Positions 1 to 64,000 of a stretch of DNA of 64,000 bases are shown here, one piece after another (position 1 is the first letter of the stretch; every line of letters starts with the position of its first letter). A model generated the notes under the pieces. That model saw nothing but the letters and a program-made list of their open reading frames with translations, did not search any database and had not been told where the DNA came from. A program made the translations under genes and the position numbers. Source of the DNA: an uncultured Bacteroidales bacterium (GTDB lineage Bacteria; Bacteroidota; Bacteroidia; Bacteroidales; Muribaculaceae); contig CADCFN010000012.1 in NCBI GenBank assembly GCA_902800715.1, positions 1-64,000 of the forward strand, in the 5' to 3' direction.

Positions 1-1007
1 GACCTCAAGAGTGAGTACTACGACCTGGGTCTTGTAAAGCGCGACGAGACTGGTGACAAGATCACCATCGAGGCTGCTGAGGCTTGCAAGAAGTATGGTG
101 TTGGCGTGAAGTGCGCTACCATCACCCCCAACCTGAAACGTATGGACGAGTACAAGCTGCACGAGATGTGGAAGAGCCCCAACGGCACCATCCGTTCGAT
201 TCTCGACGGTACCGTATTCCGCGCTCCCATCACCATCCCGAGCATCAAGCCCGTTGTGAAGAACTGGGAGAAGCCCATCACCATCGCTCGTCATGCCTAT
301 GGCGACGTTTACAAGAGTGTTGAGCTCCGCGCCGACGAACCCGGTGTTGCCAAGCTCGTCTTTGACGGCGTTAGCGGCAAGCACGAGGAAGTGGTAATCC
401 ACGAGTTCAAGGGCGAGGGCGTCCTCCAAGGTATGCACAACCTGGACAAGTCCATCCGTTCGTTTGCTCACAGCTGCTTCAAGTATGCTATCGATACCAA
501 GCAGGATCTGTGGTTCTCGACCAAGGACACCATCAGCAAGAAGTATGACGCTCAGTTCCGCATCATCTTTGAGGAGGTGGTTACATCTGGGCTTGCAAGA
601 ACTACGACGGCGACGTGATGAGCGACATGGTCAGCACCGCTTTCGGTTCACTGGCTATGATGACCAGCGTACTCGTTAGCCCCGAGGGCAACTACGAGTA
701 TGAGGCTGCCCACGGTACCGTAACCCGCCACTACTACAAGTATCTCGAGGGCGAGGAGACTTCCACCAACCCCATGGCTACCATCTTTGCATGGAGCGGT
801 GCCCTGCGCAAACGCGGTGAGAAGGACGGTATCCAGGAGCTCATCAACTTCGGTGACCAGCTCGAGGGCGCTTGCTTCGACACCCTGAACGCCGGTATCG
901 TTACCAAGGACCTCGTGAACCTGATGGAAGGTGTTGAGGCTAAGGCCGTCAACAGCGCCGAGTTCATCAAGGCCATCCGCACCAACCTCGAGAAGCGCCT
1001 CGGCTAA
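1..1007 (+). pseudogene. icd: NADP-dependent isocitrate dehydrogenase, 5' partial, internal deletion and frameshift
   Basis: This is the C-terminal three quarters of the eukaryote-like homodimeric isocitrate dehydrogenase, the TCA-cycle enzyme that oxidatively decarboxylates isocitrate to 2-oxoglutarate with NADP. The gene enters from the left edge in frame 1 and reads well through KCATITPN, WKSPNGTIR, HAYGDVY and DLWFSTKDTISKKYD to about base 573. The conserved sequence then resumes in frame 3 with [18 protein letters not shown] and runs to a stop at 1005-1007. Compared with the family, about 33-36 residues are missing at the junction, including the segment with the LIDD motif that gives a catalytic aspartate to the partner subunit. 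The frame-1 reading ends at 616-618. As written the product cannot be active. It could be a true pseudogene, but because the flanks are perfectly conserved an assembly error at short GAGG repeats is at least as likely. Confidence 0.9.
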
Positions 1008-1033
1008 TCCCCGACAACGCTTTTCAGCAACCT

Positions 1034-1070
1034 ACAGAGGGCTGCAGCACCAGTTGCCGCAGCCCTCTGT
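1034..1070 (+). terminator. Hairpin terminator after icd
   Basis: The stem ACAGAGGGCTGC (1034-1045) pairs with GCAGCCCTCTGT (1059-1070), followed by a weak T-containing tract. It lies just after the icd stop codon. The core is almost identical to the hairpin at 3977-4009. Confidence 0.75.
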
Positions 1071-1075
1071 CTCGT

Positions 1076-1100
1076 TATTACGAGCTAACAGCTCGTAATA
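1076..1100. repeat. REP-like palindrome 1 upstream of the Y1 transposase
   Basis: An 11-bp perfect inverted repeat: TATTACGAGCT, loop AAC, AGCTCGTAATA. It is the first of two related palindromes between icd and the RAYT-type transposase gene. Confidence 0.8.
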
Positions 1101-1136
1101 CCTTTAAAAAGCCCCCTCTCGTGGATTTGTCCTATG

Positions 1137-1161
1137 TATTATGAGCTGCTAGCTCATAATA
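1137..1161. repeat. REP-like palindrome 2 upstream of the Y1 transposase
   Basis: An 11-bp perfect inverted repeat: TATTATGAGCT, loop GCT, AGCTCATAATA. The arms differ from palindrome 1 only by a compensatory change (C:G to T:A), and the starts are 61 bp apart. Compensated arms suggest that the fold or dyad itself is kept. Confidence 0.8.
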
Positions 1162-1210
1162 TCAAACCCAATAGTTGCAAGAATGAGGATATGTCATTAC
1201 CTTTGCCTTT

Positions 1211-2197
1211 ATGGATAACAGTAATGAGCGCAGGAGACAGTGGATTAAGGCTCACCCCGAACTCGTCGTCAAACCGTCGATGAAGCGTCGCAAGGTAGGC
1301 CATGACTACTGCAGTGTCGCCATCTATATGGTAACCCTTTGCATAGCAGGACGCCGACCTGTCTTAGGCACATTGCACGGTCCTGACGCGAACCACAAGA
1401 AGCCGTGGGTATATCCATCTTCCATTGGAGCCGCTGTCAAACGTGCATGGCACGAAATACCTCAATACCATCCCCAAGTTAGATTGCTCGGCTTCCAGAT
1501 AATGCCCGATCACGTACATGGCATCATCCATGTGAAGGCTCCCATGCCACGGCATTTGGGATTTCTGATTCAAGATTTCAAAAAAGGTTGCCGTGATGCT
1601 GTCAAGTCCATTGAACCCAACGGTGAAATCTTATGGGAGGAAGGCTATAACGACCGTATCCTTCAATATGGCGGGCAACTGGACAGATGGATTAAATACT
1701 TGATTGATAATCCTTATCGCTTGTGGATAAAACGGCAACATCCAGACATGTTCTTGCAACAAACCGACATCGTCATTGGCTCTACACATGTAGTAGTCAT
1801 GGGAAACAGGTTGTTGCTTGAGTATCCCGAGAAAGTGGCGGTGAGATGTTCAAGGAGGCTCTCTGAGGAAGAAATTGACCATGAATGCCAGCGTTACCTG
1901 AGCATGGCAAAGGAAGGCGCTGTCCTAGTCTCACCTTGCATAAGCCCTGGTGAGAAAGAGGTAATGGGCACCGCATTTGAAGCCGGCTATTCCCTTATTG
2001 TACTTATTGAAAACGGTTTCTCACCTTACCAGAAACCTAGCGGCCGTCAATTTGATGCCTGTTCCCAAGGCCGCCTTCTCATCGTTGCTCCATGGCCTCA
2101 TCATGACGACTACCGAAAGATAACCAAGAAGCAATGTGAAGACTTGAACACCCTTGCGCGCCTCATCAGCGACGGCAGCTGGTACACCAACAAGTGA
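1211..2197 (+). CDS. REP-associated tyrosine transposase (Y1/HUH) with DprA-like C-terminal domain
   Basis: A 328-residue protein. Residues about 30-190 form a Y1 (IS200/RAYT-type) HUH transposase domain: MPDHVHGIIHV supplies the HUH histidines H101 and H103, Y146 in GYNDRIL is the probable nucleophile, and YLIDNPYRLW is the usual downstream helix. Such enzymes nick and rejoin single-stranded DNA at small palindromes. Residues about 195-328 resemble the Rossmann fold of DprA/SMF proteins (GAVLVSPCISPGEKEVMG, a KPSGRQFDACSQGRLL stretch, then APW). There is no inverted-repeat-bounded insertion sequence around it; it is a single-copy gene with two palindromes 50-130 bp upstream, as expected for RAYTs. 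The domain call is strong. The fusion partner is recognised by pattern only, and its role is unknown. Confidence 0.85.
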   Translation: MDNSNERRRQWIKAHPELVVKPSMKRRKVGHDYCSVAIYMVTLCIAGRRPVLGTLHGPDANHKKPWVYPSSIGAAVKRAWHEIPQYHPQVRLLGFQIMPDHVHGIIHVKAPMPRHLGFLIQDFKKGCRDAVKSIEPNGEILWEEGYNDRILQYGGQLDRWIKYLIDNPYRLWIKRQHPDMFLQQTDIVIGSTHVVVMGNRLLLEYPEKVAVRCSRRLSEEEIDHECQRYLSMAKEGAVLVSPCISPGEKEVMGTAFEAGYSLIVLIENGFSPYQKPSGRQFDACSQGRLLIVAPWPHHDDYRKITKKQCEDLNTLARLISDGSWYTNK

Positions 2198-2238
2198 GAA
2201 AAGAAAACAGAAGATATGAAAAAAACTACATGTAATCT

Positions 2239-2270
2239 ATTGCTGTTATTAAGAATAATCTCTACATTTG
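2239..2270 (+). promoter_or_regulatory. Bacteroidetes-type promoter for the secreted protein gene
   Basis: A -33-like ATTG (2239-2242) and a -7 box TACATTTG (2263-2270) are separated by 20 bp, matching the TTTG / TAnnTTTG pattern of Bacteroidota primary sigma promoters. Confidence 0.6.
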
Positions 2271-2316
2271 CCAATTAAAACCTCTTGTTATTAACCATAT
2301 CAAAATGATTCAAGTC

Positions 2317-3942
2317 ATGAAACGAACAATTACTCTTATCACATTGGTTGCTGCACTGCTTATCCCTAGCATGGGCAGCGCACAACGCATGCCTGCCAAG
2401 AGCAGCATGAGGTTGTCTCAATTTAAGGCTCCTGCCACTGTTCCCACACGAGCCGAGGAAGAGCCCATTATGGAAACACCTGAAGGTACCCTCTACGACA
2501 ACATGTATGCCACATCGTTTGCCTATGGTCTGGGCTGGGGCGACATCTATATCCAGGATGTGGATGGCGGCATCGGCAAGGTTGTTGAAGGTACCGACGG
2601 CAATCTGTACATCTACAATCCCATCTCACAGGGCTACATCTGGTTCTCCATCCTGCCCTGGATTAAGGCTGAGCCTGCTGGCGACGGCAAATTTGTTGTG
2701 AAACTGCCGCAACTCTACATCATTGACGTTGGCGACCCCTACTACGCCTACTGCATGCACTATGACGAGGACGAGGGCATGCCCGTTGTTGAGGAGGAAG
2801 GTGAAATCGAGTTCACTTGGGAAGACGGCGTCCTCACCCAGCTGGGTGACAAGTTCATCGGTCTGTGCGATGCCACTGCCGACTGGTTCTACATGGCCGA
2901 CCAGCACATCGTCTATGCACCCCAGACTGACGAGCCCATCATCATGCACGACGACGAGTATTACATCCAGAGTTACACGATGACCTACCTGTCTGACCCC
3001 ACCGACCTGACCAAGACCAAGGATTGCATCGTGGACGTCATCATCGATGGTGAGGACATCTACATCGGCAACATCAACAACAATAACTACGACTCGTTCA
3101 TCAAGGGTACGCTCAAGGACGGCAAAGCCACTTTCCCCACCCGCCAGTACCTGGGTGTTGATGCCTACTACAACGGTCACATTTACATGCTCACTGGCGA
3201 TGCCTTTGTGGACACCGAGACCTATGGCACCCCCGTGTTCAACTACGACCTCAATAACGAGATTGTCTTTACTGTAGATGAGGATGCACACAACATCGTT
3301 GCCGAGTGGCCCGCTTCTATGATTACCAATGTTGGGCCCAACACGCTGTCGATTATCAGTGACTATGTCGCTCCCGGCCTCGTTGCCTTTGACGAGTATC
3401 CTGCAACCCCCGCAACCCCCATCTTCACTGACGAGGACCTCTCAATCAACAGTTCAGCAGGTTGGAGCGTGCTTCACTTCACTATCCCCACTGTTGACAC
3501 CGAGGGCTACAAGATGAACGAGAACAAGTTGTATTACAACATTATCCTTGATGATTGCGTGTACATCTTTGAGCCTGAGACTTACATCGGTCTCTCAAGC
3601 GACATGATTGATATCCCCTATAAGTTTGAGGATAACATCAACTTTGACATCTACATGAGCAACGGCCGCCACACCGTATATCTCTACACTACCGACTTTA
3701 CAACGGTGGGCGTTCAGAGCATCTACACCGCGGGCAATGAGGAGAACCGTTCAGAAATCGCTCTTGTCACCAATCCCAATCCAACGGGCATCAGCGAGCT
3801 CACACAGAGCGCTCAGGTTGTCGGAACCCGCTACTTTGACCTGACCGGTCGTGAGCTGCCCACGGCTCCTGCAACAGGACTGTACTTGCAGTGCACGACC
3901 TATAGTGACGGCACCACCGCCACCATTAAGGTTGTGAAATAA
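2317..3942 (+). CDS. Large secreted protein with sorting-like C-terminal tail
   Basis: About 541 residues. The start chosen at 2317 gives a clean signal peptide (MKRTITLITLVAALLIPSMG, cleaved near GSAQ); an upstream ATG at 2305 is in frame. The body is acidic and rich in Asp, Tyr and Thr, with repeated segments of the type IYIGN..., IKGTLKDGKATFP and RQYLGV, suggesting a beta-rich repeat fold. The tail contains YFDLTGRELPTAPATGLYLQ and ends in IKVVK, which resembles the short C-terminal sorting or anchoring modules of Bacteroidota exported proteins. It is paralogous in layout and motifs to the protein at 39248-40825. It has its own promoter and terminator, so it is probably monocistronic. The function is not recognised. 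Confidence 0.8.
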   Translation: MKRTITLITLVAALLIPSMGSAQRMPAKSSMRLSQFKAPATVPTRAEEEPIMETPEGTLYDNMYATSFAYGLGWGDIYIQDVDGGIGKVVEGTDGNLYIYNPISQGYIWFSILPWIKAEPAGDGKFVVKLPQLYIIDVGDPYYAYCMHYDEDEGMPVVEEEGEIEFTWEDGVLTQLGDKFIGLCDATADWFYMADQHIVYAPQTDEPIIMHDDEYYIQSYTMTYLSDPTDLTKTKDCIVDVIIDGEDIYIGNINNNNYDSFIKGTLKDGKATFPTRQYLGVDAYYNGHIYMLTGDAFVDTETYGTPVFNYDLNNEIVFTVDEDAHNIVAEWPASMITNVGPNTLSIISDYVAPGLVAFDEYPATPATPIFTDEDLSINSSAGWSVLHFTIPTVDTEGYKMNENKLYYNIILDDCVYIFEPETYIGLSSDMIDIPYKFEDNINFDIYMSNGRHTVYLYTTDFTTVGVQSIYTAGNEENRSEIALVTNPNPTGISELTQSAQVVGTRYFDLTGRELPTAPATGLYLQCTTYSDGTTATIKVVK

Positions 3943-3976
3943 AAAAGTATATTTAGTCTAGCACATTTCCCCTTAC

Positions 3977-4009
3977 CGAGGGCTGCGGCACAAGTTGTCG
4001 CAGCCCTCG
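3977..4009 (+). terminator. Hairpin terminator after the secreted protein gene
   Basis: The stem CGAGGGCTGC (3977-3986) pairs with GCAGCCCTCG (4000-4009), followed by CTTAATTACT. The core shares 28 of 31 positions with the hairpin after icd. Confidence 0.75.
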
Positions 4010-4171
4010 CTTAATTACTCCAAGCATTTGAACTGCCAGCCCGTAATGCCTTGAGAATGCCTGCCAGAAGTATTGCTATTGCATTATTGGGAGGCTATTT
4101 TCTCTCTTCTCTGGAAGATTATTAAAGAAAATGCTCTATCTTTGCATGATTAAACGTGGAGGGACAAGGAT

Positions 4172-5101
4172 ATGATTAGTTATTGGAAATGCAAGGACGG
4201 ATTCAACGAGATACATCAGTGGAAGTCGGGGTGCTGGATTAAGGTTAGCAACCCGACAGCCGAAGATTTATCGGTATTGAAAGAACGCTTTGCGGTGCCC
4301 GATTTCACCCACGATGCTATGGACATTGAGGAGCGCCCGCGTGTTGACCATGAGGACAACTGGTCGCTGGTTTTCGTGCGCGTGCCGTGCAAGAGCATCG
4401 ACGACGACGGTGACACCGTGTTCTCGACTGCTCCGCTTGCCACCCTAATACGTGACGATGTGTTCATCACAGTCAACTACTTTGATACCGAGGTGCTTGA
4501 CGATTTCATCAACTGGAGCAAGCGTCGCCGCCTCAACAGCTGCAAGGGGTATGACCTGCTGTTGTCGCTGATGCTGTCCACATCGGTGTGGTACCTCAAG
4601 TACCTCAAACAGATGAACGCCATGATGAACATCGCTGAAGAGCGCCTTGAGAATAAAATGGACAACGATGAACTGATGCGTACAATGGGCTTGGGAAAAT
4701 TCCTGATTTACTTCATCACATCGCTCAAGGGCAACATGACGGTGCTGACTCGTCTCAAGAAGCGGTTGCGCATTTTTCCCCATGACGAGGATTTGCTCGA
4801 GGATGTCGAAATCGAGACGCAGCAGGCGCTCGACACCGCCAGCATCTATAATGACATTCTTGAACGTCAGCAAGAGACCTACTCTTCCATCATCGGCAAC
4901 AACCTGAACCGCATCATGAAAACGCTCACCGTGGTGACCATCCTGCTGATGATACCCACCGTGGTGGCAGGTTACTACGGCATGAACGTGCCTAACGGCC
5001 TGGAATCGCAATGGGTTGGATTCCCGCTTGCCGTTATCATCTCGCTGGTGTTGATGGCCATCGGCTATTTCTTCATCAGCCACAGCAAATTCTTCAAATA
5101 A
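4172..5101 (+). CDS. corA: CorA family magnesium/cobalt transporter
   Basis: A 309-residue inner-membrane divalent cation channel of the CorA family. The N-terminal cytoplasmic domain (about 1-245) is the usual alpha/beta funnel with a long helix. Two membrane helices follow (about 250-271 and 282-303). The signature YGMN, at about residues 269-272 at the end of the first helix, forms the selectivity loop; the following MNVP is also typical. The length is normal for the family. A possible -7 box TATCTTTG lies at 4137-4144, about 27 bp before the ATG, and a strong hairpin follows the stop, so the gene is probably transcribed alone. Confidence 0.95.
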   Translation: MISYWKCKDGFNEIHQWKSGCWIKVSNPTAEDLSVLKERFAVPDFTHDAMDIEERPRVDHEDNWSLVFVRVPCKSIDDDGDTVFSTAPLATLIRDDVFITVNYFDTEVLDDFINWSKRRRLNSCKGYDLLLSLMLSTSVWYLKYLKQMNAMMNIAEERLENKMDNDELMRTMGLGKFLIYFITSLKGNMTVLTRLKKRLRIFPHDEDLLEDVEIETQQALDTASIYNDILERQQETYSSIIGNNLNRIMKTLTVVTILLMIPTVVAGYYGMNVPNGLESQWVGFPLAVIISLVLMAIGYFFISHSKFFK

Positions 5102-5119
5102 CCCCCGACGACAACAAAG

Positions 5120-5166
5120 AGGACGGGCAAGACGCATTGGAATCACGTCTTGCCCGTCCTGTTTTA
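5120..5166 (+). terminator. Intrinsic terminator of corA
   Basis: A 15-bp stem AGGACGGGCAAGACG (5120-5134) pairs with CGTCTTGCCCGTCCT (5146-5160), followed by GTTTTA. It lies between convergent genes and may serve both strands. Confidence 0.85.
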
Positions 5167-5179
5167 TCCGTTTCTACTA

Positions 5180-5731
5180 TTACTTCAAAGCGAATGCCAT
5201 ACCATTGATGCCAACCAGCTCCTGATAAGCCAGCACACCGGGCTCAGAGAGTTCCACACGGGTGTAGCTGCCGTCGCGTGTGATGACGTCAATGTGGGTG
5301 TCGTCAACAAAGGTGAACAGTTTCACTTCCTGACCGTTGTTCTCCAGCGACCATGAATTATCCTGGGCGTTGAAGTTGAAACGGGTCACTTGCTTGGTGG
5401 TCATGTTGGTGATGGTGTAGCCAGTCTCGTTGCGTGCCACGAGATACTGTGCGTCCTTTCCGTCAATCACCTTAGTCTCGGCAAGGGCGGGATTATTGCC
5501 CGACCAGAATTCGATACTGTTGAGGATAAACAAGTCAGCAACAAAGCACAACTCATATACCGGAAGAATCCACATTGCCACAAAGACAATCTCGTTGACG
5601 AACTTGTCGCCCACATGGTCGTTCCAGTTCTTCACTTTATTGAACAGGGCAAAGCTGCCAATACACGACTGCATCATCATGGATGCCGACAAAGCCACTA
5701 CAGTGGCAAGAATCAGATGTTTCTTTTTCAT
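5180..5731 (-). CDS. DUF3332 family lipoprotein
   Basis: A 183-residue protein of the DUF3332 family, small envelope lipoproteins of unknown function common in Bacteroidales. The N-terminus MKKKHLILATVVALSASMMM leads to a lipobox with Cys23 (MQSCIGS). The following GSFALFNKVKNWNDHVGDKFVNE and a hydrophobic segment (VFVAMWILPVYELCFVADLF) are typical of the family; the C-terminal half is a small beta domain. It is co-directional with and just upstream of no obvious partner (the transglycosylase and cdsA lie beyond its start), and its 3' end faces corA. Confidence 0.85.
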   Translation of the reverse strand: MKKKHLILATVVALSASMMMQSCIGSFALFNKVKNWNDHVGDKFVNEIVFVAMWILPVYELCFVADLFILNSIEFWSGNNPALAETKVIDGKDAQYLVARNETGYTITNMTTKQVTRFNFNAQDNSWSLENNGQEVKLFTFVDDTHIDVITRDGSYTRVELSEPGVLAYQELVGINGMAFALK

Positions 5732-5761
5732 TACTCTATCTTGAATTAAATGTTAATTACA

Positions 5762-7141
5762 CTATTTTTTATAGTTCTTCTTGTAGTTTTCATAACAGTT
5801 GAGGACCTTGACCACATAGTCCACCGGCTCGGTGCCACGGCAATAGCCATTGGAGCAAACCGAATCGTTGTAGTACTCGGGATCCATCTTCCAGAGCATC
5901 GCCTGTTCGACATTCTCGTTCCAGACGCGAGGATTCAGCTCATACTTGCGTGCCAGGGCTATGGCATCGGTAACATGGCCCGAGCCTGCATTGTAGGATG
6001 CCAGCACAAACTTGATGCGGTCGGCTGCCCCAGTGCGGCTGCGCATGATACCATCCAGTTCCTTAAGAATCTTAGATGCCACGCGCACGCTCACCTCAGG
6101 ATTACCTAGGTCAGACTCGCTGACACCAAATGAGCGTGCCGTTTTGGGCATCACCTGCATGAGTCCACGTGCACCCATCCACGAGGTGGCATTGGGGTCA
6201 AAACCTGATTCAGAAAACGCTATTGCCGCCAACAGTCTCCAGTCCCATCCCATTTCCTGGGCATATTTCTTGAACACTTGATCATAGGGGGATATACCTC
6301 CCGGCGGCGTCACCGCCAGCGTATCGACCTTGACCGAATCGGGCTTGGGGCCACGGTTCATCTCGAAGTAGTGCTTGAGAGCCTGCTTGGAATACTCCTG
6401 GGCATCAAGACTAGCAGCCCACTCGTCGATGCTGTCGGCAAGCCACAGGTCACGCTTCGAGACAGCCCACGATGAGCGCTGTTCAAACCCTACCCTCAAC
6501 TTGATGTTGATGCTGTCATAGTAGGTGAGATTCATCTGGGCAATGTCGCTGTCCACGATGGTAAAAGGTATCTCGCGGCGCGAGACGCGCTGAATCAGTT
6601 CGGTGGGTATCGCAGCTTCTCCCTCGACAGCGTGGATATTGATACCACCTCCCACCTCGTTGTCGAGATTGCGCAGGCGTGACTCATATTTGGAGCCTTT
6701 CTCGACATACACATCGCGCCCGATGAGTTGCGTCACATCGTGTATCAGTCCCTCACCGCTGTGTTGCACCAGCACCTGATAAGTCTCGTTCACAGCACCG
6801 CAATGCTGTACCCGCGACTTATATTCAGCCGTTACAGGCACCTCACACGCCAGCACGTCAACACTCTTGTTCTTGAGCATATCGAGCAAGGCGGGCATAC
6901 TGCGTGCCACCTTGAAGCGCAGAGCTATACCATGTGAACGTGCAAAGTCACAGATGAGGTCATAGTCATACCCCATCGTATCGCCCTTGAGGATGAAGAA
7001 TCCCGTAGGGCTATACAGTGTTCCCACATTAAGCGTGTCGGGTAACTGATGTTGAGGAGCAGCCCCCTTTTCACTGCTATTACAAGAAAGGGTGAACGAC
7101 AGCAGCCACACTATCGACAAGAGTGGAACGAGATAACGCAT
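5762..7141 (-). CDS. MltF-like membrane-bound lytic murein transglycosylase
   Basis: A 459-residue lipoprotein predicted to cleave peptidoglycan glycan strands to 1,6-anhydromuropeptides in the periplasm. A lipoprotein signal ends at Cys20 (SFTLSCNSS). Residues about 35-265 form a type-3 solute-binding domain (DTLNVGTLYSPTGFF, YDYDLICDFARSHG). Residues about 285-440 form an SLT lysozyme-like domain with catalytic Glu311 in AAIAFSESGFDP, then MGARGLMQVMP and ASYNAGSGHV. The two-domain order is that of E. coli MltF. The gene is 9 bp downstream of cdsA on the same strand, so the two are probably co-transcribed. Confidence 0.92.
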   Translation of the reverse strand: MRYLVPLLSIVWLLSFTLSCNSSEKGAAPQHQLPDTLNVGTLYSPTGFFILKGDTMGYDYDLICDFARSHGIALRFKVARSMPALLDMLKNKSVDVLACEVPVTAEYKSRVQHCGAVNETYQVLVQHSGEGLIHDVTQLIGRDVYVEKGSKYESRLRNLDNEVGGGINIHAVEGEAAIPTELIQRVSRREIPFTIVDSDIAQMNLTYYDSINIKLRVGFEQRSSWAVSKRDLWLADSIDEWAASLDAQEYSKQALKHYFEMNRGPKPDSVKVDTLAVTPPGGISPYDQVFKKYAQEMGWDWRLLAAIAFSESGFDPNATSWMGARGLMQVMPKTARSFGVSESDLGNPEVSVRVASKILKELDGIMRSRTGAADRIKFVLASYNAGSGHVTDAIALARKYELNPRVWNENVEQAMLWKMDPEYYNDSVCSNGYCRGTEPVDYVVKVLNCYENYKKNYKK

Positions 7142-7150
7142 AATGCCGTA

Positions 7151-7993
7151 TCAGATATTGGGAACTATCAGGAGCAGATAAATGAGCACTGCCGGTACCA
7201 CGAGCAGCAGGCTGTCGATGCGGTCAAGGATGCCGCCATGACCCGGCAGGATATGGCCGGAGTCCTTCACGCCCACAGTGCGCTTGATGAGTGACTCCAC
7301 CAAATCGCCAAATGTGGCGAACACGGCGACCACAACGCTCAGCCCCAGCCAGATGCTGAATTCAGGCACCTGGAAGAACTCGTCGAACCAATAATTGGTT
7401 GCATAGGCACCTGCCACACATGCCGCGATGCCACCGATGACGCCCTCCCAGGACTTCTTGGGTGAGATGCGCTCAAACAAGCGGTGACGTCCCAACAACA
7501 TACCCACGCAATAGGCTCCCGTGTCATATAACCAGATGAACATGAACACACCCAACAGCAGCCGTGGTGCTGTGATGCTCATGATGCAGTTGAGCAACGC
7601 AATGGGCAACGCGATATAACCCAACGAGAAGAAAGAGCGTTCCAGGCTGTGAAGAGCGTTCTGACGAGGACGGTATAGCTGGACTATGGTGCGCAGCAGC
7701 AGGTAGGTTGCTATGGGCAGCAGCCACAATGCACGGGATTGCATCGTCGTTCCCTCATAGTGCAGATAGAACGCCACAAAAAGCCCAACACCGCCCAACA
7801 TGTCGATGACATTGACCAGCCACGACTGTGTGGCATCGTCCTTAGCCATCGTAATCATCTCGCCGATACCCAATACAATCAACAGCGGGAATACCAGCAG
7901 ATACATCACGGGTGAGTTGTCAAGCAGCAGGATAGCCGCTACAATCAGCGCAATATAGATGACGCCCGAAAGGATGCGTTTAATCAGATTCAT
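7151..7993 (-). CDS. cdsA: Phosphatidate cytidylyltransferase
   Basis: A 280-residue integral membrane enzyme that converts phosphatidate and CTP to CDP-diacylglycerol, the branch point of phospholipid synthesis. About eight hydrophobic helices are visible. The family signature lies near residues 237-260: KRTVGVKDSGHILPGHGG followed by LDRID, which carries the Mg-binding Asp residues; an upstream SPKKSWEG motif is also conserved. Length and signature are normal. The lytic transglycosylase gene follows after 9 bp. The upstream spacer before the 52-residue gene has no convincing promoter box. Confidence 0.95.
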   Translation of the reverse strand: MNLIKRILSGVIYIALIVAAILLLDNSPVMYLLVFPLLIVLGIGEMITMAKDDATQSWLVNVIDMLGGVGLFVAFYLHYEGTTMQSRALWLLPIATYLLLRTIVQLYRPRQNALHSLERSFFSLGYIALPIALLNCIMSITAPRLLLGVFMFIWLYDTGAYCVGMLLGRHRLFERISPKKSWEGVIGGIAACVAGAYATNYWFDEFFQVPEFSIWLGLSVVVAVFATFGDLVESLIKRTVGVKDSGHILPGHGGILDRIDSLLLVVPAVLIYLLLIVPNI

Positions 7994-8102
7994 GACGATA
8001 AGTTATATTACTGGGTGCAAATTTACACTTTTATCACGACATAAACAACAACAAGTGGCGCCAAGTCGCCAAAAAGCCACCACACACGGGTTATAAAACA
8101 GA

Positions 8103-8135
8103 CAAGCCTTCCCTTGAACTAATGGGGAAGGCTTG
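8103..8135 (-). terminator. Hairpin terminator downstream of the 52-residue protein gene
   Basis: CAAGCCTTCCC (8103-8113) pairs with GGGAAGGCTTG (8125-8135). On the minus strand the stem is followed by TCTGTTTTA. It lies about 36 bp after the minus-strand gene ending at 8172. Confidence 0.7.
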
Positions 8136-8171
8136 ATTTCATTTCCTTGGAGAGGGGAAGAATTGACTTGA

Positions 8172-8330
8172 TCAGTTCAAAATCATTGACTCCAACCCTC
8201 GGGGTAACTCGACGTTATACTCATACACTCTTGCGAATTGCTTGAGGAACTCGATAGTGGCCTTCTTGGGACCGTTCACTCTTTTAATAACGTCATTTTC
8301 ATTTTTAGTTGAAGTAGTCGTTTTGTGCAT
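8172..8330 (-). CDS. Small conserved Bacteroidales protein of 52 residues
   Basis: It encodes a small soluble basic-to-neutral protein starting MHKTTTSTKNEND and ending with GPKKATIEFLKQFARVYEY and LPRGLESMILN. The pattern K-K-x-T-I-x-F-L-x-Q-F-A-R-V-Y followed by a short LP...LN tail recurs, as far as I recall, in short unnamed Bacteroidales proteins; no function is known to me. I chose the ATG at 8330 because the longer in-frame reading would need a GTG at 8372. A terminator hairpin lies just downstream. It is a monocistronic minus-strand gene between cdsA and the nucleoside phosphorylase gene. Confidence 0.6.
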   Translation of the reverse strand: MHKTTTSTKNENDVIKRVNGPKKATIEFLKQFARVYEYNVELPRGLESMILN

Positions 8331-8460
8331 AGGCAAACCTGTTTTTAGAATTGTTACATCTTCATAACGCACAACTATTGCCTAATATTATACCAAAAGA
8401 TTTTTTTAAGATTTTTTTTCTTTTTCACGCCGAAGCAAGCCCATCAGATAAAAAAACGAA

Positions 8461-8489
8461 GACCTGCGACTAATCAATAGCAGCAGGTC
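8461..8489 (-). terminator. Hairpin terminator of the nucleoside phosphorylase gene
   Basis: GACCTGC (8461-8467) pairs with GCAGGTC (8483-8489); on the minus strand it is followed by TTCGTTTTTTT. It lies 40 bp after the minus-strand gene that ends at 8529. Confidence 0.75.
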
Positions 8490-8528
8490 CCCAAACTAAA
8501 ACATTCTTATGTTATGAAAAATTATTTC

Positions 8529-9410
8529 TTATTCTGTCAAGCGGTCAAGGACGGTGCGAACCAAGTCCTCGACAGCTGTTTTGTAGTTAGGATTGACGTC
8601 GGTGGCCACGCGGTTGGCGATAATCGAGCAAACAGTCATTGCACGGTGACCCAGCATTGCTGCCATGCCCTGCAAGGCGCTGCTCTCCATCTCATAGTTG
8701 GTGATGTGTCCACCGTTGTACTCAAACTGCTCGATGCGGCGGTTCAATTCAGGCTCTGCAAGCTCTAGACGCACTTTGCGTCCCTGAGGTCCGTAAAAGC
8801 CCACAGCCGAGATGGTGTAGCCACGCACCATGTCATCGCGACCGATTTTCTGTACCAACCAGGGGTCGGCATCAACGACGTAAGGGCGAGCCAACAGCTT
8901 ATTCCACTTCACGAAATCACAGAATTTCTCCTCAAAGTCGAGGTCGGCGACCTTGTTGCGATCGGCATAATAGTTGATGACGCCGTCAAAGCCGATGGCC
9001 TTGGAGGCGATGACCGGAGTGCCCACGGGAACGTAGGGCTGCAAACCGCCAGAAGTGCCAATGCGCACAATGTTGAGGGTGCGGTGCTCGGCCCGAGGTG
9101 TGCGAGTCTCAAAATCGATATTGGCCAGTCCATCGAGCTCAGTCATGACGATGTCGATATTGTCGGGACCGATGCCGTGCGAGAGCGCCATGATGGGTTT
9201 GCCATGATAGGTGCCGCCGATGCCATGGAACTCGCGGCTGGAAGTTTCCCATTCCTTGGTATCAAAATAGGATGCAATCATTGTCACACGACCGGGGTCG
9301 CCGCACACGATGATATTGTCGGTCAACTGTTCGGGCTTCACATGGATGTGGAATGCCGAGCCGTCATCATTGATAATAAACTCTGAGTCAGGAATTCTGT
9401 TTGTATTCAT
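8529..9410 (-). CDS. udp: Nucleoside phosphorylase, uridine phosphorylase type
   Basis: A 293-residue cytosolic enzyme of the PNP/UDP phosphorylase family, predicted to split uridine (or a related nucleoside) with phosphate to base and ribose-1-phosphate. GDPGR at residues 37-41 binds phosphate, IGTSGGLQ is the central phosphate-binding strand, and NYEMESSALQGM (238-249) is the ribose-binding signature with the conserved Met-Glu-Ser. The start has a textbook promoter about 45 bp upstream and the gene has its own terminator, so it is monocistronic. Substrate preference (uridine or another nucleoside) is inferred from overall resemblance and is less certain than the family. Confidence 0.88.
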   Translation of the reverse strand: MNTNRIPDSEFIINDDGSAFHIHVKPEQLTDNIIVCGDPGRVTMIASYFDTKEWETSSREFHGIGGTYHGKPIMALSHGIGPDNIDIVMTELDGLANIDFETRTPRAEHRTLNIVRIGTSGGLQPYVPVGTPVIASKAIGFDGVINYYADRNKVADLDFEEKFCDFVKWNKLLARPYVVDADPWLVQKIGRDDMVRGYTISAVGFYGPQGRKVRLELAEPELNRRIEQFEYNGGHITNYEMESSALQGMAAMLGHRAMTVCSIIANRVATDVNPNYKTAVEDLVRTVLDRLTE

Positions 9411-9455
9411 ATCGTTGTGTAATTAAAGAGTCCGCTTTAGTTATAAATGAAAATT

Positions 9456-9486
9456 CAAAGGTACTGCTTTATTTAAATCCCTCAAA
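9456..9486 (-). promoter_or_regulatory. Consensus promoter of the nucleoside phosphorylase gene
   Basis: On the minus strand TTTG (9486-9483), 19 bp, then TACCTTTG (9463-9456): an exact match to the Bacteroidota TTTG-N19-TAnnTTTG promoter. Confidence 0.85.
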
Positions 9487-9517
9487 GCCTTACATATTAA
9501 AAAAAATTAAAATGAGG

Positions 9518-10636
9518 TTAAACAAGCGTATATCGGCAACCCGGAAGGGTGACAATGACATTTTTGCAGTCGAGCTCGACCAGCACGCTCATGAGTTTAT
9601 AGACGGGCTGCTGCAGGGCATCAGCTAGGGTATTGAGATGAATTTCGCCCTGGTTGCGGATGACATCAATTACCGCTTGCTCTTCCTTGGTCAGCTCGGG
9701 AAAGAGATTGAGCTGAACGGGACTAGGTTTGTTACCCTCCCAGCGCATGGCAGTCATCAGGTCGTCGGCACCAGTAATGAGTGCTGCCTTGTTGGTGGCG
9801 ATAAGCTTATTACAACCCGTTGAAAACTCGTCCCCGCAACGTCCAGGCACCGCCATCACGTCGCGGTTGTAGCTCATGGCAAGCGATGCCGTGACCAATG
9901 CACCCCCAGAGCCAGCCGATTCAACAATCAACGTGCAATCGCTCAAGGCGGCAACGATGCGGTTGCGGGCGAGGAAATTGCTCTTCTGGACAGCGTCCTG
10001 GCTGGTGTAATCGGTCAGGAGCATACCACCATGCTTGACAATGGCAACGGCATCGTTGCGGTGCGTGGCGGGATAGATGCGGTTGAGACCCCGGGGCAAG
10101 ACCGCCACCGTGGGGACACCGTGCTTGAGTGCAGCACGATGGGCGGCGATGTCGATGCCATAGGCTAAACCGCTCACCACCACAAGGTCGGGCAGGCGCT
10201 GCACCAGCTCACCGATGAGCGTGTCACAGAAACGGATGCCGTATTGCGTGGCGTGACGGGTGCCCACTACACTGATGACATGGTCGCTCTCGAGGTTGCA
10301 ATGCCCCAGCGTATAAATCATCGCAGGAGCATCAGGAGCCTCCAGCAGACGATGGGGATAGGACGAATCTGTAAAATAGACAGCATTGATGTTGTGCTCA
10401 CGCACAAAGCGTTCCTCATCGATTGCCCGTTCCAGACACTCGCGGCGGTAGTCGTCGCGGTAAATCTTGCTGCGGCCACGCGTGAGGCTGCGCAGGTCTT
10501 TCTCGCTCATGGCAAAGAACTGCTCCTCGCTGCCCACGACGTCAAGCAGCTTGCGCGCTAAATCAACGCCCATGCCTTGCAGGTTGGCGAAGGCGATGCG
10601 ATAGACCAATGGTGTATGCCCGTTGTCAGCCGTCAT
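9518..10636 (-). CDS. dprA: DNA-processing protein DprA
   Basis: A 372-residue DprA/Smf protein, which loads RecA on incoming single-stranded DNA during natural transformation. An N-terminal helix-hairpin-helix/SAM-like region (about 1-80) is followed by the Rossmann-type DprA core (about 85-300) with SVVGTRHATQYG at 122-133, VVSGLAYGID and PRGLNRIYPATH, then SNFLARNRI and a C-terminal winged-helix region (about 305-372). Length and motifs are normal. Its ATG overlaps the TGA of the upstream thioesterase gene by 4 bp, so the pair is translationally coupled from one promoter. Confidence 0.95.
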   Translation of the reverse strand: MTADNGHTPLVYRIAFANLQGMGVDLARKLLDVVGSEEQFFAMSEKDLRSLTRGRSKIYRDDYRRECLERAIDEERFVREHNINAVYFTDSSYPHRLLEAPDAPAMIYTLGHCNLESDHVISVVGTRHATQYGIRFCDTLIGELVQRLPDLVVVSGLAYGIDIAAHRAALKHGVPTVAVLPRGLNRIYPATHRNDAVAIVKHGGMLLTDYTSQDAVQKSNFLARNRIVAALSDCTLIVESAGSGGALVTASLAMSYNRDVMAVPGRCGDEFSTGCNKLIATNKAALITGADDLMTAMRWEGNKPSPVQLNLFPELTKEEQAVIDVIRNQGEIHLNTLADALQQPVYKLMSVLVELDCKNVIVTLPGCRYTLV

Positions 10637-11064
10637 GTCCGGTCGAGGTATTTAGCAATGCGGGCAGCCAGGTCGTCGCCGCGGTTGATGCGCCCGTCCT
10701 TTTCCATACACACGATGGTGACCACGGCGTTGACTACCGGTGCCCCACCCTCTTTCTTGAAAATGTCCTGATAGAAAATGAAGCGTGGACCCTTACGCTC
10801 AATCCACAATCGGCTCAGCATCACGTCACCGGTGCGCAGCGGCGTGTGGTAGTCGATTTCCATGCGTCGCACTACAGGAATCAGTCCATCGCTCGTCAGG
10901 CTGCCGAAGGGGATACCCTCCTGCTTGACGAAAGCATGGCGCGTGTGCTCCAGATAGTGCAGATAAATGGCGTTATTGACGATGCCCTCGCTGTCGAGTT
11001 CGTAGTCTCGCACCGCTATCTCGAGCGTGAAGATATATTTGTCCTCGTTCATAGCCTTGTCCAT
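10633..11064 (-). CDS. Acyl-CoA thioesterase, YbgC/FadM-type hot-dog protein
   Basis: A 143-residue single hot-dog-fold thioesterase predicted to hydrolyse acyl-CoA or a related thioester in the cytosol. The segment VRDYELDSEGIVNNAIYLHY carries the 4HBT signature with probable catalytic Asp24 and the following VNNA(I/V)Y helix; LRTGDVMLSRLWIERKGPRF is the central strand pair. It is first in a two-gene operon with dprA and overlaps it by 4 bp. The promoter -7 box ends only about 8 bp upstream of the ATG at 11064, so the second ATG at 11052 (MNEDKYIF) may be the true start. Confidence 0.85.
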   Translation of the reverse strand: MDKAMNEDKYIFTLEIAVRDYELDSEGIVNNAIYLHYLEHTRHAFVKQEGIPFGSLTSDGLIPVVRRMEIDYHTPLRTGDVMLSRLWIERKGPRFIFYQDIFKKEGGAPVVNAVVTIVCMEKDGRINRGDDLAARIAKYLDRT

Positions 11065-11071
11065 TGTGTTG

Positions 11072-11103
11072 CAAAGGTAATCAAAATGCGAGAATTATTC
11101 AAA
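11072..11103 (-). promoter_or_regulatory. Promoter of the thioesterase-dprA operon
   Basis: On the minus strand TTTG (11103-11100), 20 bp, TACCTTTG (11079-11072). Its closeness to the first ATG implies a nearly leaderless mRNA or use of the ATG at 11052. Confidence 0.8.
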
Positions 11104-11213
11104 CCCTAAGGGCAGGAATACAAAACCTGGACCTAGAGAGAAGATAAAGTGTCAAATTTTTTGACAATATCGGCAAAAAAAATGAATCTATCGGCACTTT
11201 TGCACAAAAAACA

Positions 11214-11246
11214 CTTGACAGTAAAATATTATACTTGTTATATTTG
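11214..11246 (+). promoter_or_regulatory. Promoter of the M16 protease gene
   Basis: CTTG (11214-11217), 21 bp, TATATTTG (11239-11246), about 54 bp before the ATG. Confidence 0.65.
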
Positions 11247-11299
11247 CAGCAGCTAAACATTAATTTATTAACGATTAACCAAACTAAACTTATCATCTT

Positions 11300-14119
11300 A
11301 TGACAACAATCAAGCGATTTTTTACCGCGTTGCTGCTGATGCTCATGGTATTCAGCGTCAACGTGATGATGGCCCAACAGATGGAACTGTCCATCGACGA
11401 GGCCGTGCGAATCGGTAAGTTGGATTGCGGACTGACCTACTACATCCGCCACAACAACTATCCCGAGCAACGCGCCAACTTCTACATCGCCCAGCGTGTA
11501 GGTGCCATGCAGGAAGAAGACAACCAGAACGGTCTGGCCCACTTCCTGGAGCACATGGCCTTTAACGGCAGTGAGCACTTCAATGGCGAGGGACACCGCA
11601 TTGATGACTATCTCGATTCAAAAGGCTACAACAATGCCTATACCAATTTTACCGAGACCGTCTATATCATTAACGACATACCCACCACAAGCCAGGGAAC
11701 GATAGACTCGTGCATGCTCATCCTCAAGGACTGGAGCCATGGCCTGCTGCTCACCGACGAGGAAATCGACAAGGAGCGCGGTGTCATCCATGAGGAGTGG
11801 CGCCTGGGGCGCGATGCCGGCGAACGCATGCGCAACCGCCAATTGGAGAACCTTTTCCGTGGCTCGAAGTATGCCAAGCGTGATGTCATCGGTTCGATGG
11901 ACGTCGTGGACAATTTCCCCTATCAGGTGCTGCGCGACTACTATGACAAGTGGTACCGCCCCGATAACCAGGCGCTGGTCATTGTGGGTGACATTGACGT
12001 GGACTACATTGAGGCCAAAATCAAGGAACTCTTCAAGGACGTTCCCGCCCCCGGCCCCGACGCTGCCGTGGTTGAAACTTATCCCGTTCCCGACAACGAT
12101 GAGCCTATTGTTGTGATTGACAAGGATATTGAGCAGCAGCTCAGCTATGTCGGTCTCATGTTCAAGCATGATATCATCGAGAAGGAACAAAAGAATGACA
12201 TCAGCTACGTTGTCATTAACTACATGAAGAACATGATGAGCACAATGCTCAATCAGCGCTTTGAGGAGAAGGCCCAGGATTCCGAGTGTCCCTTCATCCA
12301 AGCCCGCGCTTACGATACGAGCTACTTGGGTGCCAACACCAAGGACGCTTTCAGTCTCACCGTCGTCCCCAAGGAAGGCTTGATTGAGGCCGCCACACAA
12401 GAAGGCATGATTGAAGCGCTGCGTGCTGCCCAATATGGCTTCACCGCTACCGAGTATGCCCGTGCCCAGGAGGAGTACATGAGCCGTCTCGAGCGCCAGT
12501 ACAACGAGCGCGACAAGGTGCACAACGACTATTATACCCAGAAGTGCTACCGCCACTATCTCGACAATGAGCCCCTGATGTCCATCGAGGAGAATTACGA
12601 GCTCATGAAGATGATTGTCCCCAACATTCCCGTTGAGGCCATCAACCAATTGCTCCCGCAACTCATCAGGACCGACGGCAAGAACCTGGTGGTACTCAAT
12701 TTCAACCAGGAGAAGGAAGGCGCCGTCTATCCCACCAAGGAAGGTCTGATGGCTGCCATCACCGCTGCCGAGAGGGCCGAAATTACCCCCTATGTTGACA
12801 ATGTGAAGCAAGAGCCCCTTATCGCCAACTTGCCCAAGAAGGGTAAAATCGTCAAGGAAAGCTACAACGAGACTCTGGGATACAAAGAACTGGAGCTGAG
12901 CAATGGCGTACACGTGCTACTCAAGCCCACCGACTTCAAGCAGGACGAAATCTACATGATGGCACAGCAGCGCGGCGGCAGCTCGCTCTACGGCGAGAAG
13001 GACTGGGCCAACTGCCAATTGTTTGAAGGTGTCATTGAGTATAGCGGTCTGGGTGGTTTCAACAACATGGAACTGAAAAAGGCCCTAGCCGGTAAGCGCG
13101 TGAACATCAGCCAGAGGATGCATGAGGATATGGACTACGTGACCGGTAGCTCCAATGTCAAGGACCTGGAGACCCTGTTCCAGCTGATTTACCTCCAGTT
13201 CACCGACGTCACCAAGGACGAGAAGAACTACAACTCATTGCTCAATATCCTCGACATCTCGCTCAAGAACAAGGATCTGGATCCCGACAATGTGTTCAAC
13301 GACACGCTCAACTACGTCACCAACAACTACAACTGGCGCAGCAAGCCCTTTACCGTCGAGGACATCCAGAATCTGAACTATGACCGCATCCTGGAAATCG
13401 GGAAGGAACGCACCGCCAATGCCGCCAATTACATCTTCGAGTTTATCGGCTCATTTGACGAGGCCACCATCCGTCCGCTCATCGAGCAGTACATCGCATC
13501 GTTGCCCGCCCAGAAGGGTAAGAAATCCAACTGGGTCAATATTTCGGATTATCCCAAGGGACAGACCATCAAGCACTTTACCCACAAGATGGAAACCCCC
13601 AAGACCAACATTAACATCAGTTGGTTTAACACCGACATGCCCTATACTCTGGAGAACAGCATCAGAGCCAACCTGCTGGGCAGGATTTTGAGCAAGATTT
13701 TCTATGACAAAATCCGCGAGGATGTCGGTGCTGCCTATTCAGTTGGTGCTTATGGCTTCAGCAGTTTGGAGGGTGACGAGAGCTACACTGCAATCACCGC
13801 CTATGCTCCCCTCAAACCCGAGTTTACCGAGTTGGCCGTCAGAATCATGAACGAAGAGATGCTCAAGGCCTGTGAGACCATCGACGCCGCCAAGCTCGAT
13901 GACTTCAAGACCGTCATGCTCAAGGACCACGAGACCCAGCTCAAGGAGAACAGCTATTGGTACAGTATCATCGGAACCTATGCCAACCGTGGTCTGGACA
14001 ACGTCACGGGCTATGAGGATATCGTCAAGGCACAGACCCCCGAGACCATCTCCGCCTTTGCCCGCGAACTCATGTCTGCCGGCAACAAGGTCGAGGTAGT
14101 CATGACCCCTGAAGAATAA
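11300..14119 (+). CDS. M16 family zinc metalloprotease, tandem-domain
   Basis: A 939-residue secreted or envelope peptidase of the pitrilysin family. A signal peptide (KRFFTALLLMLMVFSVNVMMA) precedes the first peptidase domain, whose inverted zinc motif HFLEH lies at 81-85 (His81, Glu84, His85), with Glu165 or Glu166 in HEEWRLGRDAG as the third ligand. A second, inactive M16 domain follows (about 500-930), with the R-Y-like pair replaced by DVGAAYSVGAYGF, which resembles the substrate-binding segment of the C-terminal half. The length of about 940 matches Bacteroidota paired M16 proteins. It has its own promoter and a strong terminator. The substrate is unknown. Confidence 0.93.
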   Translation: MTTIKRFFTALLLMLMVFSVNVMMAQQMELSIDEAVRIGKLDCGLTYYIRHNNYPEQRANFYIAQRVGAMQEEDNQNGLAHFLEHMAFNGSEHFNGEGHRIDDYLDSKGYNNAYTNFTETVYIINDIPTTSQGTIDSCMLILKDWSHGLLLTDEEIDKERGVIHEEWRLGRDAGERMRNRQLENLFRGSKYAKRDVIGSMDVVDNFPYQVLRDYYDKWYRPDNQALVIVGDIDVDYIEAKIKELFKDVPAPGPDAAVVETYPVPDNDEPIVVIDKDIEQQLSYVGLMFKHDIIEKEQKNDISYVVINYMKNMMSTMLNQRFEEKAQDSECPFIQARAYDTSYLGANTKDAFSLTVVPKEGLIEAATQEGMIEALRAAQYGFTATEYARAQEEYMSRLERQYNERDKVHNDYYTQKCYRHYLDNEPLMSIEENYELMKMIVPNIPVEAINQLLPQLIRTDGKNLVVLNFNQEKEGAVYPTKEGLMAAITAAERAEITPYVDNVKQEPLIANLPKKGKIVKESYNETLGYKELELSNGVHVLLKPTDFKQDEIYMMAQQRGGSSLYGEKDWANCQLFEGVIEYSGLGGFNNMELKKALAGKRVNISQRMHEDMDYVTGSSNVKDLETLFQLIYLQFTDVTKDEKNYNSLLNILDISLKNKDLDPDNVFNDTLNYVTNNYNWRSKPFTVEDIQNLNYDRILEIGKERTANAANYIFEFIGSFDEATIRPLIEQYIASLPAQKGKKSNWVNISDYPKGQTIKHFTHKMETPKTNINISWFNTDMPYTLENSIRANLLGRILSKIFYDKIREDVGAAYSVGAYGFSSLEGDESYTAITAYAPLKPEFTELAVRIMNEEMLKACETIDAAKLDDFKTVMLKDHETQLKENSYWYSIIGTYANRGLDNVTGYEDIVKAQTPETISAFARELMSAGNKVEVVMTPEE

Positions 14120-14139
14120 TTCCCCATTATAATTCAGCA

Positions 14140-14175
14140 AAGAGGATGTGCCACAATGAAGTGGCACATCCTCTT
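14140..14175 (+). terminator. Terminator of the M16 protease gene
   Basis: A 15-bp perfect stem AAGAGGATGTGCCAC (14140-14154) / GTGGCACATCCTCTT (14161-14175), 6-nt loop, followed by GTTGT. Confidence 0.85.
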
Positions 14176-14226
14176 GTTGTAACGCACTGTAAAGCCAATG
14201 ATGACACGGCATCTTGCTTTACACAA

Positions 14227-14261
14227 AGAGGGTGAGCCATAATGAATTAGGCTCACCCTCT
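14227..14261 (-). terminator. Terminator of the rpmB-rpmG-DUF4295 operon
   Basis: AGAGGGTGAGCC (14227-14238) pairs with GGCTCACCCTCT (14250-14261). It is about 30 bp after the minus-strand DUF4295 stop codon and directly ends the ribosomal cluster. Confidence 0.75.
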
Positions 14262-14289
14262 CGGATATCGTTTTACAGGTTGCAGTAAA

Positions 14290-14439
14290 TTACTTCAGCC
14301 AATCCTGTACCTTGTCGTTGGGGACCATGCGCTCCTCAAATACGTAAGCGCCAGTCTTCTCGGAGCGAACCATCTTGATGACCTTGCTCCATGAGCGTCC
14401 TTCACCAGTCTGAAGGGTTGCAACTACTTTCTTTGCCAT
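14290..14439 (-). CDS. DUF4295 family small protein
   Basis: It encodes 49 residues: MAKKVVATLQTGEGRSWSKV, then IKMVRSEKTGAYVFEERMVP and NDKVQDWLK. This is the DUF4295 family, a tiny basic protein conserved in Bacteroidota and almost always placed directly after rpmG; association with the ribosome is a fair guess but unproven. Here it is the last gene of the rpmB-rpmG-DUF4295 run, 34 bp after rpmG. In many Bacteroidales ftsY follows; here a terminator and the convergent M16 protease gene follow instead. Confidence 0.9.
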   Translation of the reverse strand: MAKKVVATLQTGEGRSWSKVIKMVRSEKTGAYVFEERMVPNDKVQDWLK

Positions 14440-14473
14440 AACTTATATAGTCGTTAAATGGTTTTGTACTGTT

Positions 14474-14688
14474 TTACTTAATCTCCTTGTGAACGGTCAT
14501 GCGTTTCAGATAGGGGTTGTATTTCTTGAGCTCCAAACGCTCGGTGGTGTTCTTGCGGTTCTTGGTCGTGATGTAACGGTGCGGTTCTTGGTCGTGATGT
14601 AACGGCTGATGCCGGGAACGCCAGTACCCTTCTGCTCGGTGCACTCGAGAATCACTTGCACGCGGTCGCCTTTTGCTTTCTTTGCCAT
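14474..14688 (-). pseudogene. rpmG: Ribosomal protein bL33 gene, frameshifted by a 26-bp tandem duplication
   Basis: The protein begins normally ([20 protein letters not shown] ... [11 protein letters not shown]) but a 26-bp segment is present twice in tandem at 14554-14579 and 14580-14605. Because 26 is not a multiple of three, the frame is lost right after ITTKNR and ends early at 14506. Removing one copy restores a 62-residue bL33 ending [17 protein letters not shown] then MTVHKEIK, with the stop at 14474-14476, the normal family length. bL33 is a zinc-free-type large-subunit protein that is dispensable in some bacteria, so a real mutation is possible; a sequencing or assembly duplication is an equally good explanation. 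Confidence 0.92.
14554..14605. repeat. 26-bp perfect tandem duplication inside rpmG
   Basis: Two identical, directly adjacent 26-bp copies beginning TGCGGTTCTTGG and ending GATGTAACGG. It is the sole cause of the rpmG frameshift. Confidence 0.95.
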
Positions 14689-14703
14689 AATTCGGTTCCT
14701 TTC

Positions 14704-14961
14704 TTACTTGTTGATAACTTGGATTTCGGTGAGGTGTCCATCCTCGGCAGCCTTCTTGAGGGCAGCGTCGAGACCCATCTTGTTAATGTTGCGCAAGCCT
14801 GATGCCGATACGGTCAAGCGAATCCACTGTCCCTGCTCGGGCCAGAAGAACTTGCGGTTGAAGACGTTAACGTTGAATTTGCGTTTCGTCCTGCGCTTGG
14901 AGTGCGATACGTTGTTGCCCGTGATCGCCTTCTTTCCGGTGATTTGACAAACTTTAGACAT
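14704..14961 (-). CDS. rpmB: Large-subunit ribosomal protein bL28
   Basis: An 85-residue bL28, a basic component of the 50S subunit. [20 protein letters not shown] and [20 protein letters not shown] followed by [17 protein letters not shown] are characteristic of the Bacteroidota form. It is the first gene of the rpmB-rpmG-DUF4295 operon (15 bp to rpmG). The promoter lies about 350 bp upstream, leaving an unusually long 5' leader. Confidence 0.97.
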
Positions 14962-15310
14962 AGTTTCTCTTTTGTTTAGTTATTGTTCTTTTTTTAAATT
15001 CTCTCGTTGTTGACTCGCGCGCTACATGCCTGCCTGTACACAGAAAAACACAGGCGCAGCACAATAAACCGGGTGTGGACATCCAATCGTGGAGAGGGCG
15101 CTCTTCCCCACCGGTGTGAGAAGCCCACCGGCATCAGGGGGTTGAACAACAATCGGGTGTCTCGCTCGTTTAATATCGTCCTACGCTTGACTGCCAGGCA
15201 CTTAGCATCATAGCCTCGACATCGAAGTTTCAACGATCAAGTGTCACACTCTTGACTTGACTAACGCATGAGCATCTTCGTCAGCAAGACATGTGCCGCG
15301 AAATCGGCTG
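14962..15310 (-). promoter_or_regulatory. Long 5' leader of rpmB, candidate structured RNA
   Basis: Between the promoter and the rpmB start about 345 nt would be transcribed. No convincing gene is present; a 79-codon open frame at 14994-15233 has no family resemblance and atypical composition (very Arg/Cys-rich). The leader contains inverted segments such as CACCGGTG near 15109 and CCCACCGG near 15125 that could pair. Leaders of this size before ribosomal protein genes often carry autoregulatory structures; here that is inference only. Confidence 0.4.
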
Positions 15311-15342
15311 CAAAGATACAACCGATTTTTGAACTACACAAC
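15311..15342 (-). promoter_or_regulatory. Promoter of the rpmB operon
   Basis: On the minus strand GTTG (15342-15339), 20 bp, TATCTTTG (15318-15311), followed by a typical GCAGC start region. Confidence 0.7.
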
Positions 15343-15434
15343 AGATTGACAACACTTTTTCATCATTTTTTATCTTAGGGAATTCATCTGATACCTCAGA
15401 TAATCAAAAAACTGTGTGGTCCAAAGGCAAAAAT

Positions 15435-15467
15435 CAAGGGCTTGTCCCATGAACGGACAAGCCCTTG
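15435..15467 (-). terminator. Terminator downstream of the dockerin-type protein gene
   Basis: A 13-bp perfect stem CAAGGGCTTGTCC (15435-15447) / GGACAAGCCCTTG (15455-15467) with a 7-nt loop; on the minus strand it is followed by ATTTTTGCC. Confidence 0.85.
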
Positions 15468-15499
15468 AAATGATGTATCTGTCTGTGATGGGAAAGCAC

Positions 15500-16471
15500 T
15501 TATTTCAGTTCCAGCAAACGGTCGATAAGCAATGAAATGTCAGCAACTCCAATCATGCCGTCATCGTCCATATCGCCCTGGGTAGATGCATTTCCACCCT
15601 TTAACAGCAAATCAACCATGTTGGAAATGTCGCCAACGGCAATGATTCCGTCACCGTCCAAGTCGCCAAGAACTCCATTGGCCTCACCTCTCACGGGAAT
15701 CGTCACCAGGGGAACTCCTGCATGAGTGCAATAAACCTTGATTGTGGCCTCATGCACGCCGCTCCAGCGGGGGAAATAGCTGATTTTAACCGTGCAGATG
15801 TTTGCAATAGAGCTAGTCTTGACAAACCTTGCAAGGAAATGAACACTGCCCGGACCCTCAATCGAAATGGAGTAACCGTCCCCGTTCAATCCGCCAAAAT
15901 CAATCATCGAAATGCCACTAGCAGCAGGACTTGCCACCACGGGGGGATTGGTGGGATCGGTCGGCACCTCGTATTCGGCAAACCTGATAGTGCCGGTACG
16001 GGTAACGAGCTGACCGACATAGGCCGTAAAGCATTCCTGCTGGTTATTCACGAAAGCCTCTTCGGGATAATAGGGGTCGGCAGTAATCGGGATATCGACA
16101 TCGGCCGCGCCCTCGCTCGAGAGGATAAGGTCAGCATCCATCCACCACCATGAGCCGGGGCTATAGGTTACCACTACCGTAGCACCGTTGGCCGCCTGCT
16201 CGGGGGTAATGGTCTGGGGCGTCACCTTGTAATAATTGACAGAGCGAGCCTGTACTTCCAGATTGATGTTGTCGGTCAGGTCGTAACCGGTCACAACGAG
16301 TTGTTTCTTCACGGGGTAGCCCACCTCGACGGCACCGAAATCAAGGGCGTCAACGCTAGCCTCGATAACCGGCGTCATGTGGTAACCACGGTCAGAAAAA
16401 CCAACCGAAGCGGCTCTTACTTGAGTCATCGCAAGAACAAACGAAATCATCAATAGTAGTCTAAGTCTCAT
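15500..16471 (-). CDS. Exported protein with C-terminal dockerin-like repeats
   Basis: A 323-residue exported protein. The signal peptide MRLRLLLMISFVLAMTQVRA is followed by an immunoglobulin-like beta region (ALDFGAVEVGYPVKKQLVV, typical of ASH/choice-of-anchor domains) and a second beta domain. Residues about 268-323 contain two dockerin type I (F-hand) calcium motifs: DLDGDGIIAVGDISNMVDLL and DMDDDGMIGVADISLLIDRL. True dockerins dock to cohesins in cellulosomes; in gut Bacteroidales such domains are found on proteins of unknown partner. It is monocistronic with its own terminator. Function beyond export and calcium binding is not recognised. Confidence 0.8.
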   Translation of the reverse strand: MRLRLLLMISFVLAMTQVRAASVGFSDRGYHMTPVIEASVDALDFGAVEVGYPVKKQLVVTGYDLTDNINLEVQARSVNYYKVTPQTITPEQAANGATVVVTYSPGSWWWMDADLILSSEGAADVDIPITADPYYPEEAFVNNQQECFTAYVGQLVTRTGTIRFAEYEVPTDPTNPPVVASPAASGISMIDFGGLNGDGYSISIEGPGSVHFLARFVKTSSIANICTVKISYFPRWSGVHEATIKVYCTHAGVPLVTIPVRGEANGVLGDLDGDGIIAVGDISNMVDLLLKGGNASTQGDMDDDGMIGVADISLLIDRLLELK

Positions 16472-17599
16472 AATCTCAAAAAATTAAGTGGTTGATAATT
16501 AACGCCACTCCTTGGCGGAAATAATAATACAAAACTTACATACCAATGATTTACAGATACTTAACATAGCAAGACATTAAATCCCAATCACCATATGTAC
16601 ATTTATAGTGCAAATATCGTCAAAAATATTGACCTGTGCAAGAGATTAGCCCATAATTCAAGGCAAGCACATCATGTAATCGTGCTAAACAGTAATGCCC
16701 AGCACGATTACATTTCCAGCCAGAAAACAGATGGGGACGCGGTAGTTTCTGGACCAAACGCATCCCCATCAAAACCTTGATTATGAGAAACAGTTTTTTA
16801 ACCTTTTATCTTCTTTTGCCATATAATCAACCTATTTTCAGCTTCGTTTCTCGGTTCATGAATCTATCGGTTCAAAAGAGGTGCGGCACTTAGGTGTAAT
16901 CCGCACCTCTATCCATAACACTCATCTATTACCTCATTATCCATATAACCACAAACTTATGAAAAAAAACTTTAGCATTCTATTCTAATCGCCCGAGGGC
17001 TTCTTTGTCATCGATAATTCTGTTGGGGCGGGAGTGTTAAAGTAAGGTTAAAAGAAGGTGCGCCTTGTGTGTGTTGTATTGACGTGTTGACCAGTGCGAC
17101 GCACCTTCGTCTTCAACCCTACGCTTATGAAAAACAATTTACACTCTTTTCCCATTCATGACTTTTTTCTCTAGCAAGGCAGTAACTCTTTTTTAATAGT
17201 ATGGTGCGCTGCGAAGCAGGTGCAGCGCACCTATACCCAAAACCAATCATTTAATCAACCAAATGCTTATGAAAAAAAGATTACCACATTAACTTCATTC
17301 AATTCATTCACATATTTAACATAATTCTTGTTGCTCATCTTTTTGGTCCCGTCTTGCAGCAGTCTGATGGTTGTTTTTGGAAAAAGGGTGCGTATCACCA
17401 GGTGCTACGCACCCCAAACAGTCATCTAAAAACTACACTCACGAAAAAATCACTAATTCTTACTTTATAACTATTAACCACGTCACTGACACCTTAAGGT
17501 CATTGACTGTTGAATTTCATTTTACTGAGTTGCTGAATCCGGGAGAGGATGTGTCGCGGGTTGTGCCCGGCGGAAAGCGCCCGGCGCCCCCTATGCTCA
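16472..17599. other. 1.1-kb gene-free stretch containing a tandem array of hairpin + start-codon modules
   Basis: No conserved gene. It holds a first perfect hairpin at 16674-16713 (13-bp arms ATGTAATCGTGCT / AGCACGATTACAT), then five modules. Each has a GC-rich hairpin (16730-16770, 16877-16910, 17054-17108, 17203-17231, 17386-17414; arms mostly of the GGTGCG / CGCACC type) followed 12-48 nt later by a start-like (C)TTATGAAAAA motif (ATG at 16783, 16959, 17127, 17269; ACG at 17441) and a pyrimidine-rich tail that stops after 7-36 codons. The period is about 142-183 bp. The rest of the stretch (17444-17599) shows nothing beyond a GC-rich patch at 17555-17595. Confidence 0.75.
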
Positions 17600-17833
17600 C
17601 TATTCCAAGTTATAAGTCAATAAAGTCTCACTATGCTGATGCCGGGTTCCGACCATCTGCTCGTTCCCGGTCGAGTCTGGCAATGTTGGCTTATCGGCCT
17701 GCGACAGCCCTGATGGACCGTGCCGCCCCGCAGTGCCATGCCCTGAAATCAGGTCACGGCCCACCTGTGTCATTCCCGCCGCAATGGTCAGGAACACACA
17801 AAAGCAGATAAGTGATAATAAAAGATGTATCAT
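17600..17833 (-). CDS. Small membrane-anchored or secreted ORF of 77 residues, doubtful
   Basis: The N-terminus MIHLLLSLICFCVFLTIAAG is a good signal or membrane segment; the remainder (VGRDLISGHGTAGRHG and on) is low-hydrophobicity and not recognised. It starts 5 bp after the stop of the upstream small ORF on the same strand, and a promoter-like pair lies at 18212-18243, so the two could form one short transcript. No family is recognised. The C-terminal half runs through a GC-rich patch and may not be real coding sequence. Confidence 0.35.
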   Translation of the reverse strand: MIHLLLSLICFCVFLTIAAGMTQVGRDLISGHGTAGRHGPSGLSQADKPTLPDSTGNEQMVGTRHQHSETLLTYNLE

Positions 17834-17838
17834 AATGT

Positions 17839-18057
17839 TCAGATTTTATATATGTCTTTATAATAATTAGTAGCCGCATTCAAATGTGTGTTTCCATCAA
17901 TGGCATTCTTGCCCGCACCTGCTATGTGGGGAATCCTTTGGAATCTATCAAGGGCGCAAAGCGCTTGCCGCACACCCTTGCATGCAGGACAGATTGCTGT
18001 CTTAATGATAGAAACGTTTTCATAATCCAAATAATTCTCCGCACCGCTCGCCTCCAC
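17839..18057 (-). CDS. Small ORF of 72 residues with CPAC motif, doubtful
   Basis: It reads MEASGAENYLDYENVSIIKT, then AICPACKGVRQALCALDRFQ and ends NYYKDIYKI. A CPAC pair and a third Cys are the only notable residues. It is followed after 5 bp by the small signal-peptide ORF and sits downstream of a plausible minus-strand promoter. No homologous family comes to mind. It is kept as a candidate because of this arrangement, in an otherwise gene-free region. Confidence 0.3.
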   Translation of the reverse strand: MEASGAENYLDYENVSIIKTAICPACKGVRQALCALDRFQRIPHIAGAGKNAIDGNTHLNAATNYYKDIYKI

Positions 18058-18516
18058 ATCCAGGCGCTACAGGTGTTTTAATTGTTATGACTCATGTAAT
18101 ATATATAATGTAAAAAGCCGCCCATCGACCCAATCGGGTACAGGTACAGCTATCAACACTCTATTTATTACAGTTCATCATTTATATAATTAGTAATCCT
18201 TAATATCGCTGCAAATTTATAGAATAATTTTATACTCTGCAACAAAATCTCTAAAAAAAATTTCAATTTAACAAATTACTACCGTTTTCAGTAGTATTGG
18301 CATTGTTTTTATAACACAGAGCAGACTTTGGGCCAACAGGAGCGGACATTTGGAAAAGAGTTTCCAATTCCAAAACGAAAACAGAACTGTCATCGGTGCC
18401 CAGCCGCCCACTTCAACTGCCAGCTGACTTTAGAACTCCATAAAACGAAAAAAATTCAAGTCGAAGTGTCATTTACAAAGACAAATAATTTTTTTTTGAA
18501 AATATCACCATTTTGT
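18058..18516. other. AT-rich intergenic stretch
   Basis: About 460 bp without a supported gene. The only signals seen are the minus-strand promoter-like pair at 18212-18243 and the small inverted repeat ACTAC...GTAGT near 18276-18293. Confidence 0.6.
18212..18243 (-). promoter_or_regulatory. Possible promoter for the two small ORFs
   Basis: On the minus strand GTTG (18243-18240), 20 bp, TAAATTTG (18219-18212). A transcript would have a leader of about 150 nt before the first small ORF. Confidence 0.5.
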
Positions 18517-18547
18517 TTTGTAAATTCAAAAAAAGTATTTACCTTTG
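18517..18547 (+). promoter_or_regulatory. Consensus promoter of the small RNA candidate
   Basis: TTTG (18517-18520), 19 bp, TACCTTTG (18540-18547): an exact match to the Bacteroidota promoter pattern, preceded by an A/T-rich upstream stretch. Confidence 0.85.
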
Positions 18548-18553
18548 CACAAT

Positions 18554-18683
18554 CAAGCAAATTCAAAAGCTATGGAATGTAAAATTGTTTATCGCAAGCT
18601 GTGAAGCCAGGCGAATGACTTTAAGTGCTTAGTAATGGTTTGTTTTACAGAACGATAACCCAGGCCTCGAGCCTGGGTTTTTC
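18554..18683 (+). ncRNA. Candidate small RNA of about 130 nt
   Basis: A consensus promoter and a strong intrinsic terminator enclose about 130 nt with no conserved protein gene. The only open frame is a 10-codon one starting MECKIVYRKL. Expected start is near 18554; the 3' end is the hairpin AACCCAGGC / GCCTGGGTT with a T run at 18678-18682. It does not show the hallmarks of tmRNA, RNase P RNA or SRP RNA. It could be a trans-acting sRNA, a 6S-like RNA (though short for that) or a transcript for a micro-peptide. Confidence 0.65.
18657..18682 (+). terminator. Intrinsic terminator of the small RNA
   Basis: AACCCAGGC (18657-18665), loop CTCGA, GCCTGGGTT (18671-18679), with a run of five T. Confidence 0.9.
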
Positions 18684-18712
18684 GATTATTATACTACATG
18701 GCAGATACAACA

Positions 18713-18738
18713 ATGGCGTGGATAGTAATCCACGCCAT
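18713..18738 (-). terminator. Terminator of the winged-helix protein gene
   Basis: ATGGCGTGGA (18713-18722) / TCCACGCCAT (18729-18738), 6-nt loop, about 57 bp after the minus-strand stop codon. Confidence 0.7.
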
Positions 18739-18794
18739 CGCTGCTATATCAGGGATGTTAAAATCTTAATCCAGGAACCGGTTGTGAAATGTGC

Positions 18795-19001
18795 TTAGCG
18801 CAGCGACACCTTGATGTCGTCCTTGCCCTCAGCGAAGTCGAGCTTGCCTTCCTTGGCGAGCCAACCCAGAGCGCAGTGCATCTCGTTCACTTTGAGCTTA
18901 GTAACCTTGCGCAGGTCCTTCAGATAAAGAGCCTTCTTCGCATCGTTCAGGGCGTTCCACACGAGACCAGCCCAATTGCCAATGTTTTCTACGTTGATCA
19001 T
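18795..19001 (-). CDS. Winged helix-turn-helix domain protein (DUF2582 type)
   Basis: A 68-residue protein that is essentially one winged-helix domain: MINVENIGNWAGLVWNALND, then LYLKDLRKVTKLKVNEMHCA, LGWLAKEGKLDF and a short wing. This matches the DUF2582 winged-helix family common in Bacteroidales, proposed to bind DNA but of unknown target. The ATG at 19001 was chosen because a longer reading from 19058 would start inside the -7 promoter region. A promoter and terminator make it monocistronic. Confidence 0.85.
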   Translation of the reverse strand: MINVENIGNWAGLVWNALNDAKKALYLKDLRKVTKLKVNEMHCALGWLAKEGKLDFAEGKDDIKVSLR

Positions 19002-19055
19002 AAAAAAATTAATTAAACCTTTAATAAAACAATCAATGATTACTATAAATCGCTG

Positions 19056-19088
19056 CAAAGGTACTATTTTTTTGAAAACTTATACAAG
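19056..19088 (-). promoter_or_regulatory. Promoter of the winged-helix gene
   Basis: On the minus strand CTTG (19088-19085), 21 bp, TACCTTTG (19063-19056). Confidence 0.65.
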
Positions 19089-19161
19089 AATCCAAGCAAA
19101 AAGTTATGCAACAATTAATGCAAATCGCTGATTATCAACAATTTAAATAAATTACGAATTA

Positions 19162-20052
19162 TCACTCAAAAGTACCTCCAAGCAAGCGATACAGGTCAAG
19201 TGCAGCCGCAAAGTCACTGCGCTGCCCGTCGCTGAGCATCTTCACATGATGAATGCCACGGGTGCTGACCAACTTAAGCGCTACCCAATTGCTGTGCGCA
19301 AGGGCATACACCAAATCCTTGTAGCGCTCACCCAGCACATCGTCGCTTGACTCCCAATAGAGCCCGCCTGGCAATGTGCCATGCAGATGTTCACTGGGAT
19401 AAAAGGGATAATCAAAACCGTCGATGCTGAAGATCAACTGGTCGAAGTCGAGCGGGTCATCGGCACAATAGCGCACGCACAGGCGCAAGGGACCCGGCAA
19501 GCTGTCACCCTCGGCCATGGCAAAGGTGAAGTAAACCTCGTTGCTAGTGGGCTCGAGAGAAACGTATTTGGAGAGATAGTCGCCATTGTCGTTCTGCACG
19601 ATGATGGGCATCAGCTGGTCGATGGTAGTTGTCACAGGCAGGTCACGCCACTTCATGCGGCGGTAGCCAAACTCGGTCAACGAATAGTCTATCGCCAACA
19701 GGGAGTCCAGAGCGGCCTGCTCCTCGGGGGTTTTGCTGGTGCTCAGCTGACGCGGTTTCAATCGATGTCCCTTGACGGCGGTACTGTCCTTCGCTGTCGT
19801 TGGCGGCAGGTCGACCAATCCCCACGGGTCGTCGCTCGTGTCCCAAGGGTCGTCCTTAGGCTCTGCCTTGCGGGACATCTGCTCTTGCAGTTTCTTTACT
19901 GCCTTGAGACGCTCACGTTCAGGGTGCAGTCGCCGTATGCCGCGCTGCAGACTCGGGTCCTTGTCGTCATCGTCACGGGTGGAACTTGCCATCCCAACAG
20001 GGGCGGCAAGAAGGATGACAAGCAGCAGCAATATGAATCTTGTTAGTTTCAT
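19162..20052 (-). CDS. Exported hypothetical protein
   Basis: A 296-residue protein with signal peptide MKLTRFILLLLVILLAAPVG, a charged, Asp/Pro-rich linker (about 25-110, with DDPWDTSDDPWG repeats) and a C-terminal globular part (about 130-296) containing LRLCVRYCADDPLDFDQL and FSIDGFDYPFYP. No catalytic motif or family is recognised. It is co-directional with cinA upstream (49 bp gap) and may be co-transcribed. Confidence 0.65.
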   Translation of the reverse strand: MKLTRFILLLLVILLAAPVGMASSTRDDDDKDPSLQRGIRRLHPERERLKAVKKLQEQMSRKAEPKDDPWDTSDDPWGLVDLPPTTAKDSTAVKGHRLKPRQLSTSKTPEEQAALDSLLAIDYSLTEFGYRRMKWRDLPVTTTIDQLMPIIVQNDNGDYLSKYVSLEPTSNEVYFTFAMAEGDSLPGPLRLCVRYCADDPLDFDQLIFSIDGFDYPFYPSEHLHGTLPGGLYWESSDDVLGERYKDLVYALAHSNWVALKLVSTRGIHHVKMLSDGQRSDFAAALDLYRLLGGTFE

Positions 20053-20101
20053 TATTATCTCTTATATAAAAGCTATAGAAGACATCGTGGCAAACGGCGC
20101 T

Positions 20102-21337
20102 TTACAGCAGGGAGAGCAAGAGCAACTGTGCCTCGAGGGTGGCACGGGTGATAACGCGGTCGCGGTCACCGGGCAGCTGCTTGAGCTGGGTAACAACACG
20201 GTCGCCACACTTGGCTGCCATCCACACGGTGCCTACAGGCTTGGTAGGCGTGCCACCGCCTGGTCCAGCAATGCCGCTAGTGGCAATGGCGCAATCTGTG
20301 CCCAATGCCCGACAAGCGCCCTCAGCCATCTGCCGCACGACGGGTTCGCTCACTACACCATGGTCGATGATGTCCTGCTCGCTGACGCCCAACAGCGACA
20401 TCTTTACCTCATTGGCATAGCTCACTACAGCGCCCTTAAAATAGTCACTGCTACCGGCGATGCTTGTAATCTGGTGGGCGATATTGCCGCCCGTGCAGCT
20501 CTCGGCAGTGGCCAGCGTCAATCCGCGCTCTCGCAGGCGGTCACCCAAAATCTCGGGCAACCGCTTGTCGCCGTCGGCGATGATGTGGCCACCCAGGATG
20601 TCGTGCAACTGGCGCGACAGGCGTTCCATATCATCGTTAATCTGGCGTGCATCGGTCGAAGAGCCTGTCAAGCGCAGGCGGATGATGCCACCCTCAGGCA
20701 GATAGGCCAGATGGATGCCATGAGGCATATTGCGCTCGAACTCATCGAGCAGCATTGCCAGTGCCGACTCGATGATGCCCGTGACGACAAAGGTGCGGAA
20801 CTCGATGTCCTCACCGTCGTTGAAGCGTGCCAGCAGCTGCGGGATGACGGCGCGTTCCATCATTCCCTGGAGTTCAAAAGGCACCCCAGGCATGCTCACA
20901 AGCATCTTGCCATCGCGCTCAAACCACATGAGGGGCGCCGTGCCAACCTCGTTCTGAATGACGCGGCACGACGAGGGCACCATCGCCTGCAGGCGGGTGT
21001 ACTCGTTGAGCTTGAGGTGGCGGCGTTCCATCACCTGACGCACATTGGCCTCAACAGCCTCGTCGAGGACCATTTCGCCACCGAAGTAGCGGCACAATGT
21101 GGGCTTGGTGATGTCGTCCTTGGTTGGTCCCAGACCGCCGGTCATCAGCACGACGTCGGTCTGAGCAAAGGCACGGTCGATGGCGAGTTTAATCTGCTCG
21201 GCATCGTCGGGAACGACCTGAATGGTATTCACATCCCAACCGCGCGGCGTCATGTGACGTGCGATCCAGCCTGAGTTGGTGTCGGTGACCTGCCCTATGA
21301 GCAACTCGTCACCGATGGCAATAATGCTGTATTTCAT
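20102..21337 (-). CDS. cinA: CinA, nicotinamide-nucleotide amidohydrolase / competence-damage protein
   Basis: A 411-residue full-length CinA. The N-terminal molybdopterin-binding-like domain (about 1-170; IAIGDELLIGQVTDTNSGWI and MTGGLGPTKDDIT) has ADP-ribose pyrophosphatase activity in characterised members. The C-terminal domain (about 250-411; TAESCTGGNIAHQ, VVSYANEVK, SGIAGPGGGTPTKPVGTVW) is the nicotinamide mononucleotide deamidase used in pyridine nucleotide salvage. The 5' side carries CTGA-type repeats immediately before the ATG. The exported protein gene at 19162 is downstream. dprA elsewhere in the window is a separate competence gene. Confidence 0.96.
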   Translation of the reverse strand: MKYSIIAIGDELLIGQVTDTNSGWIARHMTPRGWDVNTIQVVPDDAEQIKLAIDRAFAQTDVVLMTGGLGPTKDDITKPTLCRYFGGEMVLDEAVEANVRQVMERRHLKLNEYTRLQAMVPSSCRVIQNEVGTAPLMWFERDGKMLVSMPGVPFELQGMMERAVIPQLLARFNDGEDIEFRTFVVTGIIESALAMLLDEFERNMPHGIHLAYLPEGGIIRLRLTGSSTDARQINDDMERLSRQLHDILGGHIIADGDKRLPEILGDRLRERGLTLATAESCTGGNIAHQITSIAGSSDYFKGAVVSYANEVKMSLLGVSEQDIIDHGVVSEPVVRQMAEGACRALGTDCAIATSGIAGPGGGTPTKPVGTVWMAAKCGDRVVTQLKQLPGDRDRVITRATLEAQLLLLSLL

Positions 21338-21340
21338 GAT

Positions 21341-21374
21341 TCAGTTTTCAGTTGTCAGTTTTCAGTTATCAGAC
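21341..21374 (-). repeat. CTGA-rich leader repeat before cinA
   Basis: Read on the minus strand the segment is a run of AACTGA / AAACTGA / CAACTGA units ending 3 bp before the cinA ATG. The same kind of sequence precedes tsaD, the metallophosphoesterase gene and tex. Confidence 0.7.
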
Positions 21375-21399
21375 TTTAGACTTTAGGCCTTAGTTTTAG

Positions 21400-22005
21400 T
21401 TACAGGGCGGGGATTTCCTTGGCGGGCCAGCCGTAGTCCTGATAGTACTTGACGGACAGTTTGTTGGCCTTCACATAGTCGGCAATAGAAGCAGCGCGGG
21501 CATTCTCGCGGTAATTCTCATCGCTGTTAGCAGCATGGAAGGCATCATAATATTCGCCAAAGATGCGCTTGGCACTCTCTAAATTGCCATGGCCACTCTC
21601 AACCTGCTCAAATGCAACGACCTGGTATTCACCATTATCATTCTTCTTGATTAACATCTTGCCAGGATGGTCGCCGCCCGACACACACTTCAGGGTATCA
21701 CCTGCCACCTTGTAGTTAAATACCCAGTAGTCGCCCCACATGAATACGCTATCGGCTTTCAGACCATCAGAACAAGTCATCGCTATCACGGGAATGCACA
21801 TGTCACCCTCGGCATATTGTGCCCCAATCGTATCAACCAGATACTTATTAATAGCATCGATGATAACGTCACCCTCCTGGGCTGTATCGGCAGCCAAGGT
21901 GTCCTCAGTAGCCTTACTGGCATCAGCATTCCCATTGCAGGAAGTCAAGCAACCAACGCCGCAAAACAGGATGGCGGCCAGCATCCATAATTTCATCTTA
22001 TTCAT
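21400..22005 (-). CDS. Lipoprotein of unknown function
   Basis: A 201-residue protein with a lipoprotein signal (MKLWMLAAILFCGVGCLTSC, lipobox LTSC with Cys23). The mature part has an Asp/Ala/Glu-rich spacer, then a compact domain with INKYLVDTIGAQYAEGDMCI and FMWGDYWVFNYKVAGDTLKC. Pattern resembles lipoproteins of unknown function found across Bacteroidales. A -7 box TACCTTTG (minus strand, 22045-22038) lies just upstream. It is separated from cinA by the repeat region. Confidence 0.75.
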   Translation of the reverse strand: MNKMKLWMLAAILFCGVGCLTSCNGNADASKATEDTLAADTAQEGDVIIDAINKYLVDTIGAQYAEGDMCIPVIAMTCSDGLKADSVFMWGDYWVFNYKVAGDTLKCVSGGDHPGKMLIKKNDNGEYQVVAFEQVESGHGNLESAKRIFGEYYDAFHAANSDENYRENARAASIADYVKANKLSVKYYQDYGWPAKEIPAL

Positions 22006-22112
22006 AGTTCGATTCCTATTATATTGATGTTATGCTGCAAAGGTAGTAATTTTTTGGTTGTGTATGACTAATAGCACTTTTTTGTCTCCCATTTTTTCAA
22101 GTTCGACAGGGA

Positions 22113-22146
22113 TTTGCAGAAAAACCGAGAAAATATGCTACCTTTG
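22113..22146 (+). promoter_or_regulatory. Promoter of the membrane protein / M48 protease pair
   Basis: TTTG (22113-22116), 22 bp, TACCTTTG (22139-22146). Confidence 0.6.
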
Positions 22147-22227
22147 TGAAGTTTTGTGACACCTGGATGCATCTGAAGGACAGAAGATGAATGACAGGAT
22201 TTATTAACCTATTTAAGTCAACGCATT

Positions 22228-22797
22228 ATGAAACGCGAAGATCATATCGATGAGAAGTATATTCCTACCGAGGAGGATTTCGCTCCTGAGCAGGTCAACG
22301 AAAAGGAGCAGTTGCTCAAGTCCATCAGGAAGGGCTGTCGTTTCTATATTGTTTTTTACTCCATTCTGGCTATCATTTTTGCTATCGAAGGCTTCATCAA
22401 GTTTGACGATGTGAGCGACAGCAAACTGTATCTGTGTCCGCTCATAGCACTGATGCTGGTGTTTGCGTTGGTCATGGTGTTCTATGCTTTCATCTATGAC
22501 CTCGTCCGTCGTTCCTCGACAGCCAGCGAGATGCAGCACTTCCTCAGGCTGCTTGGTGCTGACTCCCTTTTCTCCAAGCTGATTCTCATCATCATGACAT
22601 TGTGCTTTATGATGGCTGCTGCCTTATGGCTTCTGGACAAATGCCCATGGTATTTAATCATACTCGCCGTCATCGGTATTGCGGCTTTAATCGGCGGGGT
22701 GTGGTGGCTACTCAAGAATTCAGGGAAAGGGAATCCTGACGACTTGAATATTGAGAAACTACGAGCCCTGGAAGAGAAAGAAAGACAATCGCTGTGA
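22228..22797 (+). CDS. Four-helix membrane protein of unknown function
   Basis: A 189-residue protein with a charged N-terminus (residues 1-37), four predicted membrane helices (about 38-57, 69-90, 113-134, 139-161) and a charged cytoplasmic tail. No catalytic motif is visible. The stop is 42 bp before the M48 protease gene on the same strand, so the two may be co-transcribed and the protein may act with the protease, but that is inference from position. Confidence 0.65.
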   Translation: MKREDHIDEKYIPTEEDFAPEQVNEKEQLLKSIRKGCRFYIVFYSILAIIFAIEGFIKFDDVSDSKLYLCPLIALMLVFALVMVFYAFIYDLVRRSSTASEMQHFLRLLGADSLFSKLILIIMTLCFMMAAALWLLDKCPWYLIILAVIGIAALIGGVWWLLKNSGKGNPDDLNIEKLRALEEKERQSL

Positions 22798-22839
22798 GCG
22801 ATGAAAGAATAACCTTGTGGAAACTAATCTGAAGTAGAG

Positions 22840-24090
22840 ATGGCACAAACGTTATTGTGGTTGATTATCGCATTTGTTACGCTGGAGTTTATCGTCAGCA
22901 GTGTGTTGTCGTGGCTGAATACCACTTGGATGACACATCCCGTGCCGCCCGAGTTGGAAGGGCTGTATGACGAGGAGAAATACCGCAAACAGCAGGACTA
23001 CATGCGCACCAACAAGCGCGTGTCGCTCATCGCGCGTTGCGTGTCGTTCGGGCTGACGCTGACGATATTGGGCTTTGGGCTGCTGGGATGGCTCGACAAC
23101 CAGTGCAAAGCGTGGACCGACGTGCCTGTCTTGCAGGTTATCCTGTTCCTTGCCATCTACAACTTGTTCACTACCGTCATCGGGCTGCCATTCAGCTATT
23201 ACTCGACCTTTGTCATCGAGGAGCGTTTCGGCTTCAACCGCACGACACACAAGACCTTTTGGCTCGATGCGCTGAAGTCCTTTGCCGTCTCAACCGTATT
23301 GAGTGCTGTGCTGATGGCCGTGGTATATTGGCTGTACCTGACCTTCGGGCAGCAATTCTGGATTTGGGCGACACTGGTGTGTGCCGTGTTCATCATCTTC
23401 TTCTCGATGTTCTACAGCAACCTGATTGTGCCCTTGTTCAACAAGCAGACACCCCTGCCCGAAGGCGAATTGCGCGATGCCATCACAGCGGCCGTAGCAA
23501 GTTTCGGCTCACGCTTCAAGGACATCTATATCATCGACGGCAGCAAGCACTCAACTAAGGCCAATGCCTATTTCACGGGCTTCGGTCCCAAGAAACGCAT
23601 CGTGCTGTATGACACCTTGCAGGACCAGATGACCAACGACGAAATCGTCGCCGTGCTGGCGCACGAGTTCGGTCACTACAAGCACCGCGACACTTTCAAG
23701 AACATGTTCATTTCGATTGCTATGGTGGCAGTCAACCTGTTTATCTTCTCGCTGTTGGTAAGCAATCCCGACCTGCCCGCGGCACTGGGTGGTACAGCGC
23801 CGTCGTTCATCCTGTCGATGGTGGCGTTCTCGCTACTGTTCTCACCCATCGACCTGCTGCTCAACCCTGCCAGCAACGCCATCTCACGTCGTGCCGAATA
23901 CCGCGCCGATGCCTACGCTGCCAGCCACGGCCATGGCGAAACCCTCATCAGCGGACTCAAGAAACTCGCTGCCCACGGCTTGAGCAACCTCACTCCGCAC
24001 CCCCTAGTCGTGTGGTTCAGCTACAGCCACCCCACCCTAGCGCAACGCATCCGCGCCATCCGCAGTTCAAACAACAAGGACAACAACTAA
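22840..24090 (+). CDS. M48 family (Ste24-like) membrane metallopeptidase
   Basis: A 416-residue integral membrane zinc protease of the Ste24/CAAX prenyl protease 1 type. About seven hydrophobic helices are visible. The zinc motif HEFGH (about residues 274-278, in VLAHEFGHYKHRD) and the third ligand in SRRAEYRADAYAASHG are intact. The N-terminal region with a YRKQQDYMRTNKR segment and the SYYSTFVIEERFGFNRTTHK loop match Ste24. In bacteria these enzymes are thought to take part in membrane protein quality control. It lies in tandem after the four-helix membrane protein. Confidence 0.92.
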   Translation: MAQTLLWLIIAFVTLEFIVSSVLSWLNTTWMTHPVPPELEGLYDEEKYRKQQDYMRTNKRVSLIARCVSFGLTLTILGFGLLGWLDNQCKAWTDVPVLQVILFLAIYNLFTTVIGLPFSYYSTFVIEERFGFNRTTHKTFWLDALKSFAVSTVLSAVLMAVVYWLYLTFGQQFWIWATLVCAVFIIFFSMFYSNLIVPLFNKQTPLPEGELRDAITAAVASFGSRFKDIYIIDGSKHSTKANAYFTGFGPKKRIVLYDTLQDQMTNDEIVAVLAHEFGHYKHRDTFKNMFISIAMVAVNLFIFSLLVSNPDLPAALGGTAPSFILSMVAFSLLFSPIDLLLNPASNAISRRAEYRADAYAASHGHGETLISGLKKLAAHGLSNLTPHPLVVWFSYSHPTLAQRIRAIRSSNNKDNN

Positions 24091-24194
24091 ACAACCGGGA
24101 CAACGGTCTTAAAAGGGAAACAGCGGCTTTATAGCTTCAAAGCAATTAGCCAGCAGTGTTAAACTAATCTCGCCGTACGAAGAGATCTAGTCAT

Positions 24195-24971
24195 TTAAAT
24201 ACCTTCTGCTTCTTTTATTTTAGCAATGATTTCGGCACGTATTTCCGGGCTTGTGCCATGAACGGCATAGCGGACAATTCCCATTTTATCGACAACCACT
24301 GTAAATGGGAAGCCTTCGGTCCCAATCCAAGACATCATACCCTTGGCTTCAACGAGGTGTGTCCAGGTGAAGTGGTGTTTTTCGGTTATCTTTTGGACAA
24401 CCTCTGCATCATGATAAGTGGCAGAGAAAAACATGACATCAGGGAACTGTTCTTTCCACGTTGATAGTTCAGGCATTTCGGCGCGGCACGGTCCACAACC
24501 GGAATACCACAGGTTGAGCACCATCACATGGCCTTTTACACTGTCGTTGGTCCATCTGCGTCCTTCTAAATCTATTTCGTTAAATGGAGGGAATGGCTCA
24601 CCTGCCTTAGGTGAGTAGAAAGTGCCGTCTTCCTTTACGCCCGCTTGAGCCAATTCCAACATCGTTGCCATCATATTGGCACCATTCAGGAACTGATTGG
24701 CATTGCGTACCTGTTCGCGGGGTATGGCCTGGCTAATGACAGATTCGGGTAAATCGACATCAAGTCCAATGGCAAGTATCTTGTTTCCTTCTGAATCTTT
24801 CAGTCGTGTATAACTTGGAATGACATCTTCTGGGAGTTTTGGTAACTCACGAAAAAAATAGCCATTGACTAAGAACTTTGGGATAATTGTATCTGTTCTT
24901 TCCTCTTGCGCTATCGCCATGAGAGATGTCAGAGCAATAAGAGCGATTATTGCAAATCTAAGTGTTTTCAT
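24195..24971 (-). CDS. TlpA-like periplasmic thioredoxin-fold protein
   Basis: A 258-residue exported protein with signal peptide MKTLRFAIIALIALTSLMAIAQ, an N-terminal region of about 100 residues without recognised fold, and a C-terminal TlpA/ResA-like thioredoxin domain (about 122-258). The redox motif CGPC is at 159-162 in LWYSGCGPCRAEMPE, and GFPFTVVVDKMGIV carries the cis-proline strand. It is predicted to reduce or exchange disulfides in the periplasm. It is 99 bp beyond the 5' side of no partner gene; both neighbours are in different functions. Confidence 0.88.
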   Translation of the reverse strand: MKTLRFAIIALIALTSLMAIAQEERTDTIIPKFLVNGYFFRELPKLPEDVIPSYTRLKDSEGNKILAIGLDVDLPESVISQAIPREQVRNANQFLNGANMMATMLELAQAGVKEDGTFYSPKAGEPFPPFNEIDLEGRRWTNDSVKGHVMVLNLWYSGCGPCRAEMPELSTWKEQFPDVMFFSATYHDAEVVQKITEKHHFTWTHLVEAKGMMSWIGTEGFPFTVVVDKMGIVRYAVHGTSPEIRAEIIAKIKEAEGI

Positions 24972-25009
24972 TTCATTAAATTACTATTATAATACTTTGA
25001 TCTTTATCG

Positions 25010-26089
25010 TTAATTCTCATCTTTGTTATGCTCGCTGTCCAACAAGGGAAATTCAGTTCGGTAAGGTAACTCTTTGCCAAATGCTTCAACTTCATCGGCT
25101 ACAACTCGTTTCAACTCTTCCTGTGGGATAATCAGCTGATATTCGGCTACACCGATAGGTTTGCCCATATCTTCAAGAGCCAGTTCTACTTCAACTTTAT
25201 CCTTTTCTGCACAAAGTATAATTCCGATAGAGCGGTTTTCATCGTCTTGCCGTTCAAGACGATCCAGTAAAGAGAGATAATAGTTCATCTTGCCTGCATA
25301 TTCGGGCTTGAATTCGCCAATCTTCAGATCAAAGGCGACAAGGCAACGCAATCCACGATGATAAAATAGCATATCCACTCGACTGACTTTGCCATTATAC
25401 TCAAGTTCATGCTGATTACCGATATATGTGAAACCTCGTCCCAATTCTAGCAAGAATTGTTTGACTTTACTGACAAGCCTCGCTTCAAGTTCCGTTTCAA
25501 GAATTGGATTGCGAACACCAAGGAAACCAAGATTATAGCTACTACGGAAAACATCATCGGCAAGTTGTGCTTGTGCTGTCGGTAATGTCAATGCAAAGTT
25601 GTTGTCAGCGGTCTCATTTTCTCTCAAATGCATTTGCATACTGATAGCATTTGTCAACAAGTCTCTGCTCCAGCCTTTAGCAATTGTTTCCTGGGCGTAA
25701 TAGAGAATCGCCTTATCATCTTTCCCGAACTTCTGCATCAGTTTAAGCGTATGCCCCCAAGGCAAAACTGCAACAGCCTGTCGCAGTTTTGGATCACTGT
25801 CGCAAAACCGTTCATAGAACTTTTTCATGTCCCACAGGTTGCGCGGCGACATTCCCATTTGAGGAAAACGCTTTTTCAAATCCATGGATAGCCGATTAAC
25901 GACACCGCTTCCATGTTTATTTTCCAATTTCTTGTCATGCAACAACTTGCCAAGTTCCCAGTGCGCAGACCCTATTGCCGATATGAGACTAGCGGCTACA
26001 ATGTTGCGTGCTTTGTCAATAACTGCGACAGCCTGTCGCAGAATTGAGTTATATTCTGATTCGGGGACATGAATTGTAATATCTGCCAT
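25010..26089 (-). CDS. YhcG-type PD-(D/E)XK nuclease domain protein (DUF1016)
   Basis: A 359-residue protein of the DUF1016/YhcG family. The N-terminal helical part (about 1-150) has the family's NLWDMKKFYERF and LPWGHTLKLMQKF segments; the C-terminal part is a PD-(D/E)XK nuclease domain with RVDMLFYHRGLRCLVAFDLK as the Asp...(D)LK catalytic strand, then FKPEYAGKMNYYLSLLD. ATG at 26089 is preferred over an in-frame upstream codon at 26128. Two palindromes of the CTGCGACAG / CTGTCGCAG type are embedded in the coding sequence and both encode RQAVAV. A second YhcG gene is at 47167-48210. Genomic context gives no restriction-modification partner. Solo YhcG genes are common and their role is unsettled. 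Confidence 0.88.
   Translation of the reverse strand: MADITIHVPESEYNSILRQAVAVIDKARNIVAASLISAIGSAHWELGKLLHDKKLENKHGSGVVNRLSMDLKKRFPQMGMSPRNLWDMKKFYERFCDSDPKLRQAVAVLPWGHTLKLMQKFGKDDKAILYYAQETIAKGWSRDLLTNAISMQMHLRENETADNNFALTLPTAQAQLADDVFRSSYNLGFLGVRNPILETELEARLVSKVKQFLLELGRGFTYIGNQHELEYNGKVSRVDMLFYHRGLRCLVAFDLKIGEFKPEYAGKMNYYLSLLDRLERQDDENRSIGIILCAEKDKVEVELALEDMGKPIGVAEYQLIIPQEELKRVVADEVEAFGKELPYRTEFPLLDSEHNKDEN
25764..25790. repeat. Palindrome A inside the YhcG gene
   Basis: Arms AAAACTGCAACAG and CTGTCGCAGTTTT around a single C, with one mismatch. It lies inside coding sequence and encodes the RQAVAV segment before LPWGH. Confidence 0.7.
26023..26041. repeat. Palindrome B inside the YhcG gene
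   Basis: CTGCGACAG, centre C, CTGTCGCAG: a perfect 9-bp-arm palindrome near the 5' end of the gene. It also encodes RQAVAV. Confidence 0.8.
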
Positions 26090-26253
26090 GATATGCTTGA
26101 TTTGTTGAAAGTCGTGGCAAATATACACATTTTTCTTGTATCATCATTTAGAACAAATTGGCATTGCTCGCCATTCGGCTCTCAAATAATGGTGGCTAAA
26201 AAGTTTGTTGATGTAGAAATTACAGAATTGCGATACACCGTTATGAAACCTTG

Positions 26254-27270
26254 TTAGATGATGACTCGCTGGAAGGGGGGGGCGGTGATGTCGCAGAAGT
26301 CTTTGTCGAGGAATTTGTAGTGGCCGGCGATGGCTATCATGGCGGCATTGTCGGTCGTGAAGACACGTTTAGGGATGAAAGCCTTGAGACGGTGACGGCG
26401 GGCGTAATCCTCGACTGCGGCACGCATACCGCTGTTGGCCGACACACCGCCGCCGATGGCGATGGTCCGTATGCCAGTGTCCTTGATTGCCTTGCCGAAC
26501 TTGTCCATCAGAATCTCGATGATGGTGCGTTGCAGCGAAGCGGCCAAATCAGCCTTGTTCTCCTCGATGAAATTGGGATTTTCCTTGAAGGCATCGCGCA
26601 GGGTGTAGAGGAACGAGGTCTTCAAACCGCTGAAGCTGTAGTTATAGCCATCGACATGAGGCTTGGCAAACTTAAAGGCTTTAGCGTTGCCCTCGGCTGC
26701 CAGGCGGTCAATGACGGGACCACCGGGATAAGGCAGACCCATGACCTTAGCACACTTGTCGAATGCCTCGCCAGCGGCATCGTCGATAGTCTGTCCCAGC
26801 ACCTCCATGTCACGGGGTGAATTAACCTTGATAATCTGCGAATTACCGCCACTGATGAGCAGGCACAGGTAAGGGAATTCAGGCACCTCGGCATCGGGGT
26901 CCTCCTTGACGAAGTGGGAAAGCACATGACCATGCAGGTGGTTCACATCAACCAGCGGAATGTCGAGCGCTAGTGCCAAGCCCTTGGCAAAAGAGGTGCC
27001 CACATGAAGCGATCCGGGCAGTCCGGGACCACGCGTGAAGGCGATGGCATCGATATCCTTGCGGTCGATGCCCGCCTGACGGATGGCCTCGCTCACGACG
27101 GGCACGATGTTCTGCTGGTGGGCACGCGAAGCCAACTCAGGCACCACGCCACCGTAAGCCTCATGGACCCGCTGGCTAGCAATGACATTACTCAACAGCA
27201 CGGTATCGCGCAATACCGCTGCCGACGTGTCGTCGCACGACGATTCTATACCTAATATCGTTACACTCAT
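26254..27270 (-). CDS. tsaD: tRNA N6-threonylcarbamoyladenosine transferase TsaD
   Basis: A 338-residue TsaD (Kae1/YgjD), which transfers the threonylcarbamoyl group to A37 of ANN-decoding tRNAs. The ASKHA-fold motifs are intact: GIESSCDDTSAAVL at the start, GGVVPELASRAHQ, the metal-binding His111 and His115 in VNHLHGHVLSH, PGGPVIDRLA and AIGGGVSANSGMR near the C-terminus. Length is normal. A -7 box lies about 28 bp before the ATG and the intervening leader is a CTGA repeat. TamB is on the same strand upstream beyond DUF4421, an arrangement resembling other Bacteroidales. Confidence 0.97.
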   Translation of the reverse strand: MSVTILGIESSCDDTSAAVLRDTVLLSNVIASQRVHEAYGGVVPELASRAHQQNIVPVVSEAIRQAGIDRKDIDAIAFTRGPGLPGSLHVGTSFAKGLALALDIPLVDVNHLHGHVLSHFVKEDPDAEVPEFPYLCLLISGGNSQIIKVNSPRDMEVLGQTIDDAAGEAFDKCAKVMGLPYPGGPVIDRLAAEGNAKAFKFAKPHVDGYNYSFSGLKTSFLYTLRDAFKENPNFIEENKADLAASLQRTIIEILMDKFGKAIKDTGIRTIAIGGGVSANSGMRAAVEDYARRHRLKAFIPKRVFTTDNAAMIAIAGHYKFLDKDFCDITAPPFQRVII

Positions 27271-27290
27271 CAGTTGTCAGTTTTCAGTTT
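27271..27290 (-). repeat. CTGA-rich leader repeat before tsaD
   Basis: On the minus strand AAACTGAAAACTGACAACTG abuts the tsaD ATG. It fills nearly the whole interval between the -7 box and the start codon. Confidence 0.75.
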
Positions 27291-27297
27291 GAGGGTG

Positions 27298-27305
27298 CAA
27301 AGGTA
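27298..27305 (-). promoter_or_regulatory. Promoter -7 box of tsaD
   Basis: TACCTTTG on the minus strand (27305-27298). No good -33 box is seen at the expected distance. Confidence 0.55.
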
Positions 27306-27314
27306 CTAATTTTT

Positions 27315-28505
27315 TCAGAAGCGGAATCCCGCTGAGAGGTCGAAGTTACTATAGCTGTTGTAGAAACTGTGCAGACGGCTCTGGTACCAATGTCCCTCAT
27401 GGTTGAAGTTGAAGGCATAGAAGAAGTTGCCTGCCGTACGCACCAGCGCCATTTTAGCCGTCAAATTGGTAGACAAGAGCGACCGTTTGCCGTCGATGGA
27501 GTTGGGGAAACTGTGACGGTAGCCGATGCTTGGAGCCACAGTAATATTGTATAGCCAGCCATGATGGAAAACCCAACTGTAGCCATAACCAAACATGAAT
27601 CCGAAGTCACGGTAACGGAAACGGTAATCGGTCACCTTGTCGGGCAGATGTTTCTTGAGGTCTTCGTCCAATTTGCTCAAGTCCATGACCACGTCCTGAT
27701 GGCTCAGGTAGATGCCCGTGAGCAATGAGCCGGAGCTGCGCTTCTGATACTTGGAGAAGCAATAGGCAGCCGCCTGGGAATAGTGGGTGTGGTTAAAGAT
27801 ATAATAGGCATCCAGACCATAGCCCTCGCGCTTGAGTCCAGGGAAAATCCTGCTGCCTATCCATCTGCCCAAGCGGTTGATGTGCACCGTACTCTCGTCG
27901 TTCTTGCGGTAATAGGCCTCGACAAAGATGCGCGATGTGGTAAACGAGAACTGAAGCCTGCGGTTGCGGATGAAGTTGCCCGCCAACAGGTCTCGCACGT
28001 TGAACATATAGGTAAAACTCAAGCCCATGCCCGAAATATGGAAACCGAACAGCGATGTGACATCACTGTTCATCTGAATTGGGGTTTTCCAGTTGCTCAG
28101 GTGACCGCTGTAGAAATCAATCCAGTTGTTGTTCTTGACCATGACTTTCCACTTGCGGCCCGTGTATTTTCCGGGATTCTCCACATAGGTGGTATCATAG
28201 TAATTGAACATGTAATTGGCCCAACGGTAACCTTTAAAACAGAAATCAATAAACTTGGGATACAGAATGCTCGTGTCGTTGATGTTCCATCCCTGCCTGA
28301 AAATCTGCTTTTTCCAGCGCTCCTTGAGCGGAATACTGTCCAGAGCCATGGCTACACTGTCGAGACGCACGGCAAGGGTGTCAACGGTCGCGGGTGCGAT
28401 GGCAATGCTATCAACTTCCAGAGTAACACTTTCCTGTGCAGCACATATCATCACACTGCTGCAAAGTACTACCAGCAACCCTATGAGAAACCGCTTTACC
28501 ATCAT
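27315..28505 (-). CDS. DUF4421 family outer-membrane-like protein
   Basis: A 396-residue exported protein of the DUF4421 family. After a signal peptide (MMVKRFLIGLLVVLCSSVMI CAAQ) comes an Asp/Val/Thr-rich stretch and a C-terminal region of alternating strands ending in an aromatic residue (YNSYSNFDLSAGFRF, terminal Phe), the pattern of an outer-membrane beta-barrel. FHISGMGLSFTYMFNVRDLL is characteristic. The ATG overlaps the TGA of tamB by 4 bp, so it is translationally coupled to TamB and probably acts with it in the outer membrane (inference). Confidence 0.8.
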   Translation of the reverse strand: MMVKRFLIGLLVVLCSSVMICAAQESVTLEVDSIAIAPATVDTLAVRLDSVAMALDSIPLKERWKKQIFRQGWNINDTSILYPKFIDFCFKGYRWANYMFNYYDTTYVENPGKYTGRKWKVMVKNNNWIDFYSGHLSNWKTPIQMNSDVTSLFGFHISGMGLSFTYMFNVRDLLAGNFIRNRRLQFSFTTSRIFVEAYYRKNDESTVHINRLGRWIGSRIFPGLKREGYGLDAYYIFNHTHYSQAAAYCFSKYQKRSSGSLLTGIYLSHQDVVMDLSKLDEDLKKHLPDKVTDYRFRYRDFGFMFGYGYSWVFHHGWLYNITVAPSIGYRHSFPNSIDGKRSLLSTNLTAKMALVRTAGNFFYAFNFNHEGHWYQSRLHSFYNSYSNFDLSAGFRF

Positions 28506-31500
28506 CTATCGATTGAGGGTGATTGGGCTGAACGCAACGTGACCATGGGAACAGGGTAACACACACTGGTGTCACCGTTCTGTTCGGGTGATTGAATCCG
28601 GCGGGGCACACTGTCCTCCTTGGAACCCGGCACATTGAGCTCTTTTTCCTTCTTCCTCGCCTTGGGCTTGTCAAAGTCGTGTTTCCACACGATACCCACG
28701 CCCTGGGTGGTCAACGCGTTTCGCAAGTAGTAGTTCTGATCATTGAAGTGGTTATAGGCCTTCAGGCGGATAGAGCCCTTGCTGTTGAGCAGGTATTCCA
28801 GGTCAAAGTCACCAATGAAATTGGTGTTGGTCGTGTTGTAAGTATTGTCCCTATAGCCGAAATTGCCGTTGAGCAACAAGCGGTTATTGAGCAACTGGCT
28901 GGAAAGGGCGACATCGACCTCGACATCACTGAAGTCACCCTTGTTGGTTCTCACATTGGGCGCAATGGAGATGTTCTCGGACATCTTGCCCAAGATGTTA
29001 CTCAACTGACCCGCGATGGTCGATGAAGCCACCGAAGTGAGGAACTCGTTCTGGTGAGCCGAAGTACCCATATACTCAGGTGTATAGAAGCGGTTGAGTG
29101 CCAACAGATAGATAATCTGGCGATTCATCATCTCATCGGTACTGATGATGCTCTTGACCTTATTGTGAGCCTCGGCGGTGAGTGACGGGAACTCCAAGTC
29201 AAAGGATATGTCAGGTTGGCTGATGATGCCCTTGGCACGCAGCACTGCAAGAACAGGCACACTGGTGCGTTTCAGGTCGGGGTCCTCAGCGAAGGACTCA
29301 TCCAGGTCGCGGATGTTGGCATTGAGCGTGTAGAGGGCCTCCAAGTCAAGTATGGCGGCATAGGGGTCACCCTGGAAACTGATGCTGCTGCCGTCGCGGA
29401 TGGTAAAGTCCTTGAGGATAACATCCTGCAAGGTGAAATTATAGGTGCCCTTGTCAAGGGTATATTTGCCGTAAGTTTCCAACTCACCATTGTTATTATA
29501 AGTGAGGCGCATGTGGCCACTACCCGTTGCCTTGATGCGGTCGCCACCGACGGGGTCCATAATCACGGTGAGCGCCAAATCGGGCGTAATATCGCCTTGC
29601 AGGTCGATATTATAGGCGCTGGGCTCGGTGTTTACCTGCGGCTTCACCTGCTGCTTCAGCTGGCTGAGAACTAAATCCACCGAATCGGTTTCCTGCTCAG
29701 TTTCTTGGATGGCCGGCACATTACGGTCACGGAAGGTGATGAAGTTGTAATTGTCGGCTTGCTCGGTGTCGCTCATCACCAGTGTGAATTTGCTGTGCGG
29801 TGCCGACGACATATTGACACTGATGTTGACGATACCCGGGCCACCCTCAACAAAGCAGGAGCCATTGCCGTAGATAGTGCCATACCAATCGGGATTGATA
29901 GTCGGATTGGTATCATAGCTCAAGAAATTGCGGGCATCGGTAATGGCGAACTTGAATTCCGGATTGTGGAAGGCATCATGCTTGAGCCAGCCGCCCAATT
30001 TCGCCTCGTGGCCATCACGGTCGTGGATGGGGATACTCTTGAACTCAATGAAGTTGGGAACAATGTGTATGGGCGCGTTGCTGGCGGTATAGTAGCAGTT
30101 CACATAGTCAATCAGGAACCGCAGCGAGTCGGCAACGACGTCACCCTTCAGGTTGATGGTGTGGAAGTTACCGTACAAGGTAGCCTTGCCCGACATCTCG
30201 CCCTGCACGTCACTGGTAAAGGCCTCCATGTAGGGCTTGAGGAATTCCACATTGGCGTGGTCGGTGTCAAACTCGATGTACAGCGAGTCATCGGCGACAT
30301 AGATGCCACCGTCAATCAAGCTCTTGCGTCCGTTGGGCTGATTGATGTCACCAGTAACCATGATGCCGCGCGTGTCATTGTTGTAATTCACAGCGATGTC
30401 AAGGTCGCCCATGACGCTGCCGTTATAGGAGATATCCTTGATGTTCAGGCTGGGAGTGTACAGGCGTGGACTGCCCGACAGCAGGTCTCTAGCATACACC
30501 TTACTGGTTGCTCGTCCACCAAAGTCCACATGGTCGATAGCCAGAGTCTCGAAAATGTAGTCCAAGTTCAAATCATTCATTTCGAGGCACAGCTCATCGT
30601 CGGGATTATGCGACACCTTGCCGTCGATGTGGATGAACTGGTCGCGTCGGCCGCCAGACAGATTCTCCACCTCAATCACGCCGTTGTCAACGCCGATGCG
30701 CCCCCTCTGCACTTCCCAGATGGTATCATTGAAAACCAGTTGGGACGGGTGGATATCGATATCGGCCTTGAGTTTGCCATCGGTGCCGCGGTCGAGCAAT
30801 CCCGTCACGTTGAGATTGCCGTGGAAATCGCGTTCGAGGGGCATGCGCCATGCCAGGTTGGCATCGATGGTGTTGTTCTGGCCGCTGGCATCAAAGTTGA
30901 GGTCAATCATGCCCTTCTTGGCAGGATAACTCGACTGCAGGTTCATCACGACCTTGTCGTTGATGCTGTCCAACTCAATCAGCAGGCGCGTTTTCTCGAT
31001 GACCTTGTTGTTGCCCTGCACAATCAATGGGGCATCTACCACCAAGTCAAATGTCTTGTCACTCTCGTTGAGGTTACCCTCGATAATGGTGCGGTAAGCC
31101 AAACGGAAAGGCAGATTGTGCATCTCATGCAGCGTCTCGTCGGGGTTGACAACGAAATTCAGGCGCAAGTCATTGGGCAAGCCACTGTGGGTATAATTGG
31201 CATAGTCACCAAAATACTCAGGGAAGGCGCCTGCCAGCAAGTGCTTGACCGTGGGCACAATGGTCTTGAAGTCATATTCACCCGAGATAAAGCCATCCAG
31301 ATGGTCGCTCTCGATGCTGATGACCTTGTCGACGCTGCTATTGTCGGCATTGAGCTGCAGATGGTTGAATTTCAAGCCTTTGCCTTCATTATCAACAAAG
31401 GAGAAATCATTGACCTCGAGGTGGCCCGACACATTGTCGAGCGAATTGCCCCAGAACGATGCCGTTGCCGTGGCCTCCAAGCGGTGATTGGGATATTTAT

Positions 31501-33121
31501 CGGTGAGTCCCAGGCGGGCAAGATTCAGCCCGTTGGTTTCCACATTAATGTCATAATTGGAGTTCTCGCCGTTGAGCGCAGCCTTACCGTCAAGCTTGAT
31601 GCGGCCATTGGCGTCATTCATCGAGAGCATGCCAGTGAAATCATTGCCCTGCTTGTCCACATCGGCGGTGATGTCGTGGTAACGCGCACCCTTGAAGTCA
31701 ACAAAGGGGATGTGTCCCTGCAGATGCCCCGACACGTCATTGCCCGCTATCAAGGCGTCAACCTGAGCATCGATGGCGACCTGTCCAAGCAGGTCATGCT
31801 TGTCTAACAGGGTACCCAGATTCAAGCCCTCGGTCTTGACATGGCCCGTGAAACGGTTGGCACCAGACTGCTGTGCTAATGTGCCGTTGAGGTCGGCACT
31901 GCCCAGCGCAGTTCCCACTTTGCCGTTAAAAGTCGTCTGGCTGGGACGGTTGTGCAACTCACCATCGATACTCACGTTGCCGCAGCGCGAGATGATGCCA
32001 CGCGCCTGTGGCGAGAGTTTTGGAACAAGACTGGTGAGTTGGGACAACTTGCCCGCCGACGCATTCAGATTGATGCGGTCCAAGTCCAGCGAACGGTATC
32101 CGCCACCGGTGGGCAGCGTCATGCCACCACGGGCATTGAGCGTGAGGGCTCCATCGTCCGAGCTAAGGCTCAGAACAGGCACCTCGAGGCGCGAGCCGTC
32201 ACGCACGACGGTTGTCGTGATGTCCCACGGTTCGTTAAATTGCTTGAGCTCAGGTGCCAGGGCAGCCAAGTCCGACGGGGTGATAGTGCTGCCAGGGGTG
32301 CTTACACGCAGCGGCATCTGCCGCAATTCCTGACCCAGGTTCTTGAGCGAGGAATACTCCAGGTGCAGGTCATCCAGGCGGATATCGCTATTGGGAAGCT
32401 GTAACTTGATGTCCTTCACATCAAGAGCATTATCGGTGATATGGACATTGGTGGTCAATCGTTTGAGCGACAGTCCGCTGCCCTCATCAAACGAGAGGCG
32501 CTTCACCTTGATGTCAAAGTCATTATTCTTCAACTGCGGCAAGGAGAGGTCGGCACGCAGGTTGGTCACTGCCAGATGGTTAGGATCCAAACGGCCTGGT
32601 TTGCGAGGCTGGTCAAGGACATCGTAGGTCAATGCCGACTGGCGTATCACCACCGTCTTGACCTGCACATCAAACGGCTTGGGCGGCTTGTCATCCTTGG
32701 GTTTGAAGGCGTCGATGATAAACTGCAGATTGGTGGGGCTGTCCTTGTCGGGGCGTGTCACACGACCATCCAGACCGATAATTTCGCCATAGGTAATCAC
32801 AACGCGATGGTCGGCTATCAGCTCCTTGAGACTGATGCCCGCCCCCAACTTCTCGATAGCGAGCAACGAGCCGCCTTGCTGGTCTTTGACTTGGACATCC
32901 TTGAGTTCCAGTTGGTTAAAAGGAGTTATCGATACCGAGCCTATTTTCACCTCGGTATCCAGAAATTCGCTCAAGGCTTTCTCACCTTTCTGGCACAAGC
33001 GTTCCTGCACGGGAGGTAACAGCAGCAACAGATAGAGCAGTGCAAAGAGGGCAACGACAGCCACCAGTGCGGTCACTACCACACTGCGCAACACGTTGTA
33101 TGTGCCTCTTGTGATGTTCAT
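28502..33121 (-). CDS. tamB: TamB-type translocation and assembly module protein
   Basis: A 1539-residue TamB/DUF490 protein, an AsmA-like bridge spanning the periplasm that is implicated in outer-membrane lipid transport and assembly. A single N-terminal membrane helix (about 13-34, ALVAVVALFALLYLLLLLPP) is followed by a very long repeated beta-rich body (AsmA-like, DVQVKDQQGGSLLAIEKL near 73-90) and the C-terminal DUF490 domain (about 1090-1500; VILKDFTIRDGSSISFQGD, TSVPVLAVLRAKGIISQPDI, GQLSNILGKM). The length is normal. It lies 70 bp downstream of nadE and is coupled to DUF4421. Confidence 0.95.
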   Translation of the reverse strand: MNITRGTYNVLRSVVVTALVAVVALFALLYLLLLLPPVQERLCQKGEKALSEFLDTEVKIGSVSITPFNQLELKDVQVKDQQGGSLLAIEKLGAGISLKELIADHRVVITYGEIIGLDGRVTRPDKDSPTNLQFIIDAFKPKDDKPPKPFDVQVKTVVIRQSALTYDVLDQPRKPGRLDPNHLAVTNLRADLSLPQLKNNDFDIKVKRLSFDEGSGLSLKRLTTNVHITDNALDVKDIKLQLPNSDIRLDDLHLEYSSLKNLGQELRQMPLRVSTPGSTITPSDLAALAPELKQFNEPWDITTTVVRDGSRLEVPVLSLSSDDGALTLNARGGMTLPTGGGYRSLDLDRINLNASAGKLSQLTSLVPKLSPQARGIISRCGNVSIDGELHNRPSQTTFNGKVGTALGSADLNGTLAQQSGANRFTGHVKTEGLNLGTLLDKHDLLGQVAIDAQVDALIAGNDVSGHLQGHIPFVDFKGARYHDITADVDKQGNDFTGMLSMNDANGRIKLDGKAALNGENSNYDINVETNGLNLARLGLTDKYPNHRLEATATASFWGNSLDNVSGHLEVNDFSFVDNEGKGLKFNHLQLNADNSSVDKVISIESDHLDGFISGEYDFKTIVPTVKHLLAGAFPEYFGDYANYTHSGLPNDLRLNFVVNPDETLHEMHNLPFRLAYRTIIEGNLNESDKTFDLVVDAPLIVQGNNKVIEKTRLLIELDSINDKVVMNLQSSYPAKKGMIDLNFDASGQNNTIDANLAWRMPLERDFHGNLNVTGLLDRGTDGKLKADIDIHPSQLVFNDTIWEVQRGRIGVDNGVIEVENLSGGRRDQFIHIDGKVSHNPDDELCLEMNDLNLDYIFETLAIDHVDFGGRATSKVYARDLLSGSPRLYTPSLNIKDISYNGSVMGDLDIAVNYNNDTRGIMVTGDINQPNGRKSLIDGGIYVADDSLYIEFDTDHANVEFLKPYMEAFTSDVQGEMSGKATLYGNFHTINLKGDVVADSLRFLIDYVNCYYTASNAPIHIVPNFIEFKSIPIHDRDGHEAKLGGWLKHDAFHNPEFKFAITDARNFLSYDTNPTINPDWYGTIYGNGSCFVEGGPGIVNISVNMSSAPHSKFTLVMSDTEQADNYNFITFRDRNVPAIQETEQETDSVDLVLSQLKQQVKPQVNTEPSAYNIDLQGDITPDLALTVIMDPVGGDRIKATGSGHMRLTYNNNGELETYGKYTLDKGTYNFTLQDVILKDFTIRDGSSISFQGDPYAAILDLEALYTLNANIRDLDESFAEDPDLKRTSVPVLAVLRAKGIISQPDISFDLEFPSLTAEAHNKVKSIISTDEMMNRQIIYLLALNRFYTPEYMGTSAHQNEFLTSVASSTIAGQLSNILGKMSENISIAPNVRTNKGDFSDVEVDVALSSQLLNNRLLLNGNFGYRDNTYNTTNTNFIGDFDLEYLLNSKGSIRLKAYNHFNDQNYYLRNALTTQGVGIVWKHDFDKPKARKKEKELNVPGSKEDSVPRRIQSPEQNGDTSVCYPVPMVTLRSAQSPSIDR

Positions 33122-33191
33122 GTTCCAGTTTTAGCGCTTGTTCTGCAAATCAGATGCCACTTTTGTCCCGATAAACTTAAAAGATGTTATT

Positions 33192-35180
33192 TCACTCGGG
33201 CAATTCGTCGCATTGTGCCAGCCACAGCCTAGACGAGGCGTCACTGGGCATGCGCCAGTCGCCGCGGGGCGACAGGGATACGCTACCCACCTTGGGACCG
33301 TCAGGCAGACAGGAGCGCTTGAATTGCTGACCAAAGAAGCGCTTGATGAACGTGCGCAGCCATTTTTTAATCGTTGCGTTGTCATATTCGCCCTTGAATG
33401 CCACGCGCGCCAACAGGTAGAGTTTAGCGGGTGTAAAGCCGTAGCGCAACATATTGAACAGGAAGAAGTCATGCAACTCATAGGGGCCAACAATGTCTTC
33501 GGTCACCTGCAGAATAGTGCCGTCTTTGGCAGCGGGTGTCAGTTCGGGGCTGATAGGTGTATTAAACACATCGAGCAATGTGTCGTGAATCGCTTGTCCC
33601 GCCTTGGTGCCGTCATTGAGTGAATCGGCAAACCAGTGCACCAGATGGCGCACCAGCGTCTTGGGGATGCTCACGTTGACATTGTACATCGACATGTGGT
33701 CACCGTTGTAGGTAGCCCAACCCAACGCCAGTTCTGACAAGTCGCCAGTACCGAGCACGAGACCGTTAATCTTATTCGAGAAGTCCATCAAAATTTGGGT
33801 GCGCTCACGCGCCTGGCTGTTCTCGTAGGTCACATCGTGGTTGTCAGGATCCTGACCGATATCTTTGAAGTGCTGCATCACAGCAGCCGCAATGCTGATT
33901 TCATGAAGCGTCACGCCGAGCGACTTGACCATCTCACAGGCATTGGTATAGGTGCGGTCGGTCGTGCCGAAACCCGGCATCGTGATGGCGTGGATGTCCT
34001 TGCGGTCACGTTCCATGCGGTCAAACGCCCGGACAGCGACCAGCAAGGCCAGCGTCGAATCCAATCCACCCGATACGCCAACGACTATCGTCTTGATGCC
34101 CGTGAAACTCAGACGGCGCATCAGGCCCTCGGTCTGAATGGCGATGATTTCCTCGCACCTGGCAGTAAGACGGTCATCCCCGGCAGGTACAAAGGGCAGA
34201 CGACGCACGGGACGCAGCAATTCCAGTTTCTCATAGTCCAGCGGGCCATTCACCACCATAGGCACACGCTCGAAGGGTGTGCCAAACTGCACCATGCTGT
34301 CGGCAAAACTGCCGTTGATGCGGCGTTCGTTCTCGAGGGCGGCGATGTCGATGTCGGCCACAGACATTTGGGCCTGGGTAGTGAAACGCTTCCCCTCGGC
34401 AAGCATCTTGCCGTTCTCGGCGATGACGGCGTTACCGCCAAAGACGAGGTCGGTGGTCGATTCACCATAGCCGCACGAGGCATAGACGTAGGCGGCGATG
34501 CAATGGGCACTCTGATGCTTGATGAGGTCCATCAAATAGGTGTGCTTGCCGATGAGTTCGTTGCTTGCCGACAGGTTGACGATGACGTTGGCACCGTTGA
34601 TGGCTGCAATGCTGCTGGGAGGAGCAGGCACCCACAGGTCCTCACAGATTTCCACAGCCACGCGGGCACGTCCCGCTTCAAAAATCTGATGGGTACCGAA
34701 AGGCACTTCTTCGTCCCCCACAGTGATGCTGTCCTTGCCGGCAATAGCAGTGATATTGCTCGTGGTAAACCAGCGTTTCTCGTAGAATTCCTTATAGTTG
34801 GGGATATAGGTCTTGGGCACCACCCACATCTCGCCGTGGTTGAGTACCACAGCACAATTGAATAGATGGCCGCTGCAACGCAGTGGAGCACCCACGACAA
34901 TCATCATGGGCGTGTCCTTATAATGGTCACGCAACATGACCAGCGCCTGCTCGGCCGCATCGAGCAACAGCTCGTTGCCGAAAAGGTCGGCACATGTGTA
35001 CCCGGTCACACACAACTCGGGCAGCACCACGATGTGGGCACTTGCCTTATAGGCCTGGTCAACGCTCTCGATGATGTGAGCCACATTGCCGTCAACATCG
35101 GCGACATTTACCTGAGGCACAACGGCTGCCACGCGCACCATACCGTAGTCGGTAACAGCATTCTTGCTTGTCTTTGCCAT
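33192..35180 (-). CDS. nadE: Glutamine-dependent NAD(+) synthetase
   Basis: A 662-residue enzyme converting nicotinate adenine dinucleotide to NAD with glutamine as nitrogen donor. The N-terminal nitrilase/glutaminase domain (about 1-290) shows the Glu-Lys-Cys triad: [21 protein letters not shown] and [10 protein letters not shown]. The C-terminal synthetase domain has the ATP-pyrophosphatase P-loop [15 protein letters not shown] and [19 protein letters not shown]. The start at 35180 ([20 protein letters not shown]) matches homologues; a longer reading to 35345 adds a non-conserved hydrophobic extension. tamB follows after 70 bp. Confidence 0.96.
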
Positions 35181-35303
35181 ATCCTTAGCTATCGTTTCAA
35201 TTGGTTTAACTTGCAAAATTAAGAAAAAAAAGTGCAACCCTAGTATAAAAAAGTTCACTTTATTTGAATTAGGCGGCCAACATCGCATATTTCTCAATAA
35301 AAA

Positions 35304-35335
35304 CTTGCAAGTGTCGATGAATTGCAATATCTTTG
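35304..35335 (+). promoter_or_regulatory. Promoter of the small exported protein pair
   Basis: CTTG (35304-35307), 20 bp, TATCTTTG (35328-35335), followed by GCATC. Confidence 0.7.
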
Positions 35336-35382
35336 CATCTACCAAACGAATGTAAAACTACTAAAAAGGAAAGGATATTATT

Positions 35383-35730
35383 ATGAAGAAAATCTTTACA
35401 CTGCTCTTCTGTGTTGTTGCTATGGGCTTCGCTGCCAATGCCAGCGATTTCCCGATGGTTGACAGGTGCATCAATGCACTGCTGGGCATTGACCAGCCCA
35501 CGACTCTGATGGCTACCAACATCGATGCCAACAACGATGGCGTCGTTACTATCGCCGACGCAACAGACCTCATCGACCAGGCTCTGCTAGCCAATACCGT
35601 CAACCGCGCTCCCGCCCAGTCAATCGACATCGACGGTCTGGTAAAACAAACGCTTGAGACCAAGACTGGCGATCCTAACATCAAAGATGTAGAGCAAGCC
35701 GTTGACGTAAACATCAACGAACAGAAATAA
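35383..35730 (+). CDS. Small exported protein with one dockerin-like calcium motif
   Basis: A 115-residue exported protein. The signal peptide MKKIFTLLFCVVAMGFAANA is followed by a dockerin-like repeat DANNDGVVTIADATDLIDQA (about residues 47-66) with Asp/Asn residues in the F-hand calcium pattern. A second, degenerate copy may be present (SIDIDGLVKQTL and NIKDVEQAVDVN). Lacking two good motifs, it is not a canonical dockerin. The lipoprotein gene follows after 6 bp on the same strand, forming a short operon. Function unknown. Confidence 0.75.
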   Translation: MKKIFTLLFCVVAMGFAANASDFPMVDRCINALLGIDQPTTLMATNIDANNDGVVTIADATDLIDQALLANTVNRAPAQSIDIDGLVKQTLETKTGDPNIKDVEQAVDVNINEQK

Positions 35731-35736
35731 CGAGGC

Positions 35737-36177
35737 ATGAAACATCATCTTAAACAGTGGCGAGGACTTCTGTTCTCGCTATTGCTTGTGGGCGCTATGT
35801 CGTCATTAACATCATGCGGCAATGACGAGCCGTCGGCAACCACAATCGACTACTACCTGGAGGTGGAAGAAGAATTTCTTGTAAACGGGTCCAGTGACCT
35901 TGCTGAGCACTACTATAACCCCATCAAGCGGATGAGGGAAGCTATACGCAAGGTATATCCCGTTCCCAATGCCGAAGGCAATGACAATGCTGTGCTTGCT
36001 GCATGCGATGCGGAATATAAGGAGTTCTGCGAGATGTACACCGGTGCCGACGAGCATTTCACTTGCCTGTTTACGTTGAAACGCGCTGTTAAGAAAGGGT
36101 ATGTCGTCAAGCAAAGCGAAAAGCTGAGGACCTACCTCTATGACATCAATCCCTTTTCTCCCAGCACCGACGAGTAA
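35737..36177 (+). CDS. Small lipoprotein of unknown function
   Basis: A 146-residue protein with a lipoprotein signal ending at Cys27 (LLLVGAMSSLTSCGND). The mature part is acidic and mostly helical (YYLEVEEEFLVNGSS, YYNPIKRMREAIRKVYP, HFTCLFTLKRAV). No family is recognised. It starts 6 bp after the dockerin-like protein gene and probably shares its promoter; the two products may be exported together. Confidence 0.7.
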   Translation: MKHHLKQWRGLLFSLLLVGAMSSLTSCGNDEPSATTIDYYLEVEEEFLVNGSSDLAEHYYNPIKRMREAIRKVYPVPNAEGNDNAVLAACDAEYKEFCEMYTGADEHFTCLFTLKRAVKKGYVVKQSEKLRTYLYDINPFSPSTDE

Positions 36178-36189
36178 TCATTCAGAACG

Positions 36190-37203
36190 CTAGAAATCAG
36201 GAACTAGGAGTTTTACTAGTTTTTCCACCAAGCGGGGGAGGGCATAATTGCTTATCTCCCGCTCTTTTATCCATATATAGTCGGTGGGCAAGTCAGGACG
36301 TGACGACGGTTCTGCAAGATAAAAGTCGGCAAGAAGGACGCGGTGGGTAAGCACATGTTTAACACCGCCGGCAACCAAGGTGAGCGGACAACCCAAGTCG
36401 GGCAAGGGGGCGTCCTCGATAAACAACGGTTCCCATAGACCTTGCCAGATATCGCCAGCGGGGCGGCGACGCAAGGCGGTCATCCCGTCATGGCGCACAT
36501 AGACGTAAGAGAAACGGCGTTCCCTCACTTTCAGTTTCTTTTCCTTGACCGGCAACTGGTCAACACGACCCGTGCGCAGGGCATCACAAGTATCGGCAAC
36601 GGGACAATCCAAGCAACGGGGCGAACGCGGTGTACACCATGTGGCTCCGAAGTCCATCATCGCCTGGTTGAAATCCGATGCCTTGTCACGCGGCAACAGT
36701 TCATTGGCCAGTTCCTCAAAGGTATGCTTGCCGCGCGTGGTATTGATGGGCACATCGATGCCATAGTGACGGGCGAGGACACGATAGACGTTGCCATCGA
36801 CGGCGGCGGCAGGCAGATTAAATGCCATCGACCCCACCGCTGCGGCAGTATAGTCCCCCACCCCTTTCAAGGCACGCAGTCCCTCGATGGTGTTCGGGAA
36901 ACCGCCCTGCTCTACAATCTGACGCGCAGCGGCGTGCATGTTGCGGGCACGGCTGTAGTAACCCAATCCTTGCCACTGGCGCAGCACTTCGTCCTCACTT
37001 GCGCTGGCTAACGCCTCGACCGTGGGAAACCGTTGCATGAAGCGGTGCCAGTAGGCCGTTCCCTGGTCGATGCGCGTCTGCTGCAGGATAACCTCGCTCA
37101 CCCAGATGCCATAAGCATCATCGATGCCGCGCCACGGCAGTTCGCGCCCATACTGCGCAAACCACCTCAACAACGCCGTTGTAAAAGATGCGTTATTATC
37201 CAT
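36190..37203 (-). CDS. mutY: A/G-specific adenine DNA glycosylase MutY
   Basis: A 337-residue base-excision repair enzyme that removes adenine opposite 8-oxoguanine. Catalytic Glu37 lies in VSEVILQQTRID; the helix-hairpin-helix LKGVGDYTAAAVGSMAF and Asp136 in AAVDGNVYRVLAR follow. The 4Fe-4S cluster ligands Cys190, Cys197, Cys200 and Cys206 (C-x6-C-x2-C-x5-C) are intact. The C-terminal NUDIX-like 8-oxoG recognition domain is shorter than in E. coli but present (RRPAGDIWQGLWEP). It is convergent with the small lipoprotein gene. Confidence 0.96.
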   Translation of the reverse strand: MDNNASFTTALLRWFAQYGRELPWRGIDDAYGIWVSEVILQQTRIDQGTAYWHRFMQRFPTVEALASASEDEVLRQWQGLGYYSRARNMHAAARQIVEQGGFPNTIEGLRALKGVGDYTAAAVGSMAFNLPAAAVDGNVYRVLARHYGIDVPINTTRGKHTFEELANELLPRDKASDFNQAMMDFGATWCTPRSPRCLDCPVADTCDALRTGRVDQLPVKEKKLKVRERRFSYVYVRHDGMTALRRRPAGDIWQGLWEPLFIEDAPLPDLGCPLTLVAGGVKHVLTHRVLLADFYLAEPSSRPDLPTDYIWIKEREISNYALPRLVEKLVKLLVPDF

Positions 37204-37267
37204 CTGGTGACTTGTTTCCTGGCTTACTATAGTCGCTATGGCCAGACTCTACCCTTTTACCTAAAAA

Positions 37268-39115
37268 TCACTCCAGGGGGAGAATCGTCTTGAAGTTTTT
37301 CCAGTTCTTGGCGCTACGGTAGGCGTTGACCGATTCGGCAGGCACGCGCACCTCGACCTTGTTGTTGCTCACAGCGTTGAGCTTGGGTGGCAGCACGGCA
37401 TGGCACTCGATGCGTGTCAGGCTCTTGCACTTCTCGGCAACCTTTTTGCCTATCTCAGTCACCGTCTCGGGGATAACGAGTGCGGTAATGGCGGTCTCAC
37501 GCAGTGCGTTGTCACCAAGAGTGCACAAACCCTTGCCAAGATTCACCTCGGCCAATGATGAGCACTCGCGGAATGCCTCTTTATCAATCGTGACACAGAC
37601 GTCGGGAACGGTAACGCTTGTCAAACCCTTGCAGTTCTTGAAGGCCCGCTCACCGATGGTCACCAAGGTGCCGGGCAACTCCAGTGAAGTCAATGCACAG
37701 TTCTCGAAGGCCTCCTTATTGAGGGTTGTCAGCATCGCGGGCAAGGTAATCCGGGACAATGCCTTGCAATTCTTGAAGGCGTGCTCACCGATGGTGTTGA
37801 TATCAGACGACAAATCTACCGAAGTGAGCGCCGTGCAACTCTCAAAGGCCGATTGGGGCACAGCACCCAAATTTTGGGCGATGACCGCCCCCAGAGACTT
37901 GCAGTCCTGGAATGCCCTCTTGCCAAGCTTTCTGACGTTTGCTAAATCCACCTGCTGCAAATGGCTACAGCCATAAAACGCCGACCCGCCGATTTCCTTG
38001 ACACTGCCAGGAATGTTGACAGTGCGCAACTGGTAACAATTATAAAAAGCCGACGAGCCGATTGTTGTCACACCGTCGGTGATATCGACGCTAGAGAGTT
38101 GCGAGTAGGCAAAAGCGTTCCAAGCAATTTCTTCCACACCATCGGGAACGACGAAAGAGCCCGTGCGTGCAGCAGGGCAGCACAACAGCACTTGTCCCGT
38201 GTTGTCATAGAGCACTCCGTCCTCGTAAGTGTAATAACGGCTGCCGTTCTCGACAGTGATTTCTTCCAGTTTCTTCATCGTACCCAGGTTGTTGTCCACA
38301 ATCTTGGTCGAAGCGGGCAGGTCGAGCAGGATAAGCGGGGTTTCGTCGAATGCAGCAGCACCTAGTGTCATCAGTCCGCTAGGCAGGTTCACACGCTGCA
38401 GGCCAGTATCCTGAAAGGCTTTGTCGCCGATTTCGGTGAGGGAGCGCGGCAGAGTGATGGACTTCAAACGAGAGCAAGAGCTAAAGCATTCTTCACCGAT
38501 GCTTTCCAGCCCCTCACTCAGCATGATATATTCCAACTTATAGCAATTGCTGAAAGCATTATCACCAATCGTCCTCACTGTAGACGGCATAATAACTTCT
38601 TCAAGGTCGCTGCATCCACGCAGGGCGCCGTTGCCAATGCGCTTGGTGCGCTCGGGCAGCACGATGGAACGCAGGTGGCTGCAATGAGCCAAGGCATCGC
38701 CCAGCACATCGCGCTCACCACTGTTGCCAAACAATCCTTTGGTACCGGCACTCATGATGCGAACACGCTCCAATTCCAGGTCGAGGTAGTTATCGACTTT
38801 GCGGTCGTGGTTATCGACACAACGCGAACGCTTACACAGTTTCTTGATGAACTCAAAGTCCTTAGAGTCCATGGGGCCCTCGACACGCAGCAGGCGCACC
38901 TTTTCCACCATGCCAGCGGGCACCTTCTCTTCAAGGGTACCGGGATTGTTAAGGCGCACTTCAACGACATCGCCATAGGAGTCGGCGCGGCTGTATCGGT
39001 CACGATAACGCTTGTCTCCACAGCTGCCATACTGTGCAGTGGCAGGCATCACGGTTGCTGCAGTGAGTATCAGCACCATCAAGCATTTCAGCAATTGTCT
39101 AGTTTTCATATTCAA
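37268..39115 (-). CDS. BspA-type leucine-rich repeat surface protein
   Basis: A 615-residue secreted protein with signal peptide (about 1-28, LMVLILTAATVMPATA) and an array of about 17 LRR_5 (BspA/TpLRR) repeats of roughly 23 residues from about 130 to 590, for example TIGDNAFSNCYKLEYIMLSE, EIGGSAFYGCSHLQQVDLAN and TIGERAFKNCKGLTSVTVPD. Such proteins bind host or bacterial surfaces. The repeats carry the consensus I-G..AF..C..L..(I/V).LP. A short hydrophilic tail with no obvious anchor ends the protein. Start could also be the second Met. No operon partner is seen. Confidence 0.88.
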   Translation of the reverse strand: MNMKTRQLLKCLMVLILTAATVMPATAQYGSCGDKRYRDRYSRADSYGDVVEVRLNNPGTLEEKVPAGMVEKVRLLRVEGPMDSKDFEFIKKLCKRSRCVDNHDRKVDNYLDLELERVRIMSAGTKGLFGNSGERDVLGDALAHCSHLRSIVLPERTKRIGNGALRGCSDLEEVIMPSTVRTIGDNAFSNCYKLEYIMLSEGLESIGEECFSSCSRLKSITLPRSLTEIGDKAFQDTGLQRVNLPSGLMTLGAAAFDETPLILLDLPASTKIVDNNLGTMKKLEEITVENGSRYYTYEDGVLYDNTGQVLLCCPAARTGSFVVPDGVEEIAWNAFAYSQLSSVDITDGVTTIGSSAFYNCYQLRTVNIPGSVKEIGGSAFYGCSHLQQVDLANVRKLGKRAFQDCKSLGAVIAQNLGAVPQSAFESCTALTSVDLSSDINTIGEHAFKNCKALSRITLPAMLTTLNKEAFENCALTSLELPGTLVTIGERAFKNCKGLTSVTVPDVCVTIDKEAFRECSSLAEVNLGKGLCTLGDNALRETAITALVIPETVTEIGKKVAEKCKSLTRIECHAVLPPKLNAVSNNKVEVRVPAESVNAYRSAKNWKNFKTILPLE

Positions 39116-39189
39116 AATCTATTCTAAATTGGTTTATCGACCGCAAATTTATGAATTCTTCCCGACAAGAGCAAATAATCTTTCACAAT

Positions 39190-39222
39190 CAGCCCCTGTT
39201 GCAGTTCATGCAACAGGGGCTG
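39190..39222 (-). terminator. Terminator downstream of the large secreted protein gene
   Basis: A 14-bp perfect stem CAGCCCCTGTTGCA (39190-39203) / TGCAACAGGGGCTG (39209-39222), 5-nt loop, 25 bp after the minus-strand stop. Confidence 0.85.
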
Positions 39223-39247
39223 TAATAGTTAGCGTTGTCAGGTCAGA

Positions 39248-40825
39248 TTACTTGACAAAAATCTTGCGGCCATTGCTGGTCACATAGATGCCAGGCGCCA
39301 GCTTGGCGGCATCGACACGACGGCCCATCAGGTCATAGTACTCAATTGCCTTGCTGTCATCAGCTGTAATCGAGGTGACCGAAGTAGTCTTGAGGTCATA
39401 CCAGCCAATCTCAGAGAGGTTGGTCTCACCTCCACCCTCATAAACGCTCTGAACGCCAATGCGCTGGATGTCTTCGCCGATAAAGTATACTACAACCAGC
39501 TGACCACCCACCAGGAAGTTCATGTCATCGTTGTAGGTATAGGGGATGACGGTCTGGTCATCTTCGAAGCCATAGATATCTGCCCAGAAGATGTAAGGCT
39601 CAGCGCCCTCACCATAATCGCAGAAGAGCTGATAGCCCAATTTGTCAATCATCAGGGGGGTGCCTTCAACGTCGATTACCGGGATATCGAGAACCAGGAA
39701 GCCCAATTCCTCATCGTCATAGTACTCATAATACAGTACACTGGGATCGGCGGGAACAGCGGGTTCATCAACCATCGGCGTGAGCATGACATTGCCTAAC
39801 AGGTCATACCAGTTCACTTCAACAGCGTCGGAACAGATGCCATACCACTGTTCGGTAACCAAGGCACCAGTCTCGGGATCGGGCGTCAAGGTAAACAGCT
39901 CGGCATCGTTGGTCTCGGGAGTGCAGCCCATGAAATAAAGCGGATAAACTTCGCCACCAAACACGAACGGGCCGAAGTACTGACCGTTGTCAAAGACATA
40001 GCTGTCACCCTCACGATGACCTTTCACCCACGCTTTGGGCAGATAGGAGCAAAGGCCCTGCACATAGATGTCGTCGCCATCAATTCCCACTTGGGCAACG
40101 ACCATCAGGGGTTCACCTTCGAACCATTCATCAACGTCGTCATAGTAGCCCATGTAGAAACCAGTCAACAGATAGGGCTGAGTTTCCAGACCTTCGGGTA
40201 CCTCGACGGTGTTGGCATCGGGCGTGATAGACATCTCACTGTCATACATATAGTACCAGCCCACATGGTCGGCATAGGCATTCTCAAGGATGTAACATAC
40301 CTGCTCCTGGTCTAGGAAAAAGACATCGGCACGCTCATCGAAGTTGAACACAGCATCGATAGGCACATATCCATCTTCAGTTGGCGACACAGGGTAGAAA
40401 TAAAGGTCGTTACCGTACACACTGCCGAAGTACTGGGAGGGGAAGGTGACTTGAGTGAAGTCTTCATTAAGCGTTCCCTTAATCCAAGCCTCGGGCATAT
40501 AGACACTGAAGCCCTGCAAGTAGACGTCACTGCCGTCAATACCAATCTGTAACATGCGGTCCACCACTTCCCAACTCGTGCCGTCAAAGATATAGGCATT
40601 CAAGCGATAACGCTGGGTTTCGAGCGTAGCAGGAGGTGTCACAGCTGCATCGGTGAGTTTAGGGGTGCCCGCCCTCAATGAGGGGGAAAGTTCGGCACGG
40701 GGTGCATTAATGGCAGTGTGAGTCTTGCCCTTGCCAAACTTGGGGAATTTCGAGTTTTGCACCGGTTGTGCATTCACCGCCATCGACAAGACAGCAGCAA
40801 ACAATAAAAGAGCAATTTTCTTCAT
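39248..40825 (-). CDS. Large secreted protein, paralogue of the 2317-3942 protein
   Basis: A 525-residue secreted protein with signal peptide MKKIALLLFAAVLSMAVNAQ. The body repeats a module of the type IGIDGSDVYLQGFSVYMPEA, WIKGTLNEDFTQVTFPSQYF and GSVYGNDLYFYP at least twice (second copy GIDGDDIYVQGLCSYLPKA). It ends with EYYDLMGRRVDAAKLAPGIY and KIFVK, close to the tail of the protein at 2317-3942, and both resemble Bacteroidota C-terminal sorting modules. Acidic, Tyr/Asp-rich composition is shared. Its 40-kb-distant paralogue suggests a small exported family. Function unknown. Confidence 0.8.
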   Translation of the reverse strand: MKKIALLLFAAVLSMAVNAQPVQNSKFPKFGKGKTHTAINAPRAELSPSLRAGTPKLTDAAVTPPATLETQRYRLNAYIFDGTSWEVVDRMLQIGIDGSDVYLQGFSVYMPEAWIKGTLNEDFTQVTFPSQYFGSVYGNDLYFYPVSPTEDGYVPIDAVFNFDERADVFFLDQEQVCYILENAYADHVGWYYMYDSEMSITPDANTVEVPEGLETQPYLLTGFYMGYYDDVDEWFEGEPLMVVAQVGIDGDDIYVQGLCSYLPKAWVKGHREGDSYVFDNGQYFGPFVFGGEVYPLYFMGCTPETNDAELFTLTPDPETGALVTEQWYGICSDAVEVNWYDLLGNVMLTPMVDEPAVPADPSVLYYEYYDDEELGFLVLDIPVIDVEGTPLMIDKLGYQLFCDYGEGAEPYIFWADIYGFEDDQTVIPYTYNDDMNFLVGGQLVVVYFIGEDIQRIGVQSVYEGGGETNLSEIGWYDLKTTSVTSITADDSKAIEYYDLMGRRVDAAKLAPGIYVTSNGRKIFVK

Positions 40826-40987
40826 AACAGAGATGGTTGTTAATGTTAAAAATGAAAACTAATAAAGAATATTTGCAAATATACACACAAAACTTTCATT
40901 CAACAAATAAAAATTGCTCAAAATTTCTAAGCCTACAGAAAACCATCATTTCAAGCACTTTGGGATAAAGTGCTCCAAGGCTTAAAA

Positions 40988-41434
40988 TCATCTAGCTGTG
41001 ATGAGGTCAAAAAAGAAATAGATGGCAGCATATTGCACGGGAACATCCTTTGCGTAGCCAATAGTGCTATTGTTGCGGTCCCTGACTGTGCCGTCTTGAT
41101 AGACTCGTCCCATATAGGAATTGTTGCGGTTGCGCACAGTGCCATCGTTCTCGATTTTGCCGATAAAGGAATTATTGTTGTCACGCAAGGTGCCGTCGCT
41201 GCTGACGGTTCCCAGCAACCGGTTATTGCTGTCGCGGATGTCGCCGTTACTGCCGATGCGGGCAACATAAGAGTTGCTGCTGTTCCTCACGGTGCCGTCA
41301 CTTTCGATTCTGGCTATCATCGAGTTGTTCTTATCACGTATCGTCTGAGCCTGTCCCATCTGAGCTCCACTCACAACCATGAAAAGAAGCAGAGTGAAGA
41401 CGACCTTGATTGTATTTCGCATTAAATGTTCCAT
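40988..41434 (-). CDS. Exported five-fold beta-flower repeat protein
   Basis: About 148 residues. After a signal peptide (MRNTIKVVFTLLLFMVVSGA, cleaved near GQAQ) come six near-perfect repeats of about 17 residues with the pattern T(V/I/L)R(D/N)xxNS(x)(I/M)(G/A)x(I/V)xxDG, and the C-terminus ends in a hydrophobic cap (VPVQYAAIYFFF). This is the small beta-flower family common in Bacteroidota, of unknown function. The ATG at 41434 was chosen because the longer frame to 41698 overlaps the divergent porin gene; the ATG at 41422 is also possible. Confidence 0.85.
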   Translation of the reverse strand: MEHLMRNTIKVVFTLLLFMVVSGAQMGQAQTIRDKNNSMIARIESDGTVRNSSNSYVARIGSNGDIRDSNNRLLGTVSSDGTLRDNNNSFIGKIENDGTVRNRNNSYMGRVYQDGTVRDRNNSTIGYAKDVPVQYAAIYFFFDLITAR

Positions 41435-41642
41435 ATTATCCAGCTGTTTGGTTTTATTATCGCAAAGATAATCACAATTATTGACGCGATAAAAAGGCAG
41501 ACATAAAACATGGGCAATTGAACTGAAATATTCAAAAATACTAAGGATTCTTAGGAAAAAATAACGGATTGTAGTGATGTTATTGAAGAAAATGGTTATA
41601 TTTGTGCCGAAATGTAAATTAACCCTTAAAAAACTCATTAAC

Positions 41643-42770
41643 ATGATGACGAAACGACTTTTTTTGACACTCCTTGCATCCATCATGCTGCTACCCATGA
41701 TAGCACAAGAGCAAGGTAGTAAAAAACAGCTTTTTACACCGCCAAAATTCAGTGGCTTTGCAATGGCCTCTTATCAAGCCACCTTCCAAGATGGCGGCAA
41801 CAGCAACTCGTTTGACCTGAGGCTTGTCAGGGCATCAATCGAGGGCCGTATCCTGGATGATTTCTATTATAAAATACAGGGCCAAATCAATGGCAACACG
41901 ACCACGTTGGGTAGCAGTCCCAGATTGGTGGACTATTTCATGGAATGGCAAAAGCTGGAGTTCTTCCGCGTGAAATTGGGTCAGTTCAAACGCCCATTCA
42001 CCTATGAGAACCCGATGAATCCTATCGACCAGGGCTTCATGGGTTATTCGCAGCCCGTCAGCAAGTTGGCCGGCTTCAGCGACCGCACGGGCATGCATGC
42101 AAGCAATGGCCGTGATATCGGTCTTCAGTTCCAGGGTGACTTCCTCAAAACCAGCAGCGGGCGCAACCTGTTGCACTACCAGGTGGGCGTATTCAACGGC
42201 CAGGGCATCAATGTCAAGGACGTGGATGAGCGCAAGGACATCATCGGCGGCGCTTGGGTTATGCCCATCGCGGGCATGCGTATCGGCGCCTTCGGCTGGG
42301 AGGGCTCCTACGCCCGCAAGAGTGGCGGCCAAACCGTGAGCTTGCGTCAACACCGCTATGCTTTCAGCGCCGAGTACAAGAAAGGCGACCTGCAACTGCG
42401 CACCGAGTATATCCACTCGACAGGTCGCGGCTTTGCCACCACCTATCAAAAGCCAGGCGATGCCACCGATATGACCATCAAAACCTATACCGACAAGAAC
42501 GGCAACGAGGTTGACAACGACAAGAGCGACGGTGTATATGCCCTCGCCATCGTGCCGGTGGTAAAGGACAAGCTCATGGCCAAAGCGCGCTATGACCTGT
42601 ACCGCCCCACCGCTTCGAGCGTGGCAGCCAAGACCAACTATGAGGTGGGTCTTAACTACCGCTTCTGCAAGTACCTTGAGGTGCAGACCGAGTATTGCTT
42701 CACCCACGACCGTGCACTTGCCAAACCCGACTACAGCACCGTGTTTGTACAAGTTTCCATTCGCTATTAA
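41643..42770 (+). CDS. Phosphate-selective porin O/P family outer-membrane porin
   Basis: A 375-residue outer-membrane porin. The signal peptide is TKRLFLTLLASIMLLPMIAQ; the mature part alternates hydrophobic and polar residues (YYKIQGQINGNTTTLGSSPR, LGQFKRPFTYENPM, YALAIVPVVKDKLM) and ends VQVSIRY with the usual terminal aromatic residue. The family normally forms a 16-18-strand trimer; the name does not prove phosphate selectivity. A possible -7 box TATATTTG is at 41597-41604. The Dcu transporter gene follows after 53 bp, suggesting that the porin admits C4-dicarboxylates (inference). Confidence 0.85.
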   Translation: MMTKRLFLTLLASIMLLPMIAQEQGSKKQLFTPPKFSGFAMASYQATFQDGGNSNSFDLRLVRASIEGRILDDFYYKIQGQINGNTTTLGSSPRLVDYFMEWQKLEFFRVKLGQFKRPFTYENPMNPIDQGFMGYSQPVSKLAGFSDRTGMHASNGRDIGLQFQGDFLKTSSGRNLLHYQVGVFNGQGINVKDVDERKDIIGGAWVMPIAGMRIGAFGWEGSYARKSGGQTVSLRQHRYAFSAEYKKGDLQLRTEYIHSTGRGFATTYQKPGDATDMTIKTYTDKNGNEVDNDKSDGVYALAIVPVVKDKLMAKARYDLYRPTASSVAAKTNYEVGLNYRFCKYLEVQTEYCFTHDRALAKPDYSTVFVQVSIRY

Positions 42771-42823
42771 TTATCAACCATACAGCTAGTGACTAGCAAC
42801 TAGCAACTAAAAAACAAAACGAC

Positions 42824-44287
42824 ATGTCATTAATTATGATCATTCAACTCTGTATCGTGTTGGGCGCATTGTGGCTCGGTTCACGATACGGTAGCCTTGC
42901 CCTAGGTGCTATTTCGGGCATCGGCTTGGCCATCCTTGTGTTTGGCTTCGGTATGAAACCGGGCTCTCCGCCCACCGACGTGATTTACATCATCATCGCC
43001 GCCGTCACCTGCGCGGGTATCATGCAGGCCTCAGGCGGTATGGACTGGCTCATCCAGTTGGCAGAAAAGATGCTGCGCAAGCATCCCGACCGCATCACCT
43101 TCCTTGCTCCGCTGTGCACCTTCTTCTTGACGGTGCTCGTCGGTACGGGTCACGTTGTTTATACGCTGATGCCTATTATCTGCGACATCGCCATCAAGAA
43201 GGGCATTCGTCCCGAGCGCCCCTGCGGTATCGCAAGTATCGCGTCACAGATTGGTATCACCTGTTCACCCATTGCTGCTGCTGTCGTGGCATTTATCACC
43301 ATCTCGGGCTCTAACGGCTATAATGTTACCATCCCACAGGTGCTGATGGTGACCATTCCCGCCTGTCTGCTGGGTATCATAGTCGCCTCGATTGCTTCCT
43401 ATAAGCGCGGAAAAGACCTGGACAAGGATCCCGAGTTCCAGAAAAAGATTGCCGACCCGGCCCAGCGAGAATACATCTACGGAAGCAATGCCACCACCCT
43501 CGACAAAAAAATCGCTCCCGAGAGCAAGCGCGCCGTGTATATCTTCTTCGGCGCCTTGTTAGTGATTGTGTTCTTTGCTATCTTCCAAGATTTGTTGCCT
43601 GCTTACGACACCATCAAGGCCATCGATGGTGATGCCACTGTTGAACTCATCGGCTCACGTGTGACCATCACTGCCGACCAGTTGGCCAAGTTAGGCATCG
43701 CTGTTGAAGGCTTGACCAAAACGCATCCCACTCCGTTGAAGATGAACCTCGTCATCCAGATTGTGATGATTACCGCTGCTGCGTTGATGATTATCTTCTG
43801 CAAGGCAAAGCCCAAAAAAGCCATCTCTGGTCCCGTTTGGCAGAGCGGTATGGTTGCCGTTGTCGCCATCTATGGTATCGCTTGGCTCGCTGACACCTAC
43901 TTCGCTAACTATCTAGGTGAAATCCAAGAAATGCTAGCAGGCATGGTAGAGCATTACCCGTGGTCGATTGCCTTTGCCTTCTTCCTGGTGTCAGTGCTCG
44001 TCAACTCCCAGGGTGCTGTGGTCGTTTCCATGCTGCCCCTGGCCTATGGTTTGGGTATTGACGGTTGGGTTCTGCTGGGCGTGCTTCCCTCGGTTTACGG
44101 CTACTTCTTCATCCCCAACTATCCGTCGGATATCGCTACCGTGAACTTCGACCGCACGGGCACTACCGTCATCGGCAAGTACCTGTTGAACCACTCGTTC
44201 ATGATGCCTGGTATGGTACACACCATCGTGGCATGCGTCGCCGGCTACCTCATCGCCTTCCTCTACCACTCGATGGGTTGGATTTAA
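42824..44287 (+). CDS. Anaerobic C4-dicarboxylate transporter, Dcu family
   Basis: A 487-residue inner-membrane transporter of the DcuA/DcuB family, which exchanges fumarate, malate, aspartate and succinate in anaerobic metabolism. About 12 hydrophobic segments are visible; typical stretches are GSRYGSLALGAISGIGLAIL, ASGGMDWLIQLAEKMLRKHP, GTGHVVYTLMPIICDIAIK and GIRPERPCGIASIASQIGIT. It probably supplies substrate for the fumarate reduction and succinate production typical of the group. Probably co-transcribed with the porin gene 53 bp upstream. DcuA versus DcuB cannot be decided from sequence alone. Confidence 0.93.
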   Translation: MSLIMIIQLCIVLGALWLGSRYGSLALGAISGIGLAILVFGFGMKPGSPPTDVIYIIIAAVTCAGIMQASGGMDWLIQLAEKMLRKHPDRITFLAPLCTFFLTVLVGTGHVVYTLMPIICDIAIKKGIRPERPCGIASIASQIGITCSPIAAAVVAFITISGSNGYNVTIPQVLMVTIPACLLGIIVASIASYKRGKDLDKDPEFQKKIADPAQREYIYGSNATTLDKKIAPESKRAVYIFFGALLVIVFFAIFQDLLPAYDTIKAIDGDATVELIGSRVTITADQLAKLGIAVEGLTKTHPTPLKMNLVIQIVMITAAALMIIFCKAKPKKAISGPVWQSGMVAVVAIYGIAWLADTYFANYLGEIQEMLAGMVEHYPWSIAFAFFLVSVLVNSQGAVVVSMLPLAYGLGIDGWVLLGVLPSVYGYFFIPNYPSDIATVNFDRTGTTVIGKYLLNHSFMMPGMVHTIVACVAGYLIAFLYHSMGWI

Positions 44288-44337
44288 ACCTTAGGGATTG
44301 GAGATGAGTGATTAGAGAAATATCACACTCAAGACTA

Positions 44338-44375
44338 AGATAGCACGAGCCTGCAAATATCGGCTCGTGCTATCT
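44338..44375. terminator. Bidirectional terminator between dcu and the DUF6440 gene
   Basis: A 14-bp stem AGATAGCACGAGCC (44338-44351) / GGCTCGTGCTATCT (44362-44375), between convergent genes, followed by CGTTTAAAC on the plus strand. Confidence 0.85.
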
Positions 44376-44399
44376 CGTTTAAACTATCACTGTCAATGT

Positions 44400-44594
44400 T
44401 TAGTCCTCGACGATGACTCGGGTGACGATAGGTTTGCCGTTCTCGTCAATCAATGGGGTCAATCCGGCACCATTTCCTCGAGTCACAAAAAGGTAGTTCA
44501 CGCCGGTCACGGTGTCAACAATAACTATTGCCTCGTTGCAGATACCTTTCATCTCCCTGTCTCGCCATACAAATCTTTTCGGTTCCTTACCCAT
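44400..44594 (-). CDS. DUF6440 family small protein
   Basis: A 64-residue protein with FVWRDREMKGICNEAIVIVD, TVTGVNYLFVTRGNGAGLTP and LIDENGKPIV. This pattern (a short strand with D-x-x-T-G-V-x-Y-L followed by GLTPL-D-x-x-G-K-P) matches the DUF6440 family, small proteins of unknown function, often with a signal or membrane segment elsewhere. Convergent with the Dcu transporter gene and closed by the terminator between them. No operon partner. Confidence 0.75.
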   Translation of the reverse strand: MGKEPKRFVWRDREMKGICNEAIVIVDTVTGVNYLFVTRGNGAGLTPLIDENGKPIVTRVIVED

Positions 44595-44703
44595 ACGCTA
44601 TAATTGTTTTTATTACTTGATACTGCAAAGATAATCATTATTTGGAAATAATGCTTATATTTGCAATGATTTATGGACAAACCAAAAACAGGAAGGATGC
44701 AAT

Positions 44704-45408
44704 ATGGAATTGAAGGAGTTTATTGAGAATTATCGGGAAGCGTTCGGTGATAACGCACAATTACCATTGTTGTTCGGCTATAGCGACACCCCAGTGGCAC
44801 AGACAGCCAAAATCGGGGGATGCTTTTTCAAGGGTTTGCAGGCAGCGCGTGAGGGTACGCCAGTGGCGCTGAATGCCGAGGTCATCGGCTGCGGTGGCGG
44901 CAAATTGTACACGGGCTTCAGCGATATGCCCGAGCGGGTACCTAACTTCGTGTCGTTGACCGAAAAGTACAAACGCACGCCCGAAATGGTTGCCGACTAT
45001 GTCAAGAGTCTGGAAATGCCCCGCACCACCAAACACTACCTGAACTTTATAAGGGCAGACCAAGCAGAGTCACTCGAGGGGTTTGAGGGCGTGATGTTCT
45101 ACGCCATTCCCGACGCACTGTCGGGGCTGTGCGGATGGGCGTTCTATGACAGCAACGAGGCAGATGCCGTGGTCGCCCAATTCGGGTCAGGCTGCAGTAC
45201 GGTGGTCTCGATGGCCGTGGTCGAGAACTCTCGCGATGGTCATCGCTGCTTTCTCGGACTGTTCGACCCGTCGGTGCGTCCCTGGGTAGGCAAAAACGAA
45301 TTGAGTTTCACCGTGCCCATGAGCCGTTTCAAGGTGATGACAGGTACGATGAGGGAGTGTTTCTTGTTTGGTTCCCACGCTTGGGAACGTGTCAAGGCAC
45401 GCCTGTAA
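44704..45408 (+). CDS. DUF169 family protein
   Basis: A 234-residue protein with the DUF169 pattern: ALNAEVIGCGGGKLYTGF (Cys and Gly-rich loop), PRTTKHYLNFIR, FYAIPDALSGLCGWAFYDS and FGSGCSTVVSMAV. Members are cytosolic, of unknown function; the conserved Cys and Gly suggest metal or cofactor binding. A possible -7 box TATATTTG is at 44656-44663. The gene is followed by a hairpin and by an esterase with its own promoter, so it is probably monocistronic. Confidence 0.85.
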   Translation: MELKEFIENYREAFGDNAQLPLLFGYSDTPVAQTAKIGGCFFKGLQAAREGTPVALNAEVIGCGGGKLYTGFSDMPERVPNFVSLTEKYKRTPEMVADYVKSLEMPRTTKHYLNFIRADQAESLEGFEGVMFYAIPDALSGLCGWAFYDSNEADAVVAQFGSGCSTVVSMAVVENSRDGHRCFLGLFDPSVRPWVGKNELSFTVPMSRFKVMTGTMRECFLFGSHAWERVKARL

Positions 45409-45427
45409 AACATGTTATATAATGTGA

Positions 45428-45461
45428 ATTGCCCCGCAATCATTTTGAATTACGGGGCAAT
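45428..45461 (+). terminator. Terminator after the DUF169 gene, overlapping the next promoter
   Basis: ATTGCCCCG (45428-45436) pairs with CGGGGCAAT (45453-45461). The -33 element of the following esterase promoter lies in the loop. Confidence 0.7.
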
Positions 45462-45474
45462 TGATGTAAATTTG
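45444..45474 (+). promoter_or_regulatory. Promoter of the esterase gene
   Basis: TTTG (45444-45447), 19 bp, TAAATTTG (45467-45474): an exact match to the Bacteroidota promoter pattern. It is nested in the preceding terminator hairpin. Confidence 0.8.
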
Positions 45475-45499
45475 CCGAAACAATTCAACTGACTTTATT

Positions 45500-46636
45500 A
45501 TGAAACGCTATTTCCTCTTGATTTTTACGCTCGTGGTGCTCACATTGAGCGCTCAAGGGCAATTTGCCCCATCTGTCAGCAGTCCAGACATCACCAAAGA
45601 CGGAACAGTGACCTTCAGAGTGAAGGCTCCGGGTGCCGATACTGTGCGACTGATTATCGACTCGCGCCTGGATACGCTGATGAAGCGCCAAGGCAATGAG
45701 ACCTGGAGCATCACCCTACGCGGCTTGGAGCCAGACTTGTATATGTACTTTTTTCTCGTCGATGGCATGAAGGTGCTCGACAATGAGAACGCCCACACGC
45801 TGCGTGATGTCAAGAGCGTAATGAACACTTTCGTGCTCGACCCCAAGGGCGACTGCCCCATGGCTAATCATGATGTGCCGCATGGCGAGGTCAGAGCCGT
45901 ATGGTATGACTCCCCCACCCTGGGCACCACACGCCGAATGATGATTTATCTGCCGCCAGGTTACGAACTGAGTCGCCAAAAGTATCCCGTGTTCTATCTC
46001 TTGCATGGCTCGGGTGGTGATGAGACGGTATGGCTGGAACAAGGCCGTACAGCACAAATCCTCGACAACCTCATTGCTGAAGGCAAAGCCGAACCGATGA
46101 TTGTCGTCATGCCCAACGGCAACATTGATGAACAAGCCGCCTCCAACATGAGTGCCCTAGGTAATGTGCAGCCCACATTTGCCCACAAACATTGGATGGA
46201 CGGTGCATTCGAGGAGAGTTTCAAAGACATCATGAACTGGGTGGACAATAACTACCGCACCCGTCCCGCCAAGCGTTACCGCGCCATCGCAGGCTTGTCG
46301 ATGGGCGGCTACCACTCACTTTATATCAGCGCTAACCAGCCCGAAGATTTTGCCTACGTCGGCCTGTTCTCACCTGCTATCAACCGCATGGATCAGGGCA
46401 AGAGCAAGATTTATGACGACCTCGAGGCCAAACTGATTACCCAATTCAAGCAGCGCCCTAAACTGTACTGGATGGGTATCGGCGAAAAGGATTTCCTCTA
46501 CAAGGACAATGCTGAGTTCAGGAAAATGCTCGACAAGAATCGCCTGCGCTACACCTACCACGAGAGCGGCGCCGGTCACGAGTGGGCCAACTGGCGCGAC
46601 TATCTGGTGATTTTCACGCAACAGTTGTTTAAGTAA
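45500..46636 (+). CDS. Secreted esterase, CE1-like alpha/beta hydrolase
   Basis: A 378-residue secreted enzyme with signal peptide MKRYFLLIFTLVVLTLSAQG. Residues about 28-120 form an N-terminal CBM48/E-set beta domain (TFRVKAPGADTVRLIIDS). The alpha/beta hydrolase domain (about 130-378) has LPPGYELSRQKYPVFYLLHG for the oxyanion loop and strand, nucleophile Ser267 in GLSMGGYHSL, a probable Asp in GIGEKDF and His in ESGAGHEW. This is the layout of feruloyl or acetyl esterases acting on plant polysaccharides. No PUL genes flank it; the exact substrate is uncertain. Confidence 0.88.
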   Translation: MKRYFLLIFTLVVLTLSAQGQFAPSVSSPDITKDGTVTFRVKAPGADTVRLIIDSRLDTLMKRQGNETWSITLRGLEPDLYMYFFLVDGMKVLDNENAHTLRDVKSVMNTFVLDPKGDCPMANHDVPHGEVRAVWYDSPTLGTTRRMMIYLPPGYELSRQKYPVFYLLHGSGGDETVWLEQGRTAQILDNLIAEGKAEPMIVVMPNGNIDEQAASNMSALGNVQPTFAHKHWMDGAFEESFKDIMNWVDNNYRTRPAKRYRAIAGLSMGGYHSLYISANQPEDFAYVGLFSPAINRMDQGKSKIYDDLEAKLITQFKQRPKLYWMGIGEKDFLYKDNAEFRKMLDKNRLRYTYHESGAGHEWANWRDYLVIFTQQLFK

Positions 46637-46683
46637 GTTTTCAGTAAGATTACTAACACCTAACTTTTCACACCTAATTCTAA

Positions 46684-47151
46684 ATGCTCGAAACACTCAT
46701 TCATTTTTTCACCCAATGGGGCTTTCTCGGACTGTTTCTGGGATCGTTCCTAGCTGGTAGTATTGTTCCGTTCAGCAGCGAGGCACTTGTCATCGCCTGT
46801 GTAGGACCGTTGCACATGGATCCCGTCACCAGTCTGTTTGTGGCGCTGGCGGGCAACGTGAGCGGCGGCATGACCTGTTACTATCTGGGGCACTTGGGAA
46901 AAATTGAATGGATTGAGAAATATGCCCATGTCAGCGAGGAAAAACTCAACCGTGCCCTGCATTTCATGCACAACCGCGGTGCTTGGATGGGATTCTTCGC
47001 CTTCATTCCCATGCTGGGCACTGCCATCAGCGTTGCGCTAGGCTATGTGCGCTCCAACGTGTGGATTGTGCTCTTGACCATGACCATCGGCAAATTGCTA
47101 CGCTACGCCGCCATCATTTGGGGTTCCCTGAAACTCATCGACCTCTTCTAA
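46684..47151 (+). CDS. YqaA/DedA-like SNARE-associated membrane protein
   Basis: A 155-residue protein with about four hydrophobic segments: LGLFLGSFLAGSIVPFSSEA with the DedA-type re-entrant loop motif, NVSGGMTCYYLGHLGKIE, FFAFIPMLGTAISVALGYVR and a final helix. The family flips or transports lipids in other bacteria (DedA members), but for this short YqaA branch the role is unknown. The YhcG-type gene starts 15 bp downstream on the same strand. Confidence 0.82.
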   Translation: MLETLIHFFTQWGFLGLFLGSFLAGSIVPFSSEALVIACVGPLHMDPVTSLFVALAGNVSGGMTCYYLGHLGKIEWIEKYAHVSEEKLNRALHFMHNRGAWMGFFAFIPMLGTAISVALGYVRSNVWIVLLTMTIGKLLRYAAIIWGSLKLIDLF

Positions 47152-47166
47152 AATTCGAACAATTTA

Positions 47167-48210
47167 ATGGATTCTGATAACCAAATAACAAACAACCCAA
47201 GCGAATATCTGAACTTTCGTGACGATATCATGCGTCGCATTCGCAGTGCGCAGTATGATGTCATGCGGGCTGTCAACAAAGAAATGATTTCCCTTTATTG
47301 GGATATCGGCCGGCAAATCACCGAGCGCCAGAAAGCACTTGGATGGGGAAAATCTGTAGTTGAAAATCTTTCAAAGGATATCCAAAAGGAATTCCCAGGG
47401 ATACAAGGATTCGGTGTCTCTAATCTGCGTGACATGGCTCGTTTTTACTCTGAGTATCAATCCAATGTAATTCTCCAACCATTGGTTGGTGAAATTAGTT
47501 GGACTAAACATATCCTGATACTCACTAAGTGCAAAGATACGCAGGAACGCCGTTTTTACATCCTTGCTACCAAGCGCTTTGGATGGACTAAAAATGTACT
47601 TCTCCATCAGATTGAAGCAAAAGCATTCGAGAACTATTTACTTGGCCAAAGTAATTATGACCAAACATTGCCAGATACCATCAAACAACAAGCCGTATTA
47701 GCATTACGTGATGATTACTCACTGTCTTTTCTGGATATTGCTGGTGATCATTCCGAACATGACTTGGAAACAGCGATAGTTCGCAACATTCGAGCGTTCT
47801 TGATGGAATTTGGACATGATTTTTCTTTCATTGGCAATCAGTATCGTCTTGAGGTTGGCGGGCAAGAGTATTTTATAGACCTGCTGCTTTATAGCAGACG
47901 AATACAGGCAATGGTGGCAATAGAATTGAAAGTAGGCGATTTCAAGCCTGAATATAAAGGCAAGATGGAGTTCTACCTGAATGTACTTGACGAAACGGTG
48001 AAATTACCTCACGAGAATCCGTCAATCGGCATCATCATCTGCAAATCAAAGAATCGCACGATTGTTGAGTACGCATTACGGCACAGCACATCGCCCATCG
48101 GTGTTGCCACATACAGTATCTCCAGTGAACTCCCAGAACATTATAAGGAAATGCTGCCTGCCAGCCAAGACATTGCGGCAAAAGTCGACCACTTACTCAA
48201 CGAATGTTAG
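47167..48210 (+). CDS. YhcG-type PD-(D/E)XK nuclease domain protein (DUF1016), second copy
   Basis: A 347-residue DUF1016/YhcG protein. The N-terminal half has YWDIGRQITERQKALGWGKS and LVGEISWTKHILILTKCKD; the nuclease half has FIGNQYRLEVGGQEYFIDLL, then MVAIELKVGDFKPEYKGKME, where ELK is the catalytic (D/E)xK. It differs clearly from the copy at 25010-26089 in the N-terminal half and is not a recent duplicate. It lies 15 bp after the DedA-like gene and 30 bp before the LUD gene, so it is embedded in an ordinary run of genes, without restriction-modification partners. Confidence 0.9.
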   Translation: MDSDNQITNNPSEYLNFRDDIMRRIRSAQYDVMRAVNKEMISLYWDIGRQITERQKALGWGKSVVENLSKDIQKEFPGIQGFGVSNLRDMARFYSEYQSNVILQPLVGEISWTKHILILTKCKDTQERRFYILATKRFGWTKNVLLHQIEAKAFENYLLGQSNYDQTLPDTIKQQAVLALRDDYSLSFLDIAGDHSEHDLETAIVRNIRAFLMEFGHDFSFIGNQYRLEVGGQEYFIDLLLYSRRIQAMVAIELKVGDFKPEYKGKMEFYLNVLDETVKLPHENPSIGIIICKSKNRTIVEYALRHSTSPIGVATYSISSELPEHYKEMLPASQDIAAKVDHLLNEC

Positions 48211-48240
48211 TATAATCTTTTCACAATATCATTAAATATT

Positions 48241-48879
48241 ATGACACCTATCGAAATCCATAACGAATTGCTGGCTGGACGCATCATCAAGCATCTGGAG
48301 CGCCGCAACTTTAATGCCCACTACTGCGCTACTGCCGAGGAGGCCATCGCACTTGTCAAGTCACTCATGCCCGAAAGCAGCAGCGTCAGCTGGGGCGGGT
48401 CACAGACCATTCGCGAGATGGGGCTCACACAACGCATCATCGACAGCGGCAACTACAAGGTTATCAACCGCGACTTGGCAGAGACACCCGAGCAGACACG
48501 CCAATGCTATCTCGACGCGATGGACGTGGACTACTTCCTTACCAGTGCCAATGCCATCACTCAGGATGGCGTCATCGTCAATATTGATGGACGTGGCAAT
48601 CGCGTCGCCGCCATCACTTGGGGACCGCACAATGTAATCCACATCATCGGACTGAACAAGGTAGCGCCCACCATTGAGGCCGCTCTTGCCCGTGCCCGCA
48701 ACATTGCCGCTCCCATCAACACAGCACGCCTGGGCTGCGACACACCCTGTCGCCTCGACGGCGTGTGCCACAACTGCAACAGCCCGCAGTGCATCTGCAA
48801 CTACGTCCATTTCACCCGCAACAGTTTCCCTGCCCACCGCCACACTGTCATCCTCGTCGGCGAGAACTGGGGCTACTAA
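48241..48879 (+). CDS. LUD domain (LutC/DUF162-like) lactate-utilisation-type protein
   Basis: A 212-residue protein of the LUD (DUF162) family. The Gly-rich SWGGSQTIREMGL near residue 50 is the family's motif; residues about 150-185 add a Cys-rich segment (GCDTPCRLDGVCHNCNSPQC) suggestive of a metal or Fe-S site, common in the Bacteroidota form. The LutABC pathway oxidises L-lactate, but here no lutA/lutB genes are adjacent, so the substrate is not established. It is read with the YhcG gene upstream. Confidence 0.88.
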   Translation: MTPIEIHNELLAGRIIKHLERRNFNAHYCATAEEAIALVKSLMPESSSVSWGGSQTIREMGLTQRIIDSGNYKVINRDLAETPEQTRQCYLDAMDVDYFLTSANAITQDGVIVNIDGRGNRVAAITWGPHNVIHIIGLNKVAPTIEAALARARNIAAPINTARLGCDTPCRLDGVCHNCNSPQCICNYVHFTRNSFPAHRHTVILVGENWGY

Positions 48880-48917
48880 AAAGAATGGATCAACAAAAAC
48901 ATATTAATTTGATAATT

Positions 48918-48988
48918 AAAAACAACATAAACAACTGAGACAACCTTCCATACAATATTAAGTAGGCATCGTTGTTTTAGTTGTTTTT
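48918..48988. repeat. Imperfect inverted repeat before kdsB
   Basis: Arms of 18 bp (48918-48935 and 48971-48988) pair with two mismatches; the core is AAAAACAAC / GTTGTTTTT. The right arm ends 10 bp before the kdsB start codon, so it may be a terminator of the LUD gene or a leader structure of kdsB. Confidence 0.6.
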
Positions 48989-48997
48989 AACTCACTG

Positions 48998-49762
48998 ATG
49001 ATGGATAAAGGATTGACATTTATTGGGATTATACCGGCGAGGTTTGCCTCGACGAGGTTTCCTGGGAAACCGCTAGCGATGCTAGGCGGCAAGATGATGA
49101 TAGAACGGGTATATACCCAGGTGAGCAAGGTGCTTGACCGCGTGATTGTCGCTACTGACGATGACCGTATCATGGCTGCCGTGGAGGCCTTCGGTGGCAA
49201 GGCGGTGATGACGAGTACCGAGCACCGCAGCGGCACCGACCGTTGCCAGGAAGCGTATCTGAAAAACGGTGGAGGTGAGGATGTTATCATCAACATCCAG
49301 GGGGATGAGCCGTTCATCCAACCCGACCAGCTGCAAGCCATCATGGCGTGCTTTGACGACGACACGACCGATATCGCTACGCTGGTGCGTCCGTTTGACG
49401 CCAGCCGCCCCTACAGCGAATTGGAAAATCCCAATTCGCCCAAGGTGGTGCTAGACAAAGAGATGCGTGCACGCTACTTTTCTCGCTCTGTCATTCCCTA
49501 CATTAGGGGCAAGGAATGTGACGAGTGGCCCAAGCTGGCACAATATTATACCCACGTGGGCATGTATGCTTATCGCGCTGCCGTGTTGGCTGAAATCACG
49601 CGCCTACCGCAGTCGCCGCTAGAACTTGCCGAATCACTGGAACAGTTGCGCTGGCTTGAGAACGGCTACACCATCAAGGCGGGCGTGACCACTACAGCAA
49701 CCATCGGCATCGACACGCCTGAGGACCTTGCCCGAGCCGAAGAATACCTACGTAACTTCTAA
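48998..49762 (+). CDS. kdsB: 3-deoxy-manno-octulosonate cytidylyltransferase
   Basis: A 254-residue KdsB that activates KDO as CMP-KDO for lipid A inner core synthesis. The nucleotide-binding start GIIPARFASTRFPGKPLAML, INIQGDEPFIQPDQL and YTHVGMYAYRAAVL are diagnostic. Length is normal. The second Met is an alternative start. The beta-galactosidase gene follows after 12 bp, so the two may share a transcript although the functions differ. Confidence 0.97.
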   Translation: MMDKGLTFIGIIPARFASTRFPGKPLAMLGGKMMIERVYTQVSKVLDRVIVATDDDRIMAAVEAFGGKAVMTSTEHRSGTDRCQEAYLKNGGGEDVIINIQGDEPFIQPDQLQAIMACFDDDTTDIATLVRPFDASRPYSELENPNSPKVVLDKEMRARYFSRSVIPYIRGKECDEWPKLAQYYTHVGMYAYRAAVLAEITRLPQSPLELAESLEQLRWLENGYTIKAGVTTTATIGIDTPEDLARAEEYLRNF

Positions 49763-52891
<3,129 letters not shown>

Positions 52892-52987
52892 AAAGCGGAC
52901 AGATTGATGTTTGTTCAACTAAAGGGATGCGGATGCTTCTCTAAACTCTAACCACTAAACTCTAAACTGCGAACGCAGCGAGCATTA

Positions 52988-54091
52988 CTACTCGCTGTAG
53001 TTGTGGTCGATGACGATGGATACTGTGTCGTCGGGGACAAGGGGCTGAAGTTCGGCCCGCAGTTCCTCGATAAATGCGGCATCGTCGTGGATTGTGATGT
53101 CGGGGACAATATCGATTGAAACACGTTTTTCGTCCTCGAAGTAGTAGAAGCCATGGACCTGCTCGACATGTTCGTGTGCTGCTGCGGCCTGCATGAGGGT
53201 GTGCTGCAACTGAGCGCGCTTGTTATCGCCTGTGGCAACGGCATACACCCCAACGGTCATGATAATGCCATGCCGGTCAAACATTTCCTCGGTGATGCGG
53301 CGCGTCAGGCCGTGAATCTGATGGGCGTTCATTGTGTCGAGGACATTGATGTGCAGAGACCCGATTTGCACGTCAGGGCCGTAGTTGTGGACGATGATAT
53401 CAAACACGCCATGTACACCATCAAAACTATTGACCTCCTTCTTTATCTGTGACAACAGTTCGGGCGAAATCTTGGCGCCAAGCAGTTCGTTGACTGGCGA
53501 AGCCAGCATCTCGATACCGGCCTTGATGATGACCAGCGAGATGAGGGCACCCAGGATGCCGTCGAGCGAAAAATGCCACAGCAGCATCACACCAGCCGAG
53601 ATGAGCGTCGCCAGTGTAATAATGGCATCGAACAGGGCATCAGAGCCCGAAGCGATAAGGGCATCGCTCTTGAGTTTCTCGCCCTGTGACTTGACATATC
53701 TGCCGAGCACGAGTTTCACCACAATCGCCACGATGATAACGATGAGCGTGACGGTGGTGTAAGTGGGTGTAGTCGGTTCAATGATTTTTTTGACAGACTC
53801 TATAAGCGAGGTCACGCCAGCCGAGAGTACAATCACTGCAATGATGATGGCGCTGAAGTACTCGATGCGCCCGAATCCGAAAGGATGTTTCCTGTCAGCA
53901 GGCCGCTGCGAGAGTTTGGTGCCCACGATGGTGATGACGCTCGAGAGCGCGTCGCTTAGGTTGTTCACGGCATCCATGATGATGGCCACCGAACTGGCCA
54001 AAATGCCTACTCCTGCCTTAAATGCAGCCAACAACACATTGGCGATGATGCCAATCCAACTAGTCCTTATAATCTGTGAAGAACGATCCAT
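52988..54091 (-). CDS. Cation diffusion facilitator (CDF) family transporter
   Basis: A 367-residue inner-membrane metal/proton antiporter of the CDF family (Zn, Fe or Mn). About six membrane helices span residues 1-210; NLSDALSSVITIVGTKLSQR with the metal-binding D..D pattern and a second pair in SGSDALFDAIITLATLI form the transport site, and HPFGFGRIEYFSA is the family's conserved loop. The C-terminal cytoplasmic domain (about 215-300) plus an extension of about 60 residues follows. ATG at 54091 was chosen over an upstream codon. It is downstream of the AAA/DUF4143 ATPase gene, convergent with lacZ. Confidence 0.92.
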   Translation of the reverse strand: MDRSSQIIRTSWIGIIANVLLAAFKAGVGILASSVAIIMDAVNNLSDALSSVITIVGTKLSQRPADRKHPFGFGRIEYFSAIIIAVIVLSAGVTSLIESVKKIIEPTTPTYTTVTLIVIIVAIVVKLVLGRYVKSQGEKLKSDALIASGSDALFDAIITLATLISAGVMLLWHFSLDGILGALISLVIIKAGIEMLASPVNELLGAKISPELLSQIKKEVNSFDGVHGVFDIIVHNYGPDVQIGSLHINVLDTMNAHQIHGLTRRITEEMFDRHGIIMTVGVYAVATGDNKRAQLQHTLMQAAAAHEHVEQVHGFYYFEDEKRVSIDIVPDITIHDDAAFIEELRAELQPLVPDDTVSIVIDHNYSE

Positions 54092-54176
54092 GATTTGGTT
54101 TTTTGTTTTAGTCCCTGGTTTTATTTGTGATATTGCGAAAAAATTCACAATAGATAAAATATTGACTTATAATTGA

Positions 54177-55382
54177 TTAATACAAGAACCCAAAGAGCCA
54201 TAGGGGAATACGATTGCCATTACCAATTTCGATATCATCAGCGGCAAGGTAACTGTTAGGCATATCTTTGATTTGTTCATAGGATTTGCGATGGCCACCC
54301 ACCTCAATTATATAGGTATTATCAATCATGAAGTCACCATTGCCGCTGAAACTTAACTCGTGGGCACTGAATAACTGATTGGAGAAGAATGTCTCGCGTA
54401 TATTCCCAATATTGATATCGCTTGCCAAGGCGAACATCAAGTTGGTATTTTCGAGATATACTTTCTCGGGTTTGACCATTTGCTGCATATTGCTTTTCCC
54501 TTTAAACAGCATATTGATGAGAGACGCTCTTTGCATTGTGCGCAATAGTTTATGTACCGTCTGTCGGTCGCATTCCAGTGTGTTGGCAATGCGGCTCACG
54601 TTGACTGTAAAAGGAGAAGTCTTGGCAATCAGAGAGAGCAATCGCTTGATGCGGTTAATCGTGTTCAGCTCTACTGATTCGGCTTGAGGGATATCTTGCT
54701 CAATGACGTTCACTACCATCTGTCGTAAAGCCATCTCGTACCCCTGGGTCAGCTCATGATAGAAAGGATAATACCCATGGCGCAAGTATTCCTCAAAATA
54801 CTGTAATACATGCACTTGACTGGTAATCGCCATAGCCAGATTAACATGATGGCCCAAAATTTGATCGAGTGTAGTTGGTTCAAATCGAGCGATGCCGTTG
54901 AAATCAAGGTATTCACGGAATGAGAGTCCTTGCATGGTGAAGAAAAGGCAACGACGAGACAAGTCGGCTTTGGATTGGTCAATTTTCAAGACGGAAGATC
55001 CTGTGAACACGACATGGAAACCTGGATAACGGTCATAGATGTTCTTGATTTCTTGTGCCCATGAGTCTTGAGGATAACGATGCACTTCGTCAAGGAACAG
55101 GTGTGTACCGCCATGCGTATAATGGTACTCGGCCAAATCGATTAAACGATTCTCGTTGAACCACAATTCATCTAGAGAAACATACAGAGCCTGTTTACTT
55201 CCTGTGGGAAATGCTTCAGCAATACGCTGCAATAGCAGGGTGGTCTTGCCCACTCCACGTGCACCACGTATGCAGAGCATTCGTGTTTCCCAAGGCAACT
55301 GATCGTAAAGGTAACGCTTACGATCAGTAGTCATTTGAGAGACAAGTCGATAACTATTGGTGTATAATTCTTGAATATCCAT
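54177..55382 (-). CDS. AAA_14 / DUF4143 ATPase
   Basis: A 401-residue ATPase. The AAA_14 domain (about 28-160) has the P-loop RGARGVGKTTLLLQ (Walker A near 39-47), Walker B HLFLDEVH and sensor-type FTGSSVLK. The middle part has a helix-turn-helix-like VSRIANTLECDRQTVHKLLR segment, and the C-terminal DUF4143 domain ends the protein. Such ATPases are common solitary genes in gut Bacteroidales; role unknown. ATG 55382 was chosen because the in-frame TTG at 55406 lies inside the -7 box. The upstream region carries three phased palindromes. Confidence 0.9.
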   Translation of the reverse strand: MDIQELYTNSYRLVSQMTTDRKRYLYDQLPWETRMLCIRGARGVGKTTLLLQRIAEAFPTGSKQALYVSLDELWFNENRLIDLAEYHYTHGGTHLFLDEVHRYPQDSWAQEIKNIYDRYPGFHVVFTGSSVLKIDQSKADLSRRCLFFTMQGLSFREYLDFNGIARFEPTTLDQILGHHVNLAMAITSQVHVLQYFEEYLRHGYYPFYHELTQGYEMALRQMVVNVIEQDIPQAESVELNTINRIKRLLSLIAKTSPFTVNVSRIANTLECDRQTVHKLLRTMQRASLINMLFKGKSNMQQMVKPEKVYLENTNLMFALASDINIGNIRETFFSNQLFSAHELSFSGNGDFMIDNTYIIEVGGHRKSYEQIKDMPNSYLAADDIEIGNGNRIPLWLFGFLY

Positions 55383-55403
55383 ATCTTGATAGTTTTTGTG
55401 CTG

Positions 55404-55435
55404 CAAAGGTAGCTATTTTGTTGGTTCTAATCAAC
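55404..55435 (-). promoter_or_regulatory. Promoter of the AAA/DUF4143 ATPase gene
   Basis: On the minus strand GTTG (55435-55432), 20 bp, TACCTTTG (55411-55404). The -33 element lies in the first operator-like palindrome. Confidence 0.75.
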
Positions 55436-55502
55436 AAAAAAATTGAAAAATCGTTGAATAAAATCAACAAAATTTTCAAAAGTTGTTGTTTCGAATCAAC
55501 AA
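55418..55502. promoter_or_regulatory. Three phased operator-like palindromes upstream of the AAA/DUF4143 ATPase gene
   Basis: Three copies of TTGTTG-N8-CAACAA (20 bp each) at 55418-55437, 55451-55470 (left arm TCGTTG) and 55483-55502, starting 33 and 32 bp apart, that is about three helical turns. All spacers end in AAT. The first overlaps the -33 region. This is the arrangement of a cooperative repressor or activator array. Confidence 0.8.
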
Positions 55503-55537
55503 TTTCGGCGGATTATTCAAATATTTAATGGATTTCC

Positions 55538-55978
55538 TTAGGGCTGCCACAGGAAGAGGCCTGCAGCAGTAGCAAGCTGTCGGACCAATTCAAGCAAGGC
55601 TGGCGACGGGTTGTAAAGGGTAAGATTGGTGTCGCCGCCGCTGGCAGTAATCAGAGCCTCGCCATCGTCAATCAAGACGCACAGGTGTCCGTTTTGCAGA
55701 CTTTCGTTCAGCCACTTTTCCAGCATCCCGGGGTCTGGATAAAGCCATTCATCACCACCATCGCGGCTTACCAACAGGTCATGGTAGCAATTCAAGCCGA
55801 GTAGCACATCGGCAAACTGGCGGCACAGACGTTCATGCCTCGTTCCTGTCAAATAATGCTGTTCAATGGCAAAAAATTGGCCACGACTCTCTTGTGGTAC
55901 CTGCATCGGCAGGAAATCAATCACCCAATAGGGCGCTTCCAACAACCGTTCTGTTACTTTGTCAAAATCCTGTTCCAT
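55538..55978 (-). CDS. Conserved hypothetical protein
   Basis: A 146-residue soluble protein starting MEQDFDKVTERLLEAPYWVI with a DFLPMQVPQESRGQFFAIEQ segment and a C-terminal SGGDTNLTLYNPSPALLELV stretch. The pattern resembles an uncharacterised Bacteroidales family found near the PASTA/RluD genes; I recall no function. Start at 55978 is preferred because a -7 box TATCTTTG (55995-55988, minus strand) overlaps the upstream in-frame Met codons. It is divergent from the PASTA gene. Confidence 0.7.
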   Translation of the reverse strand: MEQDFDKVTERLLEAPYWVIDFLPMQVPQESRGQFFAIEQHYLTGTRHERLCRQFADVLLGLNCYHDLLVSRDGGDEWLYPDPGMLEKWLNESLQNGHLCVLIDDGEALITASGGDTNLTLYNPSPALLELVRQLATAAGLFLWQP

Positions 55979-56033
55979 ATCTTCCCGCAAAGATAGCATT
56001 TTTTTCAAATCTGAAAAAAATCAGGGTGGCATG

Positions 56034-56064
56034 TTTGTTTTGCCACCGAAAAACACTACCTTTG
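56034..56064 (+). promoter_or_regulatory. Promoter of the PASTA-rluD operon
   Basis: TTTG (56034-56037), 19 bp, TACCTTTG (56057-56064): consensus. Confidence 0.85.
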
Positions 56065-56092
56065 CAGATTATAACCAATAAAACAACTCACC

Positions 56093-56917
56093 GTGAGCAA
56101 TAATAACGACAACAATACGGGCGGCTTTACCCGCTTTCGTGACCGCCATCCCATCCTGGTCAATTCTGTCCTGATGGCACTGGCACTTGTGGCGTTGGGC
56201 TATATCGCCCTGCTGTTTATCGACGTGTTTACCTCTCATGGCCAGCAGGTGCAGGTGCCTGACGTGCGCAATATGCCATTGGAGAAAGCCATCGAAATCC
56301 TCGATGACGCTGGACTGCGTTGGGAAATCAGCGACTCGACCACGTTCTATGAGAACTATAAGCCAGGCACGGTCATCGACCAGGACCCCAAAGCCAAATC
56401 CTATATCAAAAAAATTCGTATCATCTACCTGAGCGTGAACGCAATGCACGCTCCCATCATACCCTTGCCCAAACTGGTTGACCTGCCTGGACGACAAGGT
56501 GCTGCCATGTTGAAAGCTATGGGCTACAAACATGTGGATATCGACAGCGTTCCCAGCGAGATGGCGGGACTTATCCTGCAAGTGACCGTTGATGGCCACA
56601 ACGTGGCACCCAATACTCCCGTCAGCGTGAACAGCCAAATCAAGATTATCGTGGGCGATGGCTCCATTGTGGACCTCAACCCCGAGCAGGTGATTGACCC
56701 GGCGCTGATGGACTCTATCGACGAGGCCAACTACAAGGATGCCCAAGAGACCTACGAGCAAGAAATGAAGGAAGCCCAGGCCCGCGCCGAGCAGGAACGC
56801 CGCAACCAGGAATCTCAAGAAAAGCGCGACAACAAGAAGGACGAGAAGAAGTCTGACAAAGACAAGAAAAAAGACCAGGACAAGAAATCCTCGGACAAGG
56901 ACAAGAAGAAAAACTGA
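56093..56917 (+). CDS. PASTA domain membrane protein
   Basis: A 274-residue protein starting at a GTG. A single membrane helix (about 25-44, NSVLMALALVALGYIALLFI) is followed by about two PASTA domains (45-110, QVQVPDVRNMPLEKAIEILD; and about 125-190, IPLPKLVDLPGRQGAAMLKA). The rest is a charged coiled-coil and a lysine-rich tail (DKKKDQDKKSSDKDKKK). PASTA domains bind peptidoglycan fragments. The kinase usually attached is absent. rluD follows after 6 bp on the same transcript. Confidence 0.88.
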   Translation: MSNNNDNNTGGFTRFRDRHPILVNSVLMALALVALGYIALLFIDVFTSHGQQVQVPDVRNMPLEKAIEILDDAGLRWEISDSTTFYENYKPGTVIDQDPKAKSYIKKIRIIYLSVNAMHAPIIPLPKLVDLPGRQGAAMLKAMGYKHVDIDSVPSEMAGLILQVTVDGHNVAPNTPVSVNSQIKIIVGDGSIVDLNPEQVIDPALMDSIDEANYKDAQETYEQEMKEAQARAEQERRNQESQEKRDNKKDEKKSDKDKKKDQDKKSSDKDKKKN

Positions 56918-56923
56918 CCCGTC

Positions 56924-58027
56924 ATGGCACTTGACGATGAACTGCTCGATGCCGAACTGGAAGCGGGCGGTCAAGAAATACAGTATGACTACAGTGAGCC
57001 CGACTTTACCGAGGACGGGCGAGATTACTGGGAGCACTACCACTATGTGGTGGAGCCAGGTCAGGTCTTGCTGCGCATCGACAAATATCTGGTAGAACGC
57101 ATCAAGGGCACCAGCCGCAACCGTGTGCAGAACGCTGCCGAAGCGCAGTGCATACGCGTCAACGGCCGCCCCGTCAAGAGCAACTACCGCGTTCACCCCG
57201 GCGACGTCATCAGCGTCGTGATGGACAGGCCCCGCTATGAGTGTGAAATCGTCGCTCAGGACATCCCCTTGAATATCGTCTATGAAGACGCCAGCCTGAT
57301 GGTGGTCAACAAGCCCACCGGCATGGTGGTTCATCCGGGACACGGCAACTTCGACGGTACGCTCGTCAATGCCCTGGCGTGGCATTTCAAGGACAACCCC
57401 GACTATGACGTGACCGACCCGCGCCTGGGCCTCGTTCACCGCATCGACAAGGATACCAGCGGCCTGTTGGTCATCGCCAAGACGCCCAATGCCAAGACAT
57501 CACTCGGCGCCCAGTTCTTCAAGAAGACCACCAAGCGTCAGTACATAGCCGTCGTGTGGGGCGAAATGAAGCAGGAGGACGGAACTGTTACGGGCAACAT
57601 CGGGCGCGACCCGCGCGACCGCGTGCTGATGAAAGTTTTTCCTGACGGAGACCAAGGCAAACACGCCGTCACCCATTGGCACACCGTCGAGAACCTCGCC
57701 CATGTGGCCGTCGTGCGCTGCCAGCTGGAAACAGGCCGCACCCACCAGATACGCGTCCACATGAAGCACATCGGGCATCCGCTGTTTAACGATGCCCGCT
57801 ATGGCGGCGACCAGATTCTGCGTGGTAACCGCTCTTCCAGTTACGCCCAATTCATCCACAACTGCTTCGAACTGTGCCCCCGCCAAGCCCTCCACGCCAA
57901 AACATTAGGCTTCGTCCACCCCGAGACCGGCGAGCAGATGGACTTCGACAGCGACCTCCCTGCCGACATGGCTGCCCTCATCACCAAGTGGGAAGACTAC
58001 GCCCGCAACCTCGCCAGCAAACCATAA
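56924..58027 (+). CDS. rluD: RluD-type 23S rRNA pseudouridine synthase
   Basis: A 367-residue pseudouridine synthase of the RluA/RluD family, modifying 23S rRNA uridines in the large subunit. An S4 RNA-binding domain (about 46-110, LLRIDKYLVERIKGTSRNRV) precedes the catalytic domain with Asp175 in GLVHRIDKDTSGLLVIAK. RTHQIRVHMKHIGHPLFNDA is also diagnostic. The acidic N-terminal extension of about 45 residues is usual in Bacteroidota. It is the second gene of the PASTA operon (6 bp gap). Confidence 0.95.
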   Translation: MALDDELLDAELEAGGQEIQYDYSEPDFTEDGRDYWEHYHYVVEPGQVLLRIDKYLVERIKGTSRNRVQNAAEAQCIRVNGRPVKSNYRVHPGDVISVVMDRPRYECEIVAQDIPLNIVYEDASLMVVNKPTGMVVHPGHGNFDGTLVNALAWHFKDNPDYDVTDPRLGLVHRIDKDTSGLLVIAKTPNAKTSLGAQFFKKTTKRQYIAVVWGEMKQEDGTVTGNIGRDPRDRVLMKVFPDGDQGKHAVTHWHTVENLAHVAVVRCQLETGRTHQIRVHMKHIGHPLFNDARYGGDQILRGNRSSSYAQFIHNCFELCPRQALHAKTLGFVHPETGEQMDFDSDLPADMAALITKWEDYARNLASKP

Positions 58028-58304
58028 AGATTTTTGGGGTAGCGGATATTTTTGCTAAAAAATCTCGGGGAAATAAACTTTATTTCTGATTTTGCGCTGT
58101 AAATCATTAAAAGTAACGCATCGAAGAACCCTTCTTCATCGCTGCCTGTTTTGGATAAACTTGGCTGCGCCTCAGCAAATCGAGCTAGCTCGTTTGCTTT
58201 CAACTTGCACAAGTTTTCCGTTTATCGTAACTACCATAAGAAATCGCGGTTGGATTCCCGCAAAGGTAATCCAACCGCTTATTCCTTGAAAAGACGCAGC
58301 ATTA
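58028..58304. other. Gene-free stretch with a bulged inverted repeat
   Basis: No supported gene. At 58175-58197 GCAAA-CGAGCT / AGCTCG-TTTGC form a bulged inverted repeat inside a GC-richer segment (58120-58210). An AT-rich pair AGATTTTT / AAAAATCT at 58027-58064 may end the rluD transcript. Confidence 0.5.
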
Positions 58305-58583
58305 TTAGAGATTTTCCTTTTTCTGCCAGCCACACTGATATCTATTGCGAACATTGAAGTGCAAATAACGATCACTCCTGAGGAGTTTTTTCAGTTTCGA
58401 TGGCCTCAAATCATCTTCAGCAATATAGAATCGGTCCTTTTCCTCCCAGACATTACTTGCATCATTATATTTGTCATCCAGCTCTTTTGCCGCATCAAAT
58501 GCGTCTTCGTATGAGTTGTATTTACCAATCTCACGTTGAAACACATCAGTAACATGCCATAGGATATATTGTTTCTGTTCCAT
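58305..58583 (-). CDS. Small hypothetical protein of 92 residues
   Basis: It encodes MEQKQYILWHVTDVFQREIG, followed by YEDAFDAAKELDDKYNDASN and DRFYIAEDDLRPSKLKKLLR. It is charged, mainly helical, with no signal or membrane segment and no recognised family. Start codon at 58583; a near-consensus -7 box GACCTTTG (minus strand, 58614-58607) lies about 24 bp before it, which supports a real gene. Confidence 0.6.
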   Translation of the reverse strand: MEQKQYILWHVTDVFQREIGKYNSYEDAFDAAKELDDKYNDASNVWEEKDRFYIAEDDLRPSKLKKLLRSDRYLHFNVRNRYQCGWQKKENL

Positions 58584-58713
58584 TTCTTATTTCTCAATTA
58601 CTCACGCAAAGGTCGCGATTCTTCGCTAAACTCTCATTTGCTTTTACTTTTCGATGATTTAAAGGACGCTGATACTCGTTCTGCTGATTCATGATGTCGG
58701 CAGCACTGGGGTA

Positions 58714-60366
58714 TTACAGCGACTTGATATCTCCAGAGCTCTCAGGCATCAAATAACGGGTGCCAGTGTCCTTGCTGATTTGTTCACGGAACTGCTGGTC
58801 ATAGCCAGGTGTCGTATAGCGCCCAGGAACGACGACACCATTCTCTGATGGCTTCATAATCTGGTCGTTGTGCTTCACGGCGATGAGGCGGAAGAGCTTG
58901 TCCCAACGCTGCATCATCCGGGTGGTGTAGTCAGCACTCTTGCTGGTGAGGTAGCTGACGCGCTCACGCTTGGTGAGCGGCTCTATGTCTTTCAATACCT
59001 GCGCCTGATCGGCAGCGTAGAAGTCTTCCAACTCCTGTTGCGCCTCACGCAGGTCGCCTATCATGGCGCTGTAGCGCGGATAAATCATGTTGGCCACCAG
59101 ATTGTTCATCCAGAAAGCGCTGTGCTCGCTGAACTCGTTGTTCACGTTGTTCTCACGGCGAAAGGCTTCGGGCACCTCATTCACGCAGCAATACACAGGC
59201 ACATAGGCTATCATGTTGGCATCGTCGCAGTTGAAGTACATGATGCCTCCCACCTCGTCGGGTAGCCAGCTGCGGAGCTGTGATACCAGCGTGAAACCCG
59301 ACTGCGGAGTGCCGATGGCACGCTCACGGAAGTAGCTCTTTCCATCGACTTCCCAGTTCATGGGCAGCGGGCGGTAAGGTGAACTCCAAGGTCCTGCACT
59401 CACGTCGGCGGTCATGTCGAGCGGAGTGCCCTCGTAATGGTCGCGCATGTCATTCATGATGTCACGCACCGACAACTTTCGGTCGGGCTTGATGTAGAGC
59501 GGCAGATGGTCGCATACGTCATGCTGACCGTTGATGTAGGGCAGGTATTTGTCCATCTCCGCCTGGTCGTAGTGGTGGCGGAAGAAACTCCACACACGGG
59601 CATCGGCATAGCGCACGGATGAGAAGGAAATAGGACAATAAGCATCGCGGAAGCTGAAGTCCGAGTCCTTGCCACTGAAATAGCCTTTCTCTCGTGCAAA
59701 GGAAATCACATCCTTGGAATACAGGCAGTTCTTGGGGTCCTTCAACGGGAACTGGCGTATGCGGGAGAGATTGGCATGGGCACAGATGCAATCGTCAGGG
59801 ATGCGAACGGCTACCCACACGGCACCTTTCACACCAGGTCCCTTACCAATGATTTCGAGAATCCAGGCCTCGTTCTTGTCGCACACGGTGATTGTCTCTC
59901 CCGTGCTGCTGTAACTATACTGCTGCACAAGGTCGGTCATGATGATAATCGCCTCGCGTGCCGTGGCTGCACGCTCCAGTCCCAGATGCATCATGGTGAA
60001 ATAGTCGAGCAATCCTTCAGGGTTCTGCAACTCCAGGCGGCCATCAAAGGTGGTTTCCACGATGCTCACCTGCTTCTCATTGATAAAGCCGATGACGTCA
60101 TAGGTATATTCCACTTGAGGGACATAGCCTCTCACGGCACCCCTGCCCCACTCTCGGATGGCAATCATCTCGTCTTTGTCATGCCTGCCGCCTGGAGTGC
60201 GCGACAAGGAGCCGGCAAAGCCATAGCCATCACAATTATAGGTACAAATCACTGAGCCATCTGCCGAGGCCGCTTTTCCAACGATAAGATTGGTACATGC
60301 CCATGACTGTGTGACTGCCAGCGTCAACATCGCCACAAATAAAGAGAGAAATCGTTTCATTTTCAT
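58714..60366 (-). CDS. C69 family dipeptidase
   Basis: A 550-residue exported peptidase of the C69 (N-terminal nucleophile) family, related to PepD. The signal peptide (MKMKRFLSLFVAMLTLAVTQ) is removed to expose the nucleophile Cys24 in SWACTNLIVGKAASADGSVI. Downstream motifs EWGRGAVRGYVPQVEYTYDV, TVCDKNEAWILEIIGKGP and HANLSRIRQF match the family. Such enzymes hydrolyse dipeptides with broad specificity in the periplasm. A -7 box TACCTTTG (minus strand, 60396-60389) is near its start; it is divergent from the acyltransferase gene. Confidence 0.93.
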   Translation of the reverse strand: MKMKRFLSLFVAMLTLAVTQSWACTNLIVGKAASADGSVICTYNCDGYGFAGSLSRTPGGRHDKDEMIAIREWGRGAVRGYVPQVEYTYDVIGFINEKQVSIVETTFDGRLELQNPEGLLDYFTMMHLGLERAATAREAIIIMTDLVQQYSYSSTGETITVCDKNEAWILEIIGKGPGVKGAVWVAVRIPDDCICAHANLSRIRQFPLKDPKNCLYSKDVISFAREKGYFSGKDSDFSFRDAYCPISFSSVRYADARVWSFFRHHYDQAEMDKYLPYINGQHDVCDHLPLYIKPDRKLSVRDIMNDMRDHYEGTPLDMTADVSAGPWSSPYRPLPMNWEVDGKSYFRERAIGTPQSGFTLVSQLRSWLPDEVGGIMYFNCDDANMIAYVPVYCCVNEVPEAFRRENNVNNEFSEHSAFWMNNLVANMIYPRYSAMIGDLREAQQELEDFYAADQAQVLKDIEPLTKRERVSYLTSKSADYTTRMMQRWDKLFRLIAVKHNDQIMKPSENGVVVPGRYTTPGYDQQFREQISKDTGTRYLMPESSGDIKSL

Positions 60367-60396
60367 ATTGTCGTTTTTTCTATAGGGACAAAGGTA

Positions 60397-60716
60397 GCGA
60401 AAAAAACGCTAAACACTTCATTTTCTCTTAGATTTGGATATAATCCGTAGCGCCTAAGCTATTGATGTGAACTTTATTGCCTTCGGCTTGCACATTTTTT
60501 CAGTAATTCGGATAAATCGTTCACGCTCGACTATGCTCATGTGAGCACGGCATTGCCCTTGCGGGTGAAGGGACCATTGCAACCAAGTAATTATTTTGAA
60601 AAACCAGTAAGAAAATTGGCGTTTTCTTAGAGTTTTACTATCTTTGTGGTTTGAAGAATAATAGACAATAAACCTGAGGGGCGTTGAGGCGTCTCCATAA
60701 AATCACTCAAACCACT
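60397..60716. other. Intergenic region between the C69 dipeptidase and acyltransferase genes
   Basis: About 320 bp with promoters at both ends but no supported gene. Short complementary segments such as GCTCATGTGAGC near 60536-60547 are seen; nothing else. Confidence 0.5.
60615..60646 (+). promoter_or_regulatory. Promoter of the acyltransferase gene
   Basis: ATTG (60615-60618), 20 bp, TATCTTTG (60639-60646), about 70 bp before the ATG at 60717. Confidence 0.7.
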
Positions 60717-61898
60717 ATGATAGAGAACGAGAACATTCCCATTCCTGTGGAGTATCAGGACATCTGCCCGATTCCTGATAAGGATTTCCAGACTGCAATG
60801 ACCATCCTGGTTCAAGAGCCCGGTTTCCAAAAAATTGTGGCTATGGCATTGCCCAACTACAAGTACTCTGAGTTCAAGCATGTACTGCTGGGCATCAACT
60901 CCAAACACGAGTTCCAGGTCAAGGTGATGAAGCCCTTTATCGAGGGTCTGATGGCCAAGACGGGCACGACGCTCACCACAAGCGGTACCGAAAACCTGGA
61001 CAAGGAAGTGCCTTACACCTTTGTCACCAATCACCGCGACATCGTGCTCGACTCGGCACAGTTGAGCTACCTGCTCATCAAGGGCGGCCGTGACGCGTGC
61101 GAAATCGCCATCGGCAACAACCTGCTCATCTATGACTGGATTACCAAACTGGTGCGCATGAACAAGAGCTTTATCGTGAAGCGCAACCTGGGCCGCATCC
61201 AGACGTTGACTGCCGCCGTTCAGCTGTCAGGATACATGCACTTTGCCGTCGAGCAGAAACGCTCCTCGCTGTGGATTGCCCAGCGCGAGGGCCGCTGCAA
61301 GGATAGCAACGACCGCACCCAGGAGAGCCTGATCAAGATGCTCGCCTACGGCAATCGCGACAAGTCGTTCATCGAGAGCCTCAAGGAACTGAACATCGCA
61401 CCCATCTCCATCAGCTATGAGTATGACCCGAACGACTACCTCAAGGCCAAGGAGTTCCTGTGCAAGAGCAAGAATCCCAACTGGCGCAAGGCGCCCGAGG
61501 ATGACCTCATCAGCATGAAGACCGGCATCATCGGCCACAAGGGCGAGGTACACTATGCCTTCACACCCTGCATCAACGAGGAGTTGGACAATATTCCCGA
61601 GGGTCTCGACAAGTTCCTCGAGGTGGACCGCGTGTGCGCTATCATCGACCACGCCATCCATCAGAACTACAAGATTTACAAGACCAACTACATCGCCCAT
61701 GACATCCTATTTGACGACAAGCACTTTGCCGACAAATACACGCAGGAGGAACGCGAGGCATTCGAACAGTACCTCTCGAGCCAGATTGACAAGACCGAGG
61801 GCATCAAGCTGAGCGAAGCTGACCGTTTCTACATGTACAACAAGATGTTGCAGATGTACAGCAACCCGCTGAGCAACTACCTGGAAGCAACCAAGTAA
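60717..61898 (+). CDS. 1-acylglycerol-3-phosphate acyltransferase-like protein
   Basis: A 393-residue acyltransferase of the PlsC/PlsB-like superfamily predicted to acylate a glycerophosphate or related acceptor. The catalytic His106 with nearby Asp108/Asp112 is in TNHRDIVLDSAQL, so the spacing differs by one residue from the classical HX4D; RRNLGRI-like and AQREGRCKDSNDRTQES form the second motif. Start codon at 60717 is preferred over an in-frame ATG at 60684. Downstream genes (metallophosphoesterase, tex) follow on the same strand behind repeat-rich leaders. Confidence 0.85.
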   Translation: MIENENIPIPVEYQDICPIPDKDFQTAMTILVQEPGFQKIVAMALPNYKYSEFKHVLLGINSKHEFQVKVMKPFIEGLMAKTGTTLTTSGTENLDKEVPYTFVTNHRDIVLDSAQLSYLLIKGGRDACEIAIGNNLLIYDWITKLVRMNKSFIVKRNLGRIQTLTAAVQLSGYMHFAVEQKRSSLWIAQREGRCKDSNDRTQESLIKMLAYGNRDKSFIESLKELNIAPISISYEYDPNDYLKAKEFLCKSKNPNWRKAPEDDLISMKTGIIGHKGEVHYAFTPCINEELDNIPEGLDKFLEVDRVCAIIDHAIHQNYKIYKTNYIAHDILFDDKHFADKYTQEEREAFEQYLSSQIDKTEGIKLSEADRFYMYNKMLQMYSNPLSNYLEATK

Positions 61899-61937
61899 TT
61901 AGTTAAGTTAGGAGTTAGGAGTTTGAAGTTTGGGGTT

Positions 61938-61988
61938 AAACTGACAACTGACAACTGACGACTGATAACTGAAAACTGACAACTGAAA
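61938..61988 (+). repeat. CTGA-rich leader repeat before the metallophosphoesterase gene
   Basis: AACTGACAACTGACAACTGA-type tandem units on the sense strand, ending about 11 bp before the ATG. Confidence 0.75.
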
Positions 61989-61999
61989 GCTAAAAAAGG

Positions 62000-63175
62000 A
62001 TGAAAATTCACTGGTTAGGATTAATCGTCGTGGCGGTGCTCTGCATCGCCATAGACGTTTATATCTGCCGAAGGTTGCGTCGCACTGGGTACCGCTGGTC
62101 CTCATGGTTCAACGCCGTGCTGGCGATATTTACCGCTGGACTTGCTACCGGTGTAGCCGTCATGCCCCTGAGCGATGCCACAACCTCCAACAGCACTTTT
62201 GTCACGGGACAGTACATGCTCTATACCTTCTTTGCCATTCTAGCGCCCGTAATGCTGGGAACGCTGATATATGGCATCGGACGGCTCATCAAGCAACGGT
62301 GGATGACGGTGTGCGCCTTTGTTGTCGCGGCACTCGTGTTCGGCGTGATGTGGTGGGGAGCAATCGTCACGCCTGGCAAAATCGAAGTGAAAGAGGTGGA
62401 ACTGGCATTTGACCGCTTGCCCGATGCCTTCGACGGCTACCGCATCGTGCAGTGGAGCGACGCCCACCTGGGCACCTACAACGGACGCACCGCCATTGTC
62501 GAGCGACAGATACAGACCATCAACAACCTGCATCCTGACATGATTTGCTTCACGGGCGACCTTGTGAGCCGCAAGACCGATGAAGCCCTGCCCTACCGTG
62601 ACCTGCTGGCTCAGTTGCATGCGCCCGACGGCGTGTTCTCGGTGCTAGGCAACCATGACTATGACAACTATGTGAATTGGAAGAATGAGAGCGACAAACT
62701 CGCTGACCGCAAGGCCCTGTGTGATCTGCAAGAAAAGGCGGGCTGGCGGTTGCTCAACGATGACTATGCCATCATCCGCCGCGGTGACCAGCAGATAGTG
62801 CTCATCGGAACCGAGAACTTCGGCGACCATCCGTTTGAAAAGCGTGGTAACCTCGCCAAAGCCTACAGTGGGCTGAATGATGGCAACTTCAAAATCGAGC
62901 TGCAACACAATCCCTATGCATGGCGCGCCAACACACTGACCAACAGTAATATAGACCTAATGCTGGCGGGACATACCCACGCTTGGCAAATCATGCTCAC
63001 ATTGGGCAACTGGCGCTGGTCGCCGGCATGCCTGCGCTACCCCGAATGGGGTGGAGCCTACAACGAGGGTAACCGCTGGCTGTATGTCAACATCGGCACT
63101 GGCATGGTGGGTCCGCCCATGCGCATCGGTGCCACACCCGAAATCACCGTTATCACCCTTCGCAAAAAACGCTAA
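62000..63175 (+). CDS. Membrane-anchored metallophosphoesterase
   Basis: A 391-residue protein with three to four N-terminal membrane helices (about 1-130) and a C-terminal calcineurin-like phosphoesterase domain. Metal motifs are SDAHLG (about 151-156), CFTGDLVSR, VLGNHDYDN and the final GHTHAWQ. The layout matches YkuE/UDP-diacylglucosamine-like phosphohydrolases of the envelope, but the substrate is not determined. tex follows after 50 bp. Confidence 0.9.
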   Translation: MKIHWLGLIVVAVLCIAIDVYICRRLRRTGYRWSSWFNAVLAIFTAGLATGVAVMPLSDATTSNSTFVTGQYMLYTFFAILAPVMLGTLIYGIGRLIKQRWMTVCAFVVAALVFGVMWWGAIVTPGKIEVKEVELAFDRLPDAFDGYRIVQWSDAHLGTYNGRTAIVERQIQTINNLHPDMICFTGDLVSRKTDEALPYRDLLAQLHAPDGVFSVLGNHDYDNYVNWKNESDKLADRKALCDLQEKAGWRLLNDDYAIIRRGDQQIVLIGTENFGDHPFEKRGNLAKAYSGLNDGNFKIELQHNPYAWRANTLTNSNIDLMLAGHTHAWQIMLTLGNWRWSPACLRYPEWGGAYNEGNRWLYVNIGTGMVGPPMRIGATPEITVITLRKKR

Positions 63176-63190
63176 AAGTGAGGAGTTAGG

Positions 63191-63220
63191 ACTGTAAACT
63201 GACAACTGAAAACTGACAAC
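63191..63220 (+). repeat. CTGA-rich leader repeat before tex
   Basis: AACTGACAACTGAAAACTGA-type repeat on the sense strand, about 7 bp before the tex ATG. Confidence 0.75.
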
Positions 63221-63226
63221 TAAAAA

Positions 63227-64000
63227 ATGGCCGACAAACTATCGACGCTCATTTCCCAAGAGCTCAACATACCCATCAACCAAGTGGCAGGCACCGTCAA
63301 TCTGCTCGATGACGGAGCGACCATCCCTTTCATCAGCCGTTACCGCAAGGAGGTGACTGGCAATCTAGACGACTTTTCCATCCAGTCTATCGACCAGCGC
63401 TTGCGCTATTACCGTGAGTTGGAGAAACGCCGTGCCACCATCCTCAAGACCATCGAGGCGCAGGACAAACTCACGCCCGAATTGGCCGACCGCATCAACA
63501 ACTGCTGGGATGCCAACATGCTGGAGGACATCTACCTGCCCTTCAAACCCAAGCGCAAAACCCGCGCCGAAGCGGCCCGACAGTTGGGTCTGGAACCGCT
63601 CGCCAAAATCATCATGGCACAGCGCGGTGGCAACATCGAGGAGCGTGCCCGACAGTTTGTTGACGGTGACAAGGTGCCCGATACCGATGCCGCCATCACT
63701 GGGGCTCAAGACATCATCGCCGAGTGGGTAAGCGAGAACGAGGCAGTGCGCAACGCCGTGAGACGCGGGTTCAAGTATGACGCGCGACTGGTATCCCACT
63801 TCGTCAAGGGAAAAGAGATTGAGGGCCGCAACTATGAGAACTATTATGAGTACTCGATGCCGCTCAAGCGCGTGTCCAGCCACCAGTTGCTGGCCATCCG
63901 CCGTGGTGAGAAAGAAGGTTTCCTTAAGGTGGGCATCGAAATCAACGATGACCGCACACTCGACAACATCGCTCGCATCGTAGTCAAGGGCAACGGCGAG
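63227..64000 (+). CDS. tex: Tex-type RNA-binding transcriptional accessory protein, 3' partial
   Basis: The N-terminal 258 codons of Tex run off the right edge. MADKLSTLISQELNIPINQV, TIPFISRYRKEVTGNLDDF, LEDIYLPFKPKRKTRAEAAR and YEYSMPLKRVSSHQLLAIRR are diagnostic. Tex is a transcription-linked RNA-binding protein with a helix-rich N-terminal part, a YqgF-like nuclease fold and a C-terminal S1 domain; only the first part is in the window. The gene is on the same strand as the metallophosphoesterase. Confidence 0.95.
   Translation, partial: MADKLSTLISQELNIPINQVAGTVNLLDDGATIPFISRYRKEVTGNLDDFSIQSIDQRLRYYRELEKRRATILKTIEAQDKLTPELADRINNCWDANMLEDIYLPFKPKRKTRAEAARQLGLEPLAKIIMAQRGGNIEERARQFVDGDKVPDTDAAITGAQDIIAEWVSENEAVRNAVRRGFKYDARLVSHFVKGKEIEGRNYENYYEYSMPLKRVSSHQLLAIRRGEKEGFLKVGIEINDDRTLDNIARIVVKGNGE

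Follow-up and report, generated by a model that had tools for sequence, protein, structure and literature searches.

Within a 64,000-nt stretch of an uncultured Bacteroidales genome, hereafter the window, we identified five tandem hairpin modules that we interpret, with a probability of roughly 60%, as minus-strand noncoding RNA units built like FopS, the released RNAs of which would block the translation starts of mRNAs for exported and surface proteins. The units, their conservation, the covarying stems, the T-run strand, the promoter motif and a preference of the seeds for start codons were computed. From the anatomy, the conservation and the FopS precedent we infer that the locus is transcribed, that the transcript is cut or terminates leakily, and that the released RNAs pair with mRNAs in the cell and repress them, as follows. 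One minus-strand transcript would start near position 18205, cross a short frame and enter the array, where it would end at successive, partly leaky terminators or be cut, so that units A to E are set free. The seed of each unit (UUUUUUCAU, antisense to AUGAAAAAA start regions) would be U-rich and single-stranded, followed by a linker and an intrinsic-terminator hairpin. By pairing at the translation start of an mRNA for an exported or surface protein, a released RNA would block ribosome entry, as start-codon pairing is reported to block translation for FopS-10 (PMC11697453).

The genome of the window comprises 3,298,579 bases in 27 contigs and is 88.9% complete. A covariance model built on 18 units from six genomes located the five modules at 16727–17470, all on the minus strand, when positions 10000–30000 of the window were scanned, which bears out the number and place of the hairpin modules given by the first-pass annotation. 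Their E-values ranged from 1.2e-12 to 0.0033 with the next-best match at 0.11, and plus-strand matches in the same scan did not exceed 17.8 bits. Units A and C of the window were in the training set of the model, and its B, D and E units were left out, although units of relatives were included.

Unit A (17378–17470; 79.2 bits, E = 1.2e-12, in the training set) consists of the seed region TTTTTTCGTGAG, a linker, a hairpin with an inner GCACC and TTTTT. Unit B (17194–17298; 67.8 bits, E = 1.3e-10, outside the training set) has the seed TTTTTTTCATAAG, a long linker and a hairpin with an inner GCACC, with no T-run in this genome or in its relative G072. The seed of unit C (17048–17155; 58.2 bits, E = 6.9e-9, in the training set) is TTTTTCATAAG, followed by a large-loop hairpin and TTCTTTT, and that of unit D (16871–16989; 41.8 bits, E = 6.3e-6, outside the training set) is TTTTTTTTCATAAG, followed by a hairpin and TCTTTT. 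The divergent unit E (16727–16812; 26.6 bits, E = 0.0033, outside the training set) reads TTTCTCATAA, a GATGGGGATGCG hairpin and TCTGTTTTC. The 5' ends of the units, all read on the minus strand, are spaced by 172, 143, 166 and 177 bp. Past unit E, an extra hairpin (16674–16713, strand not assigned) forms an inverted repeat with neither seed motif nor T-run.

In a typical unit, AAGTGYTAAT..TTTTTTCATAAG is followed by a linker and by a GGTGCG/CGCACC hairpin, after which most units have a T-run; exact CTTATGAAAAA is found in units B, C and D, ATGAGAAAC in E and ACGAAAAAA in A. The exact pattern GGTGCG-N(3-30)-CGCACC has 10 sites in the genome, three of which are array units and seven of which lie inside long open frames. 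The region 16660–17450 contains no convincing gene, in line with its earlier description as gene-free, and one 146-codon TTG frame enters it at 17371. The array had no match in the plasmid and phage collections, and Rfam gave nothing above the gathering score in the whole window; matches to STnc40, Enterococcus-1, STnc420, a snoRNA and other Rfam families were rejected with scores far under their cut-offs. Hairpins of an integron-like or other recombination type were considered too and are not favoured.

We then compared the locus with its relatives. In the genus set of 101 genomes, which includes the genome of the window (G000), blastn with the array and its flanks matched 20 genomes, 12 of them only in a short sequence that lies upstream of the neighbouring gene for a secreted protein, and the unit model matched 21 genomes at E ≤ 0.01. 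Arrays of at least three units were found in six genomes (G000, G072, G081, G027, G093 and G016), always downstream of the gene for the same 296-aa protein; that of G072 contains A, B, C and an E-like unit, with D missing. Nine more genomes carry one or two units (G050, G055, G061, G018, G059, G060, G074, G079 and G076), and the copy-number variation between genomes that the first-pass annotation had looked to as a sign of a functional array is therefore present. In G050 and G055, no island lies directly past the 296-aa gene and the island is found ~6 kb further on. A family-wide scan at E ≤ 0.001 matched 11 of 347 genomes, ten of them of this genus, and an order-wide scan at E ≤ 0.01 matched 2 of 295, one of them being G000 itself; the other (G676) was discarded, its E-value of 0.0011 among 295 genomes being at chance level. 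Solo units occur at other places in G000, G094 and G100. One of those in G000 (L048) has a promoter motif of its own 25 nt before the seed, and BTnc231 matches it with 28.9 bits against a cut-off of 80.4.

Two further features were observed at the loci of relatives. In G016, a DDE transposase gene (L114, 2040–3345; PF01609, E = 6e-31), read against the array, splits the leader between the promoter region and the array, and the ends of the insertion resemble inverted repeats. At one- and two-unit loci, a second hairpin type with the arms GGCACAC../..GTGTGCC and a loop keeping GGTTAATAGATG or GGTAATAGAT adjoins the unit, as in G074 (L150, 2775–2875), G055 (L154, 2565–2660), G079, G061 and G060.

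All 15 array and unit loci adjoin the same divergently read noncoding RNA candidate, which lies at 18518–18680 on the plus strand of the window. This strongly conserved candidate of ~130 nt has a promoter TTG-N19-TACCTTTG and a terminator at 18657–18679, has no Rfam match and has AAGTGCTnAnTAAT in common with the array seeds. Its core 19-mer is present in 31 of the 38 loci fetched first and in all seven others, and an exact 30-mer was found in 37 genome contigs. Sites complementary to it in G000 were limited to its own locus and one site with three mismatches. Just upstream of the locus, a 68-aa DUF2582 winged-helix protein is encoded at 18795–19001 on the minus strand (PF10771, E = 1e-14). 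On the other side of the array, a stretch upstream of the secreted-protein gene (16540–16650, minus strand; TTGACGATATTTGCACTATAAATG) recurs elsewhere in G000 and in at least 12 relatives and is probably a promoter or operator common to a gene family.

The strand and the structure of the units were evaluated on the aligned units, in which 90.4% of the stem cells pair. Double changes were counted in 30 cells, whereas shuffles gave 11.2 ± 2.9 and none of 500 reached 30, and sliding the partner columns abolished the signal; covariation measured by pair count and by pair types was weaker, being reached by 9 and 19 of 500 shuffles, respectively. The stems differ in sequence yet keep pairing, as the first-pass annotation had noted, and the compensatory changes that it named as a check are present. 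T-runs were scored as the Ts in the 12 bases past the stem for 25 units from eight genomes, 23 of which were scorable. The minus strand had more Ts in 20 units, fewer in two and an equal number in one (means of 5.5 versus 3.1), with a p-value of 6e-5 that is optimistic because orthologues are not independent and the A units of G027 and G093 were scored on the inner hairpin. The earlier observation of minus-strand T-runs past the stems therefore holds, and the remark made beside it, that terminators or small RNAs might be read from the other strand, is the reading that the evidence supports.

A motif scan predicted a Bacteroidota-type promoter for the array transcript, TTG-N20-TAAATTTG, at 18212–18242 on the minus strand. 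With N20 it is present at the same place in G072, G081, G027 and G093 and absent from G016, that is, in five of the six array genomes including G000. Such a motif was found between the divergent noncoding RNA and the first unit at 7 of the 16 loci scanned, and its strict form occurs 19 times on both strands of the window. From 18212 to 15341 on the minus strand, the scan found no TTG-N18-22-TAnnTTTG, so the units have no promoter motif each. Between the predicted promoter and the array lies a short frame of 76 codons (17603–17833, minus strand; MIHLLLSLICFC... by reading), which matched no NCBIfam family and gave a best Pfam E-value of 0.15.

The units also have position-specific features. Likeness of the seed flanks was 0.63, 0.54, 0.62 and 0.48 within positions A, B, C and D, respectively, and 0.43–0.55 between positions, and the difference of 0.093 was reached by none of 2000 permutations within genomes; the position of a unit was taken from its rank within the array, and the closely related G000 and G072 contribute to this comparison. 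All 12 A and B units contain a second partner at a fixed distance past the 5' arm (GGTGC-GNN-GCACC), while an exact GCACC was found nearby in 2 of the 10 C and D units. The short inner hairpin has -5.6 kcal/mol versus -17 to -24 kcal/mol for the full terminator, which leaves it only the roles of kinetic competitor and binding element. Tentatively, and with considerable doubt, the locus might be a polycistronic bank of small RNAs, in which one promoter serves a row of FopS-like modules, the first terminators are made leaky by the competing hairpin, promoter strength and read-through set the number of different start-codon blockers, and each position has its own seed and its own set of surface-protein targets without an RbpB-type antagonist.

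For the seeds, we searched the genome for likely targets. The 12 genome sites of CTTATGAAAAA comprise seven real gene starts, the three array units and two likely solo relatives on the other strand (L048, and L054 near L246). According to Pfam, the seven genes encode two dockerin proteins (one also with LRR), one more LRR protein, one Cleaved_Adhesin protein, one HlyD-type protein, one endonuclease/phosphatase and one protein without a match. Pairing was evaluated at 317 gene starts taken from 464 kb of G000, with an offset profile on 150 of them. Real and shuffled seeds at the 317 start regions gave -15.78 and -14.14 kcal/mol for A, -15.87 and -14.62 for B, -16.91 and -16.03 for C, and -15.60 and -14.34 for D. 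In all four units, the minimum of the real-minus-shuffled difference fell at the start codon (-1.31, -1.44, -0.86 and -1.38 for A to D; 150 genes); differences at other offsets were -0.4 to +1.1 for B, C and D and -0.1 to -1.0 for A, so that A beats its shuffles at several offsets elsewhere. Signal-peptide-like starts, called by a crude rule made for this analysis, accounted for 18, 18, 14 and 14 of the top 25 targets of A, B, C and D, respectively, compared with 136 of 317 overall and 6 to 15 for shuffled seeds (p = 0.002, 0.002, 0.12 and 0.12). A FopS seed of G000, put through the same pairing test, did no better than its shuffles (-11.61 versus -11.42), which cautions against leaning on such energies.

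Among the other explanations, the array could give the neighbouring secreted-protein gene a leader with stacked conditional terminators, acting as a cis attenuator of read-through from the ~18205 promoter into this gene (15500–16471, minus strand). The units, the promoter and the gene are all on one strand, the competing hairpin is present in every A and B unit, and the start of the gene ranked fifth among the 317 for pairing with unit B. This explanation is weakened by G016, in which the next gene past the array encodes isocitrate dehydrogenase on the opposite strand and there is accordingly no gene to attenuate; the solo units elsewhere in G000, G094 and G100 also argue against it, and we consider it unlikely. 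Quite unlikely, too, is that the locus yields a single long, structured RNA (or an mRNA for a short peptide, with the array as its 3' part) in which the hairpins confer stability or bind protein and the units are never released, the U-rich motif being a protein site. The single promoter motif and the constancy of GGTGC-GNN-GCACC in A and B units would fit such an RNA, but T-runs past most hairpins suggest termination, the seeds are position-specific and prefer start codons, and solo copies exist.

The first-pass annotation had favoured the plus strand, with leader-peptide attenuators, micro-peptide genes or relics of duplicated secreted-gene 5' ends. In favour of these, CTTATGAAAAA is the start of real genes at seven of its genome sites. 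Within positions A, B and C, however, the A-run varies from 5 to 7 in length, which puts units that agree in the letters past it into different frames; unit B reads MKKRLPH in G000 and MKKDYHII in G081, a stop directly after MKK ends unit C of G072, and in unit A of G000 ACG stands in place of ATG. Because A-run length and frame vary among orthologous units and one ATG is ACG, peptide coding on the plus strand was ruled out, and with T-runs favouring the opposite strand and covarying stems that decay would not maintain, we regard all three plus-strand proposals as very improbable. The start-like motif noticed in the first-pass annotation is itself real, and the antisense of start codons is a better reading of it than a start codon.

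If the FopS-like reading is true, start-codon-blocking small RNAs of this kind would extend past Bacteroidaceae into rumen bacteria and could form tandem arrays with position-specific seeds. The array would then offer a natural series of related regulators in which order, dosage and target choice are open to testing, and it would suggest that, in fibre-rich gut communities, exported proteins of the cell surface are controlled at the level of translation. The Rfam FopS model fails to reach such divergent look-alikes.

We finally compared the array with known systems. FopS small RNAs, a paralogous family known from Bacteroides (Rfam RF04319), are described as carrying the R1 seed in a single-stranded 5' part, followed by a terminator, and as binding near the start codons of susC-like mRNAs to repress translation, which is counteracted by RbpB (PMC11697453). 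The RF04319 consensus starts with GUGUUUUUCAU and holds UUUUUCAU, then the terminator. The array shares this layout in its consensus, covariation and T-runs in most units, with A (UUUUUUCGU), E (UUUCUCAU) and B (no T-run) as exceptions, and it resembles FopS as reported (RF04319, PMC11697453) in the unstructured 5' part with U5-6CAU before a terminator hairpin, in being multicopy and, by computed pairing, in a seed that favours start-codon regions.

RF04319 had 13 matches in G000 at E ≤ 10, with a best score of 53.2 bits and none over the 56-bit cut-off, and 8 of 14 control genomes also matched; no array unit was among the 13, nor was one returned by Rfam scans with E-value limits of 5 and 10. 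At E ≤ 1, a threshold at which chance alone should give about one match in each genome, all 101 genus genomes matched, 46 of them over the cut-off, compared with 2 of 14 control genomes, one over the cut-off. Conversely, when run unfiltered on 24 FopS loci, many of which are near-identical copies and whose T-runs aid such matches, the unit model gave weak matches at the FopS site, in the correct orientation, in 22 (E = 0.0032 to 9.9), along with eight other matches. In another genus, the unit model matched two copies in G319 at E = 6.8e-4, where ~0.2 matches would be expected by chance among 347 genomes, and RF04319 gave these copies 38.2 and 37.3 bits. Since RF04319 misses the array units even at E = 10 and the matches of the unit model to FopS are weak, the units appear from their anatomy and these matches to be FopS-like, not FopS.

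Two side observations concern FopS-like sequences elsewhere. The two near-identical copies in G319 (C71:9733-9825 and C71:11232-11324) flank one gene and could recombine. In G000, three two-module RNAs (C2:66118-66271, C16:10988-11147 and C12:80174-80370) combine a FopS-like 5' part with a second conserved module (GTTTAAGGTTTATGTTAATGGTATTAGAGGTTAATTAG) and end in a terminator, and RF04319 weakly matches both parts in two of the three.

The array differs from FopS in that its units stand in tandem at one locus, its seed and linker vary by position and its stems are of the GGTGCG/CGCACC type. Whereas fopS genes are reported to have sigma-ABfr promoters (PMC11697453), the array units lack a promoter motif each. 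The RbpB domain RRM_1 (PF00076) was undetected at E ≤ 0.001 in the 88.9% complete genome G000; in the control set of 14 genomes the same search matched two, one of them Bacteroides ihuae. GibS of B. thetaiotaomicron, compared by description only, likewise has the FopS R1 seed and pairs with translation initiation regions, but it is described as a single gene with two seeds and another promoter (PMC11697453). SnoA (PMC13370916), as described there, was set aside as unrelated to the array.

We found no report of a tandem FopS-like array in the open-licence PMC literature, and the words 'tandem' and 'Muribaculaceae' are absent from the main text of PMC11697453. Related small RNAs side by side are described for PrrF1/PrrF2, OmrA/OmrB and AbcR1/2, with PrrH requiring read-through of the prrF1 terminator, and the two to six streptococcal csRNAs are listed as distal/tandem (PMC4211561). 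The PrrF, OmrA/OmrB and AbcR siblings, as presented in that source, are pairs from other phyla with unrelated sequences, whereas in the array one predicted promoter precedes as many as five units. In sum, tandem sibling small RNAs and read-through between them are already known (PMC4211561), while the tandem arrangement of FopS-like units looks new.
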